Below are positions 1-64,000 of a stretch of 64,000 nt of DNA, in pieces. Location: assembly GCF_000826655.1 (NCBI RefSeq), contig NZ_JXJO01000024.1:62001-126000 (forward strand). Reading direction: 5' to 3'. The translations under genes were made by a program, and so were the position numbers. The stretch is from Psychroserpens damuponensis (GTDB lineage Bacteria > Bacteroidota > Bacteroidia > Flavobacteriales > Flavobacteriaceae). How positions within the stretch are numbered: position 1 is the first letter of the stretch; every line of letters begins with the position of its first letter. The notes beneath the pieces were generated by a model that was given only the letters and a program-made list of their open reading frames with translations, searched no databases and was not told the origin of the DNA.

Positions 1-723
1 TCCAGGAAACATAAGATCTTTTTCTGCTGCAAAAATTGTAATTGGTGTATTTATATTTTGAGCATTCTTCTTTGATATTATTGGTAAAGGCGAAAAATCC
101 ATGTTGCAATGCTGAAAAGTAGTTGACATAAATGTTAATGCAAAATCATCATATTCGGTAAAAAGCACATTCATTACTTTTTTAATGTATTGCTGATTAT
201 TTGTTTTTATGAACTTTTTTAAAGGCAAAAACAATTTAAAAAAGCCTAAAAGAGGATTTCCGTTTACTATATAAACAGGCGCTATTAGAAAGACTTCTTT
301 TATTTGTATTTGACTAAATTCTAGAGCTTTTAAGCTGATGAGTCCACCAAAAGAAAATCCGACTAAAGTCACGTTGGTAAGACCTAATTTAATAATAACC
401 TCTAATAACCATTGTCCGTAGTCTAGGGTTTTCATTTGTAACCTCTTTTCATCGCTTTTATTTGGCTGTGCCAATACGTCTACTGCATAAACACAATAAT
501 TCTTTGTTAAGCCTGAAAATGATTCTAACATTAAAGGTGCACAACCTCCAGTGCCATGAATGAGGACTAAAGGTGGTAGTTCTGTATCTCCTGTTACTAT
601 AACATTGGTATTTCCAAATTGGGTTTCAGCTATTTCTTCAGTATAAGTAATATTAAGATTTTGAAGCTTTTGACTATAAAGTTTTAGAATTATTTCTTTC
701 CCTTCTTTTGATTTAAAAAACAT
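1..723 (-). CDS. alpha/beta hydrolase, 3' end cut by window edge
   Basis: This is a partial gene: the start is at 723 and the reading frame stays open for 241 codons to base 1. The protein has the alpha/beta-hydrolase signature HGTGG (residues 56-60, oxyanion loop) and the nucleophile elbow GFSFGG (122-127, Ser124). The acid residue is seen in EKD near residue 236, and the catalytic His lies outside the window. It has no signal peptide, so it is probably cytoplasmic. It is a close paralogue of the gene at 32126-32989, with nearly identical blocks around the nucleophile. Its leader carries a GATTGATGATTGATT repeat (740-754) that overlaps the stop of the upstream oxidoreductase gene, so the two are probably co-transcribed. 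The substrate is unknown. Confidence 0.85.
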   Translation of the reverse strand, partial: MFFKSKEGKEIILKLYSQKLQNLNITYTEEIAETQFGNTNVIVTGDTELPPLVLIHGTGGCAPLMLESFSGLTKNYCVYAVDVLAQPNKSDEKRLQMKTLDYGQWLLEVIIKLGLTNVTLVGFSFGGLISLKALEFSQIQIKEVFLIAPVYIVNGNPLLGFFKLFLPLKKFIKTNNQQYIKKVMNVLFTEYDDFALTFMSTTFQHCNMDFSPLPIISKKNAQNINTPITIFAAEKDLMFPG

Positions 724-739
724 GAAAATATTCGTTTTT

Positions 740-754
740 GATTGATGATTGATT
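740..754 (-). repeat. short ATCATCA-type leader repeat before hydrolase gene
   Basis: On the minus strand this reads as two overlapping ATCAATCATCAATC-type units followed by CAAAAACGAATA and the hydrolase ATG at 723. The same leader occurs before the ABC ATPase gene (23389-23403) and, expanded to seven units, before the hydrolase paralogue (33006-33060). Confidence 0.7.
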
Positions 755-1478
755 AATGTGATACACTATAAATTACAGGCATTTGCCCTTTCCATTTATT
801 CCATAATTTGCTATCAGTGATTAAGCTAGTCATAAAGTGACCTACATTAATACGGCTTACCTTACCAGCATTAAAAATAGCACTCCTTGTTGGAGAAGGA
901 TGTATCTCATAATCGGTGACTTCCTCTTCGTTAATTAAGCCATCTGGTCGCACTGCAATCCATTCAATAGCATTATTGTTTTGACCAATTTGTGTTCGTA
1001 AATAATCAGCAGCTTTTTCATTATCTACATGAGGTGGCAATAACAAACGAAGAAGACCAATGACGCATTTTTGAGCAAAAGAAATGGGTTCATTTAAATC
1101 GCGATTACGATTTCCTGTGGTATTCATTAAAACAAACTTTGTTGGACTTTGTAGGTTATTTGATGTTATGGCATTGCATAAACGTCTTGTGGCATCTGTG
1201 ACTAGTTTTCTAGGTTGTCCGTAGATGCCTTTCCAAGTTAAATTATGCCCAAGGCAAGACGCAACTGCATTACAATCGCTTACAATTTCGCGCATTTCTG
1301 TATCACTTAAGTCTAATACACTTGCAGTGATAATTTGTAAGTTCTTATTGGTTTTCCAGGATTCTGGTAATTTATCTGGTGATCTAACAATGACTTTTAC
1401 TTTATGTTTCCCTATTAGAAGTTGCTCTACTAATTTGCTTCCTGTGGCACCACTTGCACCTACTACTATAACTGTCAT
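753..1478 (-). CDS. NmrA-like NAD(P)H-binding oxidoreductase
   Basis: The 241-residue protein begins directly with a Rossmann fold carrying the dinucleotide-binding motif GASGATG (residues 7-13). It has the RPDGL segment near residue 177 that is typical of the NAD(P)H-binding (PF13460, NmrA-like atypical SDR) family. The classical Tyr-xxx-Lys pair is not evident, so it may be a redox sensor or an atypical reductase rather than a standard dehydrogenase. The start at 1478 is supported by the paralogue at 36462-37190, which begins identically and agrees at roughly four of five residues by eye. The leader contains four GATT/ATCA tandem units (1489-1504). It lies 29 bp upstream of the hydrolase gene at 1-723. 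Confidence 0.88.
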   Translation of the reverse strand: MTVIVVGASGATGSKLVEQLLIGKHKVKVIVRSPDKLPESWKTNKNLQIITASVLDLSDTEMREIVSDCNAVASCLGHNLTWKGIYGQPRKLVTDATRRLCNAITSNNLQSPTKFVLMNTTGNRNRDLNEPISFAQKCVIGLLRLLLPPHVDNEKAADYLRTQIGQNNNAIEWIAVRPDGLINEEEVTDYEIHPSPTRSAIFNAGKVSRINVGHFMTSLITDSKLWNKWKGQMPVIYSVSH

Positions 1479-1488
1479 ACTATTTTTT

Positions 1489-1504
1489 GATTGATTGATT
1501 GATT
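1489..1504 (-). repeat. (GATT)4 tetranucleotide repeat in leader of oxidoreductase gene
   Basis: Four perfect GATT units, reading AATC on the coding strand, lie 10 bp upstream of the ATG at 1478. The paralogous gene at 36462-37190 has seven units in the same place. Confidence 0.85.
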
Positions 1505-1565
1505 GATGTATCTTAAAGACGATGAGCCACTATAATTGTTTCACTTACTAATGCTTTTATTTATT

Positions 1566-2357
1566 CTATGTGAATGGCGTACCTATAACATGGAAAACCA
1601 AATCGAATACTATGTGAGCTATAATAGCTACCAAAAGACCTCTTTTCCAAAATATCCATCCAAAAGTTGAACCAGTTATTAAGTTTCCAACCATAGTGAC
1701 ACCAATTGAAAAAGGGCTTAACTCCACAAAATTCTTTGACAATGGAAGATGTATTAATCCAAAAAATAATGCAGAAATGATAATACCTGACCAAACTATT
1801 TTATTGGAAGGACTTTCTACTTTTCTTATAAATTGAATAATCGCAATTATTAATGACATTAAGCCTAACCTAAACATGATCTCCTCACTAATACCTGCAG
1901 AAAAGGCAACAAGCGCGTAAAAAGGTTTTTCTGGCCTAGACATTTTACCAACAACAGGATACAATTCTTTCTGTAATTCAAATAATCCTAATAGAATTAA
2001 CGCTACAATTATAGACAAAACTATACTAGATAAAATCGTTTTCCAATCTATTAATTTTGCAACAGATTGTTTTGAAAAAAACCTAGCAATAACAGGTACT
2101 CCTAAATTTGTTTTAGATGCAACCCATAATCCAATAAACACCAAAATAGCACCTAGGATTAAACTACTAATTCCAATAGTTATAACGTCGTCGAAAATAG
2201 AATTACTTAATCGAACGTTGGGTATTCCAGCTTCTATATTTAATCTTTTTACCTCTCTGCTAAATGGGATATTTATTAATGATCCTATTACAAAAAGTAT
2301 TAACACACTAAAGGCAGTTTGCCAACGATAATTTTTCTTTTCTTCTTTATTTTTCAT
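1566..2357 (-). CDS. CPBP family intramembrane protease (first of pair)
   Basis: This multi-pass membrane protein of 263 residues belongs to the CPBP (CAAX protease and bacteriocin-processing) family. Motif 1 is EEIMFR at residues 158-163, motif 2 is the FGLIH segment near 195-199, and a later HIVFD supplies the third conserved His. These are the proposed glutamic/metal-type active-site positions of the family. A longer frame reaches back to 2402, but the ATG at 2357 is preferred: it gives a charged MKNKEEKK start and avoids overlap with the upstream gene, which stops at 2377. It is probably co-transcribed with that gene under the LytTR-type promoter at 3144-3215. The substrate is unknown. 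Confidence 0.85.
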   Translation of the reverse strand: MKNKEEKKNYRWQTAFSVLILFVIGSLINIPFSREVKRLNIEAGIPNVRLSNSIFDDVITIGISSLILGAILVFIGLWVASKTNLGVPVIARFFSKQSVAKLIDWKTILSSIVLSIIVALILLGLFELQKELYPVVGKMSRPEKPFYALVAFSAGISEEIMFRLGLMSLIIAIIQFIRKVESPSNKIVWSGIIISALFFGLIHLPLSKNFVELSPFSIGVTMVGNLITGSTFGWIFWKRGLLVAIIAHIVFDLVFHVIGTPFT

Positions 2358-2376
2358 GATTGATAAAGTAAATAAA

Positions 2377-3111
2377 CTATTTAATTGCTTGTAGAATTCC
2401 AACCATTGCAGATAATATCACTAGCCAGTGGATTATTATGTTAATGTATAATTTTTTAGAAAAAAGAAAAATAACTCCGAATACTATACCCCAAACAAAA
2501 TACCATCCAACCCAAATTCCATTTCCAGTAATTGAGTCTATTGCTCTCATTCCATGTTGAAAAATAAAAGGTATAGATGCTATTAGAACTGCTAGCCATT
2601 TGTTTACTTTATGACTCATTAAAGATTTTATTGCAAAACCTCGGTATACAATTTCTTCTACGATACCAGCAACCAATGCTAAAAAAACAAAAATCACTCT
2701 AGCTGTTGTTGTTTTGGGGCTAAATGAAGGGATTGAGTTTAATTTTTCAATGTTTATAGTTGATTTAGCTAGTGCCATTTCTATAAAAATGAGTAATCCA
2801 AATGCAATAATTAAATATCCCATAATAGAATAAATCATTTTCTTTTTAGATAACGCAATTCCAATATCACTCCATGACCAATTAGAATCTTTTAAAATTT
2901 TAGATATGATATATAATTGAAGTAAATACCAAGAAATGATAAGTACATAATTTAAATAATACGCATCTAAAAATGAGTTTAACGATTTAAGGTCAATACC
3001 TGATATAACAGGTTGACTTGAAAGTAATATTGAAATAAGTGTTGCAATAATTGGAAACCCAATTAATACTCCAAGTATTTTTGATAGTTGTATGGACGTT
3101 TTAGTTTTCAT
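2377..3111 (-). CDS. CPBP family intramembrane protease (second of pair)
   Basis: The 244-residue polytopic protein carries EEIVYRGF at about residues 150-157 (CPBP motif 1), FQHGM near 190 (motif 2) and an NIIIHW segment near the C-terminus. It is the promoter-proximal gene of a two-gene CPBP operon. Its start at 3111 lies about 35 bp below the conserved -7 element TTACTTTG (3146-3153, minus strand) and its LytTR-type operator. CPBP proteins often serve in peptide maturation or self-protection against peptide bacteriocins in Gram-positive bacteria. That role here is inference only. Confidence 0.87.
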   Translation of the reverse strand: MKTKTSIQLSKILGVLIGFPIIATLISILLSSQPVISGIDLKSLNSFLDAYYLNYVLIISWYLLQLYIISKILKDSNWSWSDIGIALSKKKMIYSIMGYLIIAFGLLIFIEMALAKSTINIEKLNSIPSFSPKTTTARVIFVFLALVAGIVEEIVYRGFAIKSLMSHKVNKWLAVLIASIPFIFQHGMRAIDSITGNGIWVGWYFVWGIVFGVIFLFSKKLYINIIIHWLVILSAMVGILQAIK

Positions 3112-3143
3112 CTTTTTTGTATTTATACTATTATCGATTTTTA

Positions 3144-3215
3144 GTCAAAGTAATGGAATACATATATAAAGGGAAAGGAAAAGTACAGGGACGTAAGATT
3201 CGAGGTTTAAGCGTT
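3144..3215 (-). promoter_or_regulatory. LytTR-type operator-promoter, copy A
   Basis: Read on the minus strand, this has box 1 AACGCTTAA, box 2 TACGTCCCT starting 20 bp later, the invariant TGTACTTTTCCTTT, then exactly 20 bp to a -7-like TTACTTTG. The identical layout occurs at 6710-6781 and 8611-8682. It drives the CPBP pair. The boxes resemble the LytTR direct-repeat consensus. Confidence 0.75.
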
Positions 3216-3228
3216 TTATAATTAGATT

Positions 3229-3786
3229 CTATATCTTTTTCGTATTGCTTTTTCGTTGAAGGTTAGTTTTTTCCTTTTCTATAATTTCGTCAATAAATTC
3301 ATTGACATTCAATTCTTTCAATTCAGCGTACAGCTTTTTATCTTGATTTGCTTTTTCTGCCAACTCGTATTTCATTTCCTGATATTTTAATCTAGCCCAA
3401 TCATTTTTTCGTAAAAAATTCCGCATCAAAATGTGTCTTTTAAGAGGTTCACTGTTTTTAATGCAAACATACAGGTGATGCGTAATTGTGTCTAAAACCC
3501 AATGCGATGATTCTCTGTTTCTTTTAAAAACCTCTCGTTTTTCAATTCCTTGATTTCCGTTATGATAGTACCCGATATTAATTAGTCCAGATTTTATTTT
3601 TTCAAATTCAGATTCGTTTTTATAAATAATATCAATGTCAATTATTGGTTTTGAATCCAAATTTGGGACAGAAGTACTGCCAACATGCTCAATGTGATAT
3701 TCAATTCCATTTAAACCCTTTTCAATTTCATGTTTTAGTTCTGTAAAATTTGTAATCCAATCGGTTGTATATTTTTTTATTAACAT
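3229..3786 (-). CDS. GrpB family (UPF0157) nucleotidyltransferase-fold protein
   Basis: The 185-residue soluble protein matches the GrpB/UPF0157 family. It has the typical HVGSTSVPNLDSKPIIDIDI segment (about residues 35-55), in which the GS and the D-x-D pair correspond to a nucleotidyltransferase-like core. The biochemical role of the family is poorly defined. The gene is on the same strand as its neighbours, but the LytTR-type promoter at 3144-3215 lies downstream of its stop and serves the CPBP genes, so it looks like an independent unit. The start at 3786 is the only upstream ATG in frame. Confidence 0.85.
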   Translation of the reverse strand: MLIKKYTTDWITNFTELKHEIEKGLNGIEYHIEHVGSTSVPNLDSKPIIDIDIIYKNESEFEKIKSGLINIGYYHNGNQGIEKREVFKRNRESSHWVLDTITHHLYVCIKNSEPLKRHILMRNFLRKNDWARLKYQEMKYELAEKANQDKKLYAELKELNVNEFIDEIIEKEKTNLQRKSNTKKI

Positions 3787-3838
3787 AAATTTTTGGTATA
3801 TGACGCAAAATTGTTTGTCAAAGTTTTAAAATAGAAGT

Positions 3839-6061
3839 TTATTTTCTAGAATTCCAAATAGGCAATGAAATACTACTGTTACCAGTGAAATTTATTTGTA
3901 AAGGAATTACAGCATCTTTAATATTTTCTTCATTGACATCTTTTCCAGAACCATAATTTATTTGTGCGTTGTTGTTTTTATTTACATTTACAACAATTAC
4001 AATATGACTTCCTTTTTCTATTTTTTTACTGATTAATTTAGAATTATTAAAAGAGATTTCTGTGAATTCATTTGGTGTTAATAAAACACGTTTTTCTCTA
4101 TCTTTTGCAAAACTTGCTCTACCAATATAATAGCTTAAATGAAAATATTTGTTTTCTGGTGTTAGCTGGTATACAATTACAGAATAATCAACGTCTTTTT
4201 TATTAATTGAAAATTCAAGATTACCAAAAAATGATCCGTTAATAATAACATCGTCTTTTAATTCTTCAGATTTAAAAACCAATCCATCTTTTAAATTGAT
4301 TTGTTCACGTTCTAGAGGCCAAGGATAATGTTCGGTATTATTCATGCTTTCTCTATCCTTAAAATCAACTTTCATTTCGATTTTAAAGTTATTTTTTTTC
4401 GATTTTAAAGTATAAACATCCTTTATTTTTTCAGCACTTAAATGAAAAGTCAAGGTGTCATTTGTCATGGCACTTAAACTCGATTTATGCATCCAAGTAT
4501 CTGTATCCATTACTTGAAAGTTTACTTTATCTTTTAAAATACTTGGCTTTTCTTTTCCATTTAAAATGTAATCAAACCATTGATAAATAATGTCTTCTTC
4601 AATATTTATTAAAGCAGTTTTGTCTAATTTATAATTTCTTAAACTTTCCTCTGGTTTCGTTTGTGCAGTCCAATGATCATAAGGGCCAACTAATAAATAA
4701 TGGTTTGAATTTTTCGCATATTTATGATGCTCATTAAAATAATGCATTGCTCCTCTTTGTGAGTCATCATAATAACCAGTAATTGTTAAAATTGGAATGT
4801 CAATTTTTGCAAATTCTTGTTTATATGGAATCATTTTTTTCCAAAAATCATCATAACTAGGATGTTGCATATATGTATTCCACAGTTTATTGACTTGACC
4901 ATCTAAACTATCTAACTTATTAAACGCAATTCCAGTTTTGTACCACGTATTTTTTAAGGTATTCCAACGATTAAAATCATTTGAAGCTTTAAAGTCTAAA
5001 AACTTGTTGTTGGTTACATAAAAATTCCAAGAATATGAATAATTATGTAGCACATTATTTTCCATTGGATAATCAATTCCAGGTGCAATTGCTACCATTG
5101 GAACTATTGTTTTTAACGACGGATGCACTTTGTGTTTCATTGAAGCCCATTGTGTAAAGCCATTGTAACTACCTCCAATCATGGCTACTTTTTGATTTGA
5201 CCAAGATTGCTTGCTAATCCAATCAATGACTTCATAGACATCTGTGTTTTCATATTCAAGAGGTTTTATGTCGCTTTTACTCCATCTTTTTCCTCTTGTA
5301 TTGGCAATAACTCCAACATATCCTTTGGATGCAGCTAACATTGTTGAAGCCACATTTGTTCCTGTATAAATTGAAGAAACTAATATTGCAGATTTTTTAG
5401 TAGTTGAATTTCCTTTTCGTTTTACGACTACAACTGAAACTTCTGCACCATCTTTCATCGGAATTACGACACTATCATTTACAACATATCTACGTTTATG
5501 ATCTTGCTTTATTTCTTCAAAATAAATAGCTCTAGTTGATGAAAATACAGTGCTTAAAAAATATTTTTTTACTAAATCCTTAGCTTTAGCTTGTGCTATT
5601 TTTTCTGATTTAATAGCATTATATGCGCTATTAAAATTACTCACATAATAATCTGTAGGATCTCTAATTATTAATGCTTTATCTAAATTAATAACTTGTA
5701 TATCATCAGAATTCTTTACGTATTTTCTGTAAGATTTTTTAAAGGCACCTTTAAAGTTCTTAGAAAGTTTAGCTTCTACATAATGCATGTATATATCTAA
5801 ATACTGTCTTTGATCTATTGGTGTTTCTTTAATTCTTTTTTTGAAAGTAACTAAAGCCTCTTTATAATTACCTCTAATTAACTGGAACTTAAATACATCT
5901 AATTCTGATAAATTTTGAGTATCACATAATACTGCTAATTGCTGCATTTGATTTGCAAGCGCTATTGAATCTGATAGTACCACCTTCTTAAATGCCACTT
6001 CTTGCGCAAAAGAAGTCATACTAATTGTGATTAAAAATAATATCAGGACTGATTTTTTCAT
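3839..6061 (-). CDS. secreted CocE/NonD (S15-type) hydrolase
   Basis: The 740-residue protein starts with a signal peptide (1-20, ending SFAQ). A helical N-terminal part of about 170 residues is followed by the CocE/X-Pro dipeptidyl-peptidase catalytic domain, with GGSYNG at 296-301 (Ser298 nucleophile) and later TGYYDD and GPYDHW segments that should carry the Asp and His. The last 200 residues fit the family's beta jelly-roll domain. Family members are serine acylases, esterases or X-Pro aminopeptidases, and the specificity here cannot be read from sequence. It starts 2 bp after the stop of the lipoprotein gene 6064-6684 and shares its LytTR-type promoter, so it is predicted to be a periplasmic or surface output of that system. 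Confidence 0.88.
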   Translation of the reverse strand: MKKSVLILFLITISMTSFAQEVAFKKVVLSDSIALANQMQQLAVLCDTQNLSELDVFKFQLIRGNYKEALVTFKKRIKETPIDQRQYLDIYMHYVEAKLSKNFKGAFKKSYRKYVKNSDDIQVINLDKALIIRDPTDYYVSNFNSAYNAIKSEKIAQAKAKDLVKKYFLSTVFSSTRAIYFEEIKQDHKRRYVVNDSVVIPMKDGAEVSVVVVKRKGNSTTKKSAILVSSIYTGTNVASTMLAASKGYVGVIANTRGKRWSKSDIKPLEYENTDVYEVIDWISKQSWSNQKVAMIGGSYNGFTQWASMKHKVHPSLKTIVPMVAIAPGIDYPMENNVLHNYSYSWNFYVTNNKFLDFKASNDFNRWNTLKNTWYKTGIAFNKLDSLDGQVNKLWNTYMQHPSYDDFWKKMIPYKQEFAKIDIPILTITGYYDDSQRGAMHYFNEHHKYAKNSNHYLLVGPYDHWTAQTKPEESLRNYKLDKTALINIEEDIIYQWFDYILNGKEKPSILKDKVNFQVMDTDTWMHKSSLSAMTNDTLTFHLSAEKIKDVYTLKSKKNNFKIEMKVDFKDRESMNNTEHYPWPLEREQINLKDGLVFKSEELKDDVIINGSFFGNLEFSINKKDVDYSVIVYQLTPENKYFHLSYYIGRASFAKDREKRVLLTPNEFTEISFNNSKLISKKIEKGSHIVIVVNVNKNNNAQINYGSGKDVNEENIKDAVIPLQINFTGNSSISLPIWNSRK

Positions 6062-6063
6062 TG

Positions 6064-6684
6064 TTACTTTTTATTTGGGTTAGCGTAACGTATTAACTCT
6101 TCATTATACAAAAAGCCGTCTTGTGTTTGCGTCATTTTAATAAAGTTTTTTATTTCTGGTGCGTATAACCAAACTTCATCTGTTTGTGCGTTGTATCCTC
6201 TTGAATTTGAAACGGTTCCTTTGTATTCAATGGTATAAGCCATAAATGTTCCTGCTCCTACTCTTTCTTCTTTAAAAGACAAAACTTCTGCATCTTGACT
6301 TTGTTTTCCTGTGGTACCATCTTGACTTGTCCAGTTTTTTTCATATTTCCATTTTTTCCCTACTTCTAATGGCCACTTATATTTTGGTGTTTTACTTGTT
6401 TCTGGTTTTACTATATCTGATACTGGAATAGTGTCTTTTCCAATGATCATACCTAAAGCACCATCTATATTAATTATTTTTCTTGTGTCTTTTCCATCTG
6501 AACGTACTTCTCCTTCAGTTGTTACACCTTTATATTTCCAAGTCCATTTTTCACCAACCGCATAATCGGTTAATGTTGGCTGTTTTGCTACTAAAGTGTT
6601 GTCTTCACAGCAATAAAATAACAGAGAAATGATAACTAGAAAAATGATTTTTACTATTTGAAATACTTCTTTTAAATAACTCAT
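6064..6684 (-). CDS. predicted lipoprotein, unknown function
   Basis: The 206-residue protein has an N-terminal hydrophobic segment ending LLFYCC (Cys25/26), consistent with a lipoprotein signal. It is followed by a Trp/Lys-rich domain with repeated GEKWTWKY-like and GKKWKYE-like strands, suggesting an all-beta fold. I do not recognise the family. It is the first gene of a two-gene operon with the CocE-type hydrolase (2-bp spacing). Its start lies below the copy C LytTR-type promoter at 6710-6781. A partner, chaperone or inhibitor role for the hydrolase is possible but is only inferred from position. Confidence 0.75.
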   Translation of the reverse strand: MSYLKEVFQIVKIIFLVIISLLFYCCEDNTLVAKQPTLTDYAVGEKWTWKYKGVTTEGEVRSDGKDTRKIINIDGALGMIIGKDTIPVSDIVKPETSKTPKYKWPLEVGKKWKYEKNWTSQDGTTGKQSQDAEVLSFKEERVGAGTFMAYTIEYKGTVSNSRGYNAQTDEVWLYAPEIKNFIKMTQTQDGFLYNEELIRYANPNKK

Positions 6685-6709
6685 AATATGGCTTTTAAAT
6701 TAATTATAA

Positions 6710-6781
6710 CACAAAGTAAAGGTGTATTTTTCTATCAAAAAAGGAAAAGTACATGAGCGCAAATAAATGCAAATGAACGTT
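6710..6781 (-). promoter_or_regulatory. LytTR-type operator-promoter, copy C
   Basis: Minus strand: box 1 AACGTTCAT fits the LytTR consensus completely. Box 2 TGCGCTCAT starts 20 bp later, followed by TGTACTTTTCCTTT, 20 bp, and the -7-like TTACTTTG (6712-6719). The layout matches copies A and B base for base in spacing. It drives the lipoprotein/CocE hydrolase operon. Confidence 0.75.
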
Positions 6782-6803
6782 AGATAACGGAACGATTACT
6801 TCT

Positions 6804-7526
6804 TTATAAACTATTCCAGTTTTTAAACTTGACGGATTGCCTACTAGATACTTCTACTTTTTCTCCAGTAGTTAATATAATTTGCAATTTATTATTGAAG
6901 TATGGATGAATCTCTTTGATGTAGTTTATGTTAATCATTTGACTTCGATTAACCCGGAAAAAGACTTTAGGATCTAATTTTTCTGCTAATAAATTTAAAG
7001 AACGTTTAATCATCGCTTTATCAGAACCAAAATAAAGACGTGCATAGTTTTCTAAAGATTCAATAAAGTGAATATCTGTTAGCGGAATAAAATGACATTT
7101 TTCACCATCTTTAATGAAAATCTTTTGATGCATTTGTAAAGTAGTAGGCTCTAATTTTACTCTTTTAGATAATTCCAACTTTACCTTTTCTATAGTTTTA
7201 GAAAAACGTTCATCTCTCAATGGCTTAACTAAATAATCTAACGCATTCATCTCAAAAGCTTTTACAGCGTATTGATCATAAGCAGTAGTAAAAACAACAT
7301 CTGGTACATTTGTTAATTCTTCCAATAAATCAAATCCAGATTTACCAGGCATGTGAATATCTAAGAACAAAATATCTGGTTTTAATTCTTCAATTAAAGA
7401 TATAGCCTCATCTACATGACTTGCCTCGCCAATAATTTCAAACTCTTGATGTTTTTCTAATGCACGTTTTACTTCTTCTCTCGCTAAACGTTCATCATCA
7501 ATGATTATGGTTTTATATCTTTTCAT
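6804..7526 (-). CDS. LytTR-family response regulator (system 1)
   Basis: The 240-residue protein has a receiver domain (1-120) with the acidic pair near residues 10-11, phospho-acceptor Asp56 in FLDIHMPG, TTAY near 80 and LVKP near 100. The LytTR DNA-binding domain (about 135-240) contains HFIESLENYARLYF and FFRVNRSQMINI. It overlaps the kinase gene by 14 bp. LytTR domains bind direct repeats about two helical turns apart. Such repeats sit upstream of its own operon and of two neighbouring operons, so it is predicted to activate itself and them. Confidence 0.92.
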   Translation of the reverse strand: MKRYKTIIIDDERLAREEVKRALEKHQEFEIIGEASHVDEAISLIEELKPDILFLDIHMPGKSGFDLLEELTNVPDVVFTTAYDQYAVKAFEMNALDYLVKPLRDERFSKTIEKVKLELSKRVKLEPTTLQMHQKIFIKDGEKCHFIPLTDIHFIESLENYARLYFGSDKAMIKRSLNLLAEKLDPKVFFRVNRSQMININYIKEIHPYFNNKLQIILTTGEKVEVSSRQSVKFKNWNSL

Positions 7527-8604
7527 CTTCTATATGCATTGGAATTATTATTTCTGCAACTACACAGTCATTTTCTTTAGCTGTTAAACTAAAACTAGCG
7601 TTATTTTTATATTGAATTTCTAGACGCTTTTTTAAATTTTTTAAACCTAATCCACCATTTTTATGTTGATTAATTACTCCAGGATTCTCAACTGTAAGAT
7701 AAATATTGTTATCCTTCTTTTTAATTTTCAAGAAAATAATGCCACCACCAATTTTTAAGTCGATTCCATGTTTAATTGCATTTTCAATTAACAACTGTAT
7801 ACTTAGTGTAGGAATCTTATAATTAATGAGGTCGTTATCAATATTCGTTTTTAATTGAAGTCGTTCCTCAAAACGCATCTTTTCTAATTCGATATAATCT
7901 TTTACCAAAGACAATTCTTCCTTTATAGGTATTAAATCTTTGTCTTTTTCATATAATGAGGAACGCAATAAATCTGATAATAAATCAATAGCTCTTCTTG
8001 CAACGTTAGGGTTTTCAATTACTAATGACTTTATCGAATTTAGCGAGTTGAATAAGAAATGCGGATTCAATTGAGCCGATAAATTATCTAATTGTGCTTG
8101 TTTAGCTATGATAGATAATTGAGCATTTTCTTTTGCTGTAACAACTTCTTTCTGATAATAATGATACAAATGATACGCCAATAACCAAATGGACATTAAT
8201 CTTAGCCCAGTAAGTAATATAGGATCCCAATAAATAATTGATTCTAAAAAATCAACATTTTTAATTACAAAAAGTGTTCTAAAAATATACCACTTTAAGT
8301 TACTTATTAATACATATAAAACCGCTAATAAAAGTATAGTAGGCAGTAAACGGATTAGTAATTGCCTTATGGGCAAACTACTCCATTTAGCTTTTAAGGC
8401 AAATCGCCTGTACATATGTGTTAAAAATATTCCTATAGAAATATCTAATACATAATTTAACAACGTATAAAAAATGCCGTAATTATCTCTTGTATATACT
8501 GTATATGCCCAATAAATAGAAACAATGCTCCATCCTATTAACTGGCATTTCCAATAAAGAGAAATCGTAGTATTACTAGTATTTGTTTTTTTGTTGCTAT
8601 TCAT
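7513..8604 (-). CDS. LytS/YehU-type sensor histidine kinase (system 1)
   Basis: The 363-residue membrane kinase has several N-terminal transmembrane helices (about 20-150) and a short coiled linker. Its His_kinase domain has LNPHFLFNSLNSIKS, with His182 as phospho-acceptor. The ATP-binding part shows IENAIKHGI near 275 and GLGLKNLKKRL near 325. There is no obvious extracellular sensor domain, so the signal is probably sensed in or at the membrane. It is the first gene of the operon, directly below promoter copy B (8611-8682), which implies autoregulation. Confidence 0.92.
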   Translation of the reverse strand: MNSNKKTNTSNTTISLYWKCQLIGWSIVSIYWAYTVYTRDNYGIFYTLLNYVLDISIGIFLTHMYRRFALKAKWSSLPIRQLLIRLLPTILLLAVLYVLISNLKWYIFRTLFVIKNVDFLESIIYWDPILLTGLRLMSIWLLAYHLYHYYQKEVVTAKENAQLSIIAKQAQLDNLSAQLNPHFLFNSLNSIKSLVIENPNVARRAIDLLSDLLRSSLYEKDKDLIPIKEELSLVKDYIELEKMRFEERLQLKTNIDNDLINYKIPTLSIQLLIENAIKHGIDLKIGGGIIFLKIKKKDNNIYLTVENPGVINQHKNGGLGLKNLKKRLEIQYKNNASFSLTAKENDCVVAEIIIPMHIEDEKI

Positions 8605-8610
8605 GGTTTA

Positions 8611-8682
8611 GACAAAGCAACGAAATACTTTTAAATAGTGAAAGGAAAAGTACAGGAACGTGAAATAATAGGTTTAAGTGTT
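8611..8682 (-). promoter_or_regulatory. LytTR-type operator-promoter, copy B (autoregulatory)
   Basis: Minus strand: AACACTTAA, then CACGTTCCT 20 bp later, TGTACTTTTCCTTT, 20 bp, and TTGCTTTG (8613-8620). It lies 7 bp upstream of the kinase start codon, so the mRNA leader would be very short or absent. It has the same geometry as copies A and C. Confidence 0.72.
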
Positions 8683-9200
8683 ATATATAAAATCTATTCC
8701 ATTCCACAAACATTCCGCTTCTCTCCTACCGTCGCTACGCAAAAAGAGTGTTTACTCGCCCACTCTATTTTAATAAATAGGTGCACGTGAACCCTTCGGG
8801 TTCCATTAACATTGTAGAAGAAACTTTTAGAATAAATTTTTTAAATAAACTTTAGCAAGAACTTTCGCTTTTTACCAAATCGAGTTTACGAGATTCATGA
8901 ACTCTTTAATTTTAAATAAGAACCTCGTTAATAAAGCTCAAGTTACATAACGGAAGGACTTTATGATACAAATACTTATTATGTTGTTTAAGTCTTTATT
9001 TCCATTTTGATAGCTATAATGTAGTATTATGTAAAATATCCTAGAAGGATTTGTCTGTTTTCTATAAAACAAATATTCCTGAAACAGATAAACTTCATTT
9101 CATTACCATTTCCGAAGAAAAAAGGTTAAGAAAAATATATAGAAAAGACAATATTGAACTAGGACAGTTCAATTAGCAAAAAAGTATTTTAGGCCATAGT
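8683..9200. other. 518-bp gene-free region
   Basis: No convincing gene is present. The left part (8700-8805) is slightly less A/T-rich and holds a perfect small hairpin, GAACCC-TTC-GGGTTC at 8789-8803, without a T-tract. A 15-codon frame (8963-9010) encodes a hydrophobic peptide but has no supporting evidence. A copy of the 14-mer ATTTCCGAAGAAAA is at 9108-9121. The rest is A/T-rich and unassigned. Confidence 0.6.
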
Positions 9201-9806
9201 TTAATAATACAGTCTAAAATCTAGTAGTTGACACAGTTTGTAGTGTTTTTGGTGCAACTCTTCTACGACTTCTAGCATATTATCATCGTCTTTAAACAGA
9301 TTAAAAAATGCCATATCGAGATGAGCACTTGTTATCCCATTGTTGGCATAACCGTAGCCAGAAACGGCTCTTGCTCCAGTGATATCTAAAAAATATTGTG
9401 CCTCTTCGTCGTCTAAATCTAAGATTTTAATATTTGAAAAATGAAGAATTTTACCTGCTAAGCGTCCTTCAAACATTTCGGCAATTTCCTGTAGCGTGTA
9501 ATTATAATTATTTAAAGAAATGGTATTGGATTCACCTGAAATAACGAGGTAAATAATTTCATAATCTATAAAATTATGATCGTCTAATAAGAGCGTGTCA
9601 AATCTAGCTTCTAAACCTTCAATGGTATCGCAGGTATTATAAATACTGGTAATTCCTGATTGTAAGGTTAATTGCTCTAATTTAGTTTGCGTTTCGGTAA
9701 TGGTTTTGACGTCTTCATCTTCAACGGCTTCTAGACAGTAAATGAAATAATCGGTATCGATGTCTTCAACTTTGACAAGTTTGTGGTTTGCTTTCTGTAA
9801 ATCCAA
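9201..9806 (-). CDS. acidic protein of unknown function (DUF6642/CHAT-like?)
   Basis: The 201-residue soluble, strongly acidic protein has no signal peptide or membrane segment. The stretch FLDITGARAVSGYGYA near residue 140, followed by an S-A-H-L-D-M-A-F-F segment, recalls a flavobacterial family of caspase/CHAT-like proteins (DUF6642). No complete His/Cys dyad can be pointed out, so this is a weak resemblance. The gene is divergent from the Crp/Fnr regulator at 9956, separated by 149 bp. No operon partner is seen. Confidence 0.65.
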   Translation of the reverse strand: MDLQKANHKLVKVEDIDTDYFIYCLEAVEDEDVKTITETQTKLEQLTLQSGITSIYNTCDTIEGLEARFDTLLLDDHNFIDYEIIYLVISGESNTISLNNYNYTLQEIAEMFEGRLAGKILHFSNIKILDLDDEEAQYFLDITGARAVSGYGYANNGITSAHLDMAFFNLFKDDDNMLEVVEELHQKHYKLCQLLDFRLYY

Positions 9807-9943
9807 ATTTGATAAATGTATTTTTTAATAAAATTAATCCATTGTGTATGATTAAGCTGTTAATGTAATACTAAAATAGTGCTGTTGCTTCGCTCCTATG
9901 TATTTTACTTAAATTCTATACGTGAATTTTAAACGCTCTTTCC

Positions 9944-9951
9944 TATTTTTG
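9944..9951 (+). promoter_or_regulatory. -7 element TATTTTTG of the Crp/Fnr gene
   Basis: This is a perfect match to the Bacteroidota -7 consensus TAnnTTTG, ending only 4 bp before the ATG at 9956. Transcription would then start at or next to the start codon, giving a leaderless mRNA. No TTGA-type box is visible upstream, so autoregulation is not supported. Confidence 0.5.
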
Positions 9952-9955
9952 AACG

Positions 9956-10516
9956 ATGGAACAATTTATAAACTATATAAAGCAATTTATTAACCTTTCT
10001 ATTGAAGCAGAGCAAGATATTCTTGACATGGTTTTATTAGAAAACGTCCCTAAAGGACACCTTTTACTAAAAGAGGGTCAAACTTGTGATCGATTGTATT
10101 TTATTGCTGAAGGAACCGTTAGAACGTATCATTACCAAAAAGGAAAAGATATTACGTATTGGATTTATCCTGAAAATATGATAACGACGTCTTGGCATAG
10201 CTATATTTTAAGAAAACCATCATCAGAATATATTGAAACAACTGAGGATTCTGTATTGATGTCCTTATCCTATAACCAATGGCAAGAATTATACTTAAAA
10301 CATGCCAAATTAGAACGTTTTGGTAGATTGGTTATAGAAGAGCAAATGGCTTTGCTTGATGATTTCTTTAAAGGGTATTACTTTTTATCGGCTAAAGAAA
10401 AATATGCGTTGTTAACGTCTGCTTTTCCAACCATTACACAGCGTGCAAATCTTGGACACATTGCTTCTATGCTTGGAATATCTCAAGAAACTTTGAGTAG
10501 AATAAGAGGAAAATAA
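9956..10516 (+). CDS. Crp/Fnr-family transcriptional regulator
   Basis: The 186-residue protein has a cyclic-nucleotide-binding-type beta-roll (about 20-115) and a short C-terminal winged helix. The recognition helix reads SQETLSRIRGK at the very end. Its E-x-x-S-R pattern is the one that FNR uses to read TTGAT half-sites. Only one Cys is present, so it is not an Fe-S oxygen sensor, and its effector is unknown. Three TTGAyNTArGTCAA boxes lie in the promoters of operons starting at 14290 (minus), 14451 and 15327, making it the obvious candidate regulator. It is followed by a hairpin terminator. Confidence 0.9.
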   Translation: MEQFINYIKQFINLSIEAEQDILDMVLLENVPKGHLLLKEGQTCDRLYFIAEGTVRTYHYQKGKDITYWIYPENMITTSWHSYILRKPSSEYIETTEDSVLMSLSYNQWQELYLKHAKLERFGRLVIEEQMALLDDFFKGYYFLSAKEKYALLTSAFPTITQRANLGHIASMLGISQETLSRIRGK

Positions 10517-10550
10517 ATAAGGCTCACATCATAAATGTAAGCCTTATTTT
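10516..10550 (+). terminator. intrinsic terminator after Crp/Fnr gene
   Basis: Stem AATAAGGCT / AGCCTTATT with an inner ACA/TGT extension is followed by T-rich sequence. It begins at the stop codon of the regulator gene and may also serve the convergent operon ending at 10574. Confidence 0.75.
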
Positions 10551-10573
10551 AGTTGAATAATTAGGTTTTTCTT

Positions 10574-11425
10574 TTAGAATACTCTGACAATATTAAACCC
10601 AAAAAATACATCTTCAAACCACTTCCCTTCTGCATTACTAATAAAACCTGGTTCGTTAGTAGATTGTGCATTAGAGAATAATAACTGAAATACGTGACCT
10701 CCAGTTTCAATATCTAAACCAAAGGTTAATGGATTGTTGTAAATAGAATTTTCGTTTCTGCTGAAATTATAAACATAATCCACATTTACAGACATACGTT
10801 TACTCACTTTCATGCGTCCACCAGCACCTAAAGCTATTTGATTGTGTTTTTGAAATGGTTCTAACACTAAATTTTGTCTTACAAAGGTTGGTGCAATTTC
10901 AAATGAAAAAGTATTACTAAATCGTCTCGAAATTAAGAGTTGTGTGGCATAACTCATACGATCACCAAATTCTAATAATGGGTATTGTTCTTGTCGTAAA
11001 TCTGTTCTAATATTTGCTGTAGCGTAAGCCACAACATGCACAGGAAATTCTTTAGACTGACCAATGAGTTTCGCTTTTATGTGCGATGAATACGTTTTTC
11101 TTATCGATTCTCTTGCTAATCCTAACTGAATACCATCATGCACACCATATACTAATTGTATTTTAGTATTGGCATTATCAAATCCAAAAAAAGTAGTTAA
11201 ACCATCTTTTAACGTTCCAAATCTATGAGATACATACATATACAAATCACCTTTTGAAGCGACTTTAGTCGATTGTAAATTTCCTATTTTCATGGCTTTA
11301 AAAGCAGGTTGTTCATAAGGTTCTTCCTGTGTTTCTGCTTCTAACTCAAGTAATAAATCGTCTTGTGCAAAAAGGGTATTTAAACCACAACACATCACTG
11401 TAATTGCTAATAAATAATTTTTCAT
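10574..11425 (-). CDS. outer-membrane beta-barrel protein, DUF5777-like
   Basis: The 283-residue protein has a signal peptide (1-20, ending LFAQ) followed by alternating aromatic/hydrophobic strands and a C-terminal aromatic strand ending in VRVF, as expected of an outer-membrane barrel. The overall pattern fits the DUF5777-type barrels found with YceI and cytochrome c genes in Bacteroidota. It is the last gene of a six-gene minus operon (14290 to 10574), 4 bp after the OB-fold gene. The substrate or ligand is unknown. Confidence 0.78.
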   Translation of the reverse strand: MKNYLLAITVMCCGLNTLFAQDDLLLELEAETQEEPYEQPAFKAMKIGNLQSTKVASKGDLYMYVSHRFGTLKDGLTTFFGFDNANTKIQLVYGVHDGIQLGLARESIRKTYSSHIKAKLIGQSKEFPVHVVAYATANIRTDLRQEQYPLLEFGDRMSYATQLLISRRFSNTFSFEIAPTFVRQNLVLEPFQKHNQIALGAGGRMKVSKRMSVNVDYVYNFSRNENSIYNNPLTFGLDIETGGHVFQLLFSNAQSTNEPGFISNAEGKWFEDVFFGFNIVRVF

Positions 11426-11429
11426 TAAT

Positions 11430-11819
11430 TTAATTTTTAATAATGGTTTGGTCTATTTTAACTTCTTCTAATAAATCATCATAGCCAATCATTCGACCTT
11501 TAATGGTTACTTTCTGCGCTATCTCTAATGAAGGCAATAAGGCTACATCATCTAATTGGCAATACGTACTATGATTTAAGGTGATGCCTTTGTTATCTTT
11601 TGCGGTTATAGTTCCGTTTAGTTGCACTACCACATTTTGCCAGTGCTTAGCATTCGTTTTTATTTTTTTTAAAAACACCTCAGAAGTTCCCGAATATTTA
11701 AGCTCTAATTCGTCTATGGTTTTATGCGCTTTATAAGTATAGTTATACACACCATAACCAGCAAAAGCAAGGCTTATCAAGATTATTGTTATAATTTTAG
11801 TTTTTTTGGACAAGCTCAT
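11430..11819 (-). CDS. membrane-anchored OB-fold (tRNA_anti-like) protein
   Basis: The 129-residue protein has one N-terminal membrane anchor (about residues 8-27), then a small beta-rich domain with strands such as VVVQLNGTITAKDNKGITL and VTIKGRMIGYDD. This resembles the OB-fold tRNA_anti-like domains of periplasmic proteins. Its ATG lies inside the end of the YceI gene (23-bp overlap), which indicates translational coupling. The function is unknown; a periplasmic partner of the YceI and cytochrome proteins is inferred from the operon. Confidence 0.75.
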   Translation of the reverse strand: MSLSKKTKIITIILISLAFAGYGVYNYTYKAHKTIDELELKYSGTSEVFLKKIKTNAKHWQNVVVQLNGTITAKDNKGITLNHSTYCQLDDVALLPSLEIAQKVTIKGRMIGYDDLLEEVKIDQTIIKN

Positions 11820-12342
11820 AGCATAATTTTATGGTTATATCTTTTGCAATTTTAGTTCTTACAATATTTGGAATAGCTATATCAAAATCATGTGGTGACA
11901 CGCTAAATGAGGACACTAAAGTGATGTTGCCATCTCCATTTTTAATTTTAGCAACGGTTTCAATAGCCTTTGTTTTTCCTCTTATCGTTAAGATGCCTTT
12001 TAAGGTGAATTCTTTATCAGCATTAGACAGTAAATCCATTGAAAAGCCGTCTAACTGACCTTTAAAAGTAGCCTTTGGAAATTTATCGGAATCCATATAG
12101 TTTTCGTTAAAATGCTCTTCCATTAAAGCAATTTCAAAGTGAAATGCTTTGACAAAAAGTAATGTCGCTATAGCTCCAGTTTGTGTATTTAAAATAGCTG
12201 TAGTACTTTCATTAACAGCTTCTATAGGTTCAAAAGCTTCAACCGAAGCTTTAAATGCTGTTGTTCCTGTTTTGGTAAAATATTTTTGGGCAGAAGCAAA
12301 ACTTGTAATAAGCAATGCGAGTAATAATATTAATGTCTTCAT
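11797..12342 (-). CDS. YceI-family periplasmic protein
   Basis: The protein is 181 residues from the ATG at 12342, which starts a clear signal peptide (MKTLILLLALLITSFASA). The frame extends further upstream but would bury the signal peptide and overlap the cytochrome gene. The mature part has the YceI lipocalin-like pattern, including FHFEIALMEEHFNENYM near residue 75 and LTIRGKTKAIETVA near 135. YceI proteins bind isoprenoid or other lipid-like molecules in the periplasm. It lies between the cytochrome c and OB-fold genes of the operon. Confidence 0.88.
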   Translation of the reverse strand: MKTLILLLALLITSFASAQKYFTKTGTTAFKASVEAFEPIEAVNESTTAILNTQTGAIATLLFVKAFHFEIALMEEHFNENYMDSDKFPKATFKGQLDGFSMDLLSNADKEFTLKGILTIRGKTKAIETVAKIKNGDGNITLVSSFSVSPHDFDIAIPNIVRTKIAKDITIKLCYELVQKN

Positions 12343-12355
12343 TTGTGTTATATTT

Positions 12356-12715
12356 TTAATTTTCAAGGAAACCATCGGTTACCCATTTGTCCATAATTTG
12401 TCTTAGTTCTGGTGACACTAATCCGTTGGGTGGCATTGGATTTGTGGTGTTATTCATACGTTGAATTAAGCTTCCCATTTCCGCAGAAAAACGTGTATTT
12501 TGATAATTAGTTAAGTCTAATCCGCTTTGTGGTGCCGATCCTCCATGGCAAGTCACACATCGATTAAACATAATTGTTTCGACGTCTGAACTGTATGTAA
12601 CCATTCTCGTTATTGGTGGTAGTGTATCTACTGTGCCTTCATCTAGAATTGCAGTGGTGCAACTTTCTAATAAGCCAATAGCAAAAATGGTAATGACTAA
12701 TATGTTCTTGTTCAT
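12356..12715 (-). CDS. c-type cytochrome lipoprotein
   Basis: The protein is 119 residues from the ATG at 12715. An N-terminal lipoprotein signal ends at Cys19 (LLESC). A single haem-c motif CVTCH is at residues 53-57, and a downstream NPMPPNG provides a likely Met ligand. A longer frame to 12745 would overlap the upstream gene and is not preferred. It would be an outward-facing monohaem electron carrier or sensor, of the type annotated as a cytochrome c domain in Bacteroidota. It starts 4 bp after the lipoprotein gene 12720-13886. Confidence 0.87.
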   Translation of the reverse strand: MNKNILVITIFAIGLLESCTTAILDEGTVDTLPPITRMVTYSSDVETIMFNRCVTCHGGSAPQSGLDLTNYQNTRFSAEMGSLIQRMNNTTNPMPPNGLVSPELRQIMDKWVTDGFLEN

Positions 12716-12719
12716 GCTC

Positions 12720-13886
12720 TTAATTTTGTACATTAATGTTATCAATTGTTATTTCTGGTTCGCTTTCTGGTGCTATGGTGATTGTTCGTTGAATATGCGT
12801 CATATCGCCTTCGGAAATAATACCATCTTCATTAAGGTCGGCTGTTACATTTATATAATAGGTTCCTGGATGTAAATAGGTAAGGAACAAGCTGTCTTCA
12901 TTTTGTGATAATTCGGAAAACAATAGACTTGAATTATAGGCTTCAAAATCTGCAACGAAATAACCATACTCATCTGTAAAAGCGTTTTTAGTTAGATTTA
13001 CAAACAGTGTTTTATTTTCAATAGCAGTGTGTCTGGTAATATTAACTTGTAAGATTGATAGATATGGATGATCTGTTATAATAAAGGGATCTCCAGACTC
13101 TTGAGCTAAGCCTAAGAGATTAGTATTATCTGGTCCTTGCGCTAAAAAAGTAGCAGAAACTGGTTCATTATCACCTGGATTTACATAAAGATACTCTTCC
13201 ATAAATCCTTCTGAAAAATCCCAAGCTGGTGTGTTTTGAGGGAAACCTACAGTTTCGGCAGCTGTTTGCGCTAATTCAAAATCATTTAATTTCCCTTTAA
13301 AGGTCATGTGTCTTGCTGGTGGCACCACAGTACCAAGTCGGCTTGTGTAGGCGTTCCAATACAAACTATCTTGTTTAAAACGCAGTTCCATATACATGGT
13401 TCCTGTGCCTCCAATAGCATCTACAAGTCTATAGTAATCTCCATTAACATCTGTACGCACACTATCTAACACAAAATAGCTAGAGCGATAAATACCGTTT
13501 AACAAACCACCATTACGTGCCATAATAGTGCGTTTATCTTTAAAATTGGTTACAAAAAAAGAGGTTAATAAATTACCTAATGTACCTCCTTCAAAAATAC
13601 CATGAATTTGAGATGGTGAATTGGCTCTATAATCCCAAGCAAACCAATCAAAATCATCTGCAATAACACGGTTAGTTCCAACCCATTGACCTTGCATTCT
13701 TTCAAGTAAATAAAACCCATTAGTATTTTCATTTATGTCTACCGGATTTACTTCTGTTGGGCCAATTGGTAATGGAACTATCGCTCCATTTTCGCCTGCA
13801 ATATTTCTAATACTATCGGTAGAACACCCAATGATAAGTAGTGATAGAATAACGCTAAAGCTTAAAAATTTAATTGTTTTTTTCAT
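12720..13886 (-). CDS. large lipoprotein with Ca-binding-like loop, unknown
   Basis: The 388-residue protein has a lipoprotein signal with Cys21 (LLIIGC). The mature part is rich in beta strands and has no family I recognise. Near the C-terminus, ADLNEDGIISEGDM resembles a dockerin/EF-hand calcium loop (D-x-N-x-D-G). It is the second gene of the Crp/Fnr-box operon, 17 bp after the DUF2147-like gene and 4 bp before the cytochrome gene. A surface or periplasmic location is likely. Confidence 0.7.
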   Translation of the reverse strand: MKKTIKFLSFSVILSLLIIGCSTDSIRNIAGENGAIVPLPIGPTEVNPVDINENTNGFYLLERMQGQWVGTNRVIADDFDWFAWDYRANSPSQIHGIFEGGTLGNLLTSFFVTNFKDKRTIMARNGGLLNGIYRSSYFVLDSVRTDVNGDYYRLVDAIGGTGTMYMELRFKQDSLYWNAYTSRLGTVVPPARHMTFKGKLNDFELAQTAAETVGFPQNTPAWDFSEGFMEEYLYVNPGDNEPVSATFLAQGPDNTNLLGLAQESGDPFIITDHPYLSILQVNITRHTAIENKTLFVNLTKNAFTDEYGYFVADFEAYNSSLLFSELSQNEDSLFLTYLHPGTYYINVTADLNEDGIISEGDMTHIQRTITIAPESEPEITIDNINVQN

Positions 13887-13903
13887 AGTTTATAATTCTG
13901 TTT

Positions 13904-14290
13904 TTATTGTTTAATCCAGATTTCTTTTATTGGTTTTTTCATGAGATAAGTCTTGACTTCTAAGGTGTCTTTACTAATCAAATCAAGGGTGACTAAATCA
14001 CTTGATTTTTCTGTGTTTGTAGCGCCTGAAACGGCATCTATGTACACATCATCATGCTTTTTTATATTATTAAAAAAATAATGTTTAGCTTGACCATCTT
14101 TGTATGAATACACAGTGGTATCATCATTGTAATAAAGCACTAAACCTTTAACTTCATTATTATCTTCAAGAATTTGGCAAGTCCCTTTATAAAATTTGCT
14201 ATCTACTTTCCATAAACCAAGTAGTGGATTGTCCTTTTCACCACAAGAAAAAACAGAAACAAATAGGGTTAACAGTATGGTTTTCTTCAT
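13904..14290 (-). CDS. DUF2147-like lipoprotein (copy 1)
   Basis: The 128-residue protein has an N-terminal signal ending VFSCGEKD (lipoprotein Cys16). The mature domain starts with LLGLWKVDS and ends with KPIKEIWIKQ, a layout shared with the 133-residue product of 15327-15728 (IIGIWDVET ... QPYKEIWKR). Both fit the DUF2147/lipocalin-like family. It is the promoter-proximal gene of the six-gene minus operon, and its promoter holds a Crp/Fnr-type box at 14339-14352 and a perfect TACATTTG -7 element. Confidence 0.75.
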   Translation of the reverse strand: MKKTILLTLFVSVFSCGEKDNPLLGLWKVDSKFYKGTCQILEDNNEVKGLVLYYNDDTTVYSYKDGQAKHYFFNNIKKHDDVYIDAVSGATNTEKSSDLVTLDLISKDTLEVKTYLMKKPIKEIWIKQ

Positions 14291-14308
14291 CGCAAAAAAT
14301 ATTTACGG

Positions 14309-14352
14309 CAAATGTAGAAGCCATAAATAGTCTTTTTTTTGACCTATGTCAA
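14309..14352 (-). promoter_or_regulatory. Crp/Fnr-type box and -7 element, minus operon
   Basis: On the minus strand the box TTGACATAGGTCAA (14339-14352) is followed by exactly 22 bp and then TACATTTG (14309-14316). The same 22-bp spacing occurs at two other promoters nearby (14384-14427 and 15266-15309), as expected for class II activation. Confidence 0.75.
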
Positions 14353-14383
14353 AATCATTATTTAGCGCGATATTTTATGTTTT

Positions 14384-14427
14384 TTGATTTAAGTCAAATC
14401 TTAATTTTAAAACAGATTATAGATTTG
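14384..14427 (+). promoter_or_regulatory. Crp/Fnr-type box and -7 element, small-membrane-protein operon
   Basis: Box TTGATTTAAGTCAA (14384-14397), 22 bp, then TAGATTTG (14420-14427). The ATG of the first gene is at 14451. It is back-to-back with the minus-strand box, so one regulator could activate both directions. Confidence 0.75.
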
Positions 14428-14450
14428 CAGCATCTAAAAACGTAAAGCTT

Positions 14451-14759
14451 ATGAAAAAATTAATGACACGATGGAATATTGAGAAACCTTGGCAATTGGT
14501 AGTTATCCTTTTTGTGTTTTCTATTACAGGATCAACATCTATAACCATAGGAAGACCATTTTTAAAATTAGTAGGTATAACTTTAGAGAACTTAAATCCT
14601 TTTCTTTATTACCCTCTATTTATCGTTTTAAGTTTTATCTTTTACCAACTATTTTTAGTGCTTTATGGCTGGTTATTTGGTCAATTTAACTTCTTTTGGA
14701 CTATGGAGAAAAAAATGCTAAGTCGTTTTGGCCTAAGTTTCAATAATGTAAAATCTTAA
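14451..14759 (+). CDS. small two-helix membrane protein, DUF6787-like
   Basis: The 102-residue protein has an N-terminal NIEKPWQLVVI segment, two predicted membrane helices (about 14-35 and 47-72) and a basic C-terminal tail. It resembles a small flavobacterial membrane family (DUF6787) of unknown function. It is the first of three small membrane-protein genes, 3 bp before the next one, below a Crp/Fnr-type box. It may assist the respiratory or redox proteins of the divergent operon, but this is inference. Confidence 0.7.
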   Translation: MKKLMTRWNIEKPWQLVVILFVFSITGSTSITIGRPFLKLVGITLENLNPFLYYPLFIVLSFIFYQLFLVLYGWLFGQFNFFWTMEKKMLSRFGLSFNNVKS

Positions 14760-14762
14760 CAC

Positions 14763-15026
14763 ATGAAAAAAACTATGAAATGGCGAACTATTATTGCCCT
14801 TGTACTGATGTATATCGCCATGATAATGAATTGGACATGGGCTTGGGGAATACTATTTTTACTTTGGGTAATTCCAGATATTTTAAGAGGAACAACGTAT
14901 TTTATTGAACCTATCGAAAAAAAAGAACATACACTACTCTATTGGATCATTATTGTAAGCTGGATCTTAATGGCAGTGTATTCTATCTCTACAGTATTTA
15001 TAGATTATGAACAATTTTATTATTAA
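14763..15026 (+). CDS. small membrane protein, paralogue 1
   Basis: The 87-residue protein has two hydrophobic segments (about 8-33 and 57-79) and the pattern KWRTIIALVLMYIAMI ... WTWAWGILFL ... LLYWIIIVSWILMAVYSIS. The next gene (15028-15285) has the same pattern, so the pair is a tandem duplication. I do not recognise the family; the Trp-rich first helix is notable. It lies in the middle of the operon under the Crp/Fnr-type box at 14384. Confidence 0.7.
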   Translation: MKKTMKWRTIIALVLMYIAMIMNWTWAWGILFLLWVIPDILRGTTYFIEPIEKKEHTLLYWIIIVSWILMAVYSISTVFIDYEQFYY

Positions 15027-15027
15027 A

Positions 15028-15285
15028 ATGAATAAATGGAAAACCATAATGGCATTATTTTTAATGGCTTTTGCTATTATTTTTGATTGGTCTTGGTTTT
15101 GGGCCATATTCATATGTCTTGGTTTAGTTCATGTGATACGTAGTGAAGAAATTCATTTTGTAGAATCTGTAACTAAAAAGGAAACACCAACATTATATTG
15201 GATAATGGTCGCTATATGGTCATTACTAGCCATGTATTCAATTTCTAATGATTTTAATCTACTTTTTGATATAAGTCAAAAATAG
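15028..15285 (+). CDS. small membrane protein, paralogue 2
   Basis: The product is 85 residues from the ATG at 15028, chosen because it follows the previous stop (15024-15026) by one base and starts KWKTIMALF exactly like its paralogue; an upstream ATG at 15007 would overlap that gene. It has two hydrophobic segments and a W-S-W-F-W-A stretch in the first. Its last codons contain the Crp/Fnr-type box (15266-15279) of the next operon. The function is unknown. Confidence 0.68.
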   Translation: MNKWKTIMALFLMAFAIIFDWSWFWAIFICLGLVHVIRSEEIHFVESVTKKETPTLYWIMVAIWSLLAMYSISNDFNLLFDISQK

Positions 15286-15309
15286 AATCCTAAACAAAAC
15301 ACATCTTTG
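15266..15309 (+). promoter_or_regulatory. Crp/Fnr-type box and -7-like element, Rieske operon
   Basis: Box TTGATATAAGTCAA (15266-15279), 22 bp, then CATCTTTG (15302-15309), a one-base variant of TAnnTTTG. The box lies inside the final codons of the preceding gene. The spacing equals that of the two other boxes. Confidence 0.7.
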
Positions 15310-15326
15310 TAGAGAATTAGAAACAA

Positions 15327-15728
15327 ATGATTATGACCTATTTAAAACCAGTTTTGGCATTTCTTTTTTTTGCTCTAACCTTCACATCATGTGCACAAAA
15401 AGATAAAATTATTGGCATTTGGGATGTTGAAACAGATGATTACGATGCTGTTTATGAAATTGTTGAAAACGATAATACATTCTTCGGAAAAGTGCATTAT
15501 TACAATGATGGTGCTACTGAATATAAAGGAGATAATAAAAAAGAAGACTACTTTTTAACAGGTTTAGAATATAAAAACGGAAACTATATAAATGGAAAAA
15601 TGTACTTACCAGATGGTAGTTTTTATAATGTAATATTCACGTTAAATGATGATAATACTTTAGAAGCTTTAATGACTGTAGACAATCAGCCATATAAAGA
15701 AATTTGGAAACGAAACACAACATATTAA
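15327..15728 (+). CDS. DUF2147-like lipoprotein (copy 2)
   Basis: The 133-residue protein has a lipoprotein signal with Cys at about residue 22 (FTSCAQ) and a domain running from IIGIWDVETDD to YKEIWKR. It is similar in layout to 13904-14290 and to the DUF2147 family. Translation may begin at 15327 or at the ATG at 15333. It opens an operon with the SMR transporter, Rieske oxygenase and reductase genes. The periplasmic function is unknown. Confidence 0.78.
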   Translation: MIMTYLKPVLAFLFFALTFTSCAQKDKIIGIWDVETDDYDAVYEIVENDNTFFGKVHYYNDGATEYKGDNKKEDYFLTGLEYKNGNYINGKMYLPDGSFYNVIFTLNDDNTLEALMTVDNQPYKEIWKRNTTY

Positions 15729-15730
15729 TT

Positions 15731-16057
15731 ATGAAATGGATATATTTATTAGCTTCAATTGCGTTTGAGGTTTTAGGAACAACCGCTATGAAAATGGCAT
15801 CCCAAGGTGGTAAAAATGCTATGATTTGGAATGTTACAGTTTGGGTAGCTTACATCATATGCTTTGGCTTATTGCAATATGCTATGAAATATTTTGAACT
15901 AGGAACGGTCTATGCCATTTGGTCTGGTGTAGGTATTTCAATATTAGCAGTAATTGGTTATTTTGTTTTTGAAGATAGCTTCTCTGCCTTAAAAATAGGT
16001 TCAATAGCATTAATAATTGTTGGCATTATTGGTTTAAATATGAGTGGAGCTCATTAA
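15731..16057 (+). CDS. SMR-family multidrug/quaternary-ammonium transporter
   Basis: The 108-residue protein has four predicted helices and the family's membrane-embedded glutamate in FEVLGTTAMK (about residue 13), needed for proton-coupled export. The ATG at 15731 is chosen over an in-frame ATG at 15704, which lies inside the previous gene. SMR proteins work as dimers in the inner membrane. Located before a Rieske oxygenase of the quaternary-ammine-degrading type, it might handle a related amine, but drug or guanidinium export is equally possible. Confidence 0.88.
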   Translation: MKWIYLLASIAFEVLGTTAMKMASQGGKNAMIWNVTVWVAYIICFGLLQYAMKYFELGTVYAIWSGVGISILAVIGYFVFEDSFSALKIGSIALIIVGIIGLNMSGAH

Positions 16058-16069
16058 AAAATAAAAATT

Positions 16070-17272
16070 ATGAATAATCAAAAAAATATGATGCACACGC
16101 TTCCTGTTGAAGCATACACGTCTAAAAAATGGTTCGATTTAGAACAAGAACATATTTTTAGCAAAACTTGGCAATTTGCAGGTTTGATTGAAGATGTTGA
16201 AAATGCTGGAGATTATATTTCTGTGCAAGCAGGACTCAATAATATATTTGTTGTAAAAGGACGTGATAATCGTTTGCGTGCTTTTCATAATATGTGTCGT
16301 CATAGAGGTACCCAATTATTACGAGCTGTTGGTAAAGGACAAAAAGCAATTACCTGTCCTTACCATGATTGGACCTATGATTTAGAAGGAAAACTCGTGA
16401 GTATTCCGAAGAAAGAAGAAGAATTTCCAGATTTATGTAATAAGGAATTACACGAGTGTGGCTTAAATCTTCATGAAGCCTCTGTAGATATTTTTAAGGG
16501 TATGTTATTTGTGCATCCAGATAAAAATGCACCTAACATTATGACCTTTTTTGGAGAAGTAGAACCCTATCTTGGGCCTCATATTCCTGAAGAATTAATT
16601 GAATACCAAAAAAACAAAGACGAACCATTTTATGCTAAAGAAATTAATGCCAATTGGAAGATTGTGGTTGAAAATTACATTGACCAATATCATTTAGCAC
16701 ATTTACATGAAGGTACCTTAAATATGTACGATCATGCTAAAGCAGAATTTGGTTGGGCTGGACCACATTATCATTTTTACGAACCTTTGGTTCCAGAATA
16801 TCTTGCAGATATAAAAAATGCATCACCTTTTCCATTAATAGATAAAATGCCTGAAAATAAAATGGGAGCTTATGTCCCTTGGCTGTTTCCTAATATTGGT
16901 ATTACCGAAAGCGAAAGTGCTTGGAATACTTTTCACGCCATTCCATTAGCACCAGATAGAACTTTGGTAGTTATTCGATCTAAAACCATGAATGTTAGCG
17001 AGTGGGAATATACCAAACAATACACTAAATCTATGACAAGTAAAGTATGGAAAACCATTGGTAACAAAGGTAAATATGAAGGAGATGCTAGTGACCCAAT
17101 GGCATCAGGAGATTTTATGGCAGAAGATGTATATGCGTGCGAACAGCAGCAAAAATCATTAAGCTCACCGTTTTTTAGTGTTGGCGCACAAGCGCAAAAA
17201 GGAGAGTTTGCTGTGAGTAAATTCCAAAGTGTTGTAAAAGAATGGATAGAAAAACATAGAAACGATGCGTAA
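16070..17272 (+). CDS. Rieske non-haem iron oxygenase, alpha subunit
   Basis: In this 400-residue protein the Rieske [2Fe-2S] domain has Cys76-x-His78 (NMCRHRG) and Cys96-xx-His99 (CPYHDW). The catalytic domain has the mononuclear-iron motif around residues 202-213 (Asn202, Asp205, His208, His213), with an Asp expected near residue 355 (MAEDVYACE). The size and N-terminus fit the family of glycine betaine, carnitine or stachydrine-type demethylating oxygenases rather than two-subunit ring dioxygenases, because no beta-subunit gene is present. The substrate is not determinable. It overlaps the reductase gene by 8 bp. Confidence 0.9.
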   Translation: MNNQKNMMHTLPVEAYTSKKWFDLEQEHIFSKTWQFAGLIEDVENAGDYISVQAGLNNIFVVKGRDNRLRAFHNMCRHRGTQLLRAVGKGQKAITCPYHDWTYDLEGKLVSIPKKEEEFPDLCNKELHECGLNLHEASVDIFKGMLFVHPDKNAPNIMTFFGEVEPYLGPHIPEELIEYQKNKDEPFYAKEINANWKIVVENYIDQYHLAHLHEGTLNMYDHAKAEFGWAGPHYHFYEPLVPEYLADIKNASPFPLIDKMPENKMGAYVPWLFPNIGITESESAWNTFHAIPLAPDRTLVVIRSKTMNVSEWEYTKQYTKSMTSKVWKTIGNKGKYEGDASDPMASGDFMAEDVYACEQQQKSLSSPFFSVGAQAQKGEFAVSKFQSVVKEWIEKHRNDA

Positions 17273-18341
17273 CTTTTACCAACTAAAAATATTGGGAATT
17301 AAAAAAGAAACAGAAGATTCAACGTCTGTGGCATTTGATGTTCCTTCGGAATTATATGAAACATTTAACTATAAACCAGGACAATATTTAACCTTAAAGT
17401 TTAGCATTAATGGAGAAGAGGTTCGTCGTTCTTATTCACTATGTAGCTCACCTGTTTTGGAAGAACCATTACGCATTGGTGTAAAACGAGTTAAAGATGG
17501 ATTGGTGTCTAATCATATCAACGATAATTTAAAAGCTGGAGATACTGTAGATGTTATGCCACCAGATGGACGATTTTTTGCGGATGTAAAAAAAGACTCT
17601 TATAAAACGTATTATCTATTTTCCGCAGGAAGTGGGATTACACCAATACTATCAATTTTAAAAACGGTCTTATTAACCGAAGCACGTAGCTATGTTCATA
17701 TGATTTATGGTAACAGAAGTCAGGATTCCATCATGTTCAACACAGAATTAAACGCACTTCAAGAACACTATAGTGATAGATTTATTTTAGAACACACCTT
17801 AAGTCGCCCTAAAAGTAATTGGAGTGATTTATGGAAAACTTCAAAAGAACAGTCTTATAGAAAAGGACGTGTAGATACTGATGCTGTTAAATGGTTTGTT
17901 AACGAATATCCACCATATGCTCAAAATGCTCAATATTACATTTGCGGTCCAGGAACGATGATTGAGAACACCAAAAAAGCATTAAAAAGTATTGATGTTC
18001 CTGAAGATAGAATTTTTATAGAAAGCTTTGGAGGAAGTGCTTCAGTTGATACAACAAAGGCTTATGAGAACGCAAAATTAACAGCACATCTTAACGGAGA
18101 AACTATTCAAATTGCTATACCACAAGGTAAAACTGTTTTAAGAACGCTTATTGATGCAGGAAAAAAACCGCCTTATTCTTGTGAAGGTGGTGTTTGCTCT
18201 ACTTGTATGTGTAAACTAACATCTGGTAAAATTCATATGAATAACAATCTCGCACTGAGCGATAAAGAAGTTGAACAAGGTTATATTTTAAGTTGTCAAA
18301 GCATTCCATTAACAGAAAGTATTGAAATTGAGTATGAGTAA
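17265..18341 (+). CDS. FAD/[2Fe-2S] oxidoreductase partnering the Rieske oxygenase
   Basis: In this 358-residue protein the FAD-binding domain carries RRSYSLCS (54-61). The NAD(P)-binding domain contains SAGSGITPILS near residue 120. The C-terminal plant-type ferredoxin domain has CEGGVCSTCMC plus a later LSCQS, giving the C-x4-C-x2-C...C ligands. This is the PaaE/Hcr-like domain order. It overlaps the oxygenase stop by 8 bp, so it is almost certainly the cognate electron donor. Confidence 0.92.
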   Translation: MRNFYQLKILGIKKETEDSTSVAFDVPSELYETFNYKPGQYLTLKFSINGEEVRRSYSLCSSPVLEEPLRIGVKRVKDGLVSNHINDNLKAGDTVDVMPPDGRFFADVKKDSYKTYYLFSAGSGITPILSILKTVLLTEARSYVHMIYGNRSQDSIMFNTELNALQEHYSDRFILEHTLSRPKSNWSDLWKTSKEQSYRKGRVDTDAVKWFVNEYPPYAQNAQYYICGPGTMIENTKKALKSIDVPEDRIFIESFGGSASVDTTKAYENAKLTAHLNGETIQIAIPQGKTVLRTLIDAGKKPPYSCEGGVCSTCMCKLTSGKIHMNNNLALSDKEVEQGYILSCQSIPLTESIEIEYE

Positions 18342-18477
18342 TAATGAGTTTCATTCGATAGACATTTCACTTCTCTTCTAGTATTTTTTCATTAAAAACG
18401 AATTACATTTTTAAGAAATTTTCAGAAAGTAAAAGTAATTTGAGAGGTTTAAAGCTCTTTACCAAATCGACAGTAGC

Positions 18478-19179
18478 TTACAACGTCAACATTTGTTGCA
18501 TATAATCAGTAATTACTATATCTAAATTGAGATATATTAGTGTAACTCCAATGGTGTCATAAATTCCATGAATCAATACAAGAAGAAGTAAATTATTTCT
18601 GTTTTTATTGAAAAGTAATGCTATTGCGAACGACCATAGACATACAGATACCACTCCTATAAGCCCTTGATATACATGAGATATCCCAAAGTATAGCGAG
18701 GTTATTAATGCTGAGATTAGCCATGCCTTATTACTATTACCTAGTAACTCAGCTAATCCTTTCATGTAGTAGCCACGAAAAACTAACTCTTCACCAAAGG
18801 CTGCAAACACCCACACTACCACTAGTAAAACGAGATAGGCCAGAATATTTCCTCGAATATCATTTATAGATGAAAGATTAAAGTCACCCAACCATTTTAT
18901 AAGTAATGGGTCTATTAAAAAGGTAAATACAATAAACAGGATGCTAGCTAGAATTAAACTCTTTATAAGCGTTTTTCCTGTTATTTTCTTACCCATTGCA
19001 AACGTTGTCCAATTAAATTTACTTGCCATTAGAATTAGAAAAACAATGCCAAGCGGAAAGAAAAAGGTGAAGTTTCGGTCAATAAACCCAAATAGAGGAG
19101 CAAGAAGCATGATTAAAACCACTGCGTAGGGTTTGTTTAAAAAATCATAGCATCTAGTTTTTATTTTTGTTGTTTTCAT
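18478..19179 (-). CDS. CPBP family intramembrane protease
   Basis: The 233-residue polytopic protein has Glu130-Glu131 and Arg135 in EELVFRGYYMKG (CPBP motif 1), YFGISHVYQG near 165 (motif 2, His) and HGIYDTIG near 210. It is 17 bp downstream of the ABC permease/aminopeptidase gene and on the same strand, so it is probably the last gene of that operon. This places a membrane protease beside an exporter-linked peptidase. The substrate is unknown. Confidence 0.87.
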   Translation of the reverse strand: MKTTKIKTRCYDFLNKPYAVVLIMLLAPLFGFIDRNFTFFFPLGIVFLILMASKFNWTTFAMGKKITGKTLIKSLILASILFIVFTFLIDPLLIKWLGDFNLSSINDIRGNILAYLVLLVVVWVFAAFGEELVFRGYYMKGLAELLGNSNKAWLISALITSLYFGISHVYQGLIGVVSVCLWSFAIALLFNKNRNNLLLLVLIHGIYDTIGVTLIYLNLDIVITDYMQQMLTL

Positions 19180-19196
19180 TATAAAGAATTCAGTGT

Positions 19197-22100
19197 TTAT
19201 TTTAATTCTATAGACTCAACTTTTTCAAATAAATTAGTAATTATATAGTGTTTTTCTATTGGTGTAACCGCTCTAAAATAATCTAAAAGGTCTTTAGATG
19301 TTGCATATCTATTTGAGTTCATTTTCAGTTTACCATCTTTAGTATTCCAATCTTCAAGAAAACGTTTTAAGGCTTTATTCACCTTCTCCTCTCCTATTGC
19401 TTTTTGAAATTTATACATAGTTATAGCACCTTTTGCATAATACACATGGCCTTGATTTTCTACTAAAGCTAGTGATGGTTCTTTAGTAGCTGCTCTATTT
19501 TTACCTTCTTTATAATCTTCCTTTTGAATCTCTAAAAACTGTAGTAATTTTTCTTCGGAAAAGGTCTGCTTTAAAACCATCATTGCAGCATATTGAGATA
19601 AGGTTTCTAATATAAAGTATTGCCCTTTTACATGCGCAGCTTCTACTTGCATCCCAAACCATTGATGCGCTATTTCATGTGCTGTAATATAAAATGCCAT
19701 GTCTACATCTTTTTCATCATCTATATTTAGTATAAACCCTATAGATTCTGAAAACGGAATAGTTCCAGGAAACGATTGTGCAAATTGTTCATATCGTGGA
19801 AACTCCATAATACGTAATTGTTGGTATTGATAAGGACTAAAATTTTTGCTGTAATAATTCAATGAGGCCTTCATAGAAGCCATCATTCTATCTATATTAT
19901 AGCTGTGTTCTTTATGATAATAAATTTCAAGATCTACAGGTTTTGAATCCTTATTAGCAACCCAAGCATCTTTTTTAATTTCATAAGTTGCAGAGACAAT
20001 AGAATAAAAATTTATTATAGGTTGCTTCATTTTATAATGAAAATAGCTGCGATTATTTTCAGTCCATTGTTTTACCAAATTTCCAGGAACTAAGGCCGTT
20101 TGATCTTTTGATGTACCAATGATCATTTCAAAATGTATACCATCAGAATCACTTCCCGATCTTGCATTTACAACTTCGTTTACAGCTGTTCTATCTGCTC
20201 TACCAACACGAATAGGCAAGTTGTAATCTTCACGTTCAGCAGCATCATTGAGCTCATATTTTTTATTATAACCAATAGTTGGTAAATCTGTATTATTAAA
20301 AAATGTACCGTTTTTATTGATGTTTACATTTCCGTTACCCGATTCAAAACCTTTTGTAATAAAACGTTGCTTAAAGTACATTTTTACTGAATCTCCTGGT
20401 TTTAGAGCTTTATTTAAATTGAAAATGGAATAGTCAAACTTTTTATATTGCTTATTAATTGTAAATCCGCCATCAAAAGCAACACTATCTAAAGAGACAT
20501 GCTCTTCTAGAAGTTTTTGAATGTGAACGGTTTTGATATCTGTACTAGTCGTATTTTTTAATATATAATACCCTTCTACTGTATAATCTCGTGTTGAAGG
20601 ATACAGTTCTAATTTTAAGTTAACATCAACCAACTTAGGTTGTGGTATATACTCAAATTGTTTGAGTTCTTTTTCGTAAGAGACTCTAAATGCAGTAGCT
20701 TCAGAATTGGTCCAATACGTGTTCAAAACATTAGTATTATAAAATATAAAACCTCCAATAATTATAAATAATACGCCAACCGTAGTTATAAGTTTAAAAA
20801 GGGATTTACTGATGTTGTATTTACTAGTTTTTATTCGTTTTAATACGTTGGTTTCTGCACCTCTAACGATTACCACAGATGCAATGATCAACATTAGTAA
20901 ACCGAAAAGAAACCAATACAATTTGACAATAAGGAAAGGCTTTAAAAAATGACCATAACCATTCATATCCGAATAGGTTCCTAAAGAACTTCCGCCAAAA
21001 AGGTATAATTCATGATCATAGCCAAATACGCCTAACAAAATAGTAGTAATAAAAAAAACAACCATCAACATAATACCTATGAACTTATGATTAACCAATG
21101 CTTGTATAAAAAATGCGATAAAAGTGTATAATGCTAAAAACGGAAAAATCTCTATAAAGAAACCTGAGAAATACACCTGGAATTCATACTTATGATAACC
21201 ACTAAATGTTTGAAATATAACACCAGAAATTATCAAAGCAATCATTAATACTACATAAATTAAATTTAACCCTATATACTTGCCTAACAGATTTATAAAG
21301 CTCGACATTGGTGTGGCATCATAAATTAAATTTAATTTAGCGCCTCTTTCTTTCCAAATTAATTCACCTGAATAAAACACTAAAATAATAATGAAGAAGT
21401 ACATGGAAGTTTCTTTCAATTCTTCAACAATAAAATAAGTTGTAGGATAACTATCTACACCGTAAACAGTACCTAAATTTACTGAGTTGATAAGAATGAT
21501 AATCATACCGCAAATAATAATTCCCCAAAAAGATGATTGTTTGCAAATACTTACAAAATAAAACCATGAAAACTGTCTCAATTGCTCGCATTTTGATAAT
21601 AAGCCGTACTGCTTTTGAGTTTCAGGTATGACTATATCACTCGCTTCATACGTTGTTTTACCATCTATGCTTTGGGTTTGCTTTTTCTTTGATTTTTGTT
21701 CTTTAACACTGCTAAAACTGAATTTTAGGTAACCATAAATTAGGGCTAAACCTCCAATAGTAATCCAAAACAGTTTGTTATATAGAAGCACGCTAAAAAA
21801 GGGTATGCTTTGAGTACTTTTTTCTAAAGCAGACCAGGATTCTGTAGCAAAGCTGGTTGTAGTTAATGAAAATGGATCTAAAATAGCTTGCCAATAATCA
21901 TTGGTTATGGCTTTAGTAAGCATAAAAATCACAAACACAAAAATTCCTTGCGTATATACCACAACTAATTTTCTACTTAAAGCACCTGTCACAAAAAACA
22001 CAGAAGCTCCAAAAAATAAAGTTGGTAAGGTTATCATTAAAAACGTTTTTACATATACGATGACATTAAACGTCAATAAGTCATCTGGATCATTCCAAGG

Positions 22101-22484
22101 CATAAATTCTCCGAGTATCATTCCGAAGATAACACCAGAAAACACAACTATTAGTATAGTAAATGCTCCTAAAAACCGTCCTAATAAGTAATCTTTTTTA
22201 CTAATTGGCGTAGAATACATTAGTGATTCAATATTATACTCAAAATCTCTTAATACAGAAACACCCATAATCATTGAGGCTAAAATCATAAAGATTCCAG
22301 AAATTGCACCCATAGTTTTAGCTATGACTAATGGTGAGTTTTTTTTCATGAGTCCCATTTCAGAACCTTGAAAAATAAAATCTACACCTACAATAGAGAA
22401 TAAAAAAAGAAATAGAAAAAACACATAAGTATCTGGACGTTTTATACGATACTGTAATTCGAACTTAAAAATATTGTACCACAT
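19197..22484 (-). CDS. ABC-2 permease fused to M1-type zinc aminopeptidase
   Basis: This is a 1095-residue fusion. The first 560 or so residues hold two sets of ABC-2-type membrane helices (starting about 20-260 and 310-560). The C-terminal half is an M1 peptidase-like domain with the zinc motif HEIAHQWFG (His936, Glu937, His940) and the third ligand in LETLSQY near 960. This architecture is recurrent in Bacteroidota, so it is not a frameshift product. The classical GxMEN exopeptidase motif is not evident (GTIPFSESIGF lies in the expected place). It starts 2 bp from the ATPase stop. The exported or processed substrate is unknown. Confidence 0.9.
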   Translation of the reverse strand: MWYNIFKFELQYRIKRPDTYVFFLFLFLFSIVGVDFIFQGSEMGLMKKNSPLVIAKTMGAISGIFMILASMIMGVSVLRDFEYNIESLMYSTPISKKDYLLGRFLGAFTILIVVFSGVIFGMILGEFMPWNDPDDLLTFNVIVYVKTFLMITLPTLFFGASVFFVTGALSRKLVVVYTQGIFVFVIFMLTKAITNDYWQAILDPFSLTTTSFATESWSALEKSTQSIPFFSVLLYNKLFWITIGGLALIYGYLKFSFSSVKEQKSKKKQTQSIDGKTTYEASDIVIPETQKQYGLLSKCEQLRQFSWFYFVSICKQSSFWGIIICGMIIILINSVNLGTVYGVDSYPTTYFIVEELKETSMYFFIIILVFYSGELIWKERGAKLNLIYDATPMSSFINLLGKYIGLNLIYVVLMIALIISGVIFQTFSGYHKYEFQVYFSGFFIEIFPFLALYTFIAFFIQALVNHKFIGIMLMVVFFITTILLGVFGYDHELYLFGGSSLGTYSDMNGYGHFLKPFLIVKLYWFLFGLLMLIIASVVIVRGAETNVLKRIKTSKYNISKSLFKLITTVGVLFIIIGGFIFYNTNVLNTYWTNSEATAFRVSYEKELKQFEYIPQPKLVDVNLKLELYPSTRDYTVEGYYILKNTTSTDIKTVHIQKLLEEHVSLDSVAFDGGFTINKQYKKFDYSIFNLNKALKPGDSVKMYFKQRFITKGFESGNGNVNINKNGTFFNNTDLPTIGYNKKYELNDAAEREDYNLPIRVGRADRTAVNEVVNARSGSDSDGIHFEMIIGTSKDQTALVPGNLVKQWTENNRSYFHYKMKQPIINFYSIVSATYEIKKDAWVANKDSKPVDLEIYYHKEHSYNIDRMMASMKASLNYYSKNFSPYQYQQLRIMEFPRYEQFAQSFPGTIPFSESIGFILNIDDEKDVDMAFYITAHEIAHQWFGMQVEAAHVKGQYFILETLSQYAAMMVLKQTFSEEKLLQFLEIQKEDYKEGKNRAATKEPSLALVENQGHVYYAKGAITMYKFQKAIGEEKVNKALKRFLEDWNTKDGKLKMNSNRYATSKDLLDYFRAVTPIEKHYIITNLFEKVESIELK

Positions 22485-22486
22485 AA

Positions 22487-23374
22487 TTAGTTAGATTTAG
22501 CGTTTGTGTGATTAAAAATTTCAGAGAAATACACATCTTCTAATTCGGCATTAATAAGCGTAAAGCCATCTCCAGGATTCACATCATTTAAGATGTGAAT
22601 AGTGGGTTTTCCTAGAAATAACTTTTCGCTTATGACTTGATAATTTTGCTTGTAAGTTTCTAATTCTGACTTTTCGATTGTTTTTTTATAAACTCTATCT
22701 TTTAGGTTTTCTAGTATTTGCAACGGATTACCTTGCAAGCACACTTGCCCTTTATTGATAATTGCCATATTGGTACATAATTCTTTCACATCATCAACAA
22801 TATGTGTAGATAGAATAACTACGGTTTTCTCTCCTAATTCACTTAAAACATTGTAAAACCTATTACGCTCTAAAGGGTCTAACCCAGCAGTGGGTTCGTC
22901 TACAATGAGCAGTTTAGGGGTGTTTAGTAAAGCTTGAGCAATACCAAAACGTTGCTTCATTCCGCCAGAAAACCCTTTTAGATTTTGTTTTCTAACATCA
23001 TACAAATTGGTTTTATGCAATAATGCCTTTACTAAGTCTTTTCGTTCCCCTTTATTAGTAATACCTTTTAAAACCGCAAAATGATTGAGTAACACCTCGG
23101 CAGAAATTTTAGGATATAAACCAAATTGTTGTGGTAAGTATCCTAGGACTTGCCGTAATTCTTTTTTTTGTGTGAGTACATCAATATTTCCAAGTTTAAT
23201 TGAGCCTTGATCTGCCTCTTGTAAAGTAGCAATGGTTCTCATTAGAGTTGATTTACCTGCACCATTTGGCCCTAACAAACCAAACATACCTGTTGGAATT
23301 TCTACGGAAATATCTTGAAGGGCTTTAACGCCATTTGAATAGGTTTTTGATAAATTATCAATAATGAGTTTCAT
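22487..23374 (-). CDS. ABC transporter ATP-binding protein
   Basis: The protein is 295 residues from the ATG at 23374. Walker A GPNGAGKST is at 35-43, signature FSGGMKQR near 135, Walker B LLIVDEPTAGLDP near 160 and the switch His in STHIVDD. The frame is open to 23410, but the extra codons would be the translated leader repeat, so 23374 is preferred. The -7 element TATGTTTG (23408-23415) would start the transcript near 23402, making the repeat essentially the whole leader. It is the first gene of an ATPase, permease/M1 and CPBP operon divergent from LytTR system 2. Confidence 0.93.
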   Translation of the reverse strand: MKLIIDNLSKTYSNGVKALQDISVEIPTGMFGLLGPNGAGKSTLMRTIATLQEADQGSIKLGNIDVLTQKKELRQVLGYLPQQFGLYPKISAEVLLNHFAVLKGITNKGERKDLVKALLHKTNLYDVRKQNLKGFSGGMKQRFGIAQALLNTPKLLIVDEPTAGLDPLERNRFYNVLSELGEKTVVILSTHIVDDVKELCTNMAIINKGQVCLQGNPLQILENLKDRVYKKTIEKSELETYKQNYQVISEKLFLGKPTIHILNDVNPGDGFTLINAELEDVYFSEIFNHTNAKSN

Positions 23375-23388
23375 ACTATTCGTTTTTT

Positions 23389-23415
23389 GATTGATGATTG
23401 ATTTTAGCAAACATA
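23389..23415 (-). promoter_or_regulatory. -7 element and repeat-type leader of the ABC operon
   Basis: On the minus strand TATGTTTG (23408-23415) fits TAnnTTTG and is followed by the ATCAATCATCAATC repeat (23389-23403) and then CAAAAAACGAATAGT before the ATG. The last part is nearly identical to the leaders of the two alpha/beta-hydrolase genes. Confidence 0.6.
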
Positions 23416-23589
23416 TATGTGTTTATAACCTTAAAAAAATGATAGGGCTACACATAGATGTAAATGGGACAAACACATTATATTGAGTAATAAAAGCATC
23501 ATATCACAGCTTTTAGATAGTTTATCACTAATTAATTGCTGGTTGTCAACTAATTTGTACAGCGTATTTTATTTAATTAATATTGACTT

Positions 23590-24381
23590 ATGAAGTTGAA
23601 ATTAACTCGTAATAAACAGAAAACAATCAAGCGGATTTTTAAAATTATGCTTGTTGTAATAGGCGTTATCATTGTGGTTTTCAATGACACTTTTGGTAAG
23701 CAAGAAGGATTCGTAGAATTTATTGCATTCTATTTTATACTTGTCTTTATCACTATTGCGCATTGGCTATTTAAGCAAATCAAATCCATTATTAGATTAA
23801 AGAATGAAAAGGCCAAAACTGAATTGATGCATTTAAAAAGTCAGGTGAATCCACATTTCTTTTTTAATATGTTGAATAACCTTTATGGTTTGGTAGAAAA
23901 AGACTCTAAGAAGGCTCAAGAACTCATTTTAAAACTGTCTGACATGATGCGTTATAGCATTTATGAAGGTGATAAAGACACGGTTTTATTATCTGAAGAG
24001 ATAACGTATCTGCAAAATTACATTGAGCTACATAAAATGCGCTATCATAAAGTTATTGATGTGCAATTTCATACTGATATTAATGACAATGATTATGAAA
24101 TAATGCCATTACTCTTCATTATTCTTTTAGAGAACGCCTTTAAACATGGTGTAGAAAATTTGAGAGAACATGCTTTTGTTCATATAAAATTAGTAGCACG
24201 AAATAATGAAGTCAAATTTGAAATTGAAAATAATTTTGATGTTTCACATGACAATCATAACTCAGGAATAGGTTTAAAAAACCTAAAGCGACGATTAGAA
24301 CTAGTGTATCCAAAAAAACATTATTTTGAAGTCTCTAAAGTAGATACTATTTATAAAGCTAAACTGAATATAACATTATGA
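23590..24381 (+). CDS. LytS/YehU-type sensor histidine kinase (system 2)
   Basis: The 263-residue protein is short for the family: only two membrane helices (about 17-33 and 43-62), then the His_kinase domain with VNPHFFFNMLNN (His89) and an ATP-binding region with LLENAFKHGV near 185 and GIGLKNLKRRL near 228. The lack of an external loop of any size suggests sensing in the membrane, as with BceS-like kinases that follow an adjacent ABC transporter. It is divergent from the ABC/M1 operon and overlaps its regulator gene by 4 bp. Confidence 0.92.
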   Translation: MKLKLTRNKQKTIKRIFKIMLVVIGVIIVVFNDTFGKQEGFVEFIAFYFILVFITIAHWLFKQIKSIIRLKNEKAKTELMHLKSQVNPHFFFNMLNNLYGLVEKDSKKAQELILKLSDMMRYSIYEGDKDTVLLSEEITYLQNYIELHKMRYHKVIDVQFHTDINDNDYEIMPLLFIILLENAFKHGVENLREHAFVHIKLVARNNEVKFEIENNFDVSHDNHNSGIGLKNLKRRLELVYPKKHYFEVSKVDTIYKAKLNITL

Positions 24382-25082
24382 CTACCTATTTAATAGTAGA
24401 TGACGAGCATATTGCACACGATATTATAAAAGGCTATTGTGATATGTTACCAAATTTAGAATTTAAAGCTAACTGTTATGATGCTATAGAAGCCATTGAT
24501 TATTTGAGCAAACATAAAGTAGATCTTATTTTTTTAGACTTAAACATGCCTAAACTAAAAGGGTTTGAATTTTTAAAAACCCTCTCAATTCCTCCAAAAG
24601 TGATTGTAACCACAGCCTATAGCGAATTTGCGATTGAAGGTTATGAATTAAATGTTATAGATTATTTATTAAAGCCATTTAGCTTTGAACGCTTTTTAAG
24701 TGCAGTTAATAAAGTAACAGCTTTAAATGACCGCTCAAAAACAAAGGAAAACAACATAAATATAGCACCAATTAAGGACAAGTATATTTTTTTTAAACAA
24801 AACAATATTCATATTCAAGTAGAATTTGATTCCATTTTATTTATTGAGGCCTCAGGTAACTATACTAAAGTTGTTACTACAAAAGACACCATAACAATCC
24901 GCGAAAAAATTTCTGATTCCATAAAACTGCTTAGTACTAACGATTTTTTTCAAGTACATAAATCATTTGCAGTTGCAAAAAAGCATATCAACCGTATTGA
25001 AGGAAATAGAATTTATATTAAAGATTATATAGTGCCTATTGGTAAATTGTATAAAACTAATATCAATATGCTTTTAAAATAA
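24378..25082 (+). CDS. LytTR-family response regulator (system 2)
   Basis: In this 234-residue protein the receiver domain has the acidic pair near residues 8-9, phospho-acceptor Asp54 (FLDLNMP), TTAY near 78 and LLKPF near 98. The LytTR domain (about 130-234) contains FIEASGNYTKVVT and FFQVHKSFAVAKK. It is translationally coupled to the kinase through the ATGA overlap. The likely target is the divergent ABC/M1 aminopeptidase operon, although no direct repeats matching the system 1 operator are visible in 23411-23589. Confidence 0.92.
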   Translation: MTTYLIVDDEHIAHDIIKGYCDMLPNLEFKANCYDAIEAIDYLSKHKVDLIFLDLNMPKLKGFEFLKTLSIPPKVIVTTAYSEFAIEGYELNVIDYLLKPFSFERFLSAVNKVTALNDRSKTKENNINIAPIKDKYIFFKQNNIHIQVEFDSILFIEASGNYTKVVTTKDTITIREKISDSIKLLSTNDFFQVHKSFAVAKKHINRIEGNRIYIKDYIVPIGKLYKTNINMLLK

Positions 25083-25158
25083 ACTTGAGTGGCTATTGGT
25101 TTTTTATTCCATGCATGATTCATAATATGCTTGCATCAATTTTAGAGGATTCAGGTCT

Positions 25159-26271
25159 TCAATATTGCGCGAATTTTAACAACTTGGCTATAAATTTATA
25201 AGAATCAAAATCTGGAGTTGCTTGACTTATAGAATAAGAAATGATAGATTTTGTTTTAGGACAATACCCAATAAAGGTATTGTAAAAGCCAAAATGACCA
25301 TAGTAAACATCTTTATTTACTATAAATTCATAAACACCTAAACCATAGCGACTTTCATTTGGTTTTGTGAATTCTACTTTAATCATTTTAGATAATGATT
25401 CTTTAGTAATTATATCTCCATTAAAAAGTGCTTTTATAAATAGAGCTAAGTCATCATTAGTAGATACAAGCCCTCCTCCAGCCCAATCAAACGAGGTGTT
25501 CATCATAGAAAAATTAAAGTGTCCCACATACTGGTTTATTTGATTATTATTGGTTCTGGGATTTTCGTAATACTCGAAAAAAGTTTGCTTCATTTCTAAA
25601 GGATCTAATATTCTATTTCGTATCGACTGAGCTAATTTGGTATTATCAATCTTTTCGATGATTAAGCCTAATAACACATAATTAATATCAGAATAAAACC
25701 AACCTTCATTGGGTTTAAAATGTGGTTCAATGTTTAAATTGAATGTGTAATAAAGATCAATAATTGCTTTTGATGAATATTGTTTGTTTGAGTTATTAGT
25801 TAACATTTCAAAAAACGCCTCTTCTTTATCTGTAAAAATATCGGCTAATCCAGAACGATGTGATAATAACTGTTTTATTGTTATTTGATCTGCATATTTG
25901 ATTCCATTAAAATTATGCAGGTTTTCGAAATCTAAATAGTCTAAATCCTTTATGTACTTCGAAATACCATCGTCTAGCCGAAGTTTTCCTTCTTCTTGTA
26001 GCTGAAGAATAATGGTTGATACAAACAGTTTAGTGCTACTTGCAATTTTAAAAGAACTATACTTTGTAACTGTGTCACCATTTTCTCTGTTTTGCCCAAA
26101 TCCTTCATTGTAAACAAACCCATTAGACTCATTTTCTATATAAAGTAAAATACTATGAACAGGATGATCTGATAAATGGTTGATTTTAGCTGAAATGCTA
26201 CGACTAATAGAATCTGTTTGACTTATTACAATATTCGATATAAAAAATAAACTTAGTACTATTGTCCTCAT
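25159..26271 (-). CDS. serine hydrolase, class C beta-lactamase fold
   Basis: The 370-residue exported protein has a signal peptide (1-17, ending VISQ). The active-site SxxK is Ser78-Lys81 (SSTK), with YSDINY near residue 190 as the Tyr motif and a C-terminal YGHFGF that plays the KTG-like role. This is the PF00144 (beta-lactamase/DD-peptidase/esterase) family. Its start overlaps the stop of the DJ-1-family gene by 4 bp, so it is the final gene of the five-gene operon 30053-25159. Peptidoglycan-related or esterase substrates are both possible. Confidence 0.88.
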   Translation of the reverse strand: MRTIVLSLFFISNIVISQTDSISRSISAKINHLSDHPVHSILLYIENESNGFVYNEGFGQNRENGDTVTKYSSFKIASSTKLFVSTIILQLQEEGKLRLDDGISKYIKDLDYLDFENLHNFNGIKYADQITIKQLLSHRSGLADIFTDKEEAFFEMLTNNSNKQYSSKAIIDLYYTFNLNIEPHFKPNEGWFYSDINYVLLGLIIEKIDNTKLAQSIRNRILDPLEMKQTFFEYYENPRTNNNQINQYVGHFNFSMMNTSFDWAGGGLVSTNDDLALFIKALFNGDIITKESLSKMIKVEFTKPNESRYGLGVYEFIVNKDVYYGHFGFYNTFIGYCPKTKSIISYSISQATPDFDSYKFIAKLLKFAQY

Positions 26272-27368
26272 AATTTTTTGTTTTCTAGATCTTTAGCATG
26301 AGCCGCTAAACTAATCATATCATAACACTTACCTAAATCTCCTTTTAATACTGAAATAGCACTATGATTTATTATTATATGTCTAGAAATAGATTTTTGT
26401 TCTTCCTGAATCATCTGAGTTATTAATGTTTTAGCAGCTTTCTTTCCTTCTGTTTCATAAATATATAATACATGAACACCATGTTCCTCATCGGTTCGCT
26501 CTCTTTCTTTTGGTGCATAGCCTAATTGCTTCACCATAGTTTCTGCTAATGCCCAAACTGACCATGGATTTTGACCAGTTATTAAATTTCCATCATGACT
26601 TACCTTTTCTAAATACATGATGCCTTCATTAAATTTTGCACCTTCGGCTATCAATTTATCTTGTAATAAGAAAGGAAATATAGTTTCTGCTTTTGGTATT
26701 AATAATAACTCTTCATTATTAGTAAAGCTGCTTACTTGCTTATTTTTTAAAAATGGTTGTTCGTTTTCTAATTTCACATTTACTAATGCTGCTGGTCCAT
26801 GACATACTGCACCAATAACTTTATGAGCAGAATTGAAGTTTTTTATAAGGGCTTTAATATATGTATTATCAGGAAAATCAAACATAGCTCCTTTACCTCC
26901 CACAAAATAAACAGCTTTATAATCTTCTGGCACTATATGTTTTAAAGCTATTGAATTGTTTGTTTTTGTCTTTGCAATAGAGTCATTTAAAAATGCATAA
27001 TCAAATGGTCCCATATCATCATGGTCAATAACAACAGGTGGTTTTCCACCTAACGGACTTGCTATTTCTACATCAAAACCATTGGCTTGAAAAACATAAT
27101 ACGCTCTCGCCAACTCTGTAAGTTCATATCCTGTTGCTTTACCATTTACACTCATAGAGTCAGTGCTGGTTACGACAGCTAGTATTTTTCCGCGATAAGA
27201 AGGCACATCATTAATAATATATTCGATATCGTTTACATGACTATTACTAAGAGACATGTCATCTTTTGATAATAAACTTGAGATATACACACCTAGCAAA
27301 ACTATAGCAATTATAAAAATTGCTATGGTTGATAATATCCATTTTATAATTCTATATTTTTTAAACAT
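26268..27368 (-). CDS. membrane-anchored DJ-1/PfpI-family protein
   Basis: The protein is 366 residues from the ATG at 27368, which places an N-terminal membrane helix (about 9-31) near the start; an earlier in-frame ATG at 27392 adds eight charged residues. The DJ-1/PfpI domain (about 58-280) has the nucleophile elbow AVCHGPA with Cys189. Such proteins act as glyoxalases, deglycases or chaperone-like stress proteins. The roughly 90-residue C-terminal extension is unusual. It lies between an oxidoreductase and a serine hydrolase gene in the operon. Confidence 0.85.
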   Translation of the reverse strand: MFKKYRIIKWILSTIAIFIIAIVLLGVYISSLLSKDDMSLSNSHVNDIEYIINDVPSYRGKILAVVTSTDSMSVNGKATGYELTELARAYYVFQANGFDVEIASPLGGKPPVVIDHDDMGPFDYAFLNDSIAKTKTNNSIALKHIVPEDYKAVYFVGGKGAMFDFPDNTYIKALIKNFNSAHKVIGAVCHGPAALVNVKLENEQPFLKNKQVSSFTNNEELLLIPKAETIFPFLLQDKLIAEGAKFNEGIMYLEKVSHDGNLITGQNPWSVWALAETMVKQLGYAPKERERTDEEHGVHVLYIYETEGKKAAKTLITQMIQEEQKSISRHIIINHSAISVLKGDLGKCYDMISLAAHAKDLENKKL

Positions 27369-27424
27369 AATTGATTTTTTATTGGTGTTCAATAAACGAC
27401 TAAGAGAAAAAATGTCATAAAGGG

Positions 27425-28285
27425 TTATACATTCACGTTAAAAAAATAATACAATCTTCTAGATCCAAAACGTGGCGCAATATGATCTTCGGCCATTAGT
27501 GTTAAAAAAAATTCAATGGGACCATATGTTTTGGATGATGTAAATGTTCGTAATGTCCAAATTGTAAACCGCCTTATCCAATCTGGTAAGTGCACTATTT
27601 TTATTGGCTTTTGTAAAGCATCTAAAGCCATCTCTCCTATTTCATTTAAGGTTAAAACATCAGGACCTCCAACTATAATTTCTTTATTATTTGTGTTAAT
27701 GGCTTGTAAGCACACAATGGATAAATCTTCTCCATGGATAGGATTAAACTTTTGTTCACCATTCCCAAAAAGGTATATTTTGCCTCGTTTTGCCATGTCT
27801 AAAAAGTCTTTCATATCTGAGAAAAACCCATTTGGCCTTATGACTGTATAATCTAACCCAGAGGTTTTTAAGGTATCTACAAACTTTTCTTTTGCCTCAA
27901 AAATTTTAAGATGTCTGTACTTGTCTCCATTGATAGCAGAAACATAAATAAATTTCTTTACTCCTGATCTTTTTGCTTCGTTTAATAAGTTTAAATTCGC
28001 TTGATAATCGACATCCATATAGGTTAAACCATCTTTTTGCCTTGTAATACCAACAGTAGAAATAACTGTAGTAACTCCCTCACAAATACCTGTGAGCGTC
28101 TCTGGTTTTGTGACTTCAGCTTTTATTATTTTAACCGTTTTACTATGAAGCTTGTTTAATTTTTTAATAGATCTTGCAATAAGTTTAGTATTGTAGTTTT
28201 CTTGAACTAAAGCATGAGCTATAAAACCACCTAAATAGCCTGTTGCTCCTGCAAGTAAAACGGTTTGTGATTGCGTTATATGCAT
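27425..28285 (-). CDS. NmrA-like NAD(P)-binding oxidoreductase
   Basis: The 286-residue protein has nucleotide-binding motif GATGYLGG (13-20), YVSAINGDKYRHL near 125-137 and IRPNGFF near 160. It is of the atypical SDR/NmrA type and is longer than, and distinct from, the 241-residue paralogue pair elsewhere in the window. It starts 10 bp after the beta-barrel gene and belongs to the five-gene minus operon. The cofactor is probably NADP(H), and the substrate is unknown. Confidence 0.87.
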   Translation of the reverse strand: MHITQSQTVLLAGATGYLGGFIAHALVQENYNTKLIARSIKKLNKLHSKTVKIIKAEVTKPETLTGICEGVTTVISTVGITRQKDGLTYMDVDYQANLNLLNEAKRSGVKKFIYVSAINGDKYRHLKIFEAKEKFVDTLKTSGLDYTVIRPNGFFSDMKDFLDMAKRGKIYLFGNGEQKFNPIHGEDLSIVCLQAINTNNKEIIVGGPDVLTLNEIGEMALDALQKPIKIVHLPDWIRRFTIWTLRTFTSSKTYGPIEFFLTLMAEDHIAPRFGSRRLYYFFNVNV

Positions 28286-28295
28286 CTTATAAAAA

Positions 28296-28898
28296 TTATA
28301 ACCAACTAAAGCCTAGTCCTATATTAAAGGTTACGGCATCTCTATGTGCATCTCCTTCTAAAAAAGTACGACCAAGAACTAACTTAGACTGTATATTTAA
28401 TGCAAAATTTTTCTTTTTGTAAATTTCATAACCTGTACTTCCCATGATAGCACATCCAAAATTCCAATCGTCATTTAGGTCGTCTTTAATATCATAAAGT
28501 GCTGGCGAATCTATTGCTAAACCAATTCCACCATGAAGCCACCAACGCTCTTTTACCCAATATTGTAATGATGGGATAAAACCACCAAAATGTCTATCGT
28601 TACCCTGAAATTCGTATATCATACCTGGTAATACTGCTGTTATTGCAAGTTTTTCATTTAACATGTAGCCAAACTTTAAATCAGGAAAAGTGAACGTTCC
28701 TTGAGCGTCATCAAAAGTTTGAATACCAGCACTATCTTCTATACTGATTATACCAGTACCTAAACTAAATTCGAAGATAAAGCCATCTCGTTGGATTTCT
28801 GATTCTAAATTTTCACTTTGTGCATATGTTATGCTAGATGTTAATGCAATGGCGATACAAGCCATTTTTAACATCATTTGTTTTTTAATTGATTGCAT
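28296..28898 (-). CDS. secreted beta-barrel-like protein (paralogue 1)
   Basis: The 200-residue protein has a signal peptide (about 1-26, ending TYAQ) followed by strands typical of a small outer-membrane barrel or lipocalin-like fold, with FGGFIPSLQYWVKERWW near 105 and a C-terminal GLGFSWL ending in an aromatic segment. The 33126-33728 product is a close paralogue along its entire length. I do not recognise a named family. It is second in the operon, between a serine hydrolase and an oxidoreductase. Confidence 0.75.
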   Translation of the reverse strand: MQSIKKQMMLKMACIAIALTSSITYAQSENLESEIQRDGFIFEFSLGTGIISIEDSAGIQTFDDAQGTFTFPDLKFGYMLNEKLAITAVLPGMIYEFQGNDRHFGGFIPSLQYWVKERWWLHGGIGLAIDSPALYDIKDDLNDDWNFGCAIMGSTGYEIYKKKNFALNIQSKLVLGRTFLEGDAHRDAVTFNIGLGFSWL

Positions 28899-28919
28899 GA
28901 TTTTTTTGTTTTTTGGTCG

Positions 28920-30053
28920 TTAAATTGATGATTTTAATTCGTGAGTTAAAAGTTGCTGAATAATAGTGCTTCGTTGTGTACCAGTATCGTCTTGATGATT
29001 ACTTAATAGTACAATTATAGCATCATGTTCTGGCACAAAACCAATCATAGACCAATAGCCATTAATATCTCCTCCATGCCAATACATTGTTGTATTTTCT
29101 TCTTGTGTAGTAAACCAACCTAAACCGAAATCTAGAAATCCGCTTGGTACATTTTGAGCAAATATTTCGTTTTTTTCAGCGTCTGTGAACCAATTATCTT
29201 TTACTGCATGTGTCCATGTTTCCATATCTCTTGGTGAACTACTAACGTCGCCTACACCAAATGCAATAGACATAGGATACGTGCTATTTACATTTCCGTA
29301 GTTATAACCTTGAGCGTGAGCAGCAGTATTAATACTGTTACTACCTTTATGAGTATCTGTCATGCTTAACGGTATAAAAATGTTTTGCTCAATATAGTCG
29401 TGGTAAGACATTTGAGACAAATTTTGTATCAATAAAGCTGCAATAAGAAAATTTGAATTGCTGTATTCTTTGCTAGCACCTGGTGCAAAGTTGAGACCAT
29501 TTTGAGCAATCATTTCAATAATTACGTCGTATATATCTTCTTCATCTAGGTTTGCACCTTGTTCGTGAGCATCTTCAACTACAAATTGGTAGTCTGGAAT
29601 ACCAGATTGATGGGATAATAAATGAGCAATTGTGATTTGATTTCCGTTTGGAAATTCGTCATCAAATTCATTTAAAGTTTGATTGAGATTATTTATTAAA
29701 CCATCGCGCTTTAATTGCATAATAGCAGCAGCTGTTAATGTTTTAGTTACTGAACCTATGCGATAATTGAGATCATAACTTTGAGGCATATCAGTACTTA
29801 CATTTGCTAGCCCAAAACCTTGACGTACTAAGTCATTTCCGTTTTTAGTTACAATGGCATAACCGTTAAAACCGACATTAGTTAATACGTCTTCAATATT
29901 TGAATGAGTATTGATTAATGCGTTGTCATCATCATTAGAACATGATAATAAAAGTGTTGTAATTGTAAATAAAACTAATAACATAGTTTGGTTTACAATT
30001 TTAGTTAGGCTTTTATAGTTGTTGTTTTTGTGTTTTTGATTTACCGAATTCAT
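28920..30053 (-). CDS. serine hydrolase lipoprotein, class C beta-lactamase fold
   Basis: The 377-residue protein has a lipoprotein signal after a basic N-terminus (Cys38 in LLLSCSNDDD). SxxK is Ser101-Lys104 (SVTK), the Tyr motif is YSNSNF near 197, and a YWHGGDINGY segment near the C-terminus replaces KTG. This is the PF00144 family, close to D-aminopeptidase/DD-carboxypeptidase-like esterases. It is the first gene of the minus operon ending at 25159, about 70-95 bp below two abutting palindromes (30125-30147). Confidence 0.88.
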   Translation of the reverse strand: MNSVNQKHKNNNYKSLTKIVNQTMLLVLFTITTLLLSCSNDDDNALINTHSNIEDVLTNVGFNGYAIVTKNGNDLVRQGFGLANVSTDMPQSYDLNYRIGSVTKTLTAAAIMQLKRDGLINNLNQTLNEFDDEFPNGNQITIAHLLSHQSGIPDYQFVVEDAHEQGANLDEEDIYDVIIEMIAQNGLNFAPGASKEYSNSNFLIAALLIQNLSQMSYHDYIEQNIFIPLSMTDTHKGSNSINTAAHAQGYNYGNVNSTYPMSIAFGVGDVSSSPRDMETWTHAVKDNWFTDAEKNEIFAQNVPSGFLDFGLGWFTTQEENTTMYWHGGDINGYWSMIGFVPEHDAIIVLLSNHQDDTGTQRSTIIQQLLTHELKSSI

Positions 30054-30124
30054 TAGTGAATGTTTTTTAATTGATTATTTGTATGAGTTTACAAATTTGA
30101 GGATTAAGATCTCTCCAATCGTCC

Positions 30125-30147
30125 GAAATTATAATTTCGAACGTTCG
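30125..30147. promoter_or_regulatory. two abutting perfect palindromes upstream of serine hydrolase operon
   Basis: GAAATTATAATTTC (30125-30138) and CGAACGTTCG (30138-30147) are each perfect palindromes sharing one base, inside a larger TCCGAA...TTCGGA inverted repeat. They lie just upstream of a TTG and CAAATTTG promoter-like pair for the operon starting at 30053. They are a probable operator for the neighbouring regulator 30245-32032 or another factor. Confidence 0.5.
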
Positions 30148-30244
30148 GAATTATTTCTTAAAATTGTTAGTGAGATGGTGTACAAATTAGCCTGCAAATG
30201 GGATAAATGCCTTAACAGAAAATTAGATAAAGAAAGTAATAAAA

Positions 30245-32032
30245 TTAGTTACTATGTGATTTAACCCACTGACTTGGCGTAATGCCTTCTGCTTTTTTAA
30301 AATATGTATTAAATACACTTTTAGAGTTAAAACCAGAGTCATAGGCTAGCCCTAAAAGCGTTATGTGTTTGAACCTGGGATTGAGAGCAATGGTTTTAAA
30401 ATGAAGAAGTCTAAACTGATTAATATAATCGTTGAAGTTTTTATTAAATTCCGCATTTAGCAACCAAGATAATTTATTAGGATGTAATGCTATGCTATTA
30501 CCAAGATCTCTTAGAGAAAGATTAGGGTTTAAGTAGGGTTTAGTGTTTTTAATAAAATCTATTAATGCTATTTTATACTTGCTAATTTCGGTAGCATTTA
30601 AGGGTTTTGAGTTTTCCTTTTGTACTTTAATTGAAAGCTCTTTTTTATTAGGCTCATATCCTGATGAGATCACCTCGTTTTTGATTAGTTGAAATTGTGG
30701 GTGTTGTCGTAGAGGTTCTAAAAAAGGATCTAGTTGAAAATTGACTAACTGCCCTATCTTCAGTTTAATTTTATTTTCAAAAACATGAAGTGCTTTTTCT
30801 ATTTTACCAGAATATACTAGTAAATAAAACTGCCAAGGATAAACATTTTTAAAACGCTCATTAATTTTAAAAACATTGGTATCAATATCAATAATTTGTT
30901 GTTCGTCATTGAAGAGACTAAATAGAATTTCACACACTTTAGGACTGATAAGTTGTGGCATTGTTGCTATATAATTTCTAAATTTTGAAGTGTCATTTAG
31001 TAATATAAAGCAAGCCAATTTAGTCTCGATTGCTAACGTGAAATTAGGATCAATTTTCAAGCATTCGTCTAAATAGATTAGGGCTTTAGTGTATTCTTTT
31101 TTTAAAAAATATACATTCCCTTTTGTAAAATGATGATTAGGTGACAATGGACTAATTTCTATAGCTTTATTGATATTTAACAGGGCTTTATCTAGTTGAT
31201 TTGTTGCCATGTAAATTTCTGATATCCCTTCATAGGCTATAGCATAACTTGGGTTTAGAAGTAATGTTTTTTTTAGAAAAACTATTCCTTTAGAATAATT
31301 CCAATCATTCCAAAAGCTCAATGAAGATTTAGAAAAATAGGCTAAGTAAGACGTAGAATTTATGTCTAAACCAATATTTAAATAGCGCCTTGCCAATTGC
31401 TCTCCTTCCTTTTTGTCTATAAAACCCCAACTTGATAAAATGCCATAGGATCTACTTAATGCAAAATAGGCATCATAAAAATTTTGATCTATTTCTATAC
31501 TTTGTTTATAGCAATTTATAGCTTTTATATAATCTTCTAACGCCCAATTAAGTTGATAAGCTCTACCTTTTAAATACAATTTATAAGCATTAATATTTTT
31601 AGTACCAATGATAGAGATGTGCTTAGAAATATCTAAATGGCCAAAATTTTCTCGTATTTGTTCTGCTATAATTAGACTTATTTCGTCTTGTAATTCAAAT
31701 ATATCATCTAGTTTTCTATCAAAATTTTGAGACCAAACTTGAAAACCATCATTTGTACGTATCAATTGAATAGTAATACGAATTCTATTATTAAATATTC
31801 TAATACTCCCCTCAAGAACTGTAGCTACACTTAATTGATTACCGATATGTCTAACATCAATATTTCTGTTTTTAAAAGCAAAAGAAGAGGTTCTTGCTAT
31901 AACTTTTAAACCTTTTACTTTTGTTAATGCATTAATTATTTCTTCTGTAATACCATCACAAAAATAATCGTTATCAATATCATTACTCATATTGACAAAG
32001 GGTAAAACTGCTATAGATTTTTGGTTAATCAA
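30245..32032 (-). CDS. TolB-like/TPR/AraC-type fusion regulator
   Basis: The 595-residue protein shows three parts. Residues 1-130 hold a TolB-like (adenylate-cyclase-associated) domain beginning SIAVLPFVNMS and containing ITEEIINALTKV and VLEGSIR. Residues about 155-350 hold TPR repeats (for example AYFALSRSYGIL and AYEGISEIYMA). The C-terminal 100 residues form an AraC-type double helix-turn-helix with LRDLGNSIALHPNKLSWLLN and ITPSQWVKS. No membrane segment is seen, so it is a cytoplasmic one-component regulator. The downstream serine hydrolase operon, with palindromes in its promoter, is the likely target. Confidence 0.86.
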   Translation of the reverse strand: MINQKSIAVLPFVNMSNDIDNDYFCDGITEEIINALTKVKGLKVIARTSSFAFKNRNIDVRHIGNQLSVATVLEGSIRIFNNRIRITIQLIRTNDGFQVWSQNFDRKLDDIFELQDEISLIIAEQIRENFGHLDISKHISIIGTKNINAYKLYLKGRAYQLNWALEDYIKAINCYKQSIEIDQNFYDAYFALSRSYGILSSWGFIDKKEGEQLARRYLNIGLDINSTSYLAYFSKSSLSFWNDWNYSKGIVFLKKTLLLNPSYAIAYEGISEIYMATNQLDKALLNINKAIEISPLSPNHHFTKGNVYFLKKEYTKALIYLDECLKIDPNFTLAIETKLACFILLNDTSKFRNYIATMPQLISPKVCEILFSLFNDEQQIIDIDTNVFKINERFKNVYPWQFYLLVYSGKIEKALHVFENKIKLKIGQLVNFQLDPFLEPLRQHPQFQLIKNEVISSGYEPNKKELSIKVQKENSKPLNATEISKYKIALIDFIKNTKPYLNPNLSLRDLGNSIALHPNKLSWLLNAEFNKNFNDYINQFRLLHFKTIALNPRFKHITLLGLAYDSGFNSKSVFNTYFKKAEGITPSQWVKSHSN

Positions 32033-32125
32033 GGTTTTGGTTGCTAAAAGAAATGTAAAAGTATAATAAAATTAGAAGACATCCTGTTAAGTCTCTATAC
32101 AGTACATCTTTACACACACATTTTT

Positions 32126-32989
32126 TTACTCTTTATTAGTACTATTCAAAATAGCTTCTTCTATCGCTGAAAAGTCATTCACACTTGGTACATGCTTAGA
32201 ACTCTTTAATAATACTACCTTTTTTAAAGATGGAAATATTTTTTTTGCTCTTTTTATTAGTTTTCTCCCAGGAAACATGATGTCTTTTTCGGCAGCAAAG
32301 ATGGTAATTGGTGTATCTATATTTTGCGCTTTTCTTTGGGATATGACTGGCAATGGTGAAAAATCCATATTACAATGTTCAAAAGTGCTTGCTAAAAAGT
32401 TAGTGGCAAATTCATCGTATTCAGAAAACAATGCATGCATTACTTTTTTGATATGCATCTTATTATTTGTTTTAATGAATTTTTTTAAGGGTATAAACAT
32501 TTTCCATAAGTTTAGAAATGGATTCCCATTTACGATATAAACTGGTGCGATAAGGAAGACTTCTTTTATTTGAATTTGACTAAACTCCAGCGCCTTAAGG
32601 CTAATGAGTCCGCCAAATGAAAACCCTACTAAAGTGACATTTGTTAAACCTAGCTTAATGATAACTTCTAATAACCACTGCCCATAATCTAAGGTTTTCA
32701 TGTCTAAACGATGTTCGTCACTTTTATTAGGTTGCGCTAGAACGTCTATAGCAAAGACCTGATATTGTTTTGAGAGTTTTGGAAATGATTCTAATATTAA
32801 TGGAGCGCAACCACCAGTGCCATGAATGAGGACTAAAGGTGGTTGGCTATCATTACCATTTATGATGACATTGGTATTACCAAATTTGGTTTTTACTTGT
32901 GCGTCTTGATATGGTATATTAAGTTGTTGAAGTTTTTGATCATAAAGCGCTAAGATTTGTGCTTTTCCCTCCTTTGATTTGTAAAACAT
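32126..32989 (-). CDS. alpha/beta hydrolase (complete paralogue)
   Basis: The 287-residue protein has HGTGG (56-60), GFSFGG with Ser124, Asp236 in AEKD and His266 in SSKHVPS, a complete Ser-Asp-His triad. It is a close paralogue of the truncated gene at 1-723. No signal peptide is seen, so it is probably cytoplasmic. Its leader holds seven copies of a 7-bp repeat (33006-33060), only 16 bp from the ATG, whereas the paralogue has two. Expression may therefore depend on repeat number. The substrate is unknown. Confidence 0.9.
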   Translation of the reverse strand: MFYKSKEGKAQILALYDQKLQQLNIPYQDAQVKTKFGNTNVIINGNDSQPPLVLIHGTGGCAPLILESFPKLSKQYQVFAIDVLAQPNKSDEHRLDMKTLDYGQWLLEVIIKLGLTNVTLVGFSFGGLISLKALEFSQIQIKEVFLIAPVYIVNGNPFLNLWKMFIPLKKFIKTNNKMHIKKVMHALFSEYDEFATNFLASTFEHCNMDFSPLPVISQRKAQNIDTPITIFAAEKDIMFPGRKLIKRAKKIFPSLKKVVLLKSSKHVPSVNDFSAIEEAILNSTNKE

Positions 32990-33005
32990 AAAATGATCGT
33001 TTTTT

Positions 33006-33060
33006 GATTGATGATTGATGATTGATGATTGATGATTGATGATTGATGATTGATGATTGA
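33006..33060 (-). repeat. heptanucleotide tandem repeat (ATGATTG)7 in hydrolase leader
   Basis: Seven perfect, uninterrupted ATGATTG units (33011-33059) follow a partial unit GATTG and precede the start codon at 32989 by about 20 bp. The sequence is in the expected untranslated leader. There are no spacers, so this is not a CRISPR array. Confidence 0.95.
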
Positions 33061-33125
33061 ATATGTATATAACGATTAAAGGTTATGATTTGTAACACAA
33101 TAGTTATTATATTTTAGAATAAAGT

Positions 33126-33728
33126 TTATAACCAACTAAAGCCTAACCCTACATTAAAGATTACTGCATCTCTATGTGCATCTCCACCTAAAGACGTACG
33201 ACCTAGAATTAATTTAGACTGAACATTAAGTGCGAAGTTTTTCTTTTTGTATATTTCGTAACCTGTACTTGTCATGACGGTACAACCAAAGTTCCAATTG
33301 TCATTTACATCGTCTTTAATATCGTATAATGCTGGTGAGTCTATTGCTAAACCTATTCCACCATGAATCCACCATCTATCTTTAACCCAATATTGTACAG
33401 AAGGAATAAAACCACCAAAATGCCTGTCGTTATCCTTAAATTCGTAGATATTTCCAGGTAAAGATACTGTAAGTGCCAGTTTTTTATTTAACATATAGCC
33501 CAACTTTAAATCTGGAAAAACGAAGGTCCCTTGGGATTTATCGAACGTTTGAACACCTGCACTATCTTCAATACTAATTAAGCCTCCACCTACTACGAAT
33601 TCTATAATAAAACCCTCTCTTTGTGAGGTTGGTTCTAGATTTGTGTTTTGTGCATTCGTTGTACTTGAGCCAAAAGCAAAGGTGATACATGCTATTTTTA
33701 ATAAAATTTGTTTTTTGATTGTTGTCAT
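33126..33728 (-). CDS. secreted beta-barrel-like protein (paralogue 2)
   Basis: The 200-residue protein has a signal peptide ending TNAQ, a GGFIPSVQYWVKDRWW segment and a C-terminal GLGFSWL, matching 28296-28898 along the full length. Conservation is strong in the C-terminal two thirds and weaker in the signal peptide. The family is not recognised; it is probably an outer-membrane or periplasmic beta protein. It lies upstream of the alpha/beta hydrolase gene on the same strand, 136 bp away, across the repeat. Confidence 0.75.
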   Translation of the reverse strand: MTTIKKQILLKIACITFAFGSSTTNAQNTNLEPTSQREGFIIEFVVGGGLISIEDSAGVQTFDKSQGTFVFPDLKLGYMLNKKLALTVSLPGNIYEFKDNDRHFGGFIPSVQYWVKDRWWIHGGIGLAIDSPALYDIKDDVNDNWNFGCTVMTSTGYEIYKKKNFALNVQSKLILGRTSLGGDAHRDAVIFNVGLGFSWL

Positions 33729-33966
33729 TTAATTGATTTTTTTGATTAATGATGATATTATTTTGAGTCCAAATATCTTATGAAAATTTGTTGATTATGA
33801 AGTAAAATATCTGAACTGTTTATTTACAATGATGAATTGTAGATTATTTACAAGGTTTTATATGATTTCATGTATTCATTTTAGGCAGATTTGTAAGTTA
33901 TCGAAAACTAATCGGCAATTCGCTTAACATGAATAGCATGACTTTTTTAGTTTCTGTTCAATTGAT

Positions 33967-34419
33967 TTACAGCATATTTCCGTTTGCTTGGGCTTGAGCA
34001 TCTTTACGACGACCAACAAAAGCACCAATAAACAAGCCTGTACAAATTCCGAAGGAAATCCCTAACGACTTTTCGAAATACTGACCTAGTAAAACTCCAG
34101 CAACGACACCAAATAATATTCCTAAGCTTACACTTAACTTAGTGTAGTAGTCTTTGGTAGTTAAGGAGAGGTTTTCCTTTAAATGCTTTTCAAATTTAAT
34201 GAGTGCTTTTTTATAAAACTTTTTTCTGTTCTCTGGATTTGAATTAATGTTTAAATTCTCAAGTTTTGTTGTTATGGCTTGCATTTCATCTTGTGAAAGT
34301 GCCCTATGCTTTAATGCTTTTAGAATATGAAGAAATTTCTCGTATATATTAATTTCAGACTTAGTAGTTGCTTTTGTTTTTAAACTTTCAAAAGTGTTAT
34401 GTGCTTCTTGTAGTGTCAT
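33967..34419 (-). CDS. membrane protein of unknown function in ECF sigma region
   Basis: The 150-residue protein has a helical, charged N-terminal 100 residues and then two glycine-rich membrane segments (about 106-124 and 126-141, with GILFGVVAGVLLGQYF and FGICTGLFIGAFVG), like a glycine-zipper hairpin. The family is not recognised. Its promoter (34438-34467) has the same TGTAATA / GCCACTAACC elements and spacing as the ECF sigma gene itself, so it is a predicted target of that sigma factor. Confidence 0.7.
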   Translation of the reverse strand: MTLQEAHNTFESLKTKATTKSEINIYEKFLHILKALKHRALSQDEMQAITTKLENLNINSNPENRKKFYKKALIKFEKHLKENLSLTTKDYYTKLSVSLGILFGVVAGVLLGQYFEKSLGISFGICTGLFIGAFVGRRKDAQAQANGNML

Positions 34420-34437
34420 AATTTCTATTGTTTTCTT

Positions 34438-34467
34438 GGTTAGTGGCTGAAAACAAGAAATATTACA
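34438..34467 (-). promoter_or_regulatory. predicted ECF sigma promoter for 33967-34419
   Basis: Minus strand: TGTAATA (-35 like), 13 bp, GCCACTAACC (-10 like). All 30 positions align without gaps to the promoter at 35669-35698, with the two end elements identical and the middle different. Confidence 0.7.
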
Positions 34468-34520
34468 TGCAATAGCTACTTATATTTTGAAAACCTGTAA
34501 AAGCTTATTGTAATTGGTTA

Positions 34521-35177
34521 TTAGCTTCTTAAACTTTCGATATCTGCCATTAATTCTTCTAGTTTTTTAAACACTCTTCCATAAACGATATTTAAATCCC
34601 ATTTATAAATATGGCCTCCAAAATAGGCTAGCAACCCTAAAATTAGAGTTACGATTACAATTCCTATTAATGGAACTCCAAATATTAAATAAGTGTTTGG
34701 AAAACCATGAAGAATTTCACTCACAAGTCTTTCTCCTAAAGGAACACCTTCTGCATCTTTAAACCAAAAGCCCAAAATCATTGATAAAAATATAATTGGG
34801 TATAAAAATCTCGACACTCTTATATTGATGGCTACTTGTTTGTGTATCCACTCATTAAATGCCTTTAAATATTGATAACTACTTTCTCCCTGATCAATTT
34901 TATCTAAATCATTTAATAAGGATTTATTAATAAAAACAAGTACCGAAAGCATCATAAAAAATAATATGCCAGTTATTGGTATACCAATAATAAATGAGAC
35001 GATTAAAAAGATAAATGAGAATGCTACAATGGCCATCAAATTTATTTTAAACATGCGTTTAAATTTATCAATGATATGAATTGATTTTTGATTGTAAAGA
35101 TTGTTTATTTTTGGAGCGACTAATGCGTCACTTTTAATAAACCCCTCTTTCCAAATAGTTTCAATTGATCTTTCCAT
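34521..35177 (-). CDS. probable membrane anti-sigma partner
   Basis: The 218-residue protein has a cytoplasmic N-terminus of about 45 residues, then roughly four membrane helices (about 46-64, 68-86, 122-138 and 168-192). It has no zinc-binding HxxxCxxC motif. Its start overlaps the end of the ECF sigma gene by 17 bp, the usual position of an anti-sigma gene. This kind of membrane partner is common next to flavobacterial ECF genes, but direct inhibition of sigma is inference from position. Confidence 0.72.
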   Translation of the reverse strand: MERSIETIWKEGFIKSDALVAPKINNLYNQKSIHIIDKFKRMFKINLMAIVAFSFIFLIVSFIIGIPITGILFFMMLSVLVFINKSLLNDLDKIDQGESSYQYLKAFNEWIHKQVAINIRVSRFLYPIIFLSMILGFWFKDAEGVPLGERLVSEILHGFPNTYLIFGVPLIGIVIVTLILGLLAYFGGHIYKWDLNIVYGRVFKKLEELMADIESLRS

Positions 35178-35652
35178 CTAATATTGTTTTTAGTTTCGCT
35201 TTTATTCTTAGAACACGTACTCCTATGTTGTTAGGGTTCGTACCTATGATTTCCGCAATTTCCTTTTGTGATTTTTCTTCTAAATACAGCATAATGATAG
35301 CTCTATCTATTTCCGATAGCTTCCTTATAGCATCGTACAATAAATTTAGAGATTCATCTGAAAACGCATAATTATCCTCGGTTTCTTCCGCAGTTATAGA
35401 ATCAGACACGAAATGTTGAACGTTATTTTTCTTCTTTTTAAGTAAGGTCAAACACACGTTTAATGAAATACGATATATCCAAGTACTCCATTGAGATTCT
35501 TCACGAAAATTGTCTTTACTCCTCCAAATTTGTAAGCATACTTCTTGATAGTAATCTTCAAAATCTTGTTGCGAGTTGGTATAAGCTCGACATAATTTGA
35601 TGATTATTCCTGCAAACGGCAAAATAGATGATGTATAAAAATCGCTACTCAA
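35161..35652 (-). CDS. ECF-type RNA polymerase sigma factor
   Basis: The 163-residue protein has a sigma-2 region (about 20-85) with DYYQEVCLQIWRS and WSTWIYRISLNVCL, and a sigma-4 region (about 105-158) with IRKLSEIDRAIIMLYLEEKSQKEIAEI, shown here as positions rather than a continuous motif, then a helix-turn-helix around IGTNPNNIGVRVLRIK. There is no sigma-3, as in all ECF factors. Its own promoter carries the same elements found upstream of two neighbours, so it is predicted to be autoregulated. It is coupled to the membrane protein gene at 34521. Confidence 0.93.
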   Translation of the reverse strand: MSSDFYTSSILPFAGIIIKLCRAYTNSQQDFEDYYQEVCLQIWRSKDNFREESQWSTWIYRISLNVCLTLLKKKKNNVQHFVSDSITAEETEDNYAFSDESLNLLYDAIRKLSEIDRAIIMLYLEEKSQKEIAEIIGTNPNNIGVRVLRIKAKLKTILDGKIN

Positions 35653-35668
35653 TAGTGTTGTTTTTATT

Positions 35669-35698
35669 GGTTAGTGGCTTGTTTTAAAATTTATTACA
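35669..35698 (-). promoter_or_regulatory. predicted autoregulatory ECF sigma promoter
   Basis: Minus strand: TGTAATA, 13 bp, GCCACTAACC, 17 bp upstream of the sigma start codon. It is identical in elements and spacing to 34438-34467. Confidence 0.7.
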
Positions 35699-35773
35699 TG
35701 TTCGTGAAATTATTATAACTATTTTGAAAAGTTTTAATATTGTGTCGTATTAAAATTTGCGAAACGTATAAAA

Positions 35774-36331
35774 TTAATAACTATTAGCTGCTCTTAACAC
35801 TTTTTCTGCCTGTTTTACATGTCTTTCATTATGGTAAATTAATACTCTAAAAGTGTCGCCTAATTTTAATTTTATTAATTTAGATATAGAAATCGCCGTT
35901 TTAGTTTTATCTAGATTTATAGTTTTAGAGGTATTCAATAGCTTGATGATTTGATGTTGTTGATCTATAAATTTTTGGAGCGTGCTAATGTCTAACTTAG
36001 AGTTTATGGGATTCATAGACTTAAAGGTTTTCATCTTATTTAAGTTTTCTTGATATGCAACCGATTTACTAAAGTAACGACCAAGCCAATTACTTTTAAA
36101 CAGTTTTGAACTTTTATGTTTAGAGTTTTTAATTTTATTTGTGATTTCAGGAATATAGAAATCACCATAGTTGTTTAAATGTGCTATGCATTCTAAAACA
36201 CTCCAACTTTCGGTATTTGATTTCCAATTTAACTTTTCTATAGGCTGATTGCTTAATTTATCTACAACACTTATGTTCTGTTGTGTGGTTTCTATTAGTT
36301 CTTGAATTAATTTTGCTGATGTTAACTCCAT
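35774..36331 (-). CDS. DinB-family protein
   Basis: The 185-residue helical protein fits the DinB/DfsB four-helix superfamily. The first metal-site His is in SVLECIAHLNNYGDFYI (near residue 52), and the later pair is in YHNERHVKQAEKVL near the C-terminus, giving the usual His triad. Family members are metal-dependent thiol S-transferases or of unknown function. The promoter at 36362-36390 resembles the ECF sigma promoters, suggesting stress-linked control. Confidence 0.87.
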   Translation of the reverse strand: MELTSAKLIQELIETTQQNISVVDKLSNQPIEKLNWKSNTESWSVLECIAHLNNYGDFYIPEITNKIKNSKHKSSKLFKSNWLGRYFSKSVAYQENLNKMKTFKSMNPINSKLDISTLQKFIDQQHQIIKLLNTSKTINLDKTKTAISISKLIKLKLGDTFRVLIYHNERHVKQAEKVLRAANSY

Positions 36332-36361
36332 GATATTATAAAAATTTTGGTGTTTTATATT

Positions 36362-36390
36362 AATTAGTGTTTTAAACAGGAAATATTACA
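36362..36390 (-). promoter_or_regulatory. predicted ECF sigma promoter for DinB gene
   Basis: Minus strand: TGTAATATTTCCTGTTT continues to CACTAATT. The -35 side matches 34438-34467 over TGTAATATTTC, and the CACTAA element is one base closer than in the other two. Confidence 0.6.
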
Positions 36391-36461
36391 CATTCATACG
36401 ATAATCGTGAAATCGTGTCGTTATTTCTAGATGTAATCGATTTATGTCTTGTTATTTTTAT

Positions 36462-37224
<763 letters not shown>

Positions 37225-37241
37225 ATGTATTAATGTTAATG

Positions 37242-38096
37242 CTATAGATTCTCTTTTTTTGCCTTTCGCCAAAATACAATCGCAAAAAGGCATGCTACAA
37301 AAGGAATCATTATTCCGTATTCATCTAGCCAAAAGCTACTACTATCATTTGTTGATGTCAATGGTGTGAAGATTTTTTGAATAAAAATATTATGCACTGA
37401 ATGAAATAAAGCTGCTGGCCACAAACTATTCGATTTAAAAGTAAAATAGGTCATGATAATAGAAATGGATACAATCATTAATGTAAACGCTGCAATATGA
37501 AAGAACAGTTGATTACTACCATTATAAATAAGCCAAATTATTGGCCAATGCCAAATGGACCATATTAACCCACTAATTATAGAGGTGCTACCAAAAGACA
37601 CTACTTTTCTTAGTTCGAAAACAAAAAAACCACGCCAACCAATCTCTTCACCTAAAGTTGAACCAATATTTTTAACGACTCCAACAACAGCTAAAAGCAT
37701 CATCATTACTAATACAACGACCGATGTATTGTAACCTGTCATACCAAGTTCTTGAGTCCACTCAGTTATTGTATTCTGATTTCCAAAATTACCATAACCA
37801 AATACCCAAATCAATATATAAGAAATGGCCACATAGCATACAGGTAATATATAAGATAGTTTTAAATACTTAGAGGCTTTTAAACTCCATGACAAGCTTG
37901 AAATAGAACGTTTCATTAGCTTTAATGTGATAAATGATGCTATGGCAGGACACATCATTAAGGCTCCAATATAAATACTGGTTGGATTCAGCCTTAATAT
38001 CGCATAATAACATATTGCACTAAGCACAGTAAGTACACCTAAGAATAAAGCAATTGTTCTCCAAGTTTGATGTTTTGATGTAATGTACACGGTCAT
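37242..38096 (-). CDS. CPBP family intramembrane protease
   Basis: The 284-residue polytopic protein has Glu150-Glu151 and Arg155 in GEEIGWRGFF (motif 1), SIWHWPIIW near 185 (motif 2, His) and FHSVHNIF near 245. The W-R-G-F form places it in the WRG-type CPBP subgroup, unlike the other three in this window. It is followed by the repeat-leader oxidoreductase gene. Upstream lies a TGTAACA / CGTCA pair (38119-38145) typical of a different ECF promoter class. Confidence 0.87.
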   Translation of the reverse strand: MTVYITSKHQTWRTIALFLGVLTVLSAICYYAILRLNPTSIYIGALMMCPAIASFITLKLMKRSISSLSWSLKASKYLKLSYILPVCYVAISYILIWVFGYGNFGNQNTITEWTQELGMTGYNTSVVVLVMMMLLAVVGVVKNIGSTLGEEIGWRGFFVFELRKVVSFGSTSIISGLIWSIWHWPIIWLIYNGSNQLFFHIAAFTLMIVSISIIMTYFTFKSNSLWPAALFHSVHNIFIQKIFTPLTSTNDSSSFWLDEYGIMIPFVACLFAIVFWRKAKKENL

Positions 38097-38118
38097 GAGT
38101 AGTTGGTAATATTATAAA

Positions 38119-38145
38119 TGACGAGTTAAAGTAAAACTTGTTACA
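38119..38145 (-). promoter_or_regulatory. possible ECF-type promoter of CPBP gene
   Basis: Minus strand: TGTAACA, 15 bp, CTCGTCA, 23 bp above the start codon. It resembles general Bacteroidota ECF promoters but has a different -10 element from the sigma gene's own promoter, so the factor may be another sigma. Confidence 0.35.
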
Positions 38146-38173
38146 CTTCACTTATACACCTTGTTGGTAGTAG

Positions 38174-39079
38174 TTATTGTTTTAGTTTTTCTATAACCTT
38201 TGTACTTACCCAGAAAATATCTACATTTTCAAATTCGTCTGAACCAACATTTCTACTAAAGAAAAGGTATTTGCCATCTGGAGTTATACTTGCTGAAGCT
38301 TCCCACGCGTTAGTGTTTATTTTATCTCCTAAATTAATTCCATTACCCCAAGTACCATCTTTTTGTTTAAAACTGATATAAATGTCAGATTCACCAAAAC
38401 CATCTACCCTTTCAGCATCAAACAATAAATACGATTCATCTGGTGCTATAAAGGGATGGCTTAAAAACGTTCCTGTGTTTATTGCTTTTGGTAAAGCTAT
38501 TGGTTCTTCATGTTTTCCATCTATCAAACGTGAATAGCGAATTGGAAAAGTTGAATCATTCTCTTTATAGGTGTCAAAATAATACGTACCATTTGCAGAT
38601 GATGAAAGACGCATAATATACATAGAATCATTACTTACAGTAGGAGGTTCAAGGGTTTGTAATTCAGACCATCCAGATTCCGTTCTTTTTAGATATTTGT
38701 CACCTAAATGCATGGTTTCACCGTCTGGCGAAACTACTGGTCGTCCTATCCATGGAGATGCTACTTCTGATTTCTCCCACATCCCATTAATTTCATTGTA
38801 TTTGTATTCGTAAAAAGCCGATTTTTTATTTTCTTCTCCTCTTCTTATAAAATAAAATGCCCTCATATCTGGGGTAAATGCACCATCGTACTCATAAATT
38901 CCTGTAGATACAAGACCTGGAGCAAATGGTATGGGAATTAATCCTGGAGGTTTTTGTCCAAGATATGGATTTACTATGGCCAAAGAATCGCTTTCTTTCG
39001 TAATGGATTTCCTAGTTTCACAAGCATTCAATAATACTACCAATGCAAGGGTTACAATTTTTATTATATTATTTGTCAT
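38174..39079 (-). CDS. PD40 (WD40-like) repeat lipoprotein
   Basis: The 301-residue protein has a lipoprotein signal with Cys20 (LLNACETRK). At least four TolB/PD40-type repeats are visible (FTPDMRAFYFIRR, VSPDGETMHLGD, APDESYLLFDAE and TPDGKYLFFSRN), forming a partial beta-propeller. A lipid-anchored periplasmic or surface protein is expected; such propellers bind proteins or sugars. It starts 35 bp after the stop-side of the serine hydrolase gene and may be co-transcribed with it. Confidence 0.82.
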   Translation of the reverse strand: MTNNIIKIVTLALVVLLNACETRKSITKESDSLAIVNPYLGQKPPGLIPIPFAPGLVSTGIYEYDGAFTPDMRAFYFIRRGEENKKSAFYEYKYNEINGMWEKSEVASPWIGRPVVSPDGETMHLGDKYLKRTESGWSELQTLEPPTVSNDSMYIMRLSSSANGTYYFDTYKENDSTFPIRYSRLIDGKHEEPIALPKAINTGTFLSHPFIAPDESYLLFDAERVDGFGESDIYISFKQKDGTWGNGINLGDKINTNAWEASASITPDGKYLFFSRNVGSDEFENVDIFWVSTKVIEKLKQ

Positions 39080-39113
39080 TGCTTAATTTGTTTTAATTGC
39101 TGCCAACACTGTT

Positions 39114-40169
39114 TTATATGTCCTTTGCTTTACGTAAGATCTTCACTACACGACTGTGTGTTATTTGTAACAAATTCCATTGATACCCTTCAAAATCGGT
39201 TGTATTCATAAACTGCACTACAACGGCATCAATATCTTCATGGTACTCTGCCAAACATTGATAGCCAGCAGCTAATCCTCCATGGTTAAACTCATACAAG
39301 GACGCATAAATTTTCATTTCGTCTTTATTAAGCAATGTACCATCGTTTAAGGCTCTTAAAAATGTACCAACATCTTCTGCTGTTGCAATCATGCCTTGTT
39401 CTTCGGTTTTAAAATCAACATCAAGACCTACATAGTAACCACTCATAACGTTATCAATATTTTTGACCTCTTTAAGCGAGCCATACGTATTATTGAGTTC
39501 AAGTGGTGTAAAAATTTCTTTCTTAAAATAGTCTTGACGAGTTTTTCCTGTAACGTTCTCAATGATTCGGGACAGCAACAAATAATTAGTATTTGAATAG
39601 CCATAATCTTGATCTGGTTGAAAATTTGCTGGTAAATCAAGCGCATAATCCAATACGTCTATATTTGTATTTGGTTGATTTTCCCAATACTTAGGATTGT
39701 CTGTAAAATTAGGAATACCACTTCGGTGTTTAACTAGCATTCTCACTGTGATGTTATTAGCATTCTCAATTCGTTGTTCAAGTTCGGGAAAATAATCAAC
39801 AAGAGATTGATCTAAAGACAAACGTTGCTCATGAGCCAGTTTGGTAATAGCAACTGCTACGTATAACTTGCTAATACTAGCAATTTTGAATAATGCTTTG
39901 GGATTGGCTGGTGTTTTTTCTTCTTTATTATGATAACCAGCAGCATAATATGCTGGAGCCTTGCCAGCTTCATCAACATATACAATCACACCGTCAAAGC
40001 CGTGACTTAGTGATTGATTCACTTGCTCTTGTACCGTATTAGGTAAAGGTAAAATCCATGCTTTAACTAAAATCCAAGGCACAAACCATAACGAAATAAA
40101 AGTACCTGCTAATAAAACGATTCTAAAAATTTGTTTTGCTTTACCTGACTTTTTGTTAGTATGACCCAT
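39114..40169 (-). CDS. serine hydrolase, class C beta-lactamase fold
   Basis: The protein is 351 residues from the ATG at 40169, chosen because it gives a basic N-terminus before a membrane anchor (about 14-40); an earlier in-frame ATG at 40226 would add residues with no family support. SxxK is Ser98-Lys101 (SISK) and the Tyr motif is YSNTNY near 193. It belongs to the PF00144 family. The body faces the periplasm. It is probably in one unit with the PD40 lipoprotein gene downstream. Confidence 0.85.
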   Translation of the reverse strand: MGHTNKKSGKAKQIFRIVLLAGTFISLWFVPWILVKAWILPLPNTVQEQVNQSLSHGFDGVIVYVDEAGKAPAYYAAGYHNKEEKTPANPKALFKIASISKLYVAVAITKLAHEQRLSLDQSLVDYFPELEQRIENANNITVRMLVKHRSGIPNFTDNPKYWENQPNTNIDVLDYALDLPANFQPDQDYGYSNTNYLLLSRIIENVTGKTRQDYFKKEIFTPLELNNTYGSLKEVKNIDNVMSGYYVGLDVDFKTEEQGMIATAEDVGTFLRALNDGTLLNKDEMKIYASLYEFNHGGLAAGYQCLAEYHEDIDAVVVQFMNTTDFEGYQWNLLQITHSRVVKILRKAKDI

Positions 40170-40411
40170 TATTCTGTTACTGCTAATATTAAACGATAAC
40201 ACAAATATATTACAGATGTTAGTCACAATACATTGTTAATTACCGAACTGTAACAAAACAAGGACGAATTGTTAAGTATGTTTAATTGTATGCTTAGTTA
40301 AGACAGGAAAAACTATAATTTAAATTTTAGATCAATTCACTATGTCTTACTTAATCTCAAAAACTTGAAATAGAATTAATTAGACACAAACAGCTTATTA
40401 ATCACTTTAAC

Positions 40412-41422
40412 TTATTCCGCATTCAATTCTTTCATAATTTCGGCAAATAATTGGTAAGATCTAATTCTATCTTTTATATCATATATATTAGTAACAACAA
40501 TGAGTTCATCGGCTTTTGTTTGTTCCATAAATTCTTTAACCTGTGCTTTAACAGTCGCTTTGCTACCTATAAATGAATATTTAAGCATTTGATGCACTTG
40601 CGGATTTTGCATCACCTGTTTTAAATACTCAGTCATTTCGGTTGGTGGTTGCACAGCTTGTCGTTTTCCTGTAAATAAACCAAGAATTAACTGAATTAAT
40701 GAGGTTGACAAACACTCTGCTTCTTCATCTGTATCTGCAACAATAACATTAATCCCAGTGATGACATAAGGTTTTTTTAAATCTTCAGAAGGTTGAAATG
40801 TGCTACGATAAATATCTAAGGCATTCCATAAATGAGTGGTCGCAAAATGACTTGCAAATGCATAAGGCAATCCTTTTTTTGCGGCTAAGTTGGCACTGTC
40901 TGTACTAGAACCTAACACATAAATTGGAACATCAACACCTTCTGCAACGGTAGCCCGAACTTTTGAGGTTTTATTTTCAACCGAAAAATAGGTTTGTATT
41001 TGTTCTAATTCACCTGGAAAAGCGTGCGCTGCTTTCATAAAATCAGATCTGATGGCTTCTGCTGTTTCTCTGTCGGTTCCTGGTGCTCTTCCCAATCCTA
41101 AATCTATTCTATTGGGATATAGCGAAGCCAATGTCCCAAACTGTTCTGCTATAATCAATGGTGAGTGGTTGGGTAACATAATGCCTCCTGAGCCTATTCT
41201 AATCGTTTCTGTACCTTGCGCTGCGTAACCAATTAAAATAGAGGTTGCACTACTCCCAATGTTTTCCGAGTTGTGATGTTCTGCTAACCAATAGCGTGTA
41301 TATCCCGATTGCTCCGCGCTTTGAGCTAATTCTAAAACATTATTAAATGTGTGTTTTAAACTATGATCTTGAGATACCAAAGCCAAATCTAAAATAGAAT
41401 ATAAGGTGTTTTTTTTGTTCAT
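40412..41422 (-). CDS. LLM-class flavin-dependent oxidoreductase
   Basis: The protein is 336 residues from the ATG at 41422, where the sequence matches the family start (YSILDLALVSQD); an earlier ATG at 41470 would add 16 residues without family support. It is a bacterial luciferase-like TIM barrel with RYWLAEHHN near 45, IRIGSGGIMLPNH near 75 and LGLGRAPGTD near 110, the motif set of the MsnO8/LLM subgroup. It is a predicted FMN-dependent monooxygenase or oxidoreductase of unknown substrate. It stands alone. Confidence 0.9.
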   Translation of the reverse strand: MNKKNTLYSILDLALVSQDHSLKHTFNNVLELAQSAEQSGYTRYWLAEHHNSENIGSSATSILIGYAAQGTETIRIGSGGIMLPNHSPLIIAEQFGTLASLYPNRIDLGLGRAPGTDRETAEAIRSDFMKAAHAFPGELEQIQTYFSVENKTSKVRATVAEGVDVPIYVLGSSTDSANLAAKKGLPYAFASHFATTHLWNALDIYRSTFQPSEDLKKPYVITGINVIVADTDEEAECLSTSLIQLILGLFTGKRQAVQPPTEMTEYLKQVMQNPQVHQMLKYSFIGSKATVKAQVKEFMEQTKADELIVVTNIYDIKDRIRSYQLFAEIMKELNAE

Positions 41423-41629
41423 ACTGAAATTGTAATTATCCAACACTTGGGAGTTAAATATTAGTTTCACTTACAAAGTTACACATCGCTTAACATTTAT
41501 AAAGTTTAAGATTTGTTAATTAAAACCAAAGATTATATTCTCTTAAAGCGTAGGAGTTAATAAACTATTAAATAACTCAACTTAGCTTGACTTTTGTTCT
41601 TAATATTCGGAATTTAGCAAAAAAAACAG

Positions 41630-42151
41630 ATGACAATTTTTGTAGACATGGACGATGTGATTGCAGATACTTATGGCAAACACATTGAATTATATAATTT
41701 AGAACACAAACAAGATCTTAAGTTAAACACTATAACTTCTGGTGAAGTTTGGCAAAATGTGCCAGAAACGCATCAGGCAAGTATAGGAAAGCATGCTTAC
41801 CAACTTGGTTTTTTTAGAAATCTAAATCCTATAAAAGACAGCATACAAGTTATGGAAGCTTTATATGCAAAACATGAGGTATATATTGCAACTGCAGCGA
41901 CTCAATTTCCAAATTCCTTAAAAGAAAAAAGTGATTGGTTAGATGAGCATATGCCTTTCATCACTTGGCAACATCGTATTATGTGTGGTGATAAATTTAT
42001 TTTAAATGGCGATGTACTTATTGATGATAGAACTTACAATTTAGAAAAATTTCAAGGCGATACATTATTATTCAATTCGCCTCATAATGTGAATGATTCA
42101 GGATATAAAAGAGTGGCAACTTGGTTAGAAATTGCTGAATTATATTTATAA
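41630..42151 (+). CDS. 5'(3')-deoxyribonucleotidase-like HAD protein (NT5C)
   Basis: The 173-residue soluble protein carries HAD motif I, D6-x-D8 in FVDMDDVIADT (nucleophile and acid Asp). Motif II is a Thr/Ser region near YIATAATQFPNS (about 84-96), and motif IV is the Asp pair in DVLIDDRTYN near 135. This fits the NT5C-type cytosolic/mitochondrial nucleotidase family, which removes phosphate from (d)NMPs. It is monocistronic, with a terminator at 42185-42220. Confidence 0.88.
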   Translation: MTIFVDMDDVIADTYGKHIELYNLEHKQDLKLNTITSGEVWQNVPETHQASIGKHAYQLGFFRNLNPIKDSIQVMEALYAKHEVYIATAATQFPNSLKEKSDWLDEHMPFITWQHRIMCGDKFILNGDVLIDDRTYNLEKFQGDTLLFNSPHNVNDSGYKRVATWLEIAELYL

Positions 42152-42184
42152 TCCAAGGTGTAGAGTCTTCCCATTTCCGAAGAA

Positions 42185-42220
42185 AAAAAAGAGGTTAACT
42201 ATGATGTCAACCTCTTTTTT
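42185..42220. terminator. bidirectional intrinsic terminator
   Basis: Stem AAAAAAGAGGTT / AACCTCTTTTTT with inner AAC/GTC pairing has an A-tract on one side and a T-tract on the other. It lies between the convergent genes ending at 42151 and 42259. Confidence 0.85.
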
Positions 42221-42258
42221 ATTTAAACTTACTCCATAACAGTATAAAGTATTACTAA

Positions 42259-42765
42259 TTATGCTTCGCCTCTTGCAGGATAACCTTCTTTTAAAATATA
42301 ATCTACTCCTCCCAAGACGTCATTAAAACTCGGTCTACCAAATGGCATTGATTGTATGGCTTCCCAATATACGGTTTGCTCTGGTGTAACCAAGAATAGT
42401 CCTGGTTCAGTAAAATGTTCAGGTTCCTTTTTTATACCCTCGGAAATGAACAATCCCCAAGTTCTGGCAGCTTCAATTGAAAAATCATAACCCAACGGTA
42501 TATCATCAATATCCCATTCATCAAAAGTTTCTTTTGCAATATTTTCTGTATCTGTACTGATAGCAATCACATTAATACCACGGTCTTTAAACTTATCTAA
42601 TTTTTTTTGAAGTTCTTCCAACTGTTTTTTACAAACCGGACAGTGTTTTCCTCTATAAAAAAGAAGCATCGTAAAGTTTTCAGGTTTCTGCTCACTTAAT
42701 TTCCAGGTGGTATCATTTACTAAGTTGATTTCTAATTCTGGCGTCTTTTCTCTTGGCTTTATCAT
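42259..42765 (-). CDS. peroxiredoxin-like (AhpC/TSA-fold) protein
   Basis: The 168-residue thioredoxin-fold protein has RGKHCPVCKKQL with Cys42 and Cys45, a C-x-x-C at the peroxidatic position, followed by INVIAISTDTEN near 77. It matches the peroxiredoxin-like proteins often labelled AhpC/TSA or alkyl hydroperoxide reductase-like. It has no signal peptide. Reduction of peroxides in the cytoplasm is likely. It is divergent from the SDR gene at 42994. Confidence 0.87.
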   Translation of the reverse strand: MIKPREKTPELEINLVNDTTWKLSEQKPENFTMLLFYRGKHCPVCKKQLEELQKKLDKFKDRGINVIAISTDTENIAKETFDEWDIDDIPLGYDFSIEAARTWGLFISEGIKKEPEHFTEPGLFLVTPEQTVYWEAIQSMPFGRPSFNDVLGGVDYILKEGYPARGEA

Positions 42766-42993
42766 CGTTTCTATTTTGTTTAATTATTATACGGTATTAA
42801 AACTACAGGTATCATTCAATTGGTATTGACGCATTTGCCATAAATATTAACGTGATGACCTAAGCACGAAAATATTATGAAATATTTATGATTGACAGTA
42901 GCACACAAGCACAGAATCCTAGCAAACGAGCTAAAAATTACACTATTGTTTTGTGACCTTTGATAACATAAATAACAACTTAAAACCAAACAT

Positions 42994-43734
42994 ATGAATT
43001 TAGAAGACAGAGTAATAGTTATTACAGGAGCATCAAGCGGAATTGGAGAAGCAACAGCAAAAAAAATCGCAGCAGATGGAGGAAAAGTTGTATTAATGGC
43101 AAGAAGTGAAGATAAATTAATAGCACTCAAAACGGTTATTGAAAATAATGGCGGACAAGCACTTGTTGCAACAGGTGATGTGACTAAGAAAAAAGATTTT
43201 GAAAATGTGGTGAGTAAAGCCGTTGATACCTTCGGAAAAGTAGATGGCCTGATTAATAACGCAGGTTTGATGCCACTATCGTTTGTAAATAAACTAAAAA
43301 CGGAAGAATGGGATACTATGGTAGACGTTAATATTAAAGGTGTTTTAAATGGAGTCGCGTCTGTATTACCTCAGTTAATTGAAAATAAGGGTGGAGATAT
43401 CATCAATATTTCATCAATGGCAGCAAATCGTTATTTCCCTGGAGGTGCAGTGTATTGCGCAACAAAATCTGCGGTAAAGATGTTTTCTGAAGGCTTGCGT
43501 CAAGAGTTAGCCCCAAAACATGGCATAAATGTAACCTCAATTGAGCCAGGAGCTGTAGCGACTAACCTAATGAGTACAATTACAGATGAAGATATTAAAG
43601 AGAAAGTATCGAAAATGCAAGAAATGACAACTCTAGAATCTGAAGATATTGCAAATGCAATTCATTATACACTTACACAACCACAACGTGTAAATATTAA
43701 TGACATTTATATTGTGCCAACAGAGCAACAATAA
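42994..43734 (+). CDS. classical short-chain dehydrogenase (NADP-type)
   Basis: The 246-residue protein has TGASSGIG (11-18), NNAG near 88-91, and the catalytic Ser and Tyr-xxx-Lys in INISSMAANRYFPGG followed by YCATK near 151-155. It closely follows the YdfG/SDR pattern of NADP-dependent 3-hydroxy acid or serine dehydrogenases. It is 53 bp upstream of the aldehyde dehydrogenase gene on the same strand, so an alcohol-to-aldehyde-to-acid pathway is plausible. Confidence 0.92.
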   Translation: MNLEDRVIVITGASSGIGEATAKKIAADGGKVVLMARSEDKLIALKTVIENNGGQALVATGDVTKKKDFENVVSKAVDTFGKVDGLINNAGLMPLSFVNKLKTEEWDTMVDVNIKGVLNGVASVLPQLIENKGGDIINISSMAANRYFPGGAVYCATKSAVKMFSEGLRQELAPKHGINVTSIEPGAVATNLMSTITDEDIKEKVSKMQEMTTLESEDIANAIHYTLTQPQRVNINDIYIVPTEQQ

Positions 43735-43787
43735 GTTTTAGGCATTACATATAAACCATATCAATAAATAATTATAAATAAAATAAC

Positions 43788-45185
43788 ATGGAAACTACAA
43801 CAGATAAAAAAACAATAACAACTACTAATCCTGCAACAGGAACATCCTTATCAACTTACGAATTGATGACAGATAATCAGATAGAAACTATTATAGACGA
43901 TTCACACGAAGCGTTTTTAAGCTGGAAAAAAAAGTCATACGAAGAGCGTGGTACAATTATCAAAGCTATTGGCGAAGAACTTCAAAATTATAAAAAAGAA
44001 TTAGCCCAACTCATGACAGATGAGATGGGAAAATTATTAAAACAGAGTCATCAAGAGATCGATTTGTGTTCTGGAATTTGTGAGTATTCAGCAACTAATG
44101 CTGCTGAATTTTTAAAAGATGAAGAACGTGAGCTATCTAATGGTGGAAGAGGAATTGTAACCTACTCTCCTATTGGTATTATCTACGGAATTCAACCGTG
44201 GAATTATCCGTCATACCAAGTGATACGTTATGCTATTGTAAATCTAATGGCAGGAAACAGTGTGTTATTAAAGCACGCTTCTAATGTTACAGGAACAGCA
44301 TTATTATTAGAAACTATTTTTGAAACTGCAGGTTTACCAAAAGGCTTATTTAAAGTTTTAGTGATAGAACATGACCAATCTGATGCTGTGATAAAACATA
44401 AACATGTGAGAGGTGTAACTTTAACAGGAAGCTCTGGTGCTGGAAAAAATATTGGACAAAAAGCAACTGCCGAACTCAAAAAGACCGTTTTAGAACTTGG
44501 TAGTAATGATGCTTACATCATTTTAGATGATGCCGATTTAGATGTTGCTGTAAAAATGTGTGTAAAAGGACGAATTTATAACAATGGAGAAACTTGTATC
44601 GCTGCCAAACGATTTATTGTTGTAGATAGTATTTATGATGATTTTAAAGATGCATTTGTAAAGGCCATGAAAGATTTAAATGTTGGAGATCCAACAGATA
44701 AATCGTCTCAAATGGGTCCAATGGCAAGAAAAGATTTAAGAGAAACATTACACGAACAAGTAGAAAAAAGTGTTTCTAATGGTGCTAAAATTTTGTGTGG
44801 TGGAGAAATCCCTAGTGGTAAGGGCTATTATTATCCTGCTACTGTTTTAGAAAACGTGAACTCTGGACAACCAGCTTATGATGATGAGTTATTTGGCCCA
44901 GTTGCTGCATTAATTAAAGCAAAAGATGAAGAAGATGCCATGCGCATTGCCAATGATAGTAGATTTGGTCTTGGTGGTGGAATTTTTTCAACAGATATAG
45001 ATCGTGCCACAAAATTAGCATCGCAACATTTTGATACAGGAATGGTATTTATAAACTCATTTGGATTAGCCGAACCTTCTATGCCTTTTGGAGGTGTAAA
45101 AGACTCTGGGTTTGGACGTGAACATGGCGGATTTGGAATCAAAGAATTCGTTAATGTAAAATCCATTCTAATTCCAAATGACTAA
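43788..45185 (+). CDS. NAD(P)-dependent succinate-semialdehyde-type dehydrogenase
   Basis: The 465-residue aldehyde dehydrogenase superfamily protein has PWNYPSYQVIRYAI near 137-150, catalytic Glu236 in LELGSND and Cys270 in NNGETCIAAKR. Its length and motifs fit the Sad/YneI-type succinate-semialdehyde dehydrogenases. It probably oxidises an aldehyde produced by the upstream dehydrogenase. It is followed by a strong hairpin terminator at 45212-45244. Exact aldehyde specificity is not certain. Confidence 0.9.
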   Translation: METTTDKKTITTTNPATGTSLSTYELMTDNQIETIIDDSHEAFLSWKKKSYEERGTIIKAIGEELQNYKKELAQLMTDEMGKLLKQSHQEIDLCSGICEYSATNAAEFLKDEERELSNGGRGIVTYSPIGIIYGIQPWNYPSYQVIRYAIVNLMAGNSVLLKHASNVTGTALLLETIFETAGLPKGLFKVLVIEHDQSDAVIKHKHVRGVTLTGSSGAGKNIGQKATAELKKTVLELGSNDAYIILDDADLDVAVKMCVKGRIYNNGETCIAAKRFIVVDSIYDDFKDAFVKAMKDLNVGDPTDKSSQMGPMARKDLRETLHEQVEKSVSNGAKILCGGEIPSGKGYYYPATVLENVNSGQPAYDDELFGPVAALIKAKDEEDAMRIANDSRFGLGGGIFSTDIDRATKLASQHFDTGMVFINSFGLAEPSMPFGGVKDSGFGREHGGFGIKEFVNVKSILIPND

Positions 45186-45211
45186 CTTTTAAAGTTATTT
45201 CGTATTATAGC

Positions 45212-45248
45212 AAAAGCCATCTAATTAATGTTTAGATGGCTTTTGTTA
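45212..45248 (+). terminator. intrinsic terminator after aldehyde dehydrogenase
   Basis: Stem AAAAGCCATCTAA (45212-45224) / TTAGATGGCTTTT (45232-45244), a 13-bp perfect pairing, is followed by T-rich sequence. It shows that the next gene does not begin at the ATG at 45236. Confidence 0.9.
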
Positions 45249-45328
45249 TGGTTTACATTTCCGAAGAAAAATTTAATCTTAAAAATGTTGATATAAACAG
45301 ATTATTATCTAATATCTTCGCGCGCATT

Positions 45329-46231
45329 ATGTGGATGTATCTTGGTCTCTTAGCTGCTTTATTTTTGGGTTTACACAATTTGTGTAAAAAACATGCTGTG
45401 CAAGGCAATGAAGTGTTTCCTGTGTTATTTGGGACTATATTTTCAGGCTTTTTATTACTATTACCACTTTATTTTGGCTCCCTTTTTTACAAGGATAGCA
45501 TGCTGTCTATGCAACTTTATATTGCAGAAATCCCTTGGTCAACACATGGTTTTATTGCTATAAAATCTATAATTATGGCTTGTTCATGGATTTTAGCGTA
45601 TCAAGCGTTAAAGCACTTACCAATTACTATTGTGACTCCAATTCGTTCTGCTGGACCTTTTTTTACTTTTATTGGAGCAATTTTGATTTATCAAGAACGG
45701 CCTAACCCTTTTCAATGGATTGGCTTTTTTTTAATCATATTTTCAGTAATTCTATATTCTCGCATAGGTAAAAAAGAAGGTATTATTTTTAAAAAGAATA
45801 AATGGATTTTTGCTATTATTGGAGCTACATTTTTAGGAGCTTCAAGCGGATTGTACGATAAATATTTAATACAGGAATTAGCTCTAGCACCACAAACTTT
45901 ACAATTTTGGTTTTGCTTGTATACGGTATTAATTTTATTCTTGATATTGTCCATAACTTGGTTTCCTTTTAAAGCAAAGCGAAGCGCATTTAAATTTCGT
46001 TGGACAATTATAGCTGTTGGTATATTATTAGTAGCGGCAGATTATTTTTACTTTAAAGCATTACAAGATCCTGATGCTCTAATTATGTTGCTATCAGCAA
46101 TTAAACGAAGTCAATTAATTATAGCTGTAATAATAGGTGGCTTAGTTTTTAAAGAACAGAATAAACGTAAAAAACTGGTCCCTTTAGCTGGTATTATGAT
46201 TGGTGTATTTTTAATACTTTACTCTAGTTAG
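45329..46231 (+). CDS. EamA/DMT-superfamily transporter
   Basis: The protein is about 300 residues from the ATG at 45329 (or 45335), with about ten hydrophobic helices and the internal two-fold repeat of the EamA (DMT) family. Conserved stretches include LPITIVTPIRSAGPFFTF near 105 and ALIMLLSAIKRSQLI near 250. The frame is open back to 45236, but this would cross the upstream terminator, so the later start is preferred. The transported metabolite is unknown. Confidence 0.85.
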   Translation: MWMYLGLLAALFLGLHNLCKKHAVQGNEVFPVLFGTIFSGFLLLLPLYFGSLFYKDSMLSMQLYIAEIPWSTHGFIAIKSIIMACSWILAYQALKHLPITIVTPIRSAGPFFTFIGAILIYQERPNPFQWIGFFLIIFSVILYSRIGKKEGIIFKKNKWIFAIIGATFLGASSGLYDKYLIQELALAPQTLQFWFCLYTVLILFLILSITWFPFKAKRSAFKFRWTIIAVGILLVAADYFYFKALQDPDALIMLLSAIKRSQLIIAVIIGGLVFKEQNKRKKLVPLAGIMIGVFLILYSS

Positions 46232-46692
46232 TTTATAATTTTACACATTTCATGATCATCTATTTAATGTGAAATGGCCATATATTTCATTCTTGTGTTT
46301 TTTAGGTAATCGCGCACTTAAACTAGCCCTAAACTGCTGTACGAATGGGTTTAGATTTTTTTAAATTATTATACCATAAAAAAAGGTATTCAAAAGAACA
46401 CCCTTAATTACTAAACTAAATCAATCATCAATTTATATATAAAATATAAATATCACTGAGGCAAATTTCCGAAGAAAATCAAAATATGAACTATACACTT
46501 TTACCACATATATGTATTATTTTAACAGCTATAAAGCCAACACAAAAATTAACTGATAAATTATTATACTTTTTATTGAATATTAGCACTTTATGACCCA
46601 AATGATATTTAAATGCTAACCTTAATTATCAAAATTTCGTCAAATTAATTATCTTACATACCAAACTACTAATGTATTAAGCAATTAATAGT
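46232..46692. other. 461-bp gene-free A/T-rich region
   Basis: No convincing gene is present. It contains an imperfect inverted repeat (CATTTCA...TGAAATG) near 46245-46278, a lone AATCAATCATCAAT leader-like repeat (46420-46433) and a copy of ATTTCCGAAGAAAA (46465-46478). A 36-codon frame (46486-46596) with hydrophobic residues is present without further support. Nothing else is assigned. Confidence 0.6.
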
Positions 46693-47661
46693 ATGGGTAA
46701 ACAGGTAAAGTTTTATTCTAGACGAGAATTTGCCAAACTATCAGCAATGGGTTTAGCTAGTGTACCATTGTCATCATTTCAAAATGAATTAAACATCAAG
46801 GGCATGATACCTTCGGAAAAGCTTAAGGTTCACCTATTTTCTAAACATTTACAGTTTTTAGATTATAAAGAGATGTCTGCAGCAGCAGCCGAAATGGGTT
46901 TTGATGGACTTGATTTAACAGTACGACGAAAAGGCCACGTATTACCAGAACTTGTGATTGACAACTTACCTAAAGCGGTAGATGCCATGAAAACTTATGG
47001 CCTTAACCCAAAAATGATGTCTACCAATGTTTGGGATGCTAATGACTCTACAAATCAAACGGTATTAGAAACTGCAAGTGCATTAGGTTTTACCCATTAT
47101 CGTACAGATTGGTTAAAATATCCTGAAGACAAATCGATTAATGAAAGTCAAATAATATTTGGAAATCAAGCAAAAGCACTAGAACAGCTTAATGAAAAAC
47201 TTGAACTCATTGGTGGATACCAAAATCATGCAGGACAGCATGTTGGAGCTCCAATTTGGGATCTCGTTACTATTTTAGAAGTCACAAAGGGTAAATATAT
47301 GGGTTGCCAATATGATATTAGACATGCCGTAGTTGAAGGAGGAGAAAGTTGGCCATTAGCATTACGTCGTATAAAACCATTTATTAACTCCATTGTAATT
47401 AAAGATTTTAAATGGGGAATTGTAAATGGTAAATGGCAACTTATTAATGTACCTTTAGGAGAAGGTATGGTTGACTTTAACACCTATTTTTCATTACTTA
47501 AAAAATACAAGATTAATGTACCTGTATCTTTACACACCGAGTATGAATTAGGAGGTGCAGAAAAAGGACATTCTAAAATAACTATGGATAAAAAACAGGT
47601 GTTTAAATTTATGAAAGCCGATTTAGAGTTTATCAAAACAACATGGAATCAAGCAGAATAG
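46693..47661 (+). CDS. exported sugar-phosphate isomerase/epimerase-like TIM barrel
   Basis: The 322-residue protein has a Tat-like twin-arginine signal (YSRREFAKLSAMG near residue 8). The xylose-isomerase-like TIM barrel follows, with LDLTVRRKG near 75, GGYQNHAG near 177, GCQYDIRHAV near 206 and SIVIKDFKW near 238. This is the AP_endonuc_2 family. Bacteroidota carry many such exported proteins in carbohydrate loci, but no sugar genes adjoin here, so the substrate is unknown. A hairpin terminator follows. Confidence 0.87.
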   Translation: MGKQVKFYSRREFAKLSAMGLASVPLSSFQNELNIKGMIPSEKLKVHLFSKHLQFLDYKEMSAAAAEMGFDGLDLTVRRKGHVLPELVIDNLPKAVDAMKTYGLNPKMMSTNVWDANDSTNQTVLETASALGFTHYRTDWLKYPEDKSINESQIIFGNQAKALEQLNEKLELIGGYQNHAGQHVGAPIWDLVTILEVTKGKYMGCQYDIRHAVVEGGESWPLALRRIKPFINSIVIKDFKWGIVNGKWQLINVPLGEGMVDFNTYFSLLKKYKINVPVSLHTEYELGGAEKGHSKITMDKKQVFKFMKADLEFIKTTWNQAE

Positions 47662-47670
47662 CTATAAAAT

Positions 47671-47698
47671 TAAAGCTCCAGGTGGCACTGGAGCTTTA
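47671..47698 (+). terminator. intrinsic terminator after epimerase-like gene
   Basis: Perfect 11-bp stem TAAAGCTCCAG / CTGGAGCTTTA with loop GTGGCA, 9 bp after the stop codon. Confidence 0.85.
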
Positions 47699-47948
47699 CA
47701 TAAACTGTTCATATTAAATGTTTCTTTTTAGCGATTACACGAATCAATTACTTTATGTTTCATTTAATATTGTTTGACTCAATATAAGTACACAATGCCA
47801 TTTTTAAAACATCAATATTACCAGAATATTATGCTAAATTAACAGTAGTGTATTGATCTTATTGAAGTCCTGCACAATAAAGAGGAAGAGAACCATTACA
47901 GCTTTCCTCCTCTTTCACTAATCAACAATCAATCAAATCATTTTAAAA

Positions 47949-48569
47949 TTATTCTATGTCAATGATACCAACAACTTCATAAGCTCTTGTACCATCAATC
48001 TGCACTTTTTCATAAAGTATATTAGCAAATTCATAATAAGTTTGTCCATCTATAACTACTTTTTCATAATCATTGGGCAACTCATAAACGATGGTACCAA
48101 CCTTTGGCTCTACAACTTCATATTGATTATTTATTTGAATATAAAATATACCTCCTGCATTATAATAATCATGGTTATTAAAGTGTACTCTATTATGTTT
48201 TACTGGTAACGTATTTATTCTAAATCCGACCTTTGGAGGAATCGCAACATAATGACCTCTAGATTGTGTATAATACGTGTTATTTGCGTAATAATAGTTT
48301 TGTCCTTTATGGCTAATAACTGTTCTATTTGGCACATTTCTAACTGAAATAACTTTCTTTTTAGGTGTTTTATATGTTACTTTAGAATGAGATATTCTAT
48401 TGTTATTTCCAGTTGTCTTTACTGCAGCAGTACGTTTAGTAGTATACGTGGTTGTCGCTTTGACTTTATCTTTCTTAGTTGTATTTCTTCGAGTTTGACC
48501 TATAACTTGAGTTGAAAATGCAATCACAAAAAATGATGGTAATACAACTGTTTTTAAGAATGTTTTCAT
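47949..48569 (-). CDS. secreted DUF6515-like repeat protein
   Basis: The 206-residue protein has a signal peptide (about 1-24, ending QVIGQ), a basic Thr/Lys-rich segment (about 26-80), then three related units of about 40 residues, each with a Y-Y-x-x-G/N-x-x-Y-Y pattern and a V-x-x-P-K-V-G turn (GQNYYYANNTYY, NHDYYNAGGIFY and GQTYYEFANILY). This matches the DUF6515 type. The function is unknown, and a cell-envelope role is likely. An inverted repeat at about 47880-47925 may terminate it. Confidence 0.78.
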   Translation of the reverse strand: MKTFLKTVVLPSFFVIAFSTQVIGQTRRNTTKKDKVKATTTYTTKRTAAVKTTGNNNRISHSKVTYKTPKKKVISVRNVPNRTVISHKGQNYYYANNTYYTQSRGHYVAIPPKVGFRINTLPVKHNRVHFNNHDYYNAGGIFYIQINNQYEVVEPKVGTIVYELPNDYEKVVIDGQTYYEFANILYEKVQIDGTRAYEVVGIIDIE

Positions 48570-48748
48570 GATTTCTAATGCTTTTAATTAAACGTTATCT
48601 CACAATATTTAGAATATTTAAATATTGATACCATAAAGATATAAGTATCGTTAGGCTAAAAAAAAGCAAATAGAAGTTTGGCAATATGACGTCTACAAAC
48701 TAAAAGATTTTATCGATAAGATTTTTAAAGTAGAACTACAAACTGTAA

Positions 48749-49480
48749 CTAATGCAATGAATTATTATTGATGTATTCTAAAAATTTAGATTTATACTGT
48801 TCAGAAACTGTGATACGTTGCTTATTTATTATAATTTGGCTACGCTCAATCACATCAATGTTTTTTAGAGCTACAATAAATGAACGATGTACACGCATAA
48901 ATTGAGAATTTGGTAATTCTTCTTCTAAAGATTTTAAACTCATTAAAGTTAGAATCGCTTTAGGGTTATCTTTTAACCAAATTTTTATATAATCTTTTAA
49001 ACCTTCAAAATACAACACATCAGCTAATTTTATACGCAATTGCTTGTATTCAGATTTTACAAAAAGAAAATCTTTTTCTTCGGAAATGTTATGTTTCTTA
49101 GTTCCTCTTTTTAATTCAAACCAAGAATTTGCTTTATTTGCAGCGGTTAAAAACTCAGCATAATCAAAAGGTTTTAATAAATAATCTATGGCTTCCACTT
49201 TAAAACCCTCTAAGGCATAATGGTCAAAAGCTGTAGTAAAAATCACTCTTGTATTTTTTGGGAGCATTTTAGAAAATTCAATACCTGTTAAATCTGGCAT
49301 TTGAATATCTAAAAACAAGAGATCTACAGGTTCGTTATTAATAATCTCCATAGCTTCAATAGCACTACTACATTTTTGCTTTAGTTCTAAAAAAGGTGTT
49401 TTTTCAACATAACTTTCTACTAAATTTAAAGCCATAGGCTCATCATCTACAATAGCACAGGTTATTTTATCATTACTCAT
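48749..49480 (-). CDS. LytTR-family response regulator (system 3)
   Basis: In this 243-residue protein the receiver domain has DDE near 12-14, phospho-acceptor Asp58 (FLDIQMPD), TTAF near 81 and LLKPF near 102. The LytTR domain occupies about 140-243 with YFEGLKDYIKIWL and FMRVHRSFIVAL. It lies 3 bp after the kinase stop. The kinase in turn follows the MacAB-like genes, so the whole is probably one operon from 55220 and may control the exporter. Confidence 0.92.
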   Translation of the reverse strand: MSNDKITCAIVDDEPMALNLVESYVEKTPFLELKQKCSSAIEAMEIINNEPVDLLFLDIQMPDLTGIEFSKMLPKNTRVIFTTAFDHYALEGFKVEAIDYLLKPFDYAEFLTAANKANSWFELKRGTKKHNISEEKDFLFVKSEYKQLRIKLADVLYFEGLKDYIKIWLKDNPKAILTLMSLKSLEEELPNSQFMRVHRSFIVALKNIDVIERSQIIINKQRITVSEQYKSKFLEYINNNSLH

Positions 49481-49483
49481 AAT

Positions 49484-50521
49484 TTATTTAGTTTCTATTT
49501 CTAATTGCGCTACAAAACGCGATTCCTTCACAAAGGTTTTAAAACTGTTTTTGTTTGGGTACAGTAACTCTAATCGTTTAATGATATTAGGAAGTCCTAT
49601 TCCTGAACCACTTTTATCTTCGTTTTTCTTCGGAAAATTATGATTTTCGATAGTAAACACAACCGTTTGATTATCGCAAGTCATGTTAATATCGATAGTA
49701 CTTGCTTTACTAGCTGAAACACCATGCTTGAAAGCGTTTTCAATTAATGAAATAAATAATAAAGGTGCAATTTTAATTCCCGTTTCTGCTGAAGGAAAAC
49801 AATAATTAACAACTGTTTTGTCAGACACACGAAGCTTCATAAGCTCGATATATTTTTTCATAAAATCAATTTCCTTGGTTAAAGCAATTGCTTCTTCGCT
49901 TGTTTCATATAACATGTAACGCATCAATTTGCTTAAACTATGTATTGACGTTTTGGCTTGATCTGGTGAAATATCAACCATAGCATAAATATTATTCAAA
50001 GAATTGAAAAAGAAATGTGGTTGTAATTGATAATGCAAATGTTGCAATTCTGACTGTAATTTAAAATTAGCAGCTTCTTTACGTTCAGCTTCTGTTTTTA
50101 CCCAACGTTTTGTTGTTTTTACTGCAATTGAAAACAATAAAGGCGCCATATAAGATACCATTTGAACATAAATAAACATCTTAAATGGTGGACCAGAACT
50201 ACCTCTACTATTTGATCGTTTTTTAGCTATATCCTGAAAAAAAGCGCCTTCAACTGTTTCTTTAAAATAAATGAATAACGCTATGCAAATCAAATTAACA
50301 CCTACAAACCAAATTGTTTTTTTTGTGAATAGAAATTTGTCTATTAACACAAAGTAATTGAGATAAAACAAAATGGCCGATAACATTAACGGAATCCAAA
50401 AATGAATAATAACTCTATTTATATCTTGCTCTTGACCGTAAGATAATAAGTATGGCATACTAAACAGCACAAACCAAACTAAAATATGAGATAGTAATGT
50501 TATATTTTTATTTTTAATCAT
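49484..50521 (-). CDS. LytS/YehU-type sensor histidine kinase (system 3)
   Basis: The 345-residue protein has four membrane helices (about 8-28, 40-60, 70-88 and 115-135), then the His_kinase domain with LQPHFFFNSLNNIYAM (His169) and an ATP-binding region with LIENAFKHGVS near 265 and GIGLPNIIKRL near 308. There is no large external domain. It starts 7 bp below the permease gene of the MacB-like transporter. Confidence 0.92.
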   Translation of the reverse strand: MIKNKNITLLSHILVWFVLFSMPYLLSYGQEQDINRVIIHFWIPLMLSAILFYLNYFVLIDKFLFTKKTIWFVGVNLICIALFIYFKETVEGAFFQDIAKKRSNSRGSSGPPFKMFIYVQMVSYMAPLLFSIAVKTTKRWVKTEAERKEAANFKLQSELQHLHYQLQPHFFFNSLNNIYAMVDISPDQAKTSIHSLSKLMRYMLYETSEEAIALTKEIDFMKKYIELMKLRVSDKTVVNYCFPSAETGIKIAPLLFISLIENAFKHGVSASKASTIDINMTCDNQTVVFTIENHNFPKKNEDKSGSGIGLPNIIKRLELLYPNKNSFKTFVKESRFVAQLEIETK

Positions 50522-50528
50522 GAGTGTT

Positions 50529-51749
50529 TTATTCGTAACGTAAAGCAGTTATTGGATCTAAAGCTGAAGCTTTTCTTGCAGGATACCATCCAAAAAATAT
50601 TCCTGTCACTGCACAAACTGCAAACGAAATTACAATTGAATACAAGGCTACACTTGTAGGCCAATTTAAGAAATTTTCAATAAAAACGGTAGCTCCAAGC
50701 CCTAAAATGACGCCAAGCAATCCTCCTGTTACACTTATTAAAATGGCTTCAATTAAAAACTGCATTAATATATCTGTTCCCTTTGCACCAACAGCCATAC
50801 GCAAACCAATTTCCTTAGTTCGTTCTTTTACAGAAACGTACATAATATTCATTATACCAATACCTCCAATTAAAAGGGATATACTGGCAACTGCTACTAA
50901 TAGCACAGTTAACATTTCGCTAGTTGAACTAAACGTAGAAATTAATTCTTCCATAGAACGTACTGTAAAATCGTCGTCTTCAGATTCTATTAATTTATGT
51001 TGAGAACGCAACACATCAGTCACCTGTGTAACCGCTTCAGAAGCCTCATCTTCACTAATTGCCGAAGCCATAATTTGGTTTAAATAATCGATAGCTAAAA
51101 TACGTTTTTGTACTGTGGTGTAAGGCGCAATTACTACATCATCTTGATCTTGGCCAAAGGTGTTCTCACCTTTCTCTTCTAAAACTCCAATAACTTTAAA
51201 TGGAATATTATTAAATCGAATCATTTGTCCAACTGGTTCTTGCCCATCTGGAAATACATTCTCTACTACAGTTCCACCTATTAAAGCGACTTTAGCGGCA
51301 GATTTAACTTCAGCGTCAGTAAACATACTACCACTTTGTAAACCCACGGCTTTAATATTTAAATACTCAGGATTAACACCATAAATGGTAGAAGGCCAGT
51401 TATTGGCGCCATTAATTACTTGTCCGCCACCATTAACAACAGGCGTAATATAACTTAATAACGATGCTTGTTTTTTAATTTCATTATAATCCTCTAATAT
51501 TAATGTTTGCACATTGCCACCACTACCTCTTGCTGGGCCACTATTGTCTGCTCCTGGTCTAATGGTAATCATATTAGAGCCCATTGATGAGATTGTTGTT
51601 CTAATACTTTCTTTAGAACCTTCACCAATAGCCAACATAGCAATTACTGAAGCCACACCAATAATGATGCCTAACATCGTTAACAACGTTCTTGTTTTAT
51701 TAAGAACGATTGCCTTAAATGCGATTTTAAATAAATTTAATAGTCTCAT
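50529..51749 (-). CDS. MacB-like ABC transporter permease
   Basis: The 406-residue protein shows the MacB/FtsX architecture: one N-terminal helix (about 18-40), a large periplasmic domain (about 45-275), then three C-terminal helices. The conserved first segment (TLLTMLGIIIGVASVIAM) and the IGIMNIMYVSVKERTKEIGLR-type region near 300 are diagnostic. Unlike MacB of Proteobacteria, the ATPase is a separate gene (51839-52582). It should work with the adaptor and TolC-like genes upstream. Confidence 0.92.
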   Translation of the reverse strand: MRLLNLFKIAFKAIVLNKTRTLLTMLGIIIGVASVIAMLAIGEGSKESIRTTISSMGSNMITIRPGADNSGPARGSGGNVQTLILEDYNEIKKQASLLSYITPVVNGGGQVINGANNWPSTIYGVNPEYLNIKAVGLQSGSMFTDAEVKSAAKVALIGGTVVENVFPDGQEPVGQMIRFNNIPFKVIGVLEEKGENTFGQDQDDVVIAPYTTVQKRILAIDYLNQIMASAISEDEASEAVTQVTDVLRSQHKLIESEDDDFTVRSMEELISTFSSTSEMLTVLLVAVASISLLIGGIGIMNIMYVSVKERTKEIGLRMAVGAKGTDILMQFLIEAILISVTGGLLGVILGLGATVFIENFLNWPTSVALYSIVISFAVCAVTGIFFGWYPARKASALDPITALRYE

Positions 51750-51838
51750 CTCTTTATTTTTATTATTTTTTTAAAGTCAATTGGAATGTCGTAATTACGT
51801 AAAAGTTTATATTGAAATTTTGAAATGGCATTTCATCA

Positions 51839-52582
51839 TTACTCATCTTGTTTAGGTAATTTCGCTAATTCGTTTGCTGCAGATTGTACATTATGGTTTA
51901 AATAATCTTGCATAATTTCTCCATCTTTTAATACTACAGTTCTGCTGCTAAAGGTTGCTATATCTGGCTCGTGTGTCACGAAGGTAATTGTAATTCCTTT
52001 TTTGTTAAGCTCTTGAAACAGTGACATTATTTCGTAAGATGTTCTGGTATCTAAGTTTCCAGTAGCTTCATCGGCAAGAATCATTACTGGATTATTAACT
52101 AACGACCTGGCAATAGCCACACGTTGCTGTTGTCCTCCTGAAAGTTGCGATGGTGTATGATGCAACCGCTCTCCCAAACCAACCATTTTTAAGGCTTTTA
52201 TAGCACGTTCACGACGTTCTTCTGTAGACACTTTACTGTTATAAAGCAATGGCAATTCTACGTTTTCGATAGCCGAAGTTCTTGCTAATAGATTATACGA
52301 TTGAAAAATGAATCCTATTTTTTCGTTTCTTATGGTTGCTAATTCATTTCGGTTTAAATCTTTAACACTTACGCCATCAATTTCGTAAGCACCAGATGTT
52401 GGTTGATCTAAACAACCTAAAATATTTAGCATGGTACTTTTACCAGAGCCACTAGAACCCATTATAGTAACGAATTCACCTTCTTTTATATCGAATGAAA
52501 TACCTTTTAGCGCATGAACCGTTTCGGTTCCCATGGTAAACTCACGTTTTAAATCTTGTATTTTAATTATTTCTTTAGTCAT
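51839..52582 (-). CDS. MacB/LolD-type ABC transporter ATPase
   Basis: In this 247-residue protein Walker [10 protein letters not shown] is at 42-50, signature QLSGGQQQR near 145, Walker [14 protein letters not shown] near 165 and the switch His in THEPD. The sequence is of the MacB/LolD (ABC-type lipoprotein or macrolide) group. It lies 6 bp after the adaptor gene and 89 bp before the permease gene, within the export operon. Confidence 0.93.
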
Positions 52583-52588
52583 GGTCTC

Positions 52589-53800
52589 TTATTTTTTTCC
52601 AGGTCGTTTTGGCATAAACGGACTTTCGTTAGATCCGGATTGCGAATTTCTTGAACCTGAAGCTTCAGATTTTGCAATACCATTTAAACTGTATACCAAT
52701 TCATCGCCTTGATTAATTCCGCTTAAAACCTGAACATTTACACCATCACTAGCGCCTAACGTTACTGTTTTAGGTGTAATACTTTTATCTTTTCCTAACA
52801 CCCAAAGTGTTGTTTCTTTTTCAGAAGGTAAACTGGTATTGCTTGACAAGTTGTGATGTGTATTGTATGTCGTTAATATTTCAGCTTCTGGATTAAAGTT
52901 TATGGCTTTTGCTTCCGCAGTTAACACATCATTTAATTCTAATGTAAAAATTGAAATCGTTGCTGTTAATCCTGGTTTTAGTTTTAAATCTTCATTTTCT
53001 GCTTTAACAACAACAGTATAGGTTACCACATTAGATGTTACAGTTGGGTCTAAACGCACTTGTGTTATAACACCGTTAAACGTTTCGTCTATGTAAGCAT
53101 CCACTGTAAATTCTACACGCTGACCTTCTTTTACTTGTCCAATATCTGCCTCATCAACATCTGCCTCAACTTGCATTTCTTTTAAATCTTGAGCAATTGT
53201 AAATAACGTTGGTGTACTGTAACTTGCTGCAACAGTTTGTCCTTCATCAATATCTCTAGATAACACAACACCATCAATTGGCGAGTAAATATTAGCATAA
53301 CCTAAATTAGTTCTAGCCGATTGTAAGTCTGATAAACGCTGTGTCACAGTTCCTTTGGCAGTTTGGTAATTGTAATCTGCATCATCAAAATCTGATCGAC
53401 TAATTACTTGATTATCGTATAACGTCTGTTGTCTATCAAAAATCGTTTTTGTGTAATTTCTTTGGCTCACGGCATTATCATAAGATGCTTGAGCTTGTGT
53501 TAAAGCGGCTTGCAAGTTTGTTTTGTCTAACTCGGCAATAAGCTGGCCTTCTTTAACTTCGCTGTTATAAGCTACATAAATTTTCTCTACAACACCAGAC
53601 ACTTGCGTACCAACATCAACTTGGTTAATTGGTTCAATCGTTCCGGTTGCAGTAACTAAAGTAGTTACGTTTGCTGTTTTTGCTGCAACAGTTTTAGCTT
53701 CGATAATTATGGCATCGTCTCCTTTTATAAAACTGAAAATTCCAACAGCTAATGCAAAGAGTACAATGCTTATAATGATTATTGACTTTTTATTTTTCAT
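52589..53800 (-). CDS. MacA-like periplasmic adaptor protein
   Basis: The 403-residue protein has an N-terminal membrane anchor (about 7-25), lipoyl-like half-motifs around VDVGTQVSGVVEKIY (about 60-75) and YANIYSPIDGVVLSRDID (about 172-188), a coiled-coil hairpin between them (about 95-160) and beta-barrel domains after. The C-terminal tail is Ser/Gly-rich. It links the inner-membrane MacB-like transporter to the TolC-like channel. Confidence 0.92.
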   Translation of the reverse strand: MKNKKSIIIISIVLFALAVGIFSFIKGDDAIIIEAKTVAAKTANVTTLVTATGTIEPINQVDVGTQVSGVVEKIYVAYNSEVKEGQLIAELDKTNLQAALTQAQASYDNAVSQRNYTKTIFDRQQTLYDNQVISRSDFDDADYNYQTAKGTVTQRLSDLQSARTNLGYANIYSPIDGVVLSRDIDEGQTVAASYSTPTLFTIAQDLKEMQVEADVDEADIGQVKEGQRVEFTVDAYIDETFNGVITQVRLDPTVTSNVVTYTVVVKAENEDLKLKPGLTATISIFTLELNDVLTAEAKAINFNPEAEILTTYNTHHNLSSNTSLPSEKETTLWVLGKDKSITPKTVTLGASDGVNVQVLSGINQGDELVYSLNGIAKSEASGSRNSQSGSNESPFMPKRPGKK

Positions 53801-53900
53801 GTGTGTTTGTATTTAATGTTATTTATCTCTCACATGGCACTTCCTGTAATAATTTCATTAGTATCGAAATTTAGTTATGGAAGGTTCATGCTTATTTATA

Positions 53901-55220
53901 TTAAAGTTTGATGTCGTTTCCTTGGTAAAATTGTAATAACTCGTGGTATAAAATGTTTAAGTATTTAGACTGTAAATAATTTTGCTGAGCATTTGTAAAT
54001 GTATTTTGACTAATAACCAAGTCGGTTGTGCTTAAATCACCAAGTTCATATTTTTTTTGTGCTAGGTTATAACTTTGTTCTGCGGCATTTTTTGAAGCTT
54101 CAGATGCTATAACTTGTTCTTGTGCAGATACTGCATTTTGATATGTTGTTTCTATTTTTTTATACACATCTTTTTCTGTAGTTTGCTTTTGAATTTCAGC
54201 TTTTTCAATGTTTATCGTTGCTGTTTGTACGGCAGCTTTTGTTTGATTTCTGTTGAAAATAGGAATGGTTAAGCTTAGTCCTAATCTTTGATTAAAATTA
54301 ACATCAAACTGATCGGAAAATGTATTATTACTTACACTTGTGTATCCTGAACCTACACTACCAGTTAATTCTAAGGTTGGTAAAAAACCACCTTTTGCTA
54401 TATCCAATTCTTTTTCATTTGCTACAATGTTTAATTGACTAGCTTTAACTTCAGGTAAAAACATAAGCGCATTATTATAAACCTCATTTTTATCTAATTC
54501 TATATTTAACAGATCCATATTTTCATCTATAGGTTCAATTTGGATGTTTTCTAAAGGAGATAACTCTAAGAGTTGTTTTAATTGAATGATATATTGCTGA
54601 TAATCATTTTTTGCAGTAATAACGGTGTATTTGTTTGTAGCAGCTTGACTTTGAGCTTCAGTGTAATCACTTAATGCGATGGTGCCTGCGTCTAATCTAG
54701 CCTTAGCACGTTGTACTTCTTTTTCTGAAGCTTCAACATTATTTTCGGCTATTGTGATACTTTCTTTACTATAAAGCGTTTGTAAATACACTTCAAGAAT
54801 ACTCAAAACAATATTATTTTTTTCAACCTCTTCTTGAAAAGCACTTTGTTCTAAAAGCAGTTTATTTTGTTTTATTTGATTACTAATTTGATTTCCTTGA
54901 AATAAGGTTACAGAACTATTAACACCAACGTTAGTGCTATGGATTTGATCGTTTATAAAATCACTAGTAATTGGATCAATTGTACTACCGTTAGAAAAAT
55001 TTTGAGATGCACTACCAAATAAGTTAGGCAGTCTTGATGATTTAGCCTTACTATAATCAACTTCTGCAAGGTTTTTATCTAGAGTAGCTTCTTTAACAGT
55101 AATGTTATGTTCTATAGCATAATCTATACAGTCTTGTAGCGACCATATTTTTGTTGAACTGTCTTGTGCTACTGATAGTTGCGTAAATAGCAGACTTCCA
55201 AGAATTAAATATAATTTCAT
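53901..55220 (-). CDS. TolC-family outer-membrane efflux protein
   Basis: The 439-residue protein has a signal peptide (1-18, ending SVAQ). Two outer-membrane-efflux-protein repeats follow, with long helices, for example IWSLQDCIDYAIEHN near 26 (typical start) and LDAGTIALSDYTEAQSQ near 175, then QKKYELGDLSTTDLV near 390 as the second-repeat counterpart. It is the first gene of the operon and forms the exit duct for the MacAB-like pump. Confidence 0.92.
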   Translation of the reverse strand: MKLYLILGSLLFTQLSVAQDSSTKIWSLQDCIDYAIEHNITVKEATLDKNLAEVDYSKAKSSRLPNLFGSASQNFSNGSTIDPITSDFINDQIHSTNVGVNSSVTLFQGNQISNQIKQNKLLLEQSAFQEEVEKNNIVLSILEVYLQTLYSKESITIAENNVEASEKEVQRAKARLDAGTIALSDYTEAQSQAATNKYTVITAKNDYQQYIIQLKQLLELSPLENIQIEPIDENMDLLNIELDKNEVYNNALMFLPEVKASQLNIVANEKELDIAKGGFLPTLELTGSVGSGYTSVSNNTFSDQFDVNFNQRLGLSLTIPIFNRNQTKAAVQTATINIEKAEIQKQTTEKDVYKKIETTYQNAVSAQEQVIASEASKNAAEQSYNLAQKKYELGDLSTTDLVISQNTFTNAQQNYLQSKYLNILYHELLQFYQGNDIKL

Positions 55221-55401
55221 TTTAAAGGTGTTTTTGTTTTACACTTCAAAGGTGAAACTAAACGCACTTTTATAATAACGCAATAGACGTTTGAGGTTTT
55301 TGACTATACGAAACGAGGAAATTTATCGATGAGATTTTCTATTATTTTAAAGAAACAGTATATGTTGCAACATTGAATGATATCTCAACTTATCGTTAAA
55401 A

Positions 55402-55431
55402 AAAAAGCTTTGTGAAAACACAAAGCTTTTA
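55402..55431 (-). terminator. intrinsic terminator of sugar operon
   Basis: Stem AAAAGCTTTGTG (55402-55413), loop AAAA, stem CACAAAGCTTTT (55418-55429). With the A/T-tracts on both sides it can act for the operon ending at 55456 on the minus strand. Confidence 0.9.
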
Positions 55432-55455
55432 ATCGCTACTAATCAACAGTTAAAT

Positions 55456-56343
55456 TCAATAATTAGGTTTAAGGAATCTAGCTATATCTTTTTTATGAAT
55501 TTCAGGATTTGCTCCCTCACTGCCTGCTACTAAAGCGCCAACAGCACAAGCATAGTCTAAAGCTTCTTGAGGCGTATTTTCTTTTAATATCATATGTATT
55601 AATGTTGCTAAAAATGAATCTCCAGCACCAACAGTATCAATGACTTTTACTGTGTATCCGGAATTCCAATAAAATCCACCATCAACGTATAAAACAGCTC
55701 CTTTACTACCTTTAGTAACACAGATTGATTTTGTTTTTGTTCGATCGGCTATAAATTTTATATTTTCTTCTATAATTTGTGAATTGAAGCCTAGCGTCTG
55801 ACATATTTCAAAAATTTCATCATCATTGAATTTTATAAAATCTGCCTCTAACATTAAGTGATTTAAAATTTCCGTAGCATAAAAAGGAGCTCTAAGATTA
55901 ACATCAAAAATTTTATATTTAGCCGAATTTAAAAGCGTGTATAATGTTTGTTTAGAGATAGAGTTTCTAGTCACTAAGCTTCCATAAATGAATGCATCTG
56001 CATTTTGGGTAGCTTTTATTGCTGTTTCAGTTAATTCAATATTATCCCAAGCTACAGGAGTTTCTATAACATAAGAAGCAGAACCAGTATGATCAAGTGT
56101 TACTTCTACGACTCCCGTTTTTGTTGTATTATCAATTTGTAAACTCTCAGTATTTATATCATGATCTACAACATGAAAAACAATATTCCTTCCATTCGCA
56201 TCACTTCCAACTTTACTAATTAAAGATATATTATTACCTAAAGACCTTAAACGTAAGGCAACATTTAAAGGTGCGCCTCCAATTTTTTTGTGTGTAGGAA
56301 AAACATCCCATAATACTTCTCCAAAACATACTATATTTTTCAT
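55456..56343 (-). CDS. PfkB-family carbohydrate kinase, probable fructokinase
   Basis: In this 295-residue protein the first PfkB signature is around GGAPLNVALRLRSLG (22-36). The second, DTVGAGDSFLATLI, holds the catalytic Asp of GAGD near 243. It is next to a mannitol-dehydrogenase family gene (12 bp apart), so fructose produced by that enzyme is its expected substrate, giving fructose 6-phosphate. It is the last gene of the sugar operon that begins at 62407. Confidence 0.88.
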   Translation of the reverse strand: MKNIVCFGEVLWDVFPTHKKIGGAPLNVALRLRSLGNNISLISKVGSDANGRNIVFHVVDHDINTESLQIDNTTKTGVVEVTLDHTGSASYVIETPVAWDNIELTETAIKATQNADAFIYGSLVTRNSISKQTLYTLLNSAKYKIFDVNLRAPFYATEILNHLMLEADFIKFNDDEIFEICQTLGFNSQIIEENIKFIADRTKTKSICVTKGSKGAVLYVDGGFYWNSGYTVKVIDTVGAGDSFLATLIHMILKENTPQEALDYACAVGALVAGSEGANPEIHKKDIARFLKPNY

Positions 56344-56355
56344 ACTAATTTCATT

Positions 56356-57840
56356 TTAATGAGCACTGTTAATACTTTTCAAATTATCTTCAATGTTCGT
56401 ATTTGTAATGTCTCCATATGCATTTACAAATGCTTTAGAAAACACAGGATTATGTTTTAATGAACCAAAAACGCTCTCTAACTCTAAAAAGGCAGTTGGA
56501 TTCTGTTTTGCTTCATTTGCTTTTTCGTGTAATTCTTGTTTTAAAGCATCTTTTATATTTAAAGCGTCTCCATTTTCATTAGTACCCAAACTATAAATTG
56601 CCCAAGCAGCTGTTACAAATGCGGCTAATTTTATAGCACTATTATTTGCTATTTGCGATTGAATGGTTGGCAGAATAAAAATTGGATATTTTGCAGAAGT
56701 TTCAGAACAAATACGATCTATTTGATCTTTAATATTAATATTTCCGAAGCGCTCCAACAACGATTGTTTATAAGCCTCTAAATCGACACCTTCTAAATCT
56801 CCTAACGTTGGTGTCACTTCTTCATCCATATACTGCTTTAAAAAAGTTCTGATATTTGGATTATTAACTGCTTCATCAATGGTAGTATATCCCATTAAAG
56901 CTCCAAAAATCCCTAATACTGAATGTCCTGCATTTAATAAACTTAGTTTCATTTTCTCATAAGGCACCACGTTTTCAACAAACTGTGCTCCTACGTTTTC
57001 CCAAGCTGGTCTTCCTGCAATAAAATTATCTTCAATAACCCATTGTTTAAAAGGTTCGCAAACTACTGGCCAAGCATCATCAATACCAGACGTTTCATTG
57101 AGATGTGCAATATCTTCTGCTGTAGTTACAGGTGTTATTCTGTCTACCATTGCATTTGGAAAAGAAACATTTTCATTAATCCAATCCATTAAACCAGGTT
57201 CTGCTTTAGACACATAACTTAACAACATATTTTGCGTCATGTGACCATTACCTTGAATATTATCGCAAGACTGAATAGTAATGCCTTTTAATCCGCGTTC
57301 TTGTCTTAATTTTAAAGCTTGTGTTAGGTAACCAAATATGGTTTTTGGTGCATCAGGATTTTCTAAATCATGAATAATTAACGGATTTGTAAAATCGAAT
57401 GTTTTAGTGGCTTCATTATAATTATAACCACCTTCTGTAATCGTTAAAGTGATGATTTTAACCTCAGGACTTGCCATTTTTTCAATGACTTTTGTTGGGC
57501 TTTCAGGTGCAAACAGGCACTCTGTTATTGCACCAATAACACGTTTGGTATGTGTACCATCTAACTCTTTAACAATTAACGTGTACAAACCATCTTGCTC
57601 CTTTAGTGTGTTATAGATTTTAGTATCAAAATCTAATAAAGCCACACCACAAATCCCCCAATCTTTTATGGTTTCATCATGTAATAATTGGTCCGCATAA
57701 AAGGCTTCATGCGCTCTATGAAATCCGCCAATACCAACATGTACAATACCTGTTTTAATAGTATCTCTGTTGTATGTTGGTACCGCAATTCGTTCTCCAA
57801 TTGCAGAAAGGTTTTTATTATTTAATTTTATGTGTTCCAT
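56356..57840 (-). CDS. mannitol 2-dehydrogenase/fructuronate-reductase family enzyme
   Basis: The 494-residue polyol-specific long-chain dehydrogenase has an N-terminal Rossmann segment starting GIVHVGIGGFHRAHEA near 32. The catalytic K-x4-N-x2-H pattern appears in MKLSLLNAGHSVLG near 303-316. Length and motifs fit monomeric mannitol 2-dehydrogenase (mannitol to fructose with NAD). With the downstream fructokinase this gives a mannitol-to-fructose-6-phosphate route. Sorbitol, arabitol or hexuronate activities cannot be excluded. Confidence 0.87.
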   Translation of the reverse strand: MEHIKLNNKNLSAIGERIAVPTYNRDTIKTGIVHVGIGGFHRAHEAFYADQLLHDETIKDWGICGVALLDFDTKIYNTLKEQDGLYTLIVKELDGTHTKRVIGAITECLFAPESPTKVIEKMASPEVKIITLTITEGGYNYNEATKTFDFTNPLIIHDLENPDAPKTIFGYLTQALKLRQERGLKGITIQSCDNIQGNGHMTQNMLLSYVSKAEPGLMDWINENVSFPNAMVDRITPVTTAEDIAHLNETSGIDDAWPVVCEPFKQWVIEDNFIAGRPAWENVGAQFVENVVPYEKMKLSLLNAGHSVLGIFGALMGYTTIDEAVNNPNIRTFLKQYMDEEVTPTLGDLEGVDLEAYKQSLLERFGNINIKDQIDRICSETSAKYPIFILPTIQSQIANNSAIKLAAFVTAAWAIYSLGTNENGDALNIKDALKQELHEKANEAKQNPTAFLELESVFGSLKHNPVFSKAFVNAYGDITNTNIEDNLKSINSAH

Positions 57841-57858
57841 TACAGAATATATATATAT

Positions 57859-58827
57859 TTATTTGCTTTCGAATCTTTGTAATAATACTGCGAATATGAT
57901 GATAGCACCTTTAACCACTTGTTGTGGATACGAAGGCACATTTAATAAGTTTAAAATGTTACCTATTAATCCTAAAATAAGTACACCCATTAAAGTATTT
58001 ATAGCCGTTCCTTTTCCTCCATTTAAACTTGCGCCACCAATAACCACAGCAGCAATAGCATCTAACTCCCAAGCCATTCCCATATTTGGAGACCCTAAAT
58101 TGGTTCTAGAAGCTACAATAATAGCTGCAGTTGCAGCTAAAGCACCAGAAATAGCATAGACTAAAAATTTGTATTTATTGACTTTAATTCCGGATAAACG
58201 CGACGCTTCTTCGTTACTTCCAATAGCGATTATTAATCGTCCAAAAACGTTATAACGCAGCATAACCATTGTACAAATGACAATGATAAAAAATACGATT
58301 GCAATGTTTGGAATACCTAAAGTAGAATTATTTGCGAAGTTAGACATGTACTGACCACCAACTGTTGTAAACGTAACAGGTGATCCTTTAGAGTAGATAA
58401 AACTTAATCCTCTAGCAATAGTCATTAAGGCTAAAGTGGCTACAAAAGGTGCCATTTTTTGATAGGCAACGAGGTATCCAGAAATACTTCCTAAGCCGAA
58501 ACCAATTACTATAGTCATTAAAATAGCTAATGGTAAAGCAAAAATATTGACCAAAATAGCAAAAGTAACCGCTAATAAAGCTACCATAGACCCTACAGAT
58601 AGATCAATGCCACCTGTTAGAATGACAATGAGCATACCAATACTAATGATACCAATACCAGACACTTGTTTTAATAAGTTAGAAAGGTTTACGGAAGTGA
58701 AAAACACATCGGAAATTAGTGCAGAAAAAATCACTAATAATATGAAAATGAATATCGTATTATACTTGACTAAGAACTTTAATATGCCTCCAGGAGCACT
58801 AAGTTGTTGTTTTAATGTTAAAGCCAT
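57859..58827 (-). CDS. sugar ABC transporter permease (RbsC-type)
   Basis: The 322-residue protein has about eight to ten membrane helices. Conserved RbsC-family stretches include LTGGIDLSVGSMVAL near 67 and IGSNEEASRLSGIKVNKYK near 203. This is the branched RbsC/XylH/AraH family of CUT2-type sugar importers. It is 20 bp from the ATPase gene and 18 bp from the dehydrogenase gene, so it is co-transcribed. Confidence 0.92.
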   Translation of the reverse strand: MALTLKQQLSAPGGILKFLVKYNTIFIFILLVIFSALISDVFFTSVNLSNLLKQVSGIGIISIGMLIVILTGGIDLSVGSMVALLAVTFAILVNIFALPLAILMTIVIGFGLGSISGYLVAYQKMAPFVATLALMTIARGLSFIYSKGSPVTFTTVGGQYMSNFANNSTLGIPNIAIVFFIIVICTMVMLRYNVFGRLIIAIGSNEEASRLSGIKVNKYKFLVYAISGALAATAAIIVASRTNLGSPNMGMAWELDAIAAVVIGGASLNGGKGTAINTLMGVLILGLIGNILNLLNVPSYPQQVVKGAIIIFAVLLQRFESK

Positions 58828-58847
58828 AACGTTAATGTTTAATTAGT

Positions 58848-60371
58848 TTAGTTATTTTGTTTTAAAGGTTCTCCAATAGAGTAACGTAAAATGTTTTCTT
58901 CTGAAAATTGTTCTTTTTGTAATTCGCCATAAATGGTACCTTCATGCATGACGAGAATACGATCTGAAATTCCCATAATCTCAGGCATATCTGAAGATAT
59001 TACCACGACACCAACGCCTTTTTTAGCGACTTCATTGATAAGGTTATAGATTTCAATTTTTGCACCTACATCTACGCCTCTAGTGGGTTCATCAATAAAA
59101 ATGACTTTACTATCAATACTCAACCATTTAGCTAATGCCACTTTTTGCTGATTACCACCACTCAAGTTTTTTACATTAACCTCAGAATTTGGTGTTTTAA
59201 TGTTTAACTTTTCAATTAAACCCAATACCTTTTTATATTCATTGTCTACATTTATAAAACCTAGTTTACTAGAAATAGACTTGAAACTTGTTACACTAAT
59301 ATTTCTTCTAATAGATAGCGGTAAAAACACACCTTCTTCTTTTCTATCTTCGGAAACAAAACCAATTTGATAACCAGCAGCATCTACAGGAGAGTTTGTT
59401 TTAATCTCTTTACCTTCTAAAATTAAAGTTCCAGATTTCTTTTTATCTGCACCAAAAATTAATTTTGCAGTTTCTGTTCTTCCGCTTCCACCTAAACCAG
59501 CAATACCTAATACTTCACCAGGTTTTACATTGAAAGACACATCATGTACCATGGTTTCTTTAGCGGTTAAATTTTTCACTTGAAAGATGGGCACCTCTCC
59601 TATTTTAATATCTCTTTTTGGATATAAATCTTTTAACTCACGACCAATCATAAGGTGAATCACACCATCTTTATCGGTTTTAGAAATTGGCATACTTCCT
59701 GTATCTACACCATCTCTTAGTACCGTAACGGTATCTGCTATTTTGAAAATTTCATCTAAATGATGCGATATGTATATAATGGAAATACCTTGTTCTTTTA
59801 ATCTGAAAAGAATTTGAAATAGTTTTTTAACATCTTTAGGATCGAAGACCGTTGTAGGTTCATCTAAAACCAAAATTTTAGTATCTTCTGATATAGCTTT
59901 AGCAATTTCAACCACTTGTTTTTGTACAATACTTAAGTCTTTTACTTTTGCAGAAGCATCAATTTTAAAGTCTAAAGAATCTAATAATTCTTGTGCATCT
60001 TGAATTAATCCTTTCCAGTTCATCCAAGATTTACTAGCACCTAATTTGTGTAAATAAATATTTTCAGCAACCGATAAATCATTCACTAAAGACAATTCTT
60101 GATAGACTACATTAATTCCTAAAACCTGACCTTCATGTGTGTTTTTTGGTGTAATGTCTTCGCCATCTAAAATTACTGTACCAGTATCTTTTTGGTGTAC
60201 ACCACTTAATATTTTAATTAAAGTAGATTTACCAGCACCATTTTCACCTAATAAAGCATGAATTTCTCCAGACTTTACTTTTAAATTCACATCTTTAAGT
60301 ACAGAAACAACACCAAAACTTTTGGAAATTCCTGACATTTCTAGACGATATTCGCTTGTTGCATTTTTCAT
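58848..60371 (-). CDS. sugar ABC transporter ATPase, tandem domains (RbsA-type)
   Basis: The 507-residue protein has two fused ABC domains. The first has Walker A GENGAGKST near 42, signature LSIVQKQ and Walker B ILVLDEPTTVFD near 160. The second has a degenerate Walker A (GLGGSGRTE near 292), signature LSGGNQQK near 400 and Walker B VIFIDEPTRGVD. This degeneracy is normal in the RbsA/CUT2 family. It energises the permease next to it. Confidence 0.93.
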   Translation of the reverse strand: MKNATSEYRLEMSGISKSFGVVSVLKDVNLKVKSGEIHALLGENGAGKSTLIKILSGVHQKDTGTVILDGEDITPKNTHEGQVLGINVVYQELSLVNDLSVAENIYLHKLGASKSWMNWKGLIQDAQELLDSLDFKIDASAKVKDLSIVQKQVVEIAKAISEDTKILVLDEPTTVFDPKDVKKLFQILFRLKEQGISIIYISHHLDEIFKIADTVTVLRDGVDTGSMPISKTDKDGVIHLMIGRELKDLYPKRDIKIGEVPIFQVKNLTAKETMVHDVSFNVKPGEVLGIAGLGGSGRTETAKLIFGADKKKSGTLILEGKEIKTNSPVDAAGYQIGFVSEDRKEEGVFLPLSIRRNISVTSFKSISSKLGFINVDNEYKKVLGLIEKLNIKTPNSEVNVKNLSGGNQQKVALAKWLSIDSKVIFIDEPTRGVDVGAKIEIYNLINEVAKKGVGVVVISSDMPEIMGISDRILVMHEGTIYGELQKEQFSEENILRYSIGEPLKQNN

Positions 60372-60382
60372 ATCTATCAGGA

Positions 60383-61447
60383 TTAAAATATTGCGTTTGG
60401 ATTGTAATATTTAGCAGCATTCTCTTTGGTAATTAATAAAGGTGCTGTATATGATTTTTTATCAAAATCGGTTTTACCATTCATATACTCTACAGCATAT
60501 TGCACTGCATTTTTACCAATTTGCACAGGACTATTCATAGCAGTACAACCATAAAAATCGGTTTCCATGATGTATTTAATCGCTTCTTTTTGTCCATCTG
60601 CTCCAGCAACAATTAAAATATCATCGGTTTTACCTGCTTGTGCAATTGCTTTAATAGCGCCTAAAACACAAACATCAGACTCAGTAATAACCACATTAAC
60701 ATCTGGATGTGCTACTAAAATATCTTCCATAGCTTTAAGTCCACCAGCATAAGACCATTCGGTATAGGCTTGTGTTTTTACATTTAAGTTAATCTTTCCA
60801 AGCGTACGTAATTGTTCTTCTGTAATCCCTTGTAATAAACCTTGTTTACGAGTACGACCAACAGGATTTCCTGCATTACCGCTTAATAAAGCGATATTCA
60901 TGGGTTTGTTTCCAAACTTTTTTGCTAGCCATTCTCCAGCTAATTCGCCATTCGCTAAATTGTTAGATTGTATGGTCGTTACAAATTCTGCTTCAGGACT
61001 AATAGAGCTATCAATAATAAAAACAGGTATGCCAGCAGCTTCTGCCAATTTAGTGACACCAACCAAAGCATCAGGATCTTTAGGGTTTAATAATAAAGCA
61101 TCCACGCCTTTTGTAATTAAATCTTCAACCGCAGCAATTTGTTTGTTGATATCATCTTGACCATCTGCCGACAAAAATGTCATGCCATTTTTCTCTGTGG
61201 TAGATTTTATACTTTGCCATAATGCTTGATAATAAGGCGCATTTAGTGAAGGCGAACAATAGCCAATTTTTTTACCTGATAAATCGATATTACTTTTAAA
61301 AACATCTCCAATGTCTTCGGAAGACTTAGAAGAAGCATCTACATCGTTTAATTGTTCTGCACAACTAATAAAATTAAAAACTAACAAAAGCAATAGTATG
61401 GGAAAAAACAATTTTTTTAAATTGAATGATGAAGTTTTTGTTTTCAT
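60383..61447 (-). CDS. sugar-binding protein, RbsB-like lipoprotein
   Basis: The 354-residue protein has a lipoprotein signal with Cys29 (FISCAEQ). The periplasmic-binding-protein type 1 fold follows, starting KIGYCSPSLNAPYYQALW near 55, with AIAQAG and GADGQKEAIKYI near 263-285 in the hinge/ligand region. Because it is lipid-anchored, it probably captures sugar at the periplasmic face of the inner membrane for the RbsA/RbsC-like partners. Confidence 0.9.
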   Translation of the reverse strand: MKTKTSSFNLKKLFFPILLLLLVFNFISCAEQLNDVDASSKSSEDIGDVFKSNIDLSGKKIGYCSPSLNAPYYQALWQSIKSTTEKNGMTFLSADGQDDINKQIAAVEDLITKGVDALLLNPKDPDALVGVTKLAEAAGIPVFIIDSSISPEAEFVTTIQSNNLANGELAGEWLAKKFGNKPMNIALLSGNAGNPVGRTRKQGLLQGITEEQLRTLGKINLNVKTQAYTEWSYAGGLKAMEDILVAHPDVNVVITESDVCVLGAIKAIAQAGKTDDILIVAGADGQKEAIKYIMETDFYGCTAMNSPVQIGKNAVQYAVEYMNGKTDFDKKSYTAPLLITKENAAKYYNPNAIF

Positions 61448-61501
61448 AATTTTAAGTTTAATGATTAAAATGCTATTAAAGTTATGCCTATTTTTTATCT
61501 T

Positions 61502-62407
61502 TTAAAACAAGGTAACATCTAATTGTATTACTGTTTTTTCTTGTTCTGGATTCCACATTAATGTGACATCTACAGGTACGGTATGTTTAAGAACTTCAAA
61601 TTGTTTATTATAAGTAGCTCCTACGTTAATAATATTTCCTGCTCCTTGTGTATAAAACGTTTTATCTGTTATAAATGACCAAGCACCTCCTGCAAATAGA
61701 GATAAGCTAGAGTCTTTATTTTTCCAAACCTTACTGCTTACTTCAAAATAGTGTGTCCAAGAATTTTCTAAGTCACCATTTTCTTGTATTTCGTAATCAC
61801 CCGAACCACCGTTTATAATCGTTGCTAAATATAATAAGGTGTTTGGTGTAATATTGTAACCAAAATTTAGGTCTACAAAATTATAACCTTGCGTTTTATC
61901 GTAACTCCAGTAACTTAACTCATCTCCTCTTTCTTCTACACCTGTATAATTATTGTGTGTTACAGCTTCAATAAAGAATTTATCTGAAAACCGATATTTT
62001 GTATATATAGAAACTTCCTTATAATAGGCACTTTCGTTCTCACCAGTATTAATATTTTTTACATCTATAGTAGAGAAACTTGCGCCACCCCAAAAACCAA
62101 AAGTGAATTTTTTATTTTTAGAATTATATTCTAAACTCGTAGCAATCATTGCTCCTGGATGAACAACGAAACCATGCCAAGTATGCATGTTTTTTAAATG
62201 CGCACTAATTGTAAAAGGAGAATCAATCGCTTCAGTAATTTGTTCATTTTCAATATCTAAATCATTATCGACTTCGTCAGTTTGAGCAAATGTATGTTGA
62301 CTAAAGGTAAACATAACAATTACTAAAATTGATGAAATTAAACTAAATCGTTTTCGTACAATAAGGTTCAAATGATTCTCAAATAATATGTTTACGAGTT
62401 TTTTCAT
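61502..62407 (-). CDS. outer-membrane barrel-like protein of sugar operon
   Basis: The 301-residue protein has a signal-like hydrophobic segment about residues 22-42 (ending TFAQ), preceded by a basic stretch that may be untranslated if translation begins at a later ATG. After an acidic linker (TDEVDNDLDIENEQ), it has strands with alternating aromatic residues and the terminal LDVTLF typical of outer-membrane barrels. As the first gene of the sugar operon it is a candidate porin for the sugar. It shows no TonB-box or SusC features. Confidence 0.78.
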   Translation of the reverse strand: MKKLVNILFENHLNLIVRKRFSLISSILVIVMFTFSQHTFAQTDEVDNDLDIENEQITEAIDSPFTISAHLKNMHTWHGFVVHPGAMIATSLEYNSKNKKFTFGFWGGASFSTIDVKNINTGENESAYYKEVSIYTKYRFSDKFFIEAVTHNNYTGVEERGDELSYWSYDKTQGYNFVDLNFGYNITPNTLLYLATIINGGSGDYEIQENGDLENSWTHYFEVSSKVWKNKDSSLSLFAGGAWSFITDKTFYTQGAGNIINVGATYNKQFEVLKHTVPVDVTLMWNPEQEKTVIQLDVTLF

Positions 62408-62437
62408 TTTTAAAGCTATTAAATTATGCTGTATTTA

Positions 62438-62457
62438 TAAACGTCATATTTACGTTT
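62438..62457 (-). promoter_or_regulatory. sugar-operon operator, site 1
   Basis: TAAACGTCATATTTACGTTT, immediately downstream of the minus-strand -7 element TACATTTG (62464-62471), covers the predicted transcription start region of the sugar operon. It shares 17 of 20 positions by eye with site 2 in the opposite orientation. A position over the start suggests repression. Confidence 0.65.
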
Positions 62458-62463
62458 GTTTTT

Positions 62464-62471
62464 CAAATGTA
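62464..62471 (-). promoter_or_regulatory. -7 element TACATTTG of sugar operon
   Basis: This perfect Bacteroidota -7 consensus on the minus strand places the start about 55 bp above the ATG at 62407. Confidence 0.6.
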
Positions 62472-62488
62472 TTGTAAAAAATTGTAAC

Positions 62489-62562
62489 AATCCTAATTAT
62501 TTTGAAAAAATATATGTTAAATTATTAATTTTGTGTACTATATTGATAATTAAATTAGGATT
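62489..62562. promoter_or_regulatory. long inverted repeat between sugar operon and regulator
   Basis: AATCCTAATT (62489-62498) pairs with AATTAGGATT (62553-62562), a 10-bp perfect arm with 54 bp between. ATTGATA...TATCAAT (around 62543-62570) is a second nested arm. These may be operators for looping or a regulator binding site. Confidence 0.45.
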
Positions 62563-62588
62563 ATATCAATAAAAAACAGTAATATTGC

Positions 62589-62608
62589 TAATGTAAATAT
62601 GACGCTTA
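62589..62608 (+). promoter_or_regulatory. regulator-gene operator, site 2
   Basis: TAATGTAAATATGACGCTTA, 38 bp upstream of the ATG at 62647. The reverse complement matches site 1, including the exact 12-mer CGTCATATTTAC. This mirror arrangement indicates one DNA-binding protein controlling both directions. Confidence 0.65.
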
Positions 62609-62646
62609 ATAAAAAAATAATAGTTTTATTTTAAAATTAATATCAA

Positions 62647-63378
62647 ATGAAGTCAGAAAAAATATTGAACATATCTGTTGATTGTGTCGTGTTTGGTTAT
62701 GATATAAATACGAAGTCTTTAAACGTATTATTAATTGAACGTTATTTGGAATCTAAGGGTAACGTTATAGTTGACGATCATGTTTTAACGGGTTACCATG
62801 TTTATACCCATGAAACTTTAGATCAAACAGCAACAAGAGTTTTAAAAGAGCTCACAGGATTAACCAATCAATACAAAAAGCAATTTAAAGCCTTTGGCAA
62901 TCCAGATCGTTTAACAAATGAAAAGGACTTACTATGGATTAAAAATGAAGAGTTTAATGCTAGAACAATCACGGTAGCCTATTATTTTTTATTAAAAACA
63001 GAAGATGTCAATTTAGAAAACAACAAGAATAACGCAACATGGTTCCCTATAAACAACTTACCTAATTTAGGATTTGATCATAAAAAAATCATACAAGAAG
63101 CTTATGAGGATTTAAAGGTTAAGTGCTTATCTGAACCAATAATTTTTAAATTACTTCCTGATAAATTTACGATTAATGATGTACAAGATTTGTATGAATC
63201 TATTTTAGGAATAGAGATAGATAATAGAAATTTTAGAAGAAAACTAATTAATAAAAAATACATTATAGCTCTAGATGAAAAGCAAGTTGGAGTGTCTAAA
63301 AGACCTGCTCAGTTATATATGTTTAGTAAGGATATTTATGATAAAATCTTTCAAAAAAACTACCTCATAAGTATATAA
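62647..63378 (+). CDS. Nudix-domain transcriptional regulator (NrtR/AraR-like)
   Basis: In this 243-residue protein the N-terminal Nudix domain (about 5-140) has a degenerate Nudix box: HETLDQTATRVLKELTGL retains G-x-x-x-x-x-x-E and R but lacks the catalytic RExxEE glutamates. The C-terminal winged helix (about 155-240) has FTINDVQDLYESILG and FRRKLINKKYII. Such non-catalytic Nudix regulators sense sugar derivatives in Bacteroidota (for example AraR). It is divergent from the sugar operon with shared operators, so it is the expected regulator. Confidence 0.88.
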   Translation: MKSEKILNISVDCVVFGYDINTKSLNVLLIERYLESKGNVIVDDHVLTGYHVYTHETLDQTATRVLKELTGLTNQYKKQFKAFGNPDRLTNEKDLLWIKNEEFNARTITVAYYFLLKTEDVNLENNKNNATWFPINNLPNLGFDHKKIIQEAYEDLKVKCLSEPIIFKLLPDKFTINDVQDLYESILGIEIDNRNFRRKLINKKYIIALDEKQVGVSKRPAQLYMFSKDIYDKIFQKNYLISI

Positions 63379-63440
63379 TTAAGTTATTAAAAGTCGAGTA
63401 TTAATTGAGCAAACTAAAATAATACCTTTCGATTTACACA

Positions 63441-63480
63441 AAAAAAAAGCCCATCACATTGTGATGGGCTTTTTATTTTT
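63441..63480. terminator. bidirectional intrinsic terminator
   Basis: Near-perfect stem AAAGCCCATCACA / TGTGATGGGCTTT (63446-63472) is flanked by an A-tract and a T-tract. It separates the convergent Nudix-regulator and cold-shock genes. Confidence 0.95.
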
Positions 63481-63493
63481 GGTTAAGCGTATA

Positions 63494-63685
63494 TTAGATA
63501 ACTTTGACGTTAATTGCGTTTAATCCTTTTTTTCCTTCGGTTAAATCGAATTCTACTACATCGCCTTCGCGAATTTCATCGATTAATCCTGAAATGTGAA
63601 CAAAATGTTCGGTGTTTGAACCTTCTTCTGTGATAAATCCAAATCCTTTGGTGTCGTTGAAGAATTTTACTGTTCCTTTACTCAT
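63494..63685 (-). CDS. cold-shock-domain protein (Csp family)
   Basis: In this 63-residue protein RNP1 is KGFGFI (residues 12-17) and RNP2 is FVHISGL near 27-33. The length and order are typical of the single-domain CspA family, which binds single-stranded RNA or DNA as a chaperone. It is a monocistronic gene between the terminator and the lpxD end. Confidence 0.95.
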   Translation of the reverse strand: MSKGTVKFFNDTKGFGFITEEGSNTEHFVHISGLIDEIREGDVVEFDLTEGKKGLNAINVKVI

Positions 63686-63746
63686 AATTGTAATATAATT
63701 TATTTATTAATACTAACTGATATTCAAATAGTATGCCATAAATTAA

Positions 63747-64000
63747 TTAACGTGCCAATTTCCGAAGCGCAACCCATTGTTTTAACATTTCTCTGGAGTC
63801 TACTGCAGGATAACCTAACACTGTTTTTCCTGCTTGCACATCATTCATAACTCCAGATCCTGCACCAACTGTTGCTCCAGAATGAATGGTTGTATGATCT
63901 TTAATTGAGGCACTACCTCCAATCATGACACCATCACCAAGTGTTACAGAACCTGCTAATCCGCTACTTCCTGCCATGATACAAAAACGTCCTAAAACAC
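63747..64000 (-). CDS. lpxD: UDP-3-O-acylglucosamine N-acyltransferase, C-terminal end
   Basis: This is a partial gene: the frame stays open to the right edge, so the start lies beyond the window. The visible 84 codons show hexapeptide (left-handed beta-helix) turns such as VMIGGS and VGAGSG, then the LpxD-like tail YPAVDSREMLKQWVALRK. LpxD adds the second acyl chain in lipid A synthesis. The tail resembles proteobacterial LpxD more than the usual flavobacterial form, by eye only. Another hexapeptide acyltransferase is possible. Confidence 0.75.
   Translation of the reverse strand, partial: VLGRFCIMAGSSGLAGSVTLGDGVMIGGSASIKDHTTIHSGATVGAGSGVMNDVQAGKTVLGYPAVDSREMLKQWVALRKLAR

Follow-up and report, generated by a model that had tools for sequence, protein, structure and literature searches.

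A LytS/LytTR gene cluster with three 72-bp elements

The window, by which we mean the whole 64,000-nt stretch of Psychroserpens damuponensis DNA under analysis, carries a minus-strand gene for a 363-aa sensor histidine kinase of the LytS type (7513–8604). Its product scored 95 bits against PF06580 (cut-off 25.2), as expected of a LytS-type His_kinase protein, and its phospho-acceptor His182 was invariant in 41/41 sequences. A search for an ATP-binding catalytic domain gave no HATPase_c match at E 0.001; the predicted model (pTM 0.48), which has four long N-terminal helices, does match kinase catalytic domains. A fold search with the kinase listed general kinase domains, and a pyruvate sensor part was not found among its matches. 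The response regulator (6804–7526, minus strand; 240 aa) combines a receiver (PF00072) with a LytTR DNA-binding domain (PF04397), and its Asp56 was invariant in 37/37 sequences. Its nearest curated model was BtsR, against which it reached 174 bits, below the cut-off of 246.

The remaining genes lie on the same strand. A lipoprotein-like protein (6064–6684; 206 aa) belongs to no Pfam or NCBIfam family, and its model, a fold rich in beta strands, only weakly matches YmcC/LolA-like structures (TM 0.36–0.49 for the best five). It is followed by a CocE/NonD hydrolase (3839–6061; 740 aa) with Peptidase_S15 and PepX_C domains (TIGR00976, 148 bits; cut-off 66.3) and by a GrpB-family gene (3229–3786), which probably belongs to the CocE operon and has the same position in loci L034 and L061. 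Two CPBP intramembrane proteases come last, an Rce1-like protein of 244 aa (2377–3111) and a second of 278 aa (1566–2402). No RNA family or tRNA was found in window positions 1–14000.

The initial annotation had described three minus-strand 72-bp sites that align without a gap, and we verified these at 3144–3215 (site 1), 6710–6781 (site 2) and 8611–8682 (site 3), with 36/72 columns invariant and pairwise identities of 41, 45 and 56 of 72. They have a 14-base word in common; random triples of 250-nt stretches from the window reached at most 11 bases (n = 1,956, from 2,000 triples drawn, those with overlapping picks being discarded). The pattern TGTACTTTTCCTTT occurred three times in the 3.95-Mb genome (3,945,764 bases), every copy in the window, and the reversed pattern not at all. 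A chance match was ruled out by this genome-wide count, the random-triple control and the family genome test below.

Counting from the first base of box1 as column 1, the element consists of box1 (columns 1–9), box2 (21–29), GTACTTTTCC (30–39), TTTY (40–43), 19 bp, and TTnCTTTG (63–70). It thus contains two 9-bp direct boxes with a period of 20 bp, box2 ending 10 bp above TTTY. In promoter numbering that sets the G of the -7 box as -5, a convention taken from PMC6847099, TTTY spans -35 to -32 (the -33 element), box2 is centred near -50 and box1 near -70. Site 3, the predicted operator-promoter of the kinase/regulator operon, comprises box1 at 8674–8682, box2 at 8654–8662, GTACTTTTCC at 8644–8653, TTTC at 8640–8643 and the -7 box TTGCTTTG at 8613–8620. 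The corresponding parts of site 2, the predicted operator-promoter of the lipoprotein/CocE operon, are 6773–6781, 6753–6761, 6743–6752, TTTT at 6739–6742 and TTACTTTG at 6712–6719. Site 1, the predicted operator-promoter ahead of the CPBP pair, both genes of which are its predicted targets, has them at 3207–3215, 3187–3195, 3177–3186, TTTC at 3173–3176 and TTACTTTG at 3146–3153; a site in this position was found elsewhere only in L034.

Across 38 nonredundant sites, the strongest self-similarity of the motif was the period-20 direct repeat, which exceeded every inverted alignment. Published LytTR operators have repeats of 9–11 bp with 11–13 bp between them (PMC4847170) and tend to lie 10 bp above -35 (PMC6193735); the window sites have a 9-11-9 bp arrangement, and 12 bp lie between the boxes in sites of the 21-bp type. 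The proposal that two direct boxes about two turns apart are of the LytTR type thus holds for the layout, which matches published operators (PMC6193735, PMC4847170), and the bases differ.

The predicted operator is conserved upstream of orthologous kinases

A search with the kinase confirmed 119 loci, and we named the best 80 of these (46–94% identity; Flavobacteriaceae, Sphingobacteriales and Chitinophagales), of which 49 closer loci have at least 60% kinase identity and 31 distant loci 46–53%. In an anchored search upstream of the kinase, box2 plus GTAC was found at ≥9/12 letters in 80/80 of these best 80 of 119 loci (reversed, 12/80) and at ≥11/12 letters in 69/80 of the best 80 of 119 (reversed, 0/80). 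Adding box1 (≥6/8 letters) at 20 or 21 bp retained 79/80 (best 80 of 119; reversed sequence, 8/80). The conservation in related genomes on which the initial annotation had staked its reading was therefore present, and its first target, the LytTR system itself, has both boxes ahead of the kinase in those 79/80 loci. When box1 was searched freely 8–60 bp away, the best match lay at 20 bp in 21/40 nonredundant sites and at 21 bp in 11.5/40 (ties split), with better box1-like matches scattered elsewhere in the remaining 7.5/40.

Columns 1–42 alone recovered the kinase-upstream site in 74/80 (best 80 of 119), with the reversed control at ≤7.7 bits; the six missed loci belong to the Chitinophagaceae/Sphingobacteriales side and carry the same boxes with a 21-bp spacing. 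In 1.57 Mb, a matrix refined on the named loci matched no sites except those before the kinase, those before the gene that follows the regulator and a handful in other places, and it gave nothing above 8 bits on reversed sequence. Mean information per column was 0.89 bits for columns 1–42, compared with 0.09 for the 30 columns upstream and 0.24 for the 20 that follow the element. TTTG, which was excluded from scoring, followed column 42 by 23 or 24 nt in 48/49 nonredundant core matches, the exception being the L074 lipoprotein site with TTTC. An operator common to all LytS-type systems was not supported by other kinase loci: the refined matrix found nothing above 0 bits in 25 of them (≤40% identity, ~1.5-kb flanks), and inspection by eye found no operator ahead of the kinase paralog in the window's own genome (contig C41) or of three 35–37% relatives.

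The motif and the kinase occur in the same genomes

Among 23 genomes of the genus, the kinase was present in five (E ≤1e-60), all of which carried 2–3 copies of the motif (5/5); one of the 18 genomes without the kinase had a single two-mismatch match, and 17/18 had none. Across 349 genomes of the family, the motif occurred in 24/25 with the kinase versus 8/324 without it (Fisher p 3e-29, p values being overstated because the genome set and the named loci overlap and are related). Seven of the eight kinase-less genomes had a single two-mismatch match, like the six genomes matched by a reversed control pattern. In the eighth (G126), which has no kinase, a perfect core lies close to a contig end and directly precedes a fragment similar to the end of CocE. 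Given this fragment, we rejected the idea that the contig end truncates a kinase gene there; a decayed module, a misjoined contig or a rearrangement could account for the site. The core and fragment (L158, 7371–7528) lie downstream of a reading frame that by eye looks like one for a ribosomal protein. The one genome with the kinase and no motif match (G146) keeps both boxes 20 bp apart and is missing GTACTTT.

In a sample of the phylum, 9/345 genomes had the kinase at E ≤1e-60, and the system is therefore patchy. Two of these nine genomes (G620, locus L173; G697, locus L175) contain 49–50% kinase homologues with in-frame stops, a degenerate box1 and a retained box2-GTACTTTTATTTG, possibly reflecting decay of the module.

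A hydrolase operon is the recurrent predicted target

All distant loci had the order kinase-regulator-CocE with a single operator, ahead of the kinase (31/31 within the best 80 of 119). Within the same best 80 of 119, a lipoprotein gene followed the regulator in 46/49 closer loci and had its own operator in 46/46 (45 by script plus L034, where the script called the gene start too late and the site lies at +1811). The lipoprotein/CocE operon named as a target in the initial annotation thus recurs in 46/49 closer loci (best 80 of 119). CocE itself was found in 44/49 closer loci (best 80 of 119); of those without it, L052 and L058 end early, and L056, L057 and L081 do not have it in the fetched part. 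The invariable set is kinase, regulator and CocE hydrolase, to which closer relatives add the lipoprotein behind a second operator.

Other genes were associated with the operator less often. A PF00756 esterase followed the regulator in 5/49 closer loci (within the best 80 of 119) and in G002 (L160), and in L064 (26 bits), L075 (41 bits, 232 nt upstream) and G121 (40.7 bits) the esterase gene has an operator to itself; in G121 the module lies on one contig and the esterase with its operator on another. CPBP proteases lay inside or behind the lipoprotein/CocE operon in L061, L068, L069, L081, L160 and L164, and behind their own operator in the window and L034 only. The third proposed target, the CPBP pair, is a candidate whose one counterpart outside the window, the 92%-identical locus L034, offers no independent support. 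Further sites were a weaker one (31 bits) in L057, 300 nt upstream of a gene of the beta-lactamase family, one 5.9 kb upstream of the kinase in L041, and an extra copy (26.6 bits) in G217 before a lipoprotein gene that appears truncated by eye.

Both promoter boxes depart from consensus

According to PMC6847099, the standard -7 box of F. johnsoniae is TAHHTTTG, with a near-invariant A at -11 and virtually no G at -10. TTRCTTTG departs from this sigma-A box, with T in place of A at -11. This T was present in 98/101 matrix sites, which were picked with that column included. Among readable kinase sites, picked by columns 1–42 plus TTTG, TT at -12/-11 was found in 46/48 closer and 21/24 distant ones, and 35/48 closer kinase sites (within the best 80 of 119) had G at -10. 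TTnnTTTG was not enriched within 100 nt upstream of 1,063 other ORFs (98 sense versus 173 antisense), and TAnnTTTG occurred 125 times in sense and 98 times in antisense. The initial annotation had also noted the lack of a TTG element at -33; the G is indeed missing, but there is an invariant TTT with C or T after it, and the element would be a -33 box minus its G. Since TTTY stands for TTTG and T for A at -11, the element fits a promoter that needs help.

The kinase ATG lay ≤10 nt past the -7 box in 46/49 closer loci, mostly at 7 or 8 nt, and in 4/31 distant loci (best 80 of 119). In the window it lies 8 nt past the box (8604–8620), and the kinase message is therefore possibly near-leaderless: with transcription starting 4–5 nt past the -7 box, as PMC6847099 gives for F. 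johnsoniae, the leader would measure about 2–4 nt in closer loci and 3–4 nt in the window. Leaderless messages make up 5.5% in F. psychrophilum (PMC9723704).

Comparison with known LytTR systems

LytTR Regulatory Systems (LRS) consist of a receiver-less LytTR regulator and an inhibitory membrane protein in place of a kinase. The operators of LRS, represented by HdrR and BrsR of Streptococcus mutans and by predictions in Bacteroides, resemble the present element in having 9-bp direct repeats with 11–13 bp between them, about 10 bp above the -35/-33 element and ahead of the regulator's own operon (PMC6193735). The predicted Bacteroides LRS-like operator ends in TGTA-19 bp-TATCTTTG and thus shares the 19-bp distance from -33 to -7 (PMC6193735). 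The window module has a receiver and a kinase, a true kinase/response-regulator pair that falls outside LRS, and its operator differs in its bases, in the extra invariant GTACTTT and in a -7 box of TTnCTTTG, not TATCTTTG. It also resembles BtsS/BtsR and YpdA/YpdB of E. coli, which pair a PF06580 kinase with a receiver-LytTR regulator. YpdB binds a direct repeat (PMC4847170). The targets of these systems are transporters (PMC5552118), while the predicted ones here are hydrolases and a lipoprotein.

The bacteriocin regulons of streptococci and Lactobacillus are governed by LytTR activators that bind direct repeats, with CAAX/CPBP proteases among the neighbours. The CPBP link is minor in the present system. 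Mutations in a LytTR regulator and kinase arose in a coevolution experiment with F. johnsoniae, and the available text of PMC10197871 showed no tie to the present system.

A proposed model of an autoregulated module and its alternatives

The layout of the element, its conservation, its linkage to the kinase/regulator genes and the genes behind each copy were observed directly and confirm the observation of the initial annotation; its interpretation is supported. Judging from sequence, we consider it very probable that the 72-bp element serves an autoregulated two-component module of the LytS/LytTR type as its operator-promoter. We infer that the regulator binds and activates these promoters, although another co-inherited factor could in principle be the binding protein. 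A signal would lead the membrane kinase to phosphorylate the regulator, two LytTR domains of which would contact ACGYTYAT near -70 and ACGYTCCT near -50, at a distance of two helical turns. The bound regulator would bring in RNA polymerase at a promoter that is too weak by itself (TTTY at -33, T at -11), and the resulting rise in kinase and regulator would constitute positive feedback. Exported hydrolases would be raised as well, the CocE/S15 hydrolase as the invariable member; closer relatives may have inserted a lipoprotein gene ahead of CocE, behind an operator of its own, and some may have gained an esterase or CPBP proteases as targets. In the window, the kinase message would probably begin 3–4 nt before its AUG.

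The departure of the -7 box from TAHHTTTG, with T at -11 in 98/101 sites and G at -10 in 35/48 closer kinase sites (best 80 of 119), could instead mean that the element is mainly an alternative-sigma promoter with the signature GTACTTT plus TTnCTTTG, in which the boxes are secondary. It bears a partial likeness to motif SM5 of F. psychrophilum, TAnnTTGY, which PMC9723704 ascribes to an alternative sigma. However, the boxes form the 20/21-bp direct repeat typical of LytTR sites, the motif tracks the kinase/regulator genes and is missing from 17/18 other genus genomes, no sigma factor gene was seen in the module, and G146 has the boxes without GTACTTT, so that we regard this reading as unlikely. 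The regulator might instead repress these promoters, autorepression being common, but the boxes lie upstream of -33 and leave -33/-7 uncovered, neither promoter box fits the consensus, and published LytTR sites with this layout act in positive feedback (PMC6193735); we give repression little credence.

The claim that the sites are not a recent duplication held in part. Site 2 is diverged, with just short stretches in common with either of the others, and keeps its spacing; sites 1 and 3 share 77% identity across 93 bp, so that site 1 could have arisen long ago by copying of the kinase promoter. That all three are copies of one duplicated promoter whose boxes have no regulatory role is, however, hardly credible given the spacing retained in site 2, the concentration of information in columns 1–42 and conservation down to 46% kinase identity, and it is contradicted by the family genome test, the columns 1–42 search and the 79/80 anchored search (best 80 of 119).

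More tentatively, the module may have a promoter type of its own in Bacteroidota, a composite GTACTTT/TTnCTTTG promoter that sigma-A might read only when the LytTR regulator is present, or that might be read by a special sigma. This promoter type would be kept across Flavobacteriia, Sphingobacteriia and Chitinophagia, move between genera with its operators, gain hydrolase targets by operator copying and give a near-leaderless kinase message.

Apparent transfer of the module and its significance

A block of ~9.7 kb that holds the module and all three operators shows 84–92% DNA identity to a record of Maribacter ulvicola (window 1–8879 versus L034 9770–18598, extending to about 61,170 of contig C24), the similarity stopping just past the kinase promoter. 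Six other Maribacter or Maribacter-like loci match the L034 block at 71–81%; the higher identity to the window than within Maribacter points to horizontal transfer, apparently of the module with its operators attached. A mislabelled L034 record could also account for this similarity.

The flanks showed several further features. The intergenic stretch at 8690–9190 resembles sequences that border the module, on one side or on both, in L034, L035, L042, L056, L162 and others; it may be a clue to a mobile element, but 8695–9060 is single-copy in its own genome and no inverted repeat was found. A second, divergent LytS/LytTR pair lies directly upstream of the module in L062, L066, L068, L070, L078 and L084, accompanied by genes of ~295–319 and 1,092–1,096 aa. 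The window also holds, at 32183–33019 and 36480–37216, relatives of the hydrolase (1–723) and NmrA-like (753–1478) genes next to the module, which match the L034 copies at 76% and 79% in DNA and have no operator.

Most of what is known of LytTR operators comes from Firmicutes and Proteobacteria. Among open-access articles listed in PMC, we found one prediction for Bacteroidota, in Bacteroides (PMC6193735). This kind of switch is thus already known, and the new parts are its conservation, its target set and its odd promoter, including a -7 box with T for the A of sigma-A, the possibly near-leaderless kinase message and the apparent transfer with operators. Because it is conserved in much of the phylum, the 72-bp matrix supplies a ready target list, and the conserved sites provide a natural comparison of 20- and 21-bp spacing. 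The element is also a test case for promoters in which both normal sigma-A boxes are missing, and it ties an unnamed lipoprotein family and a CocE hydrolase to one sensor.
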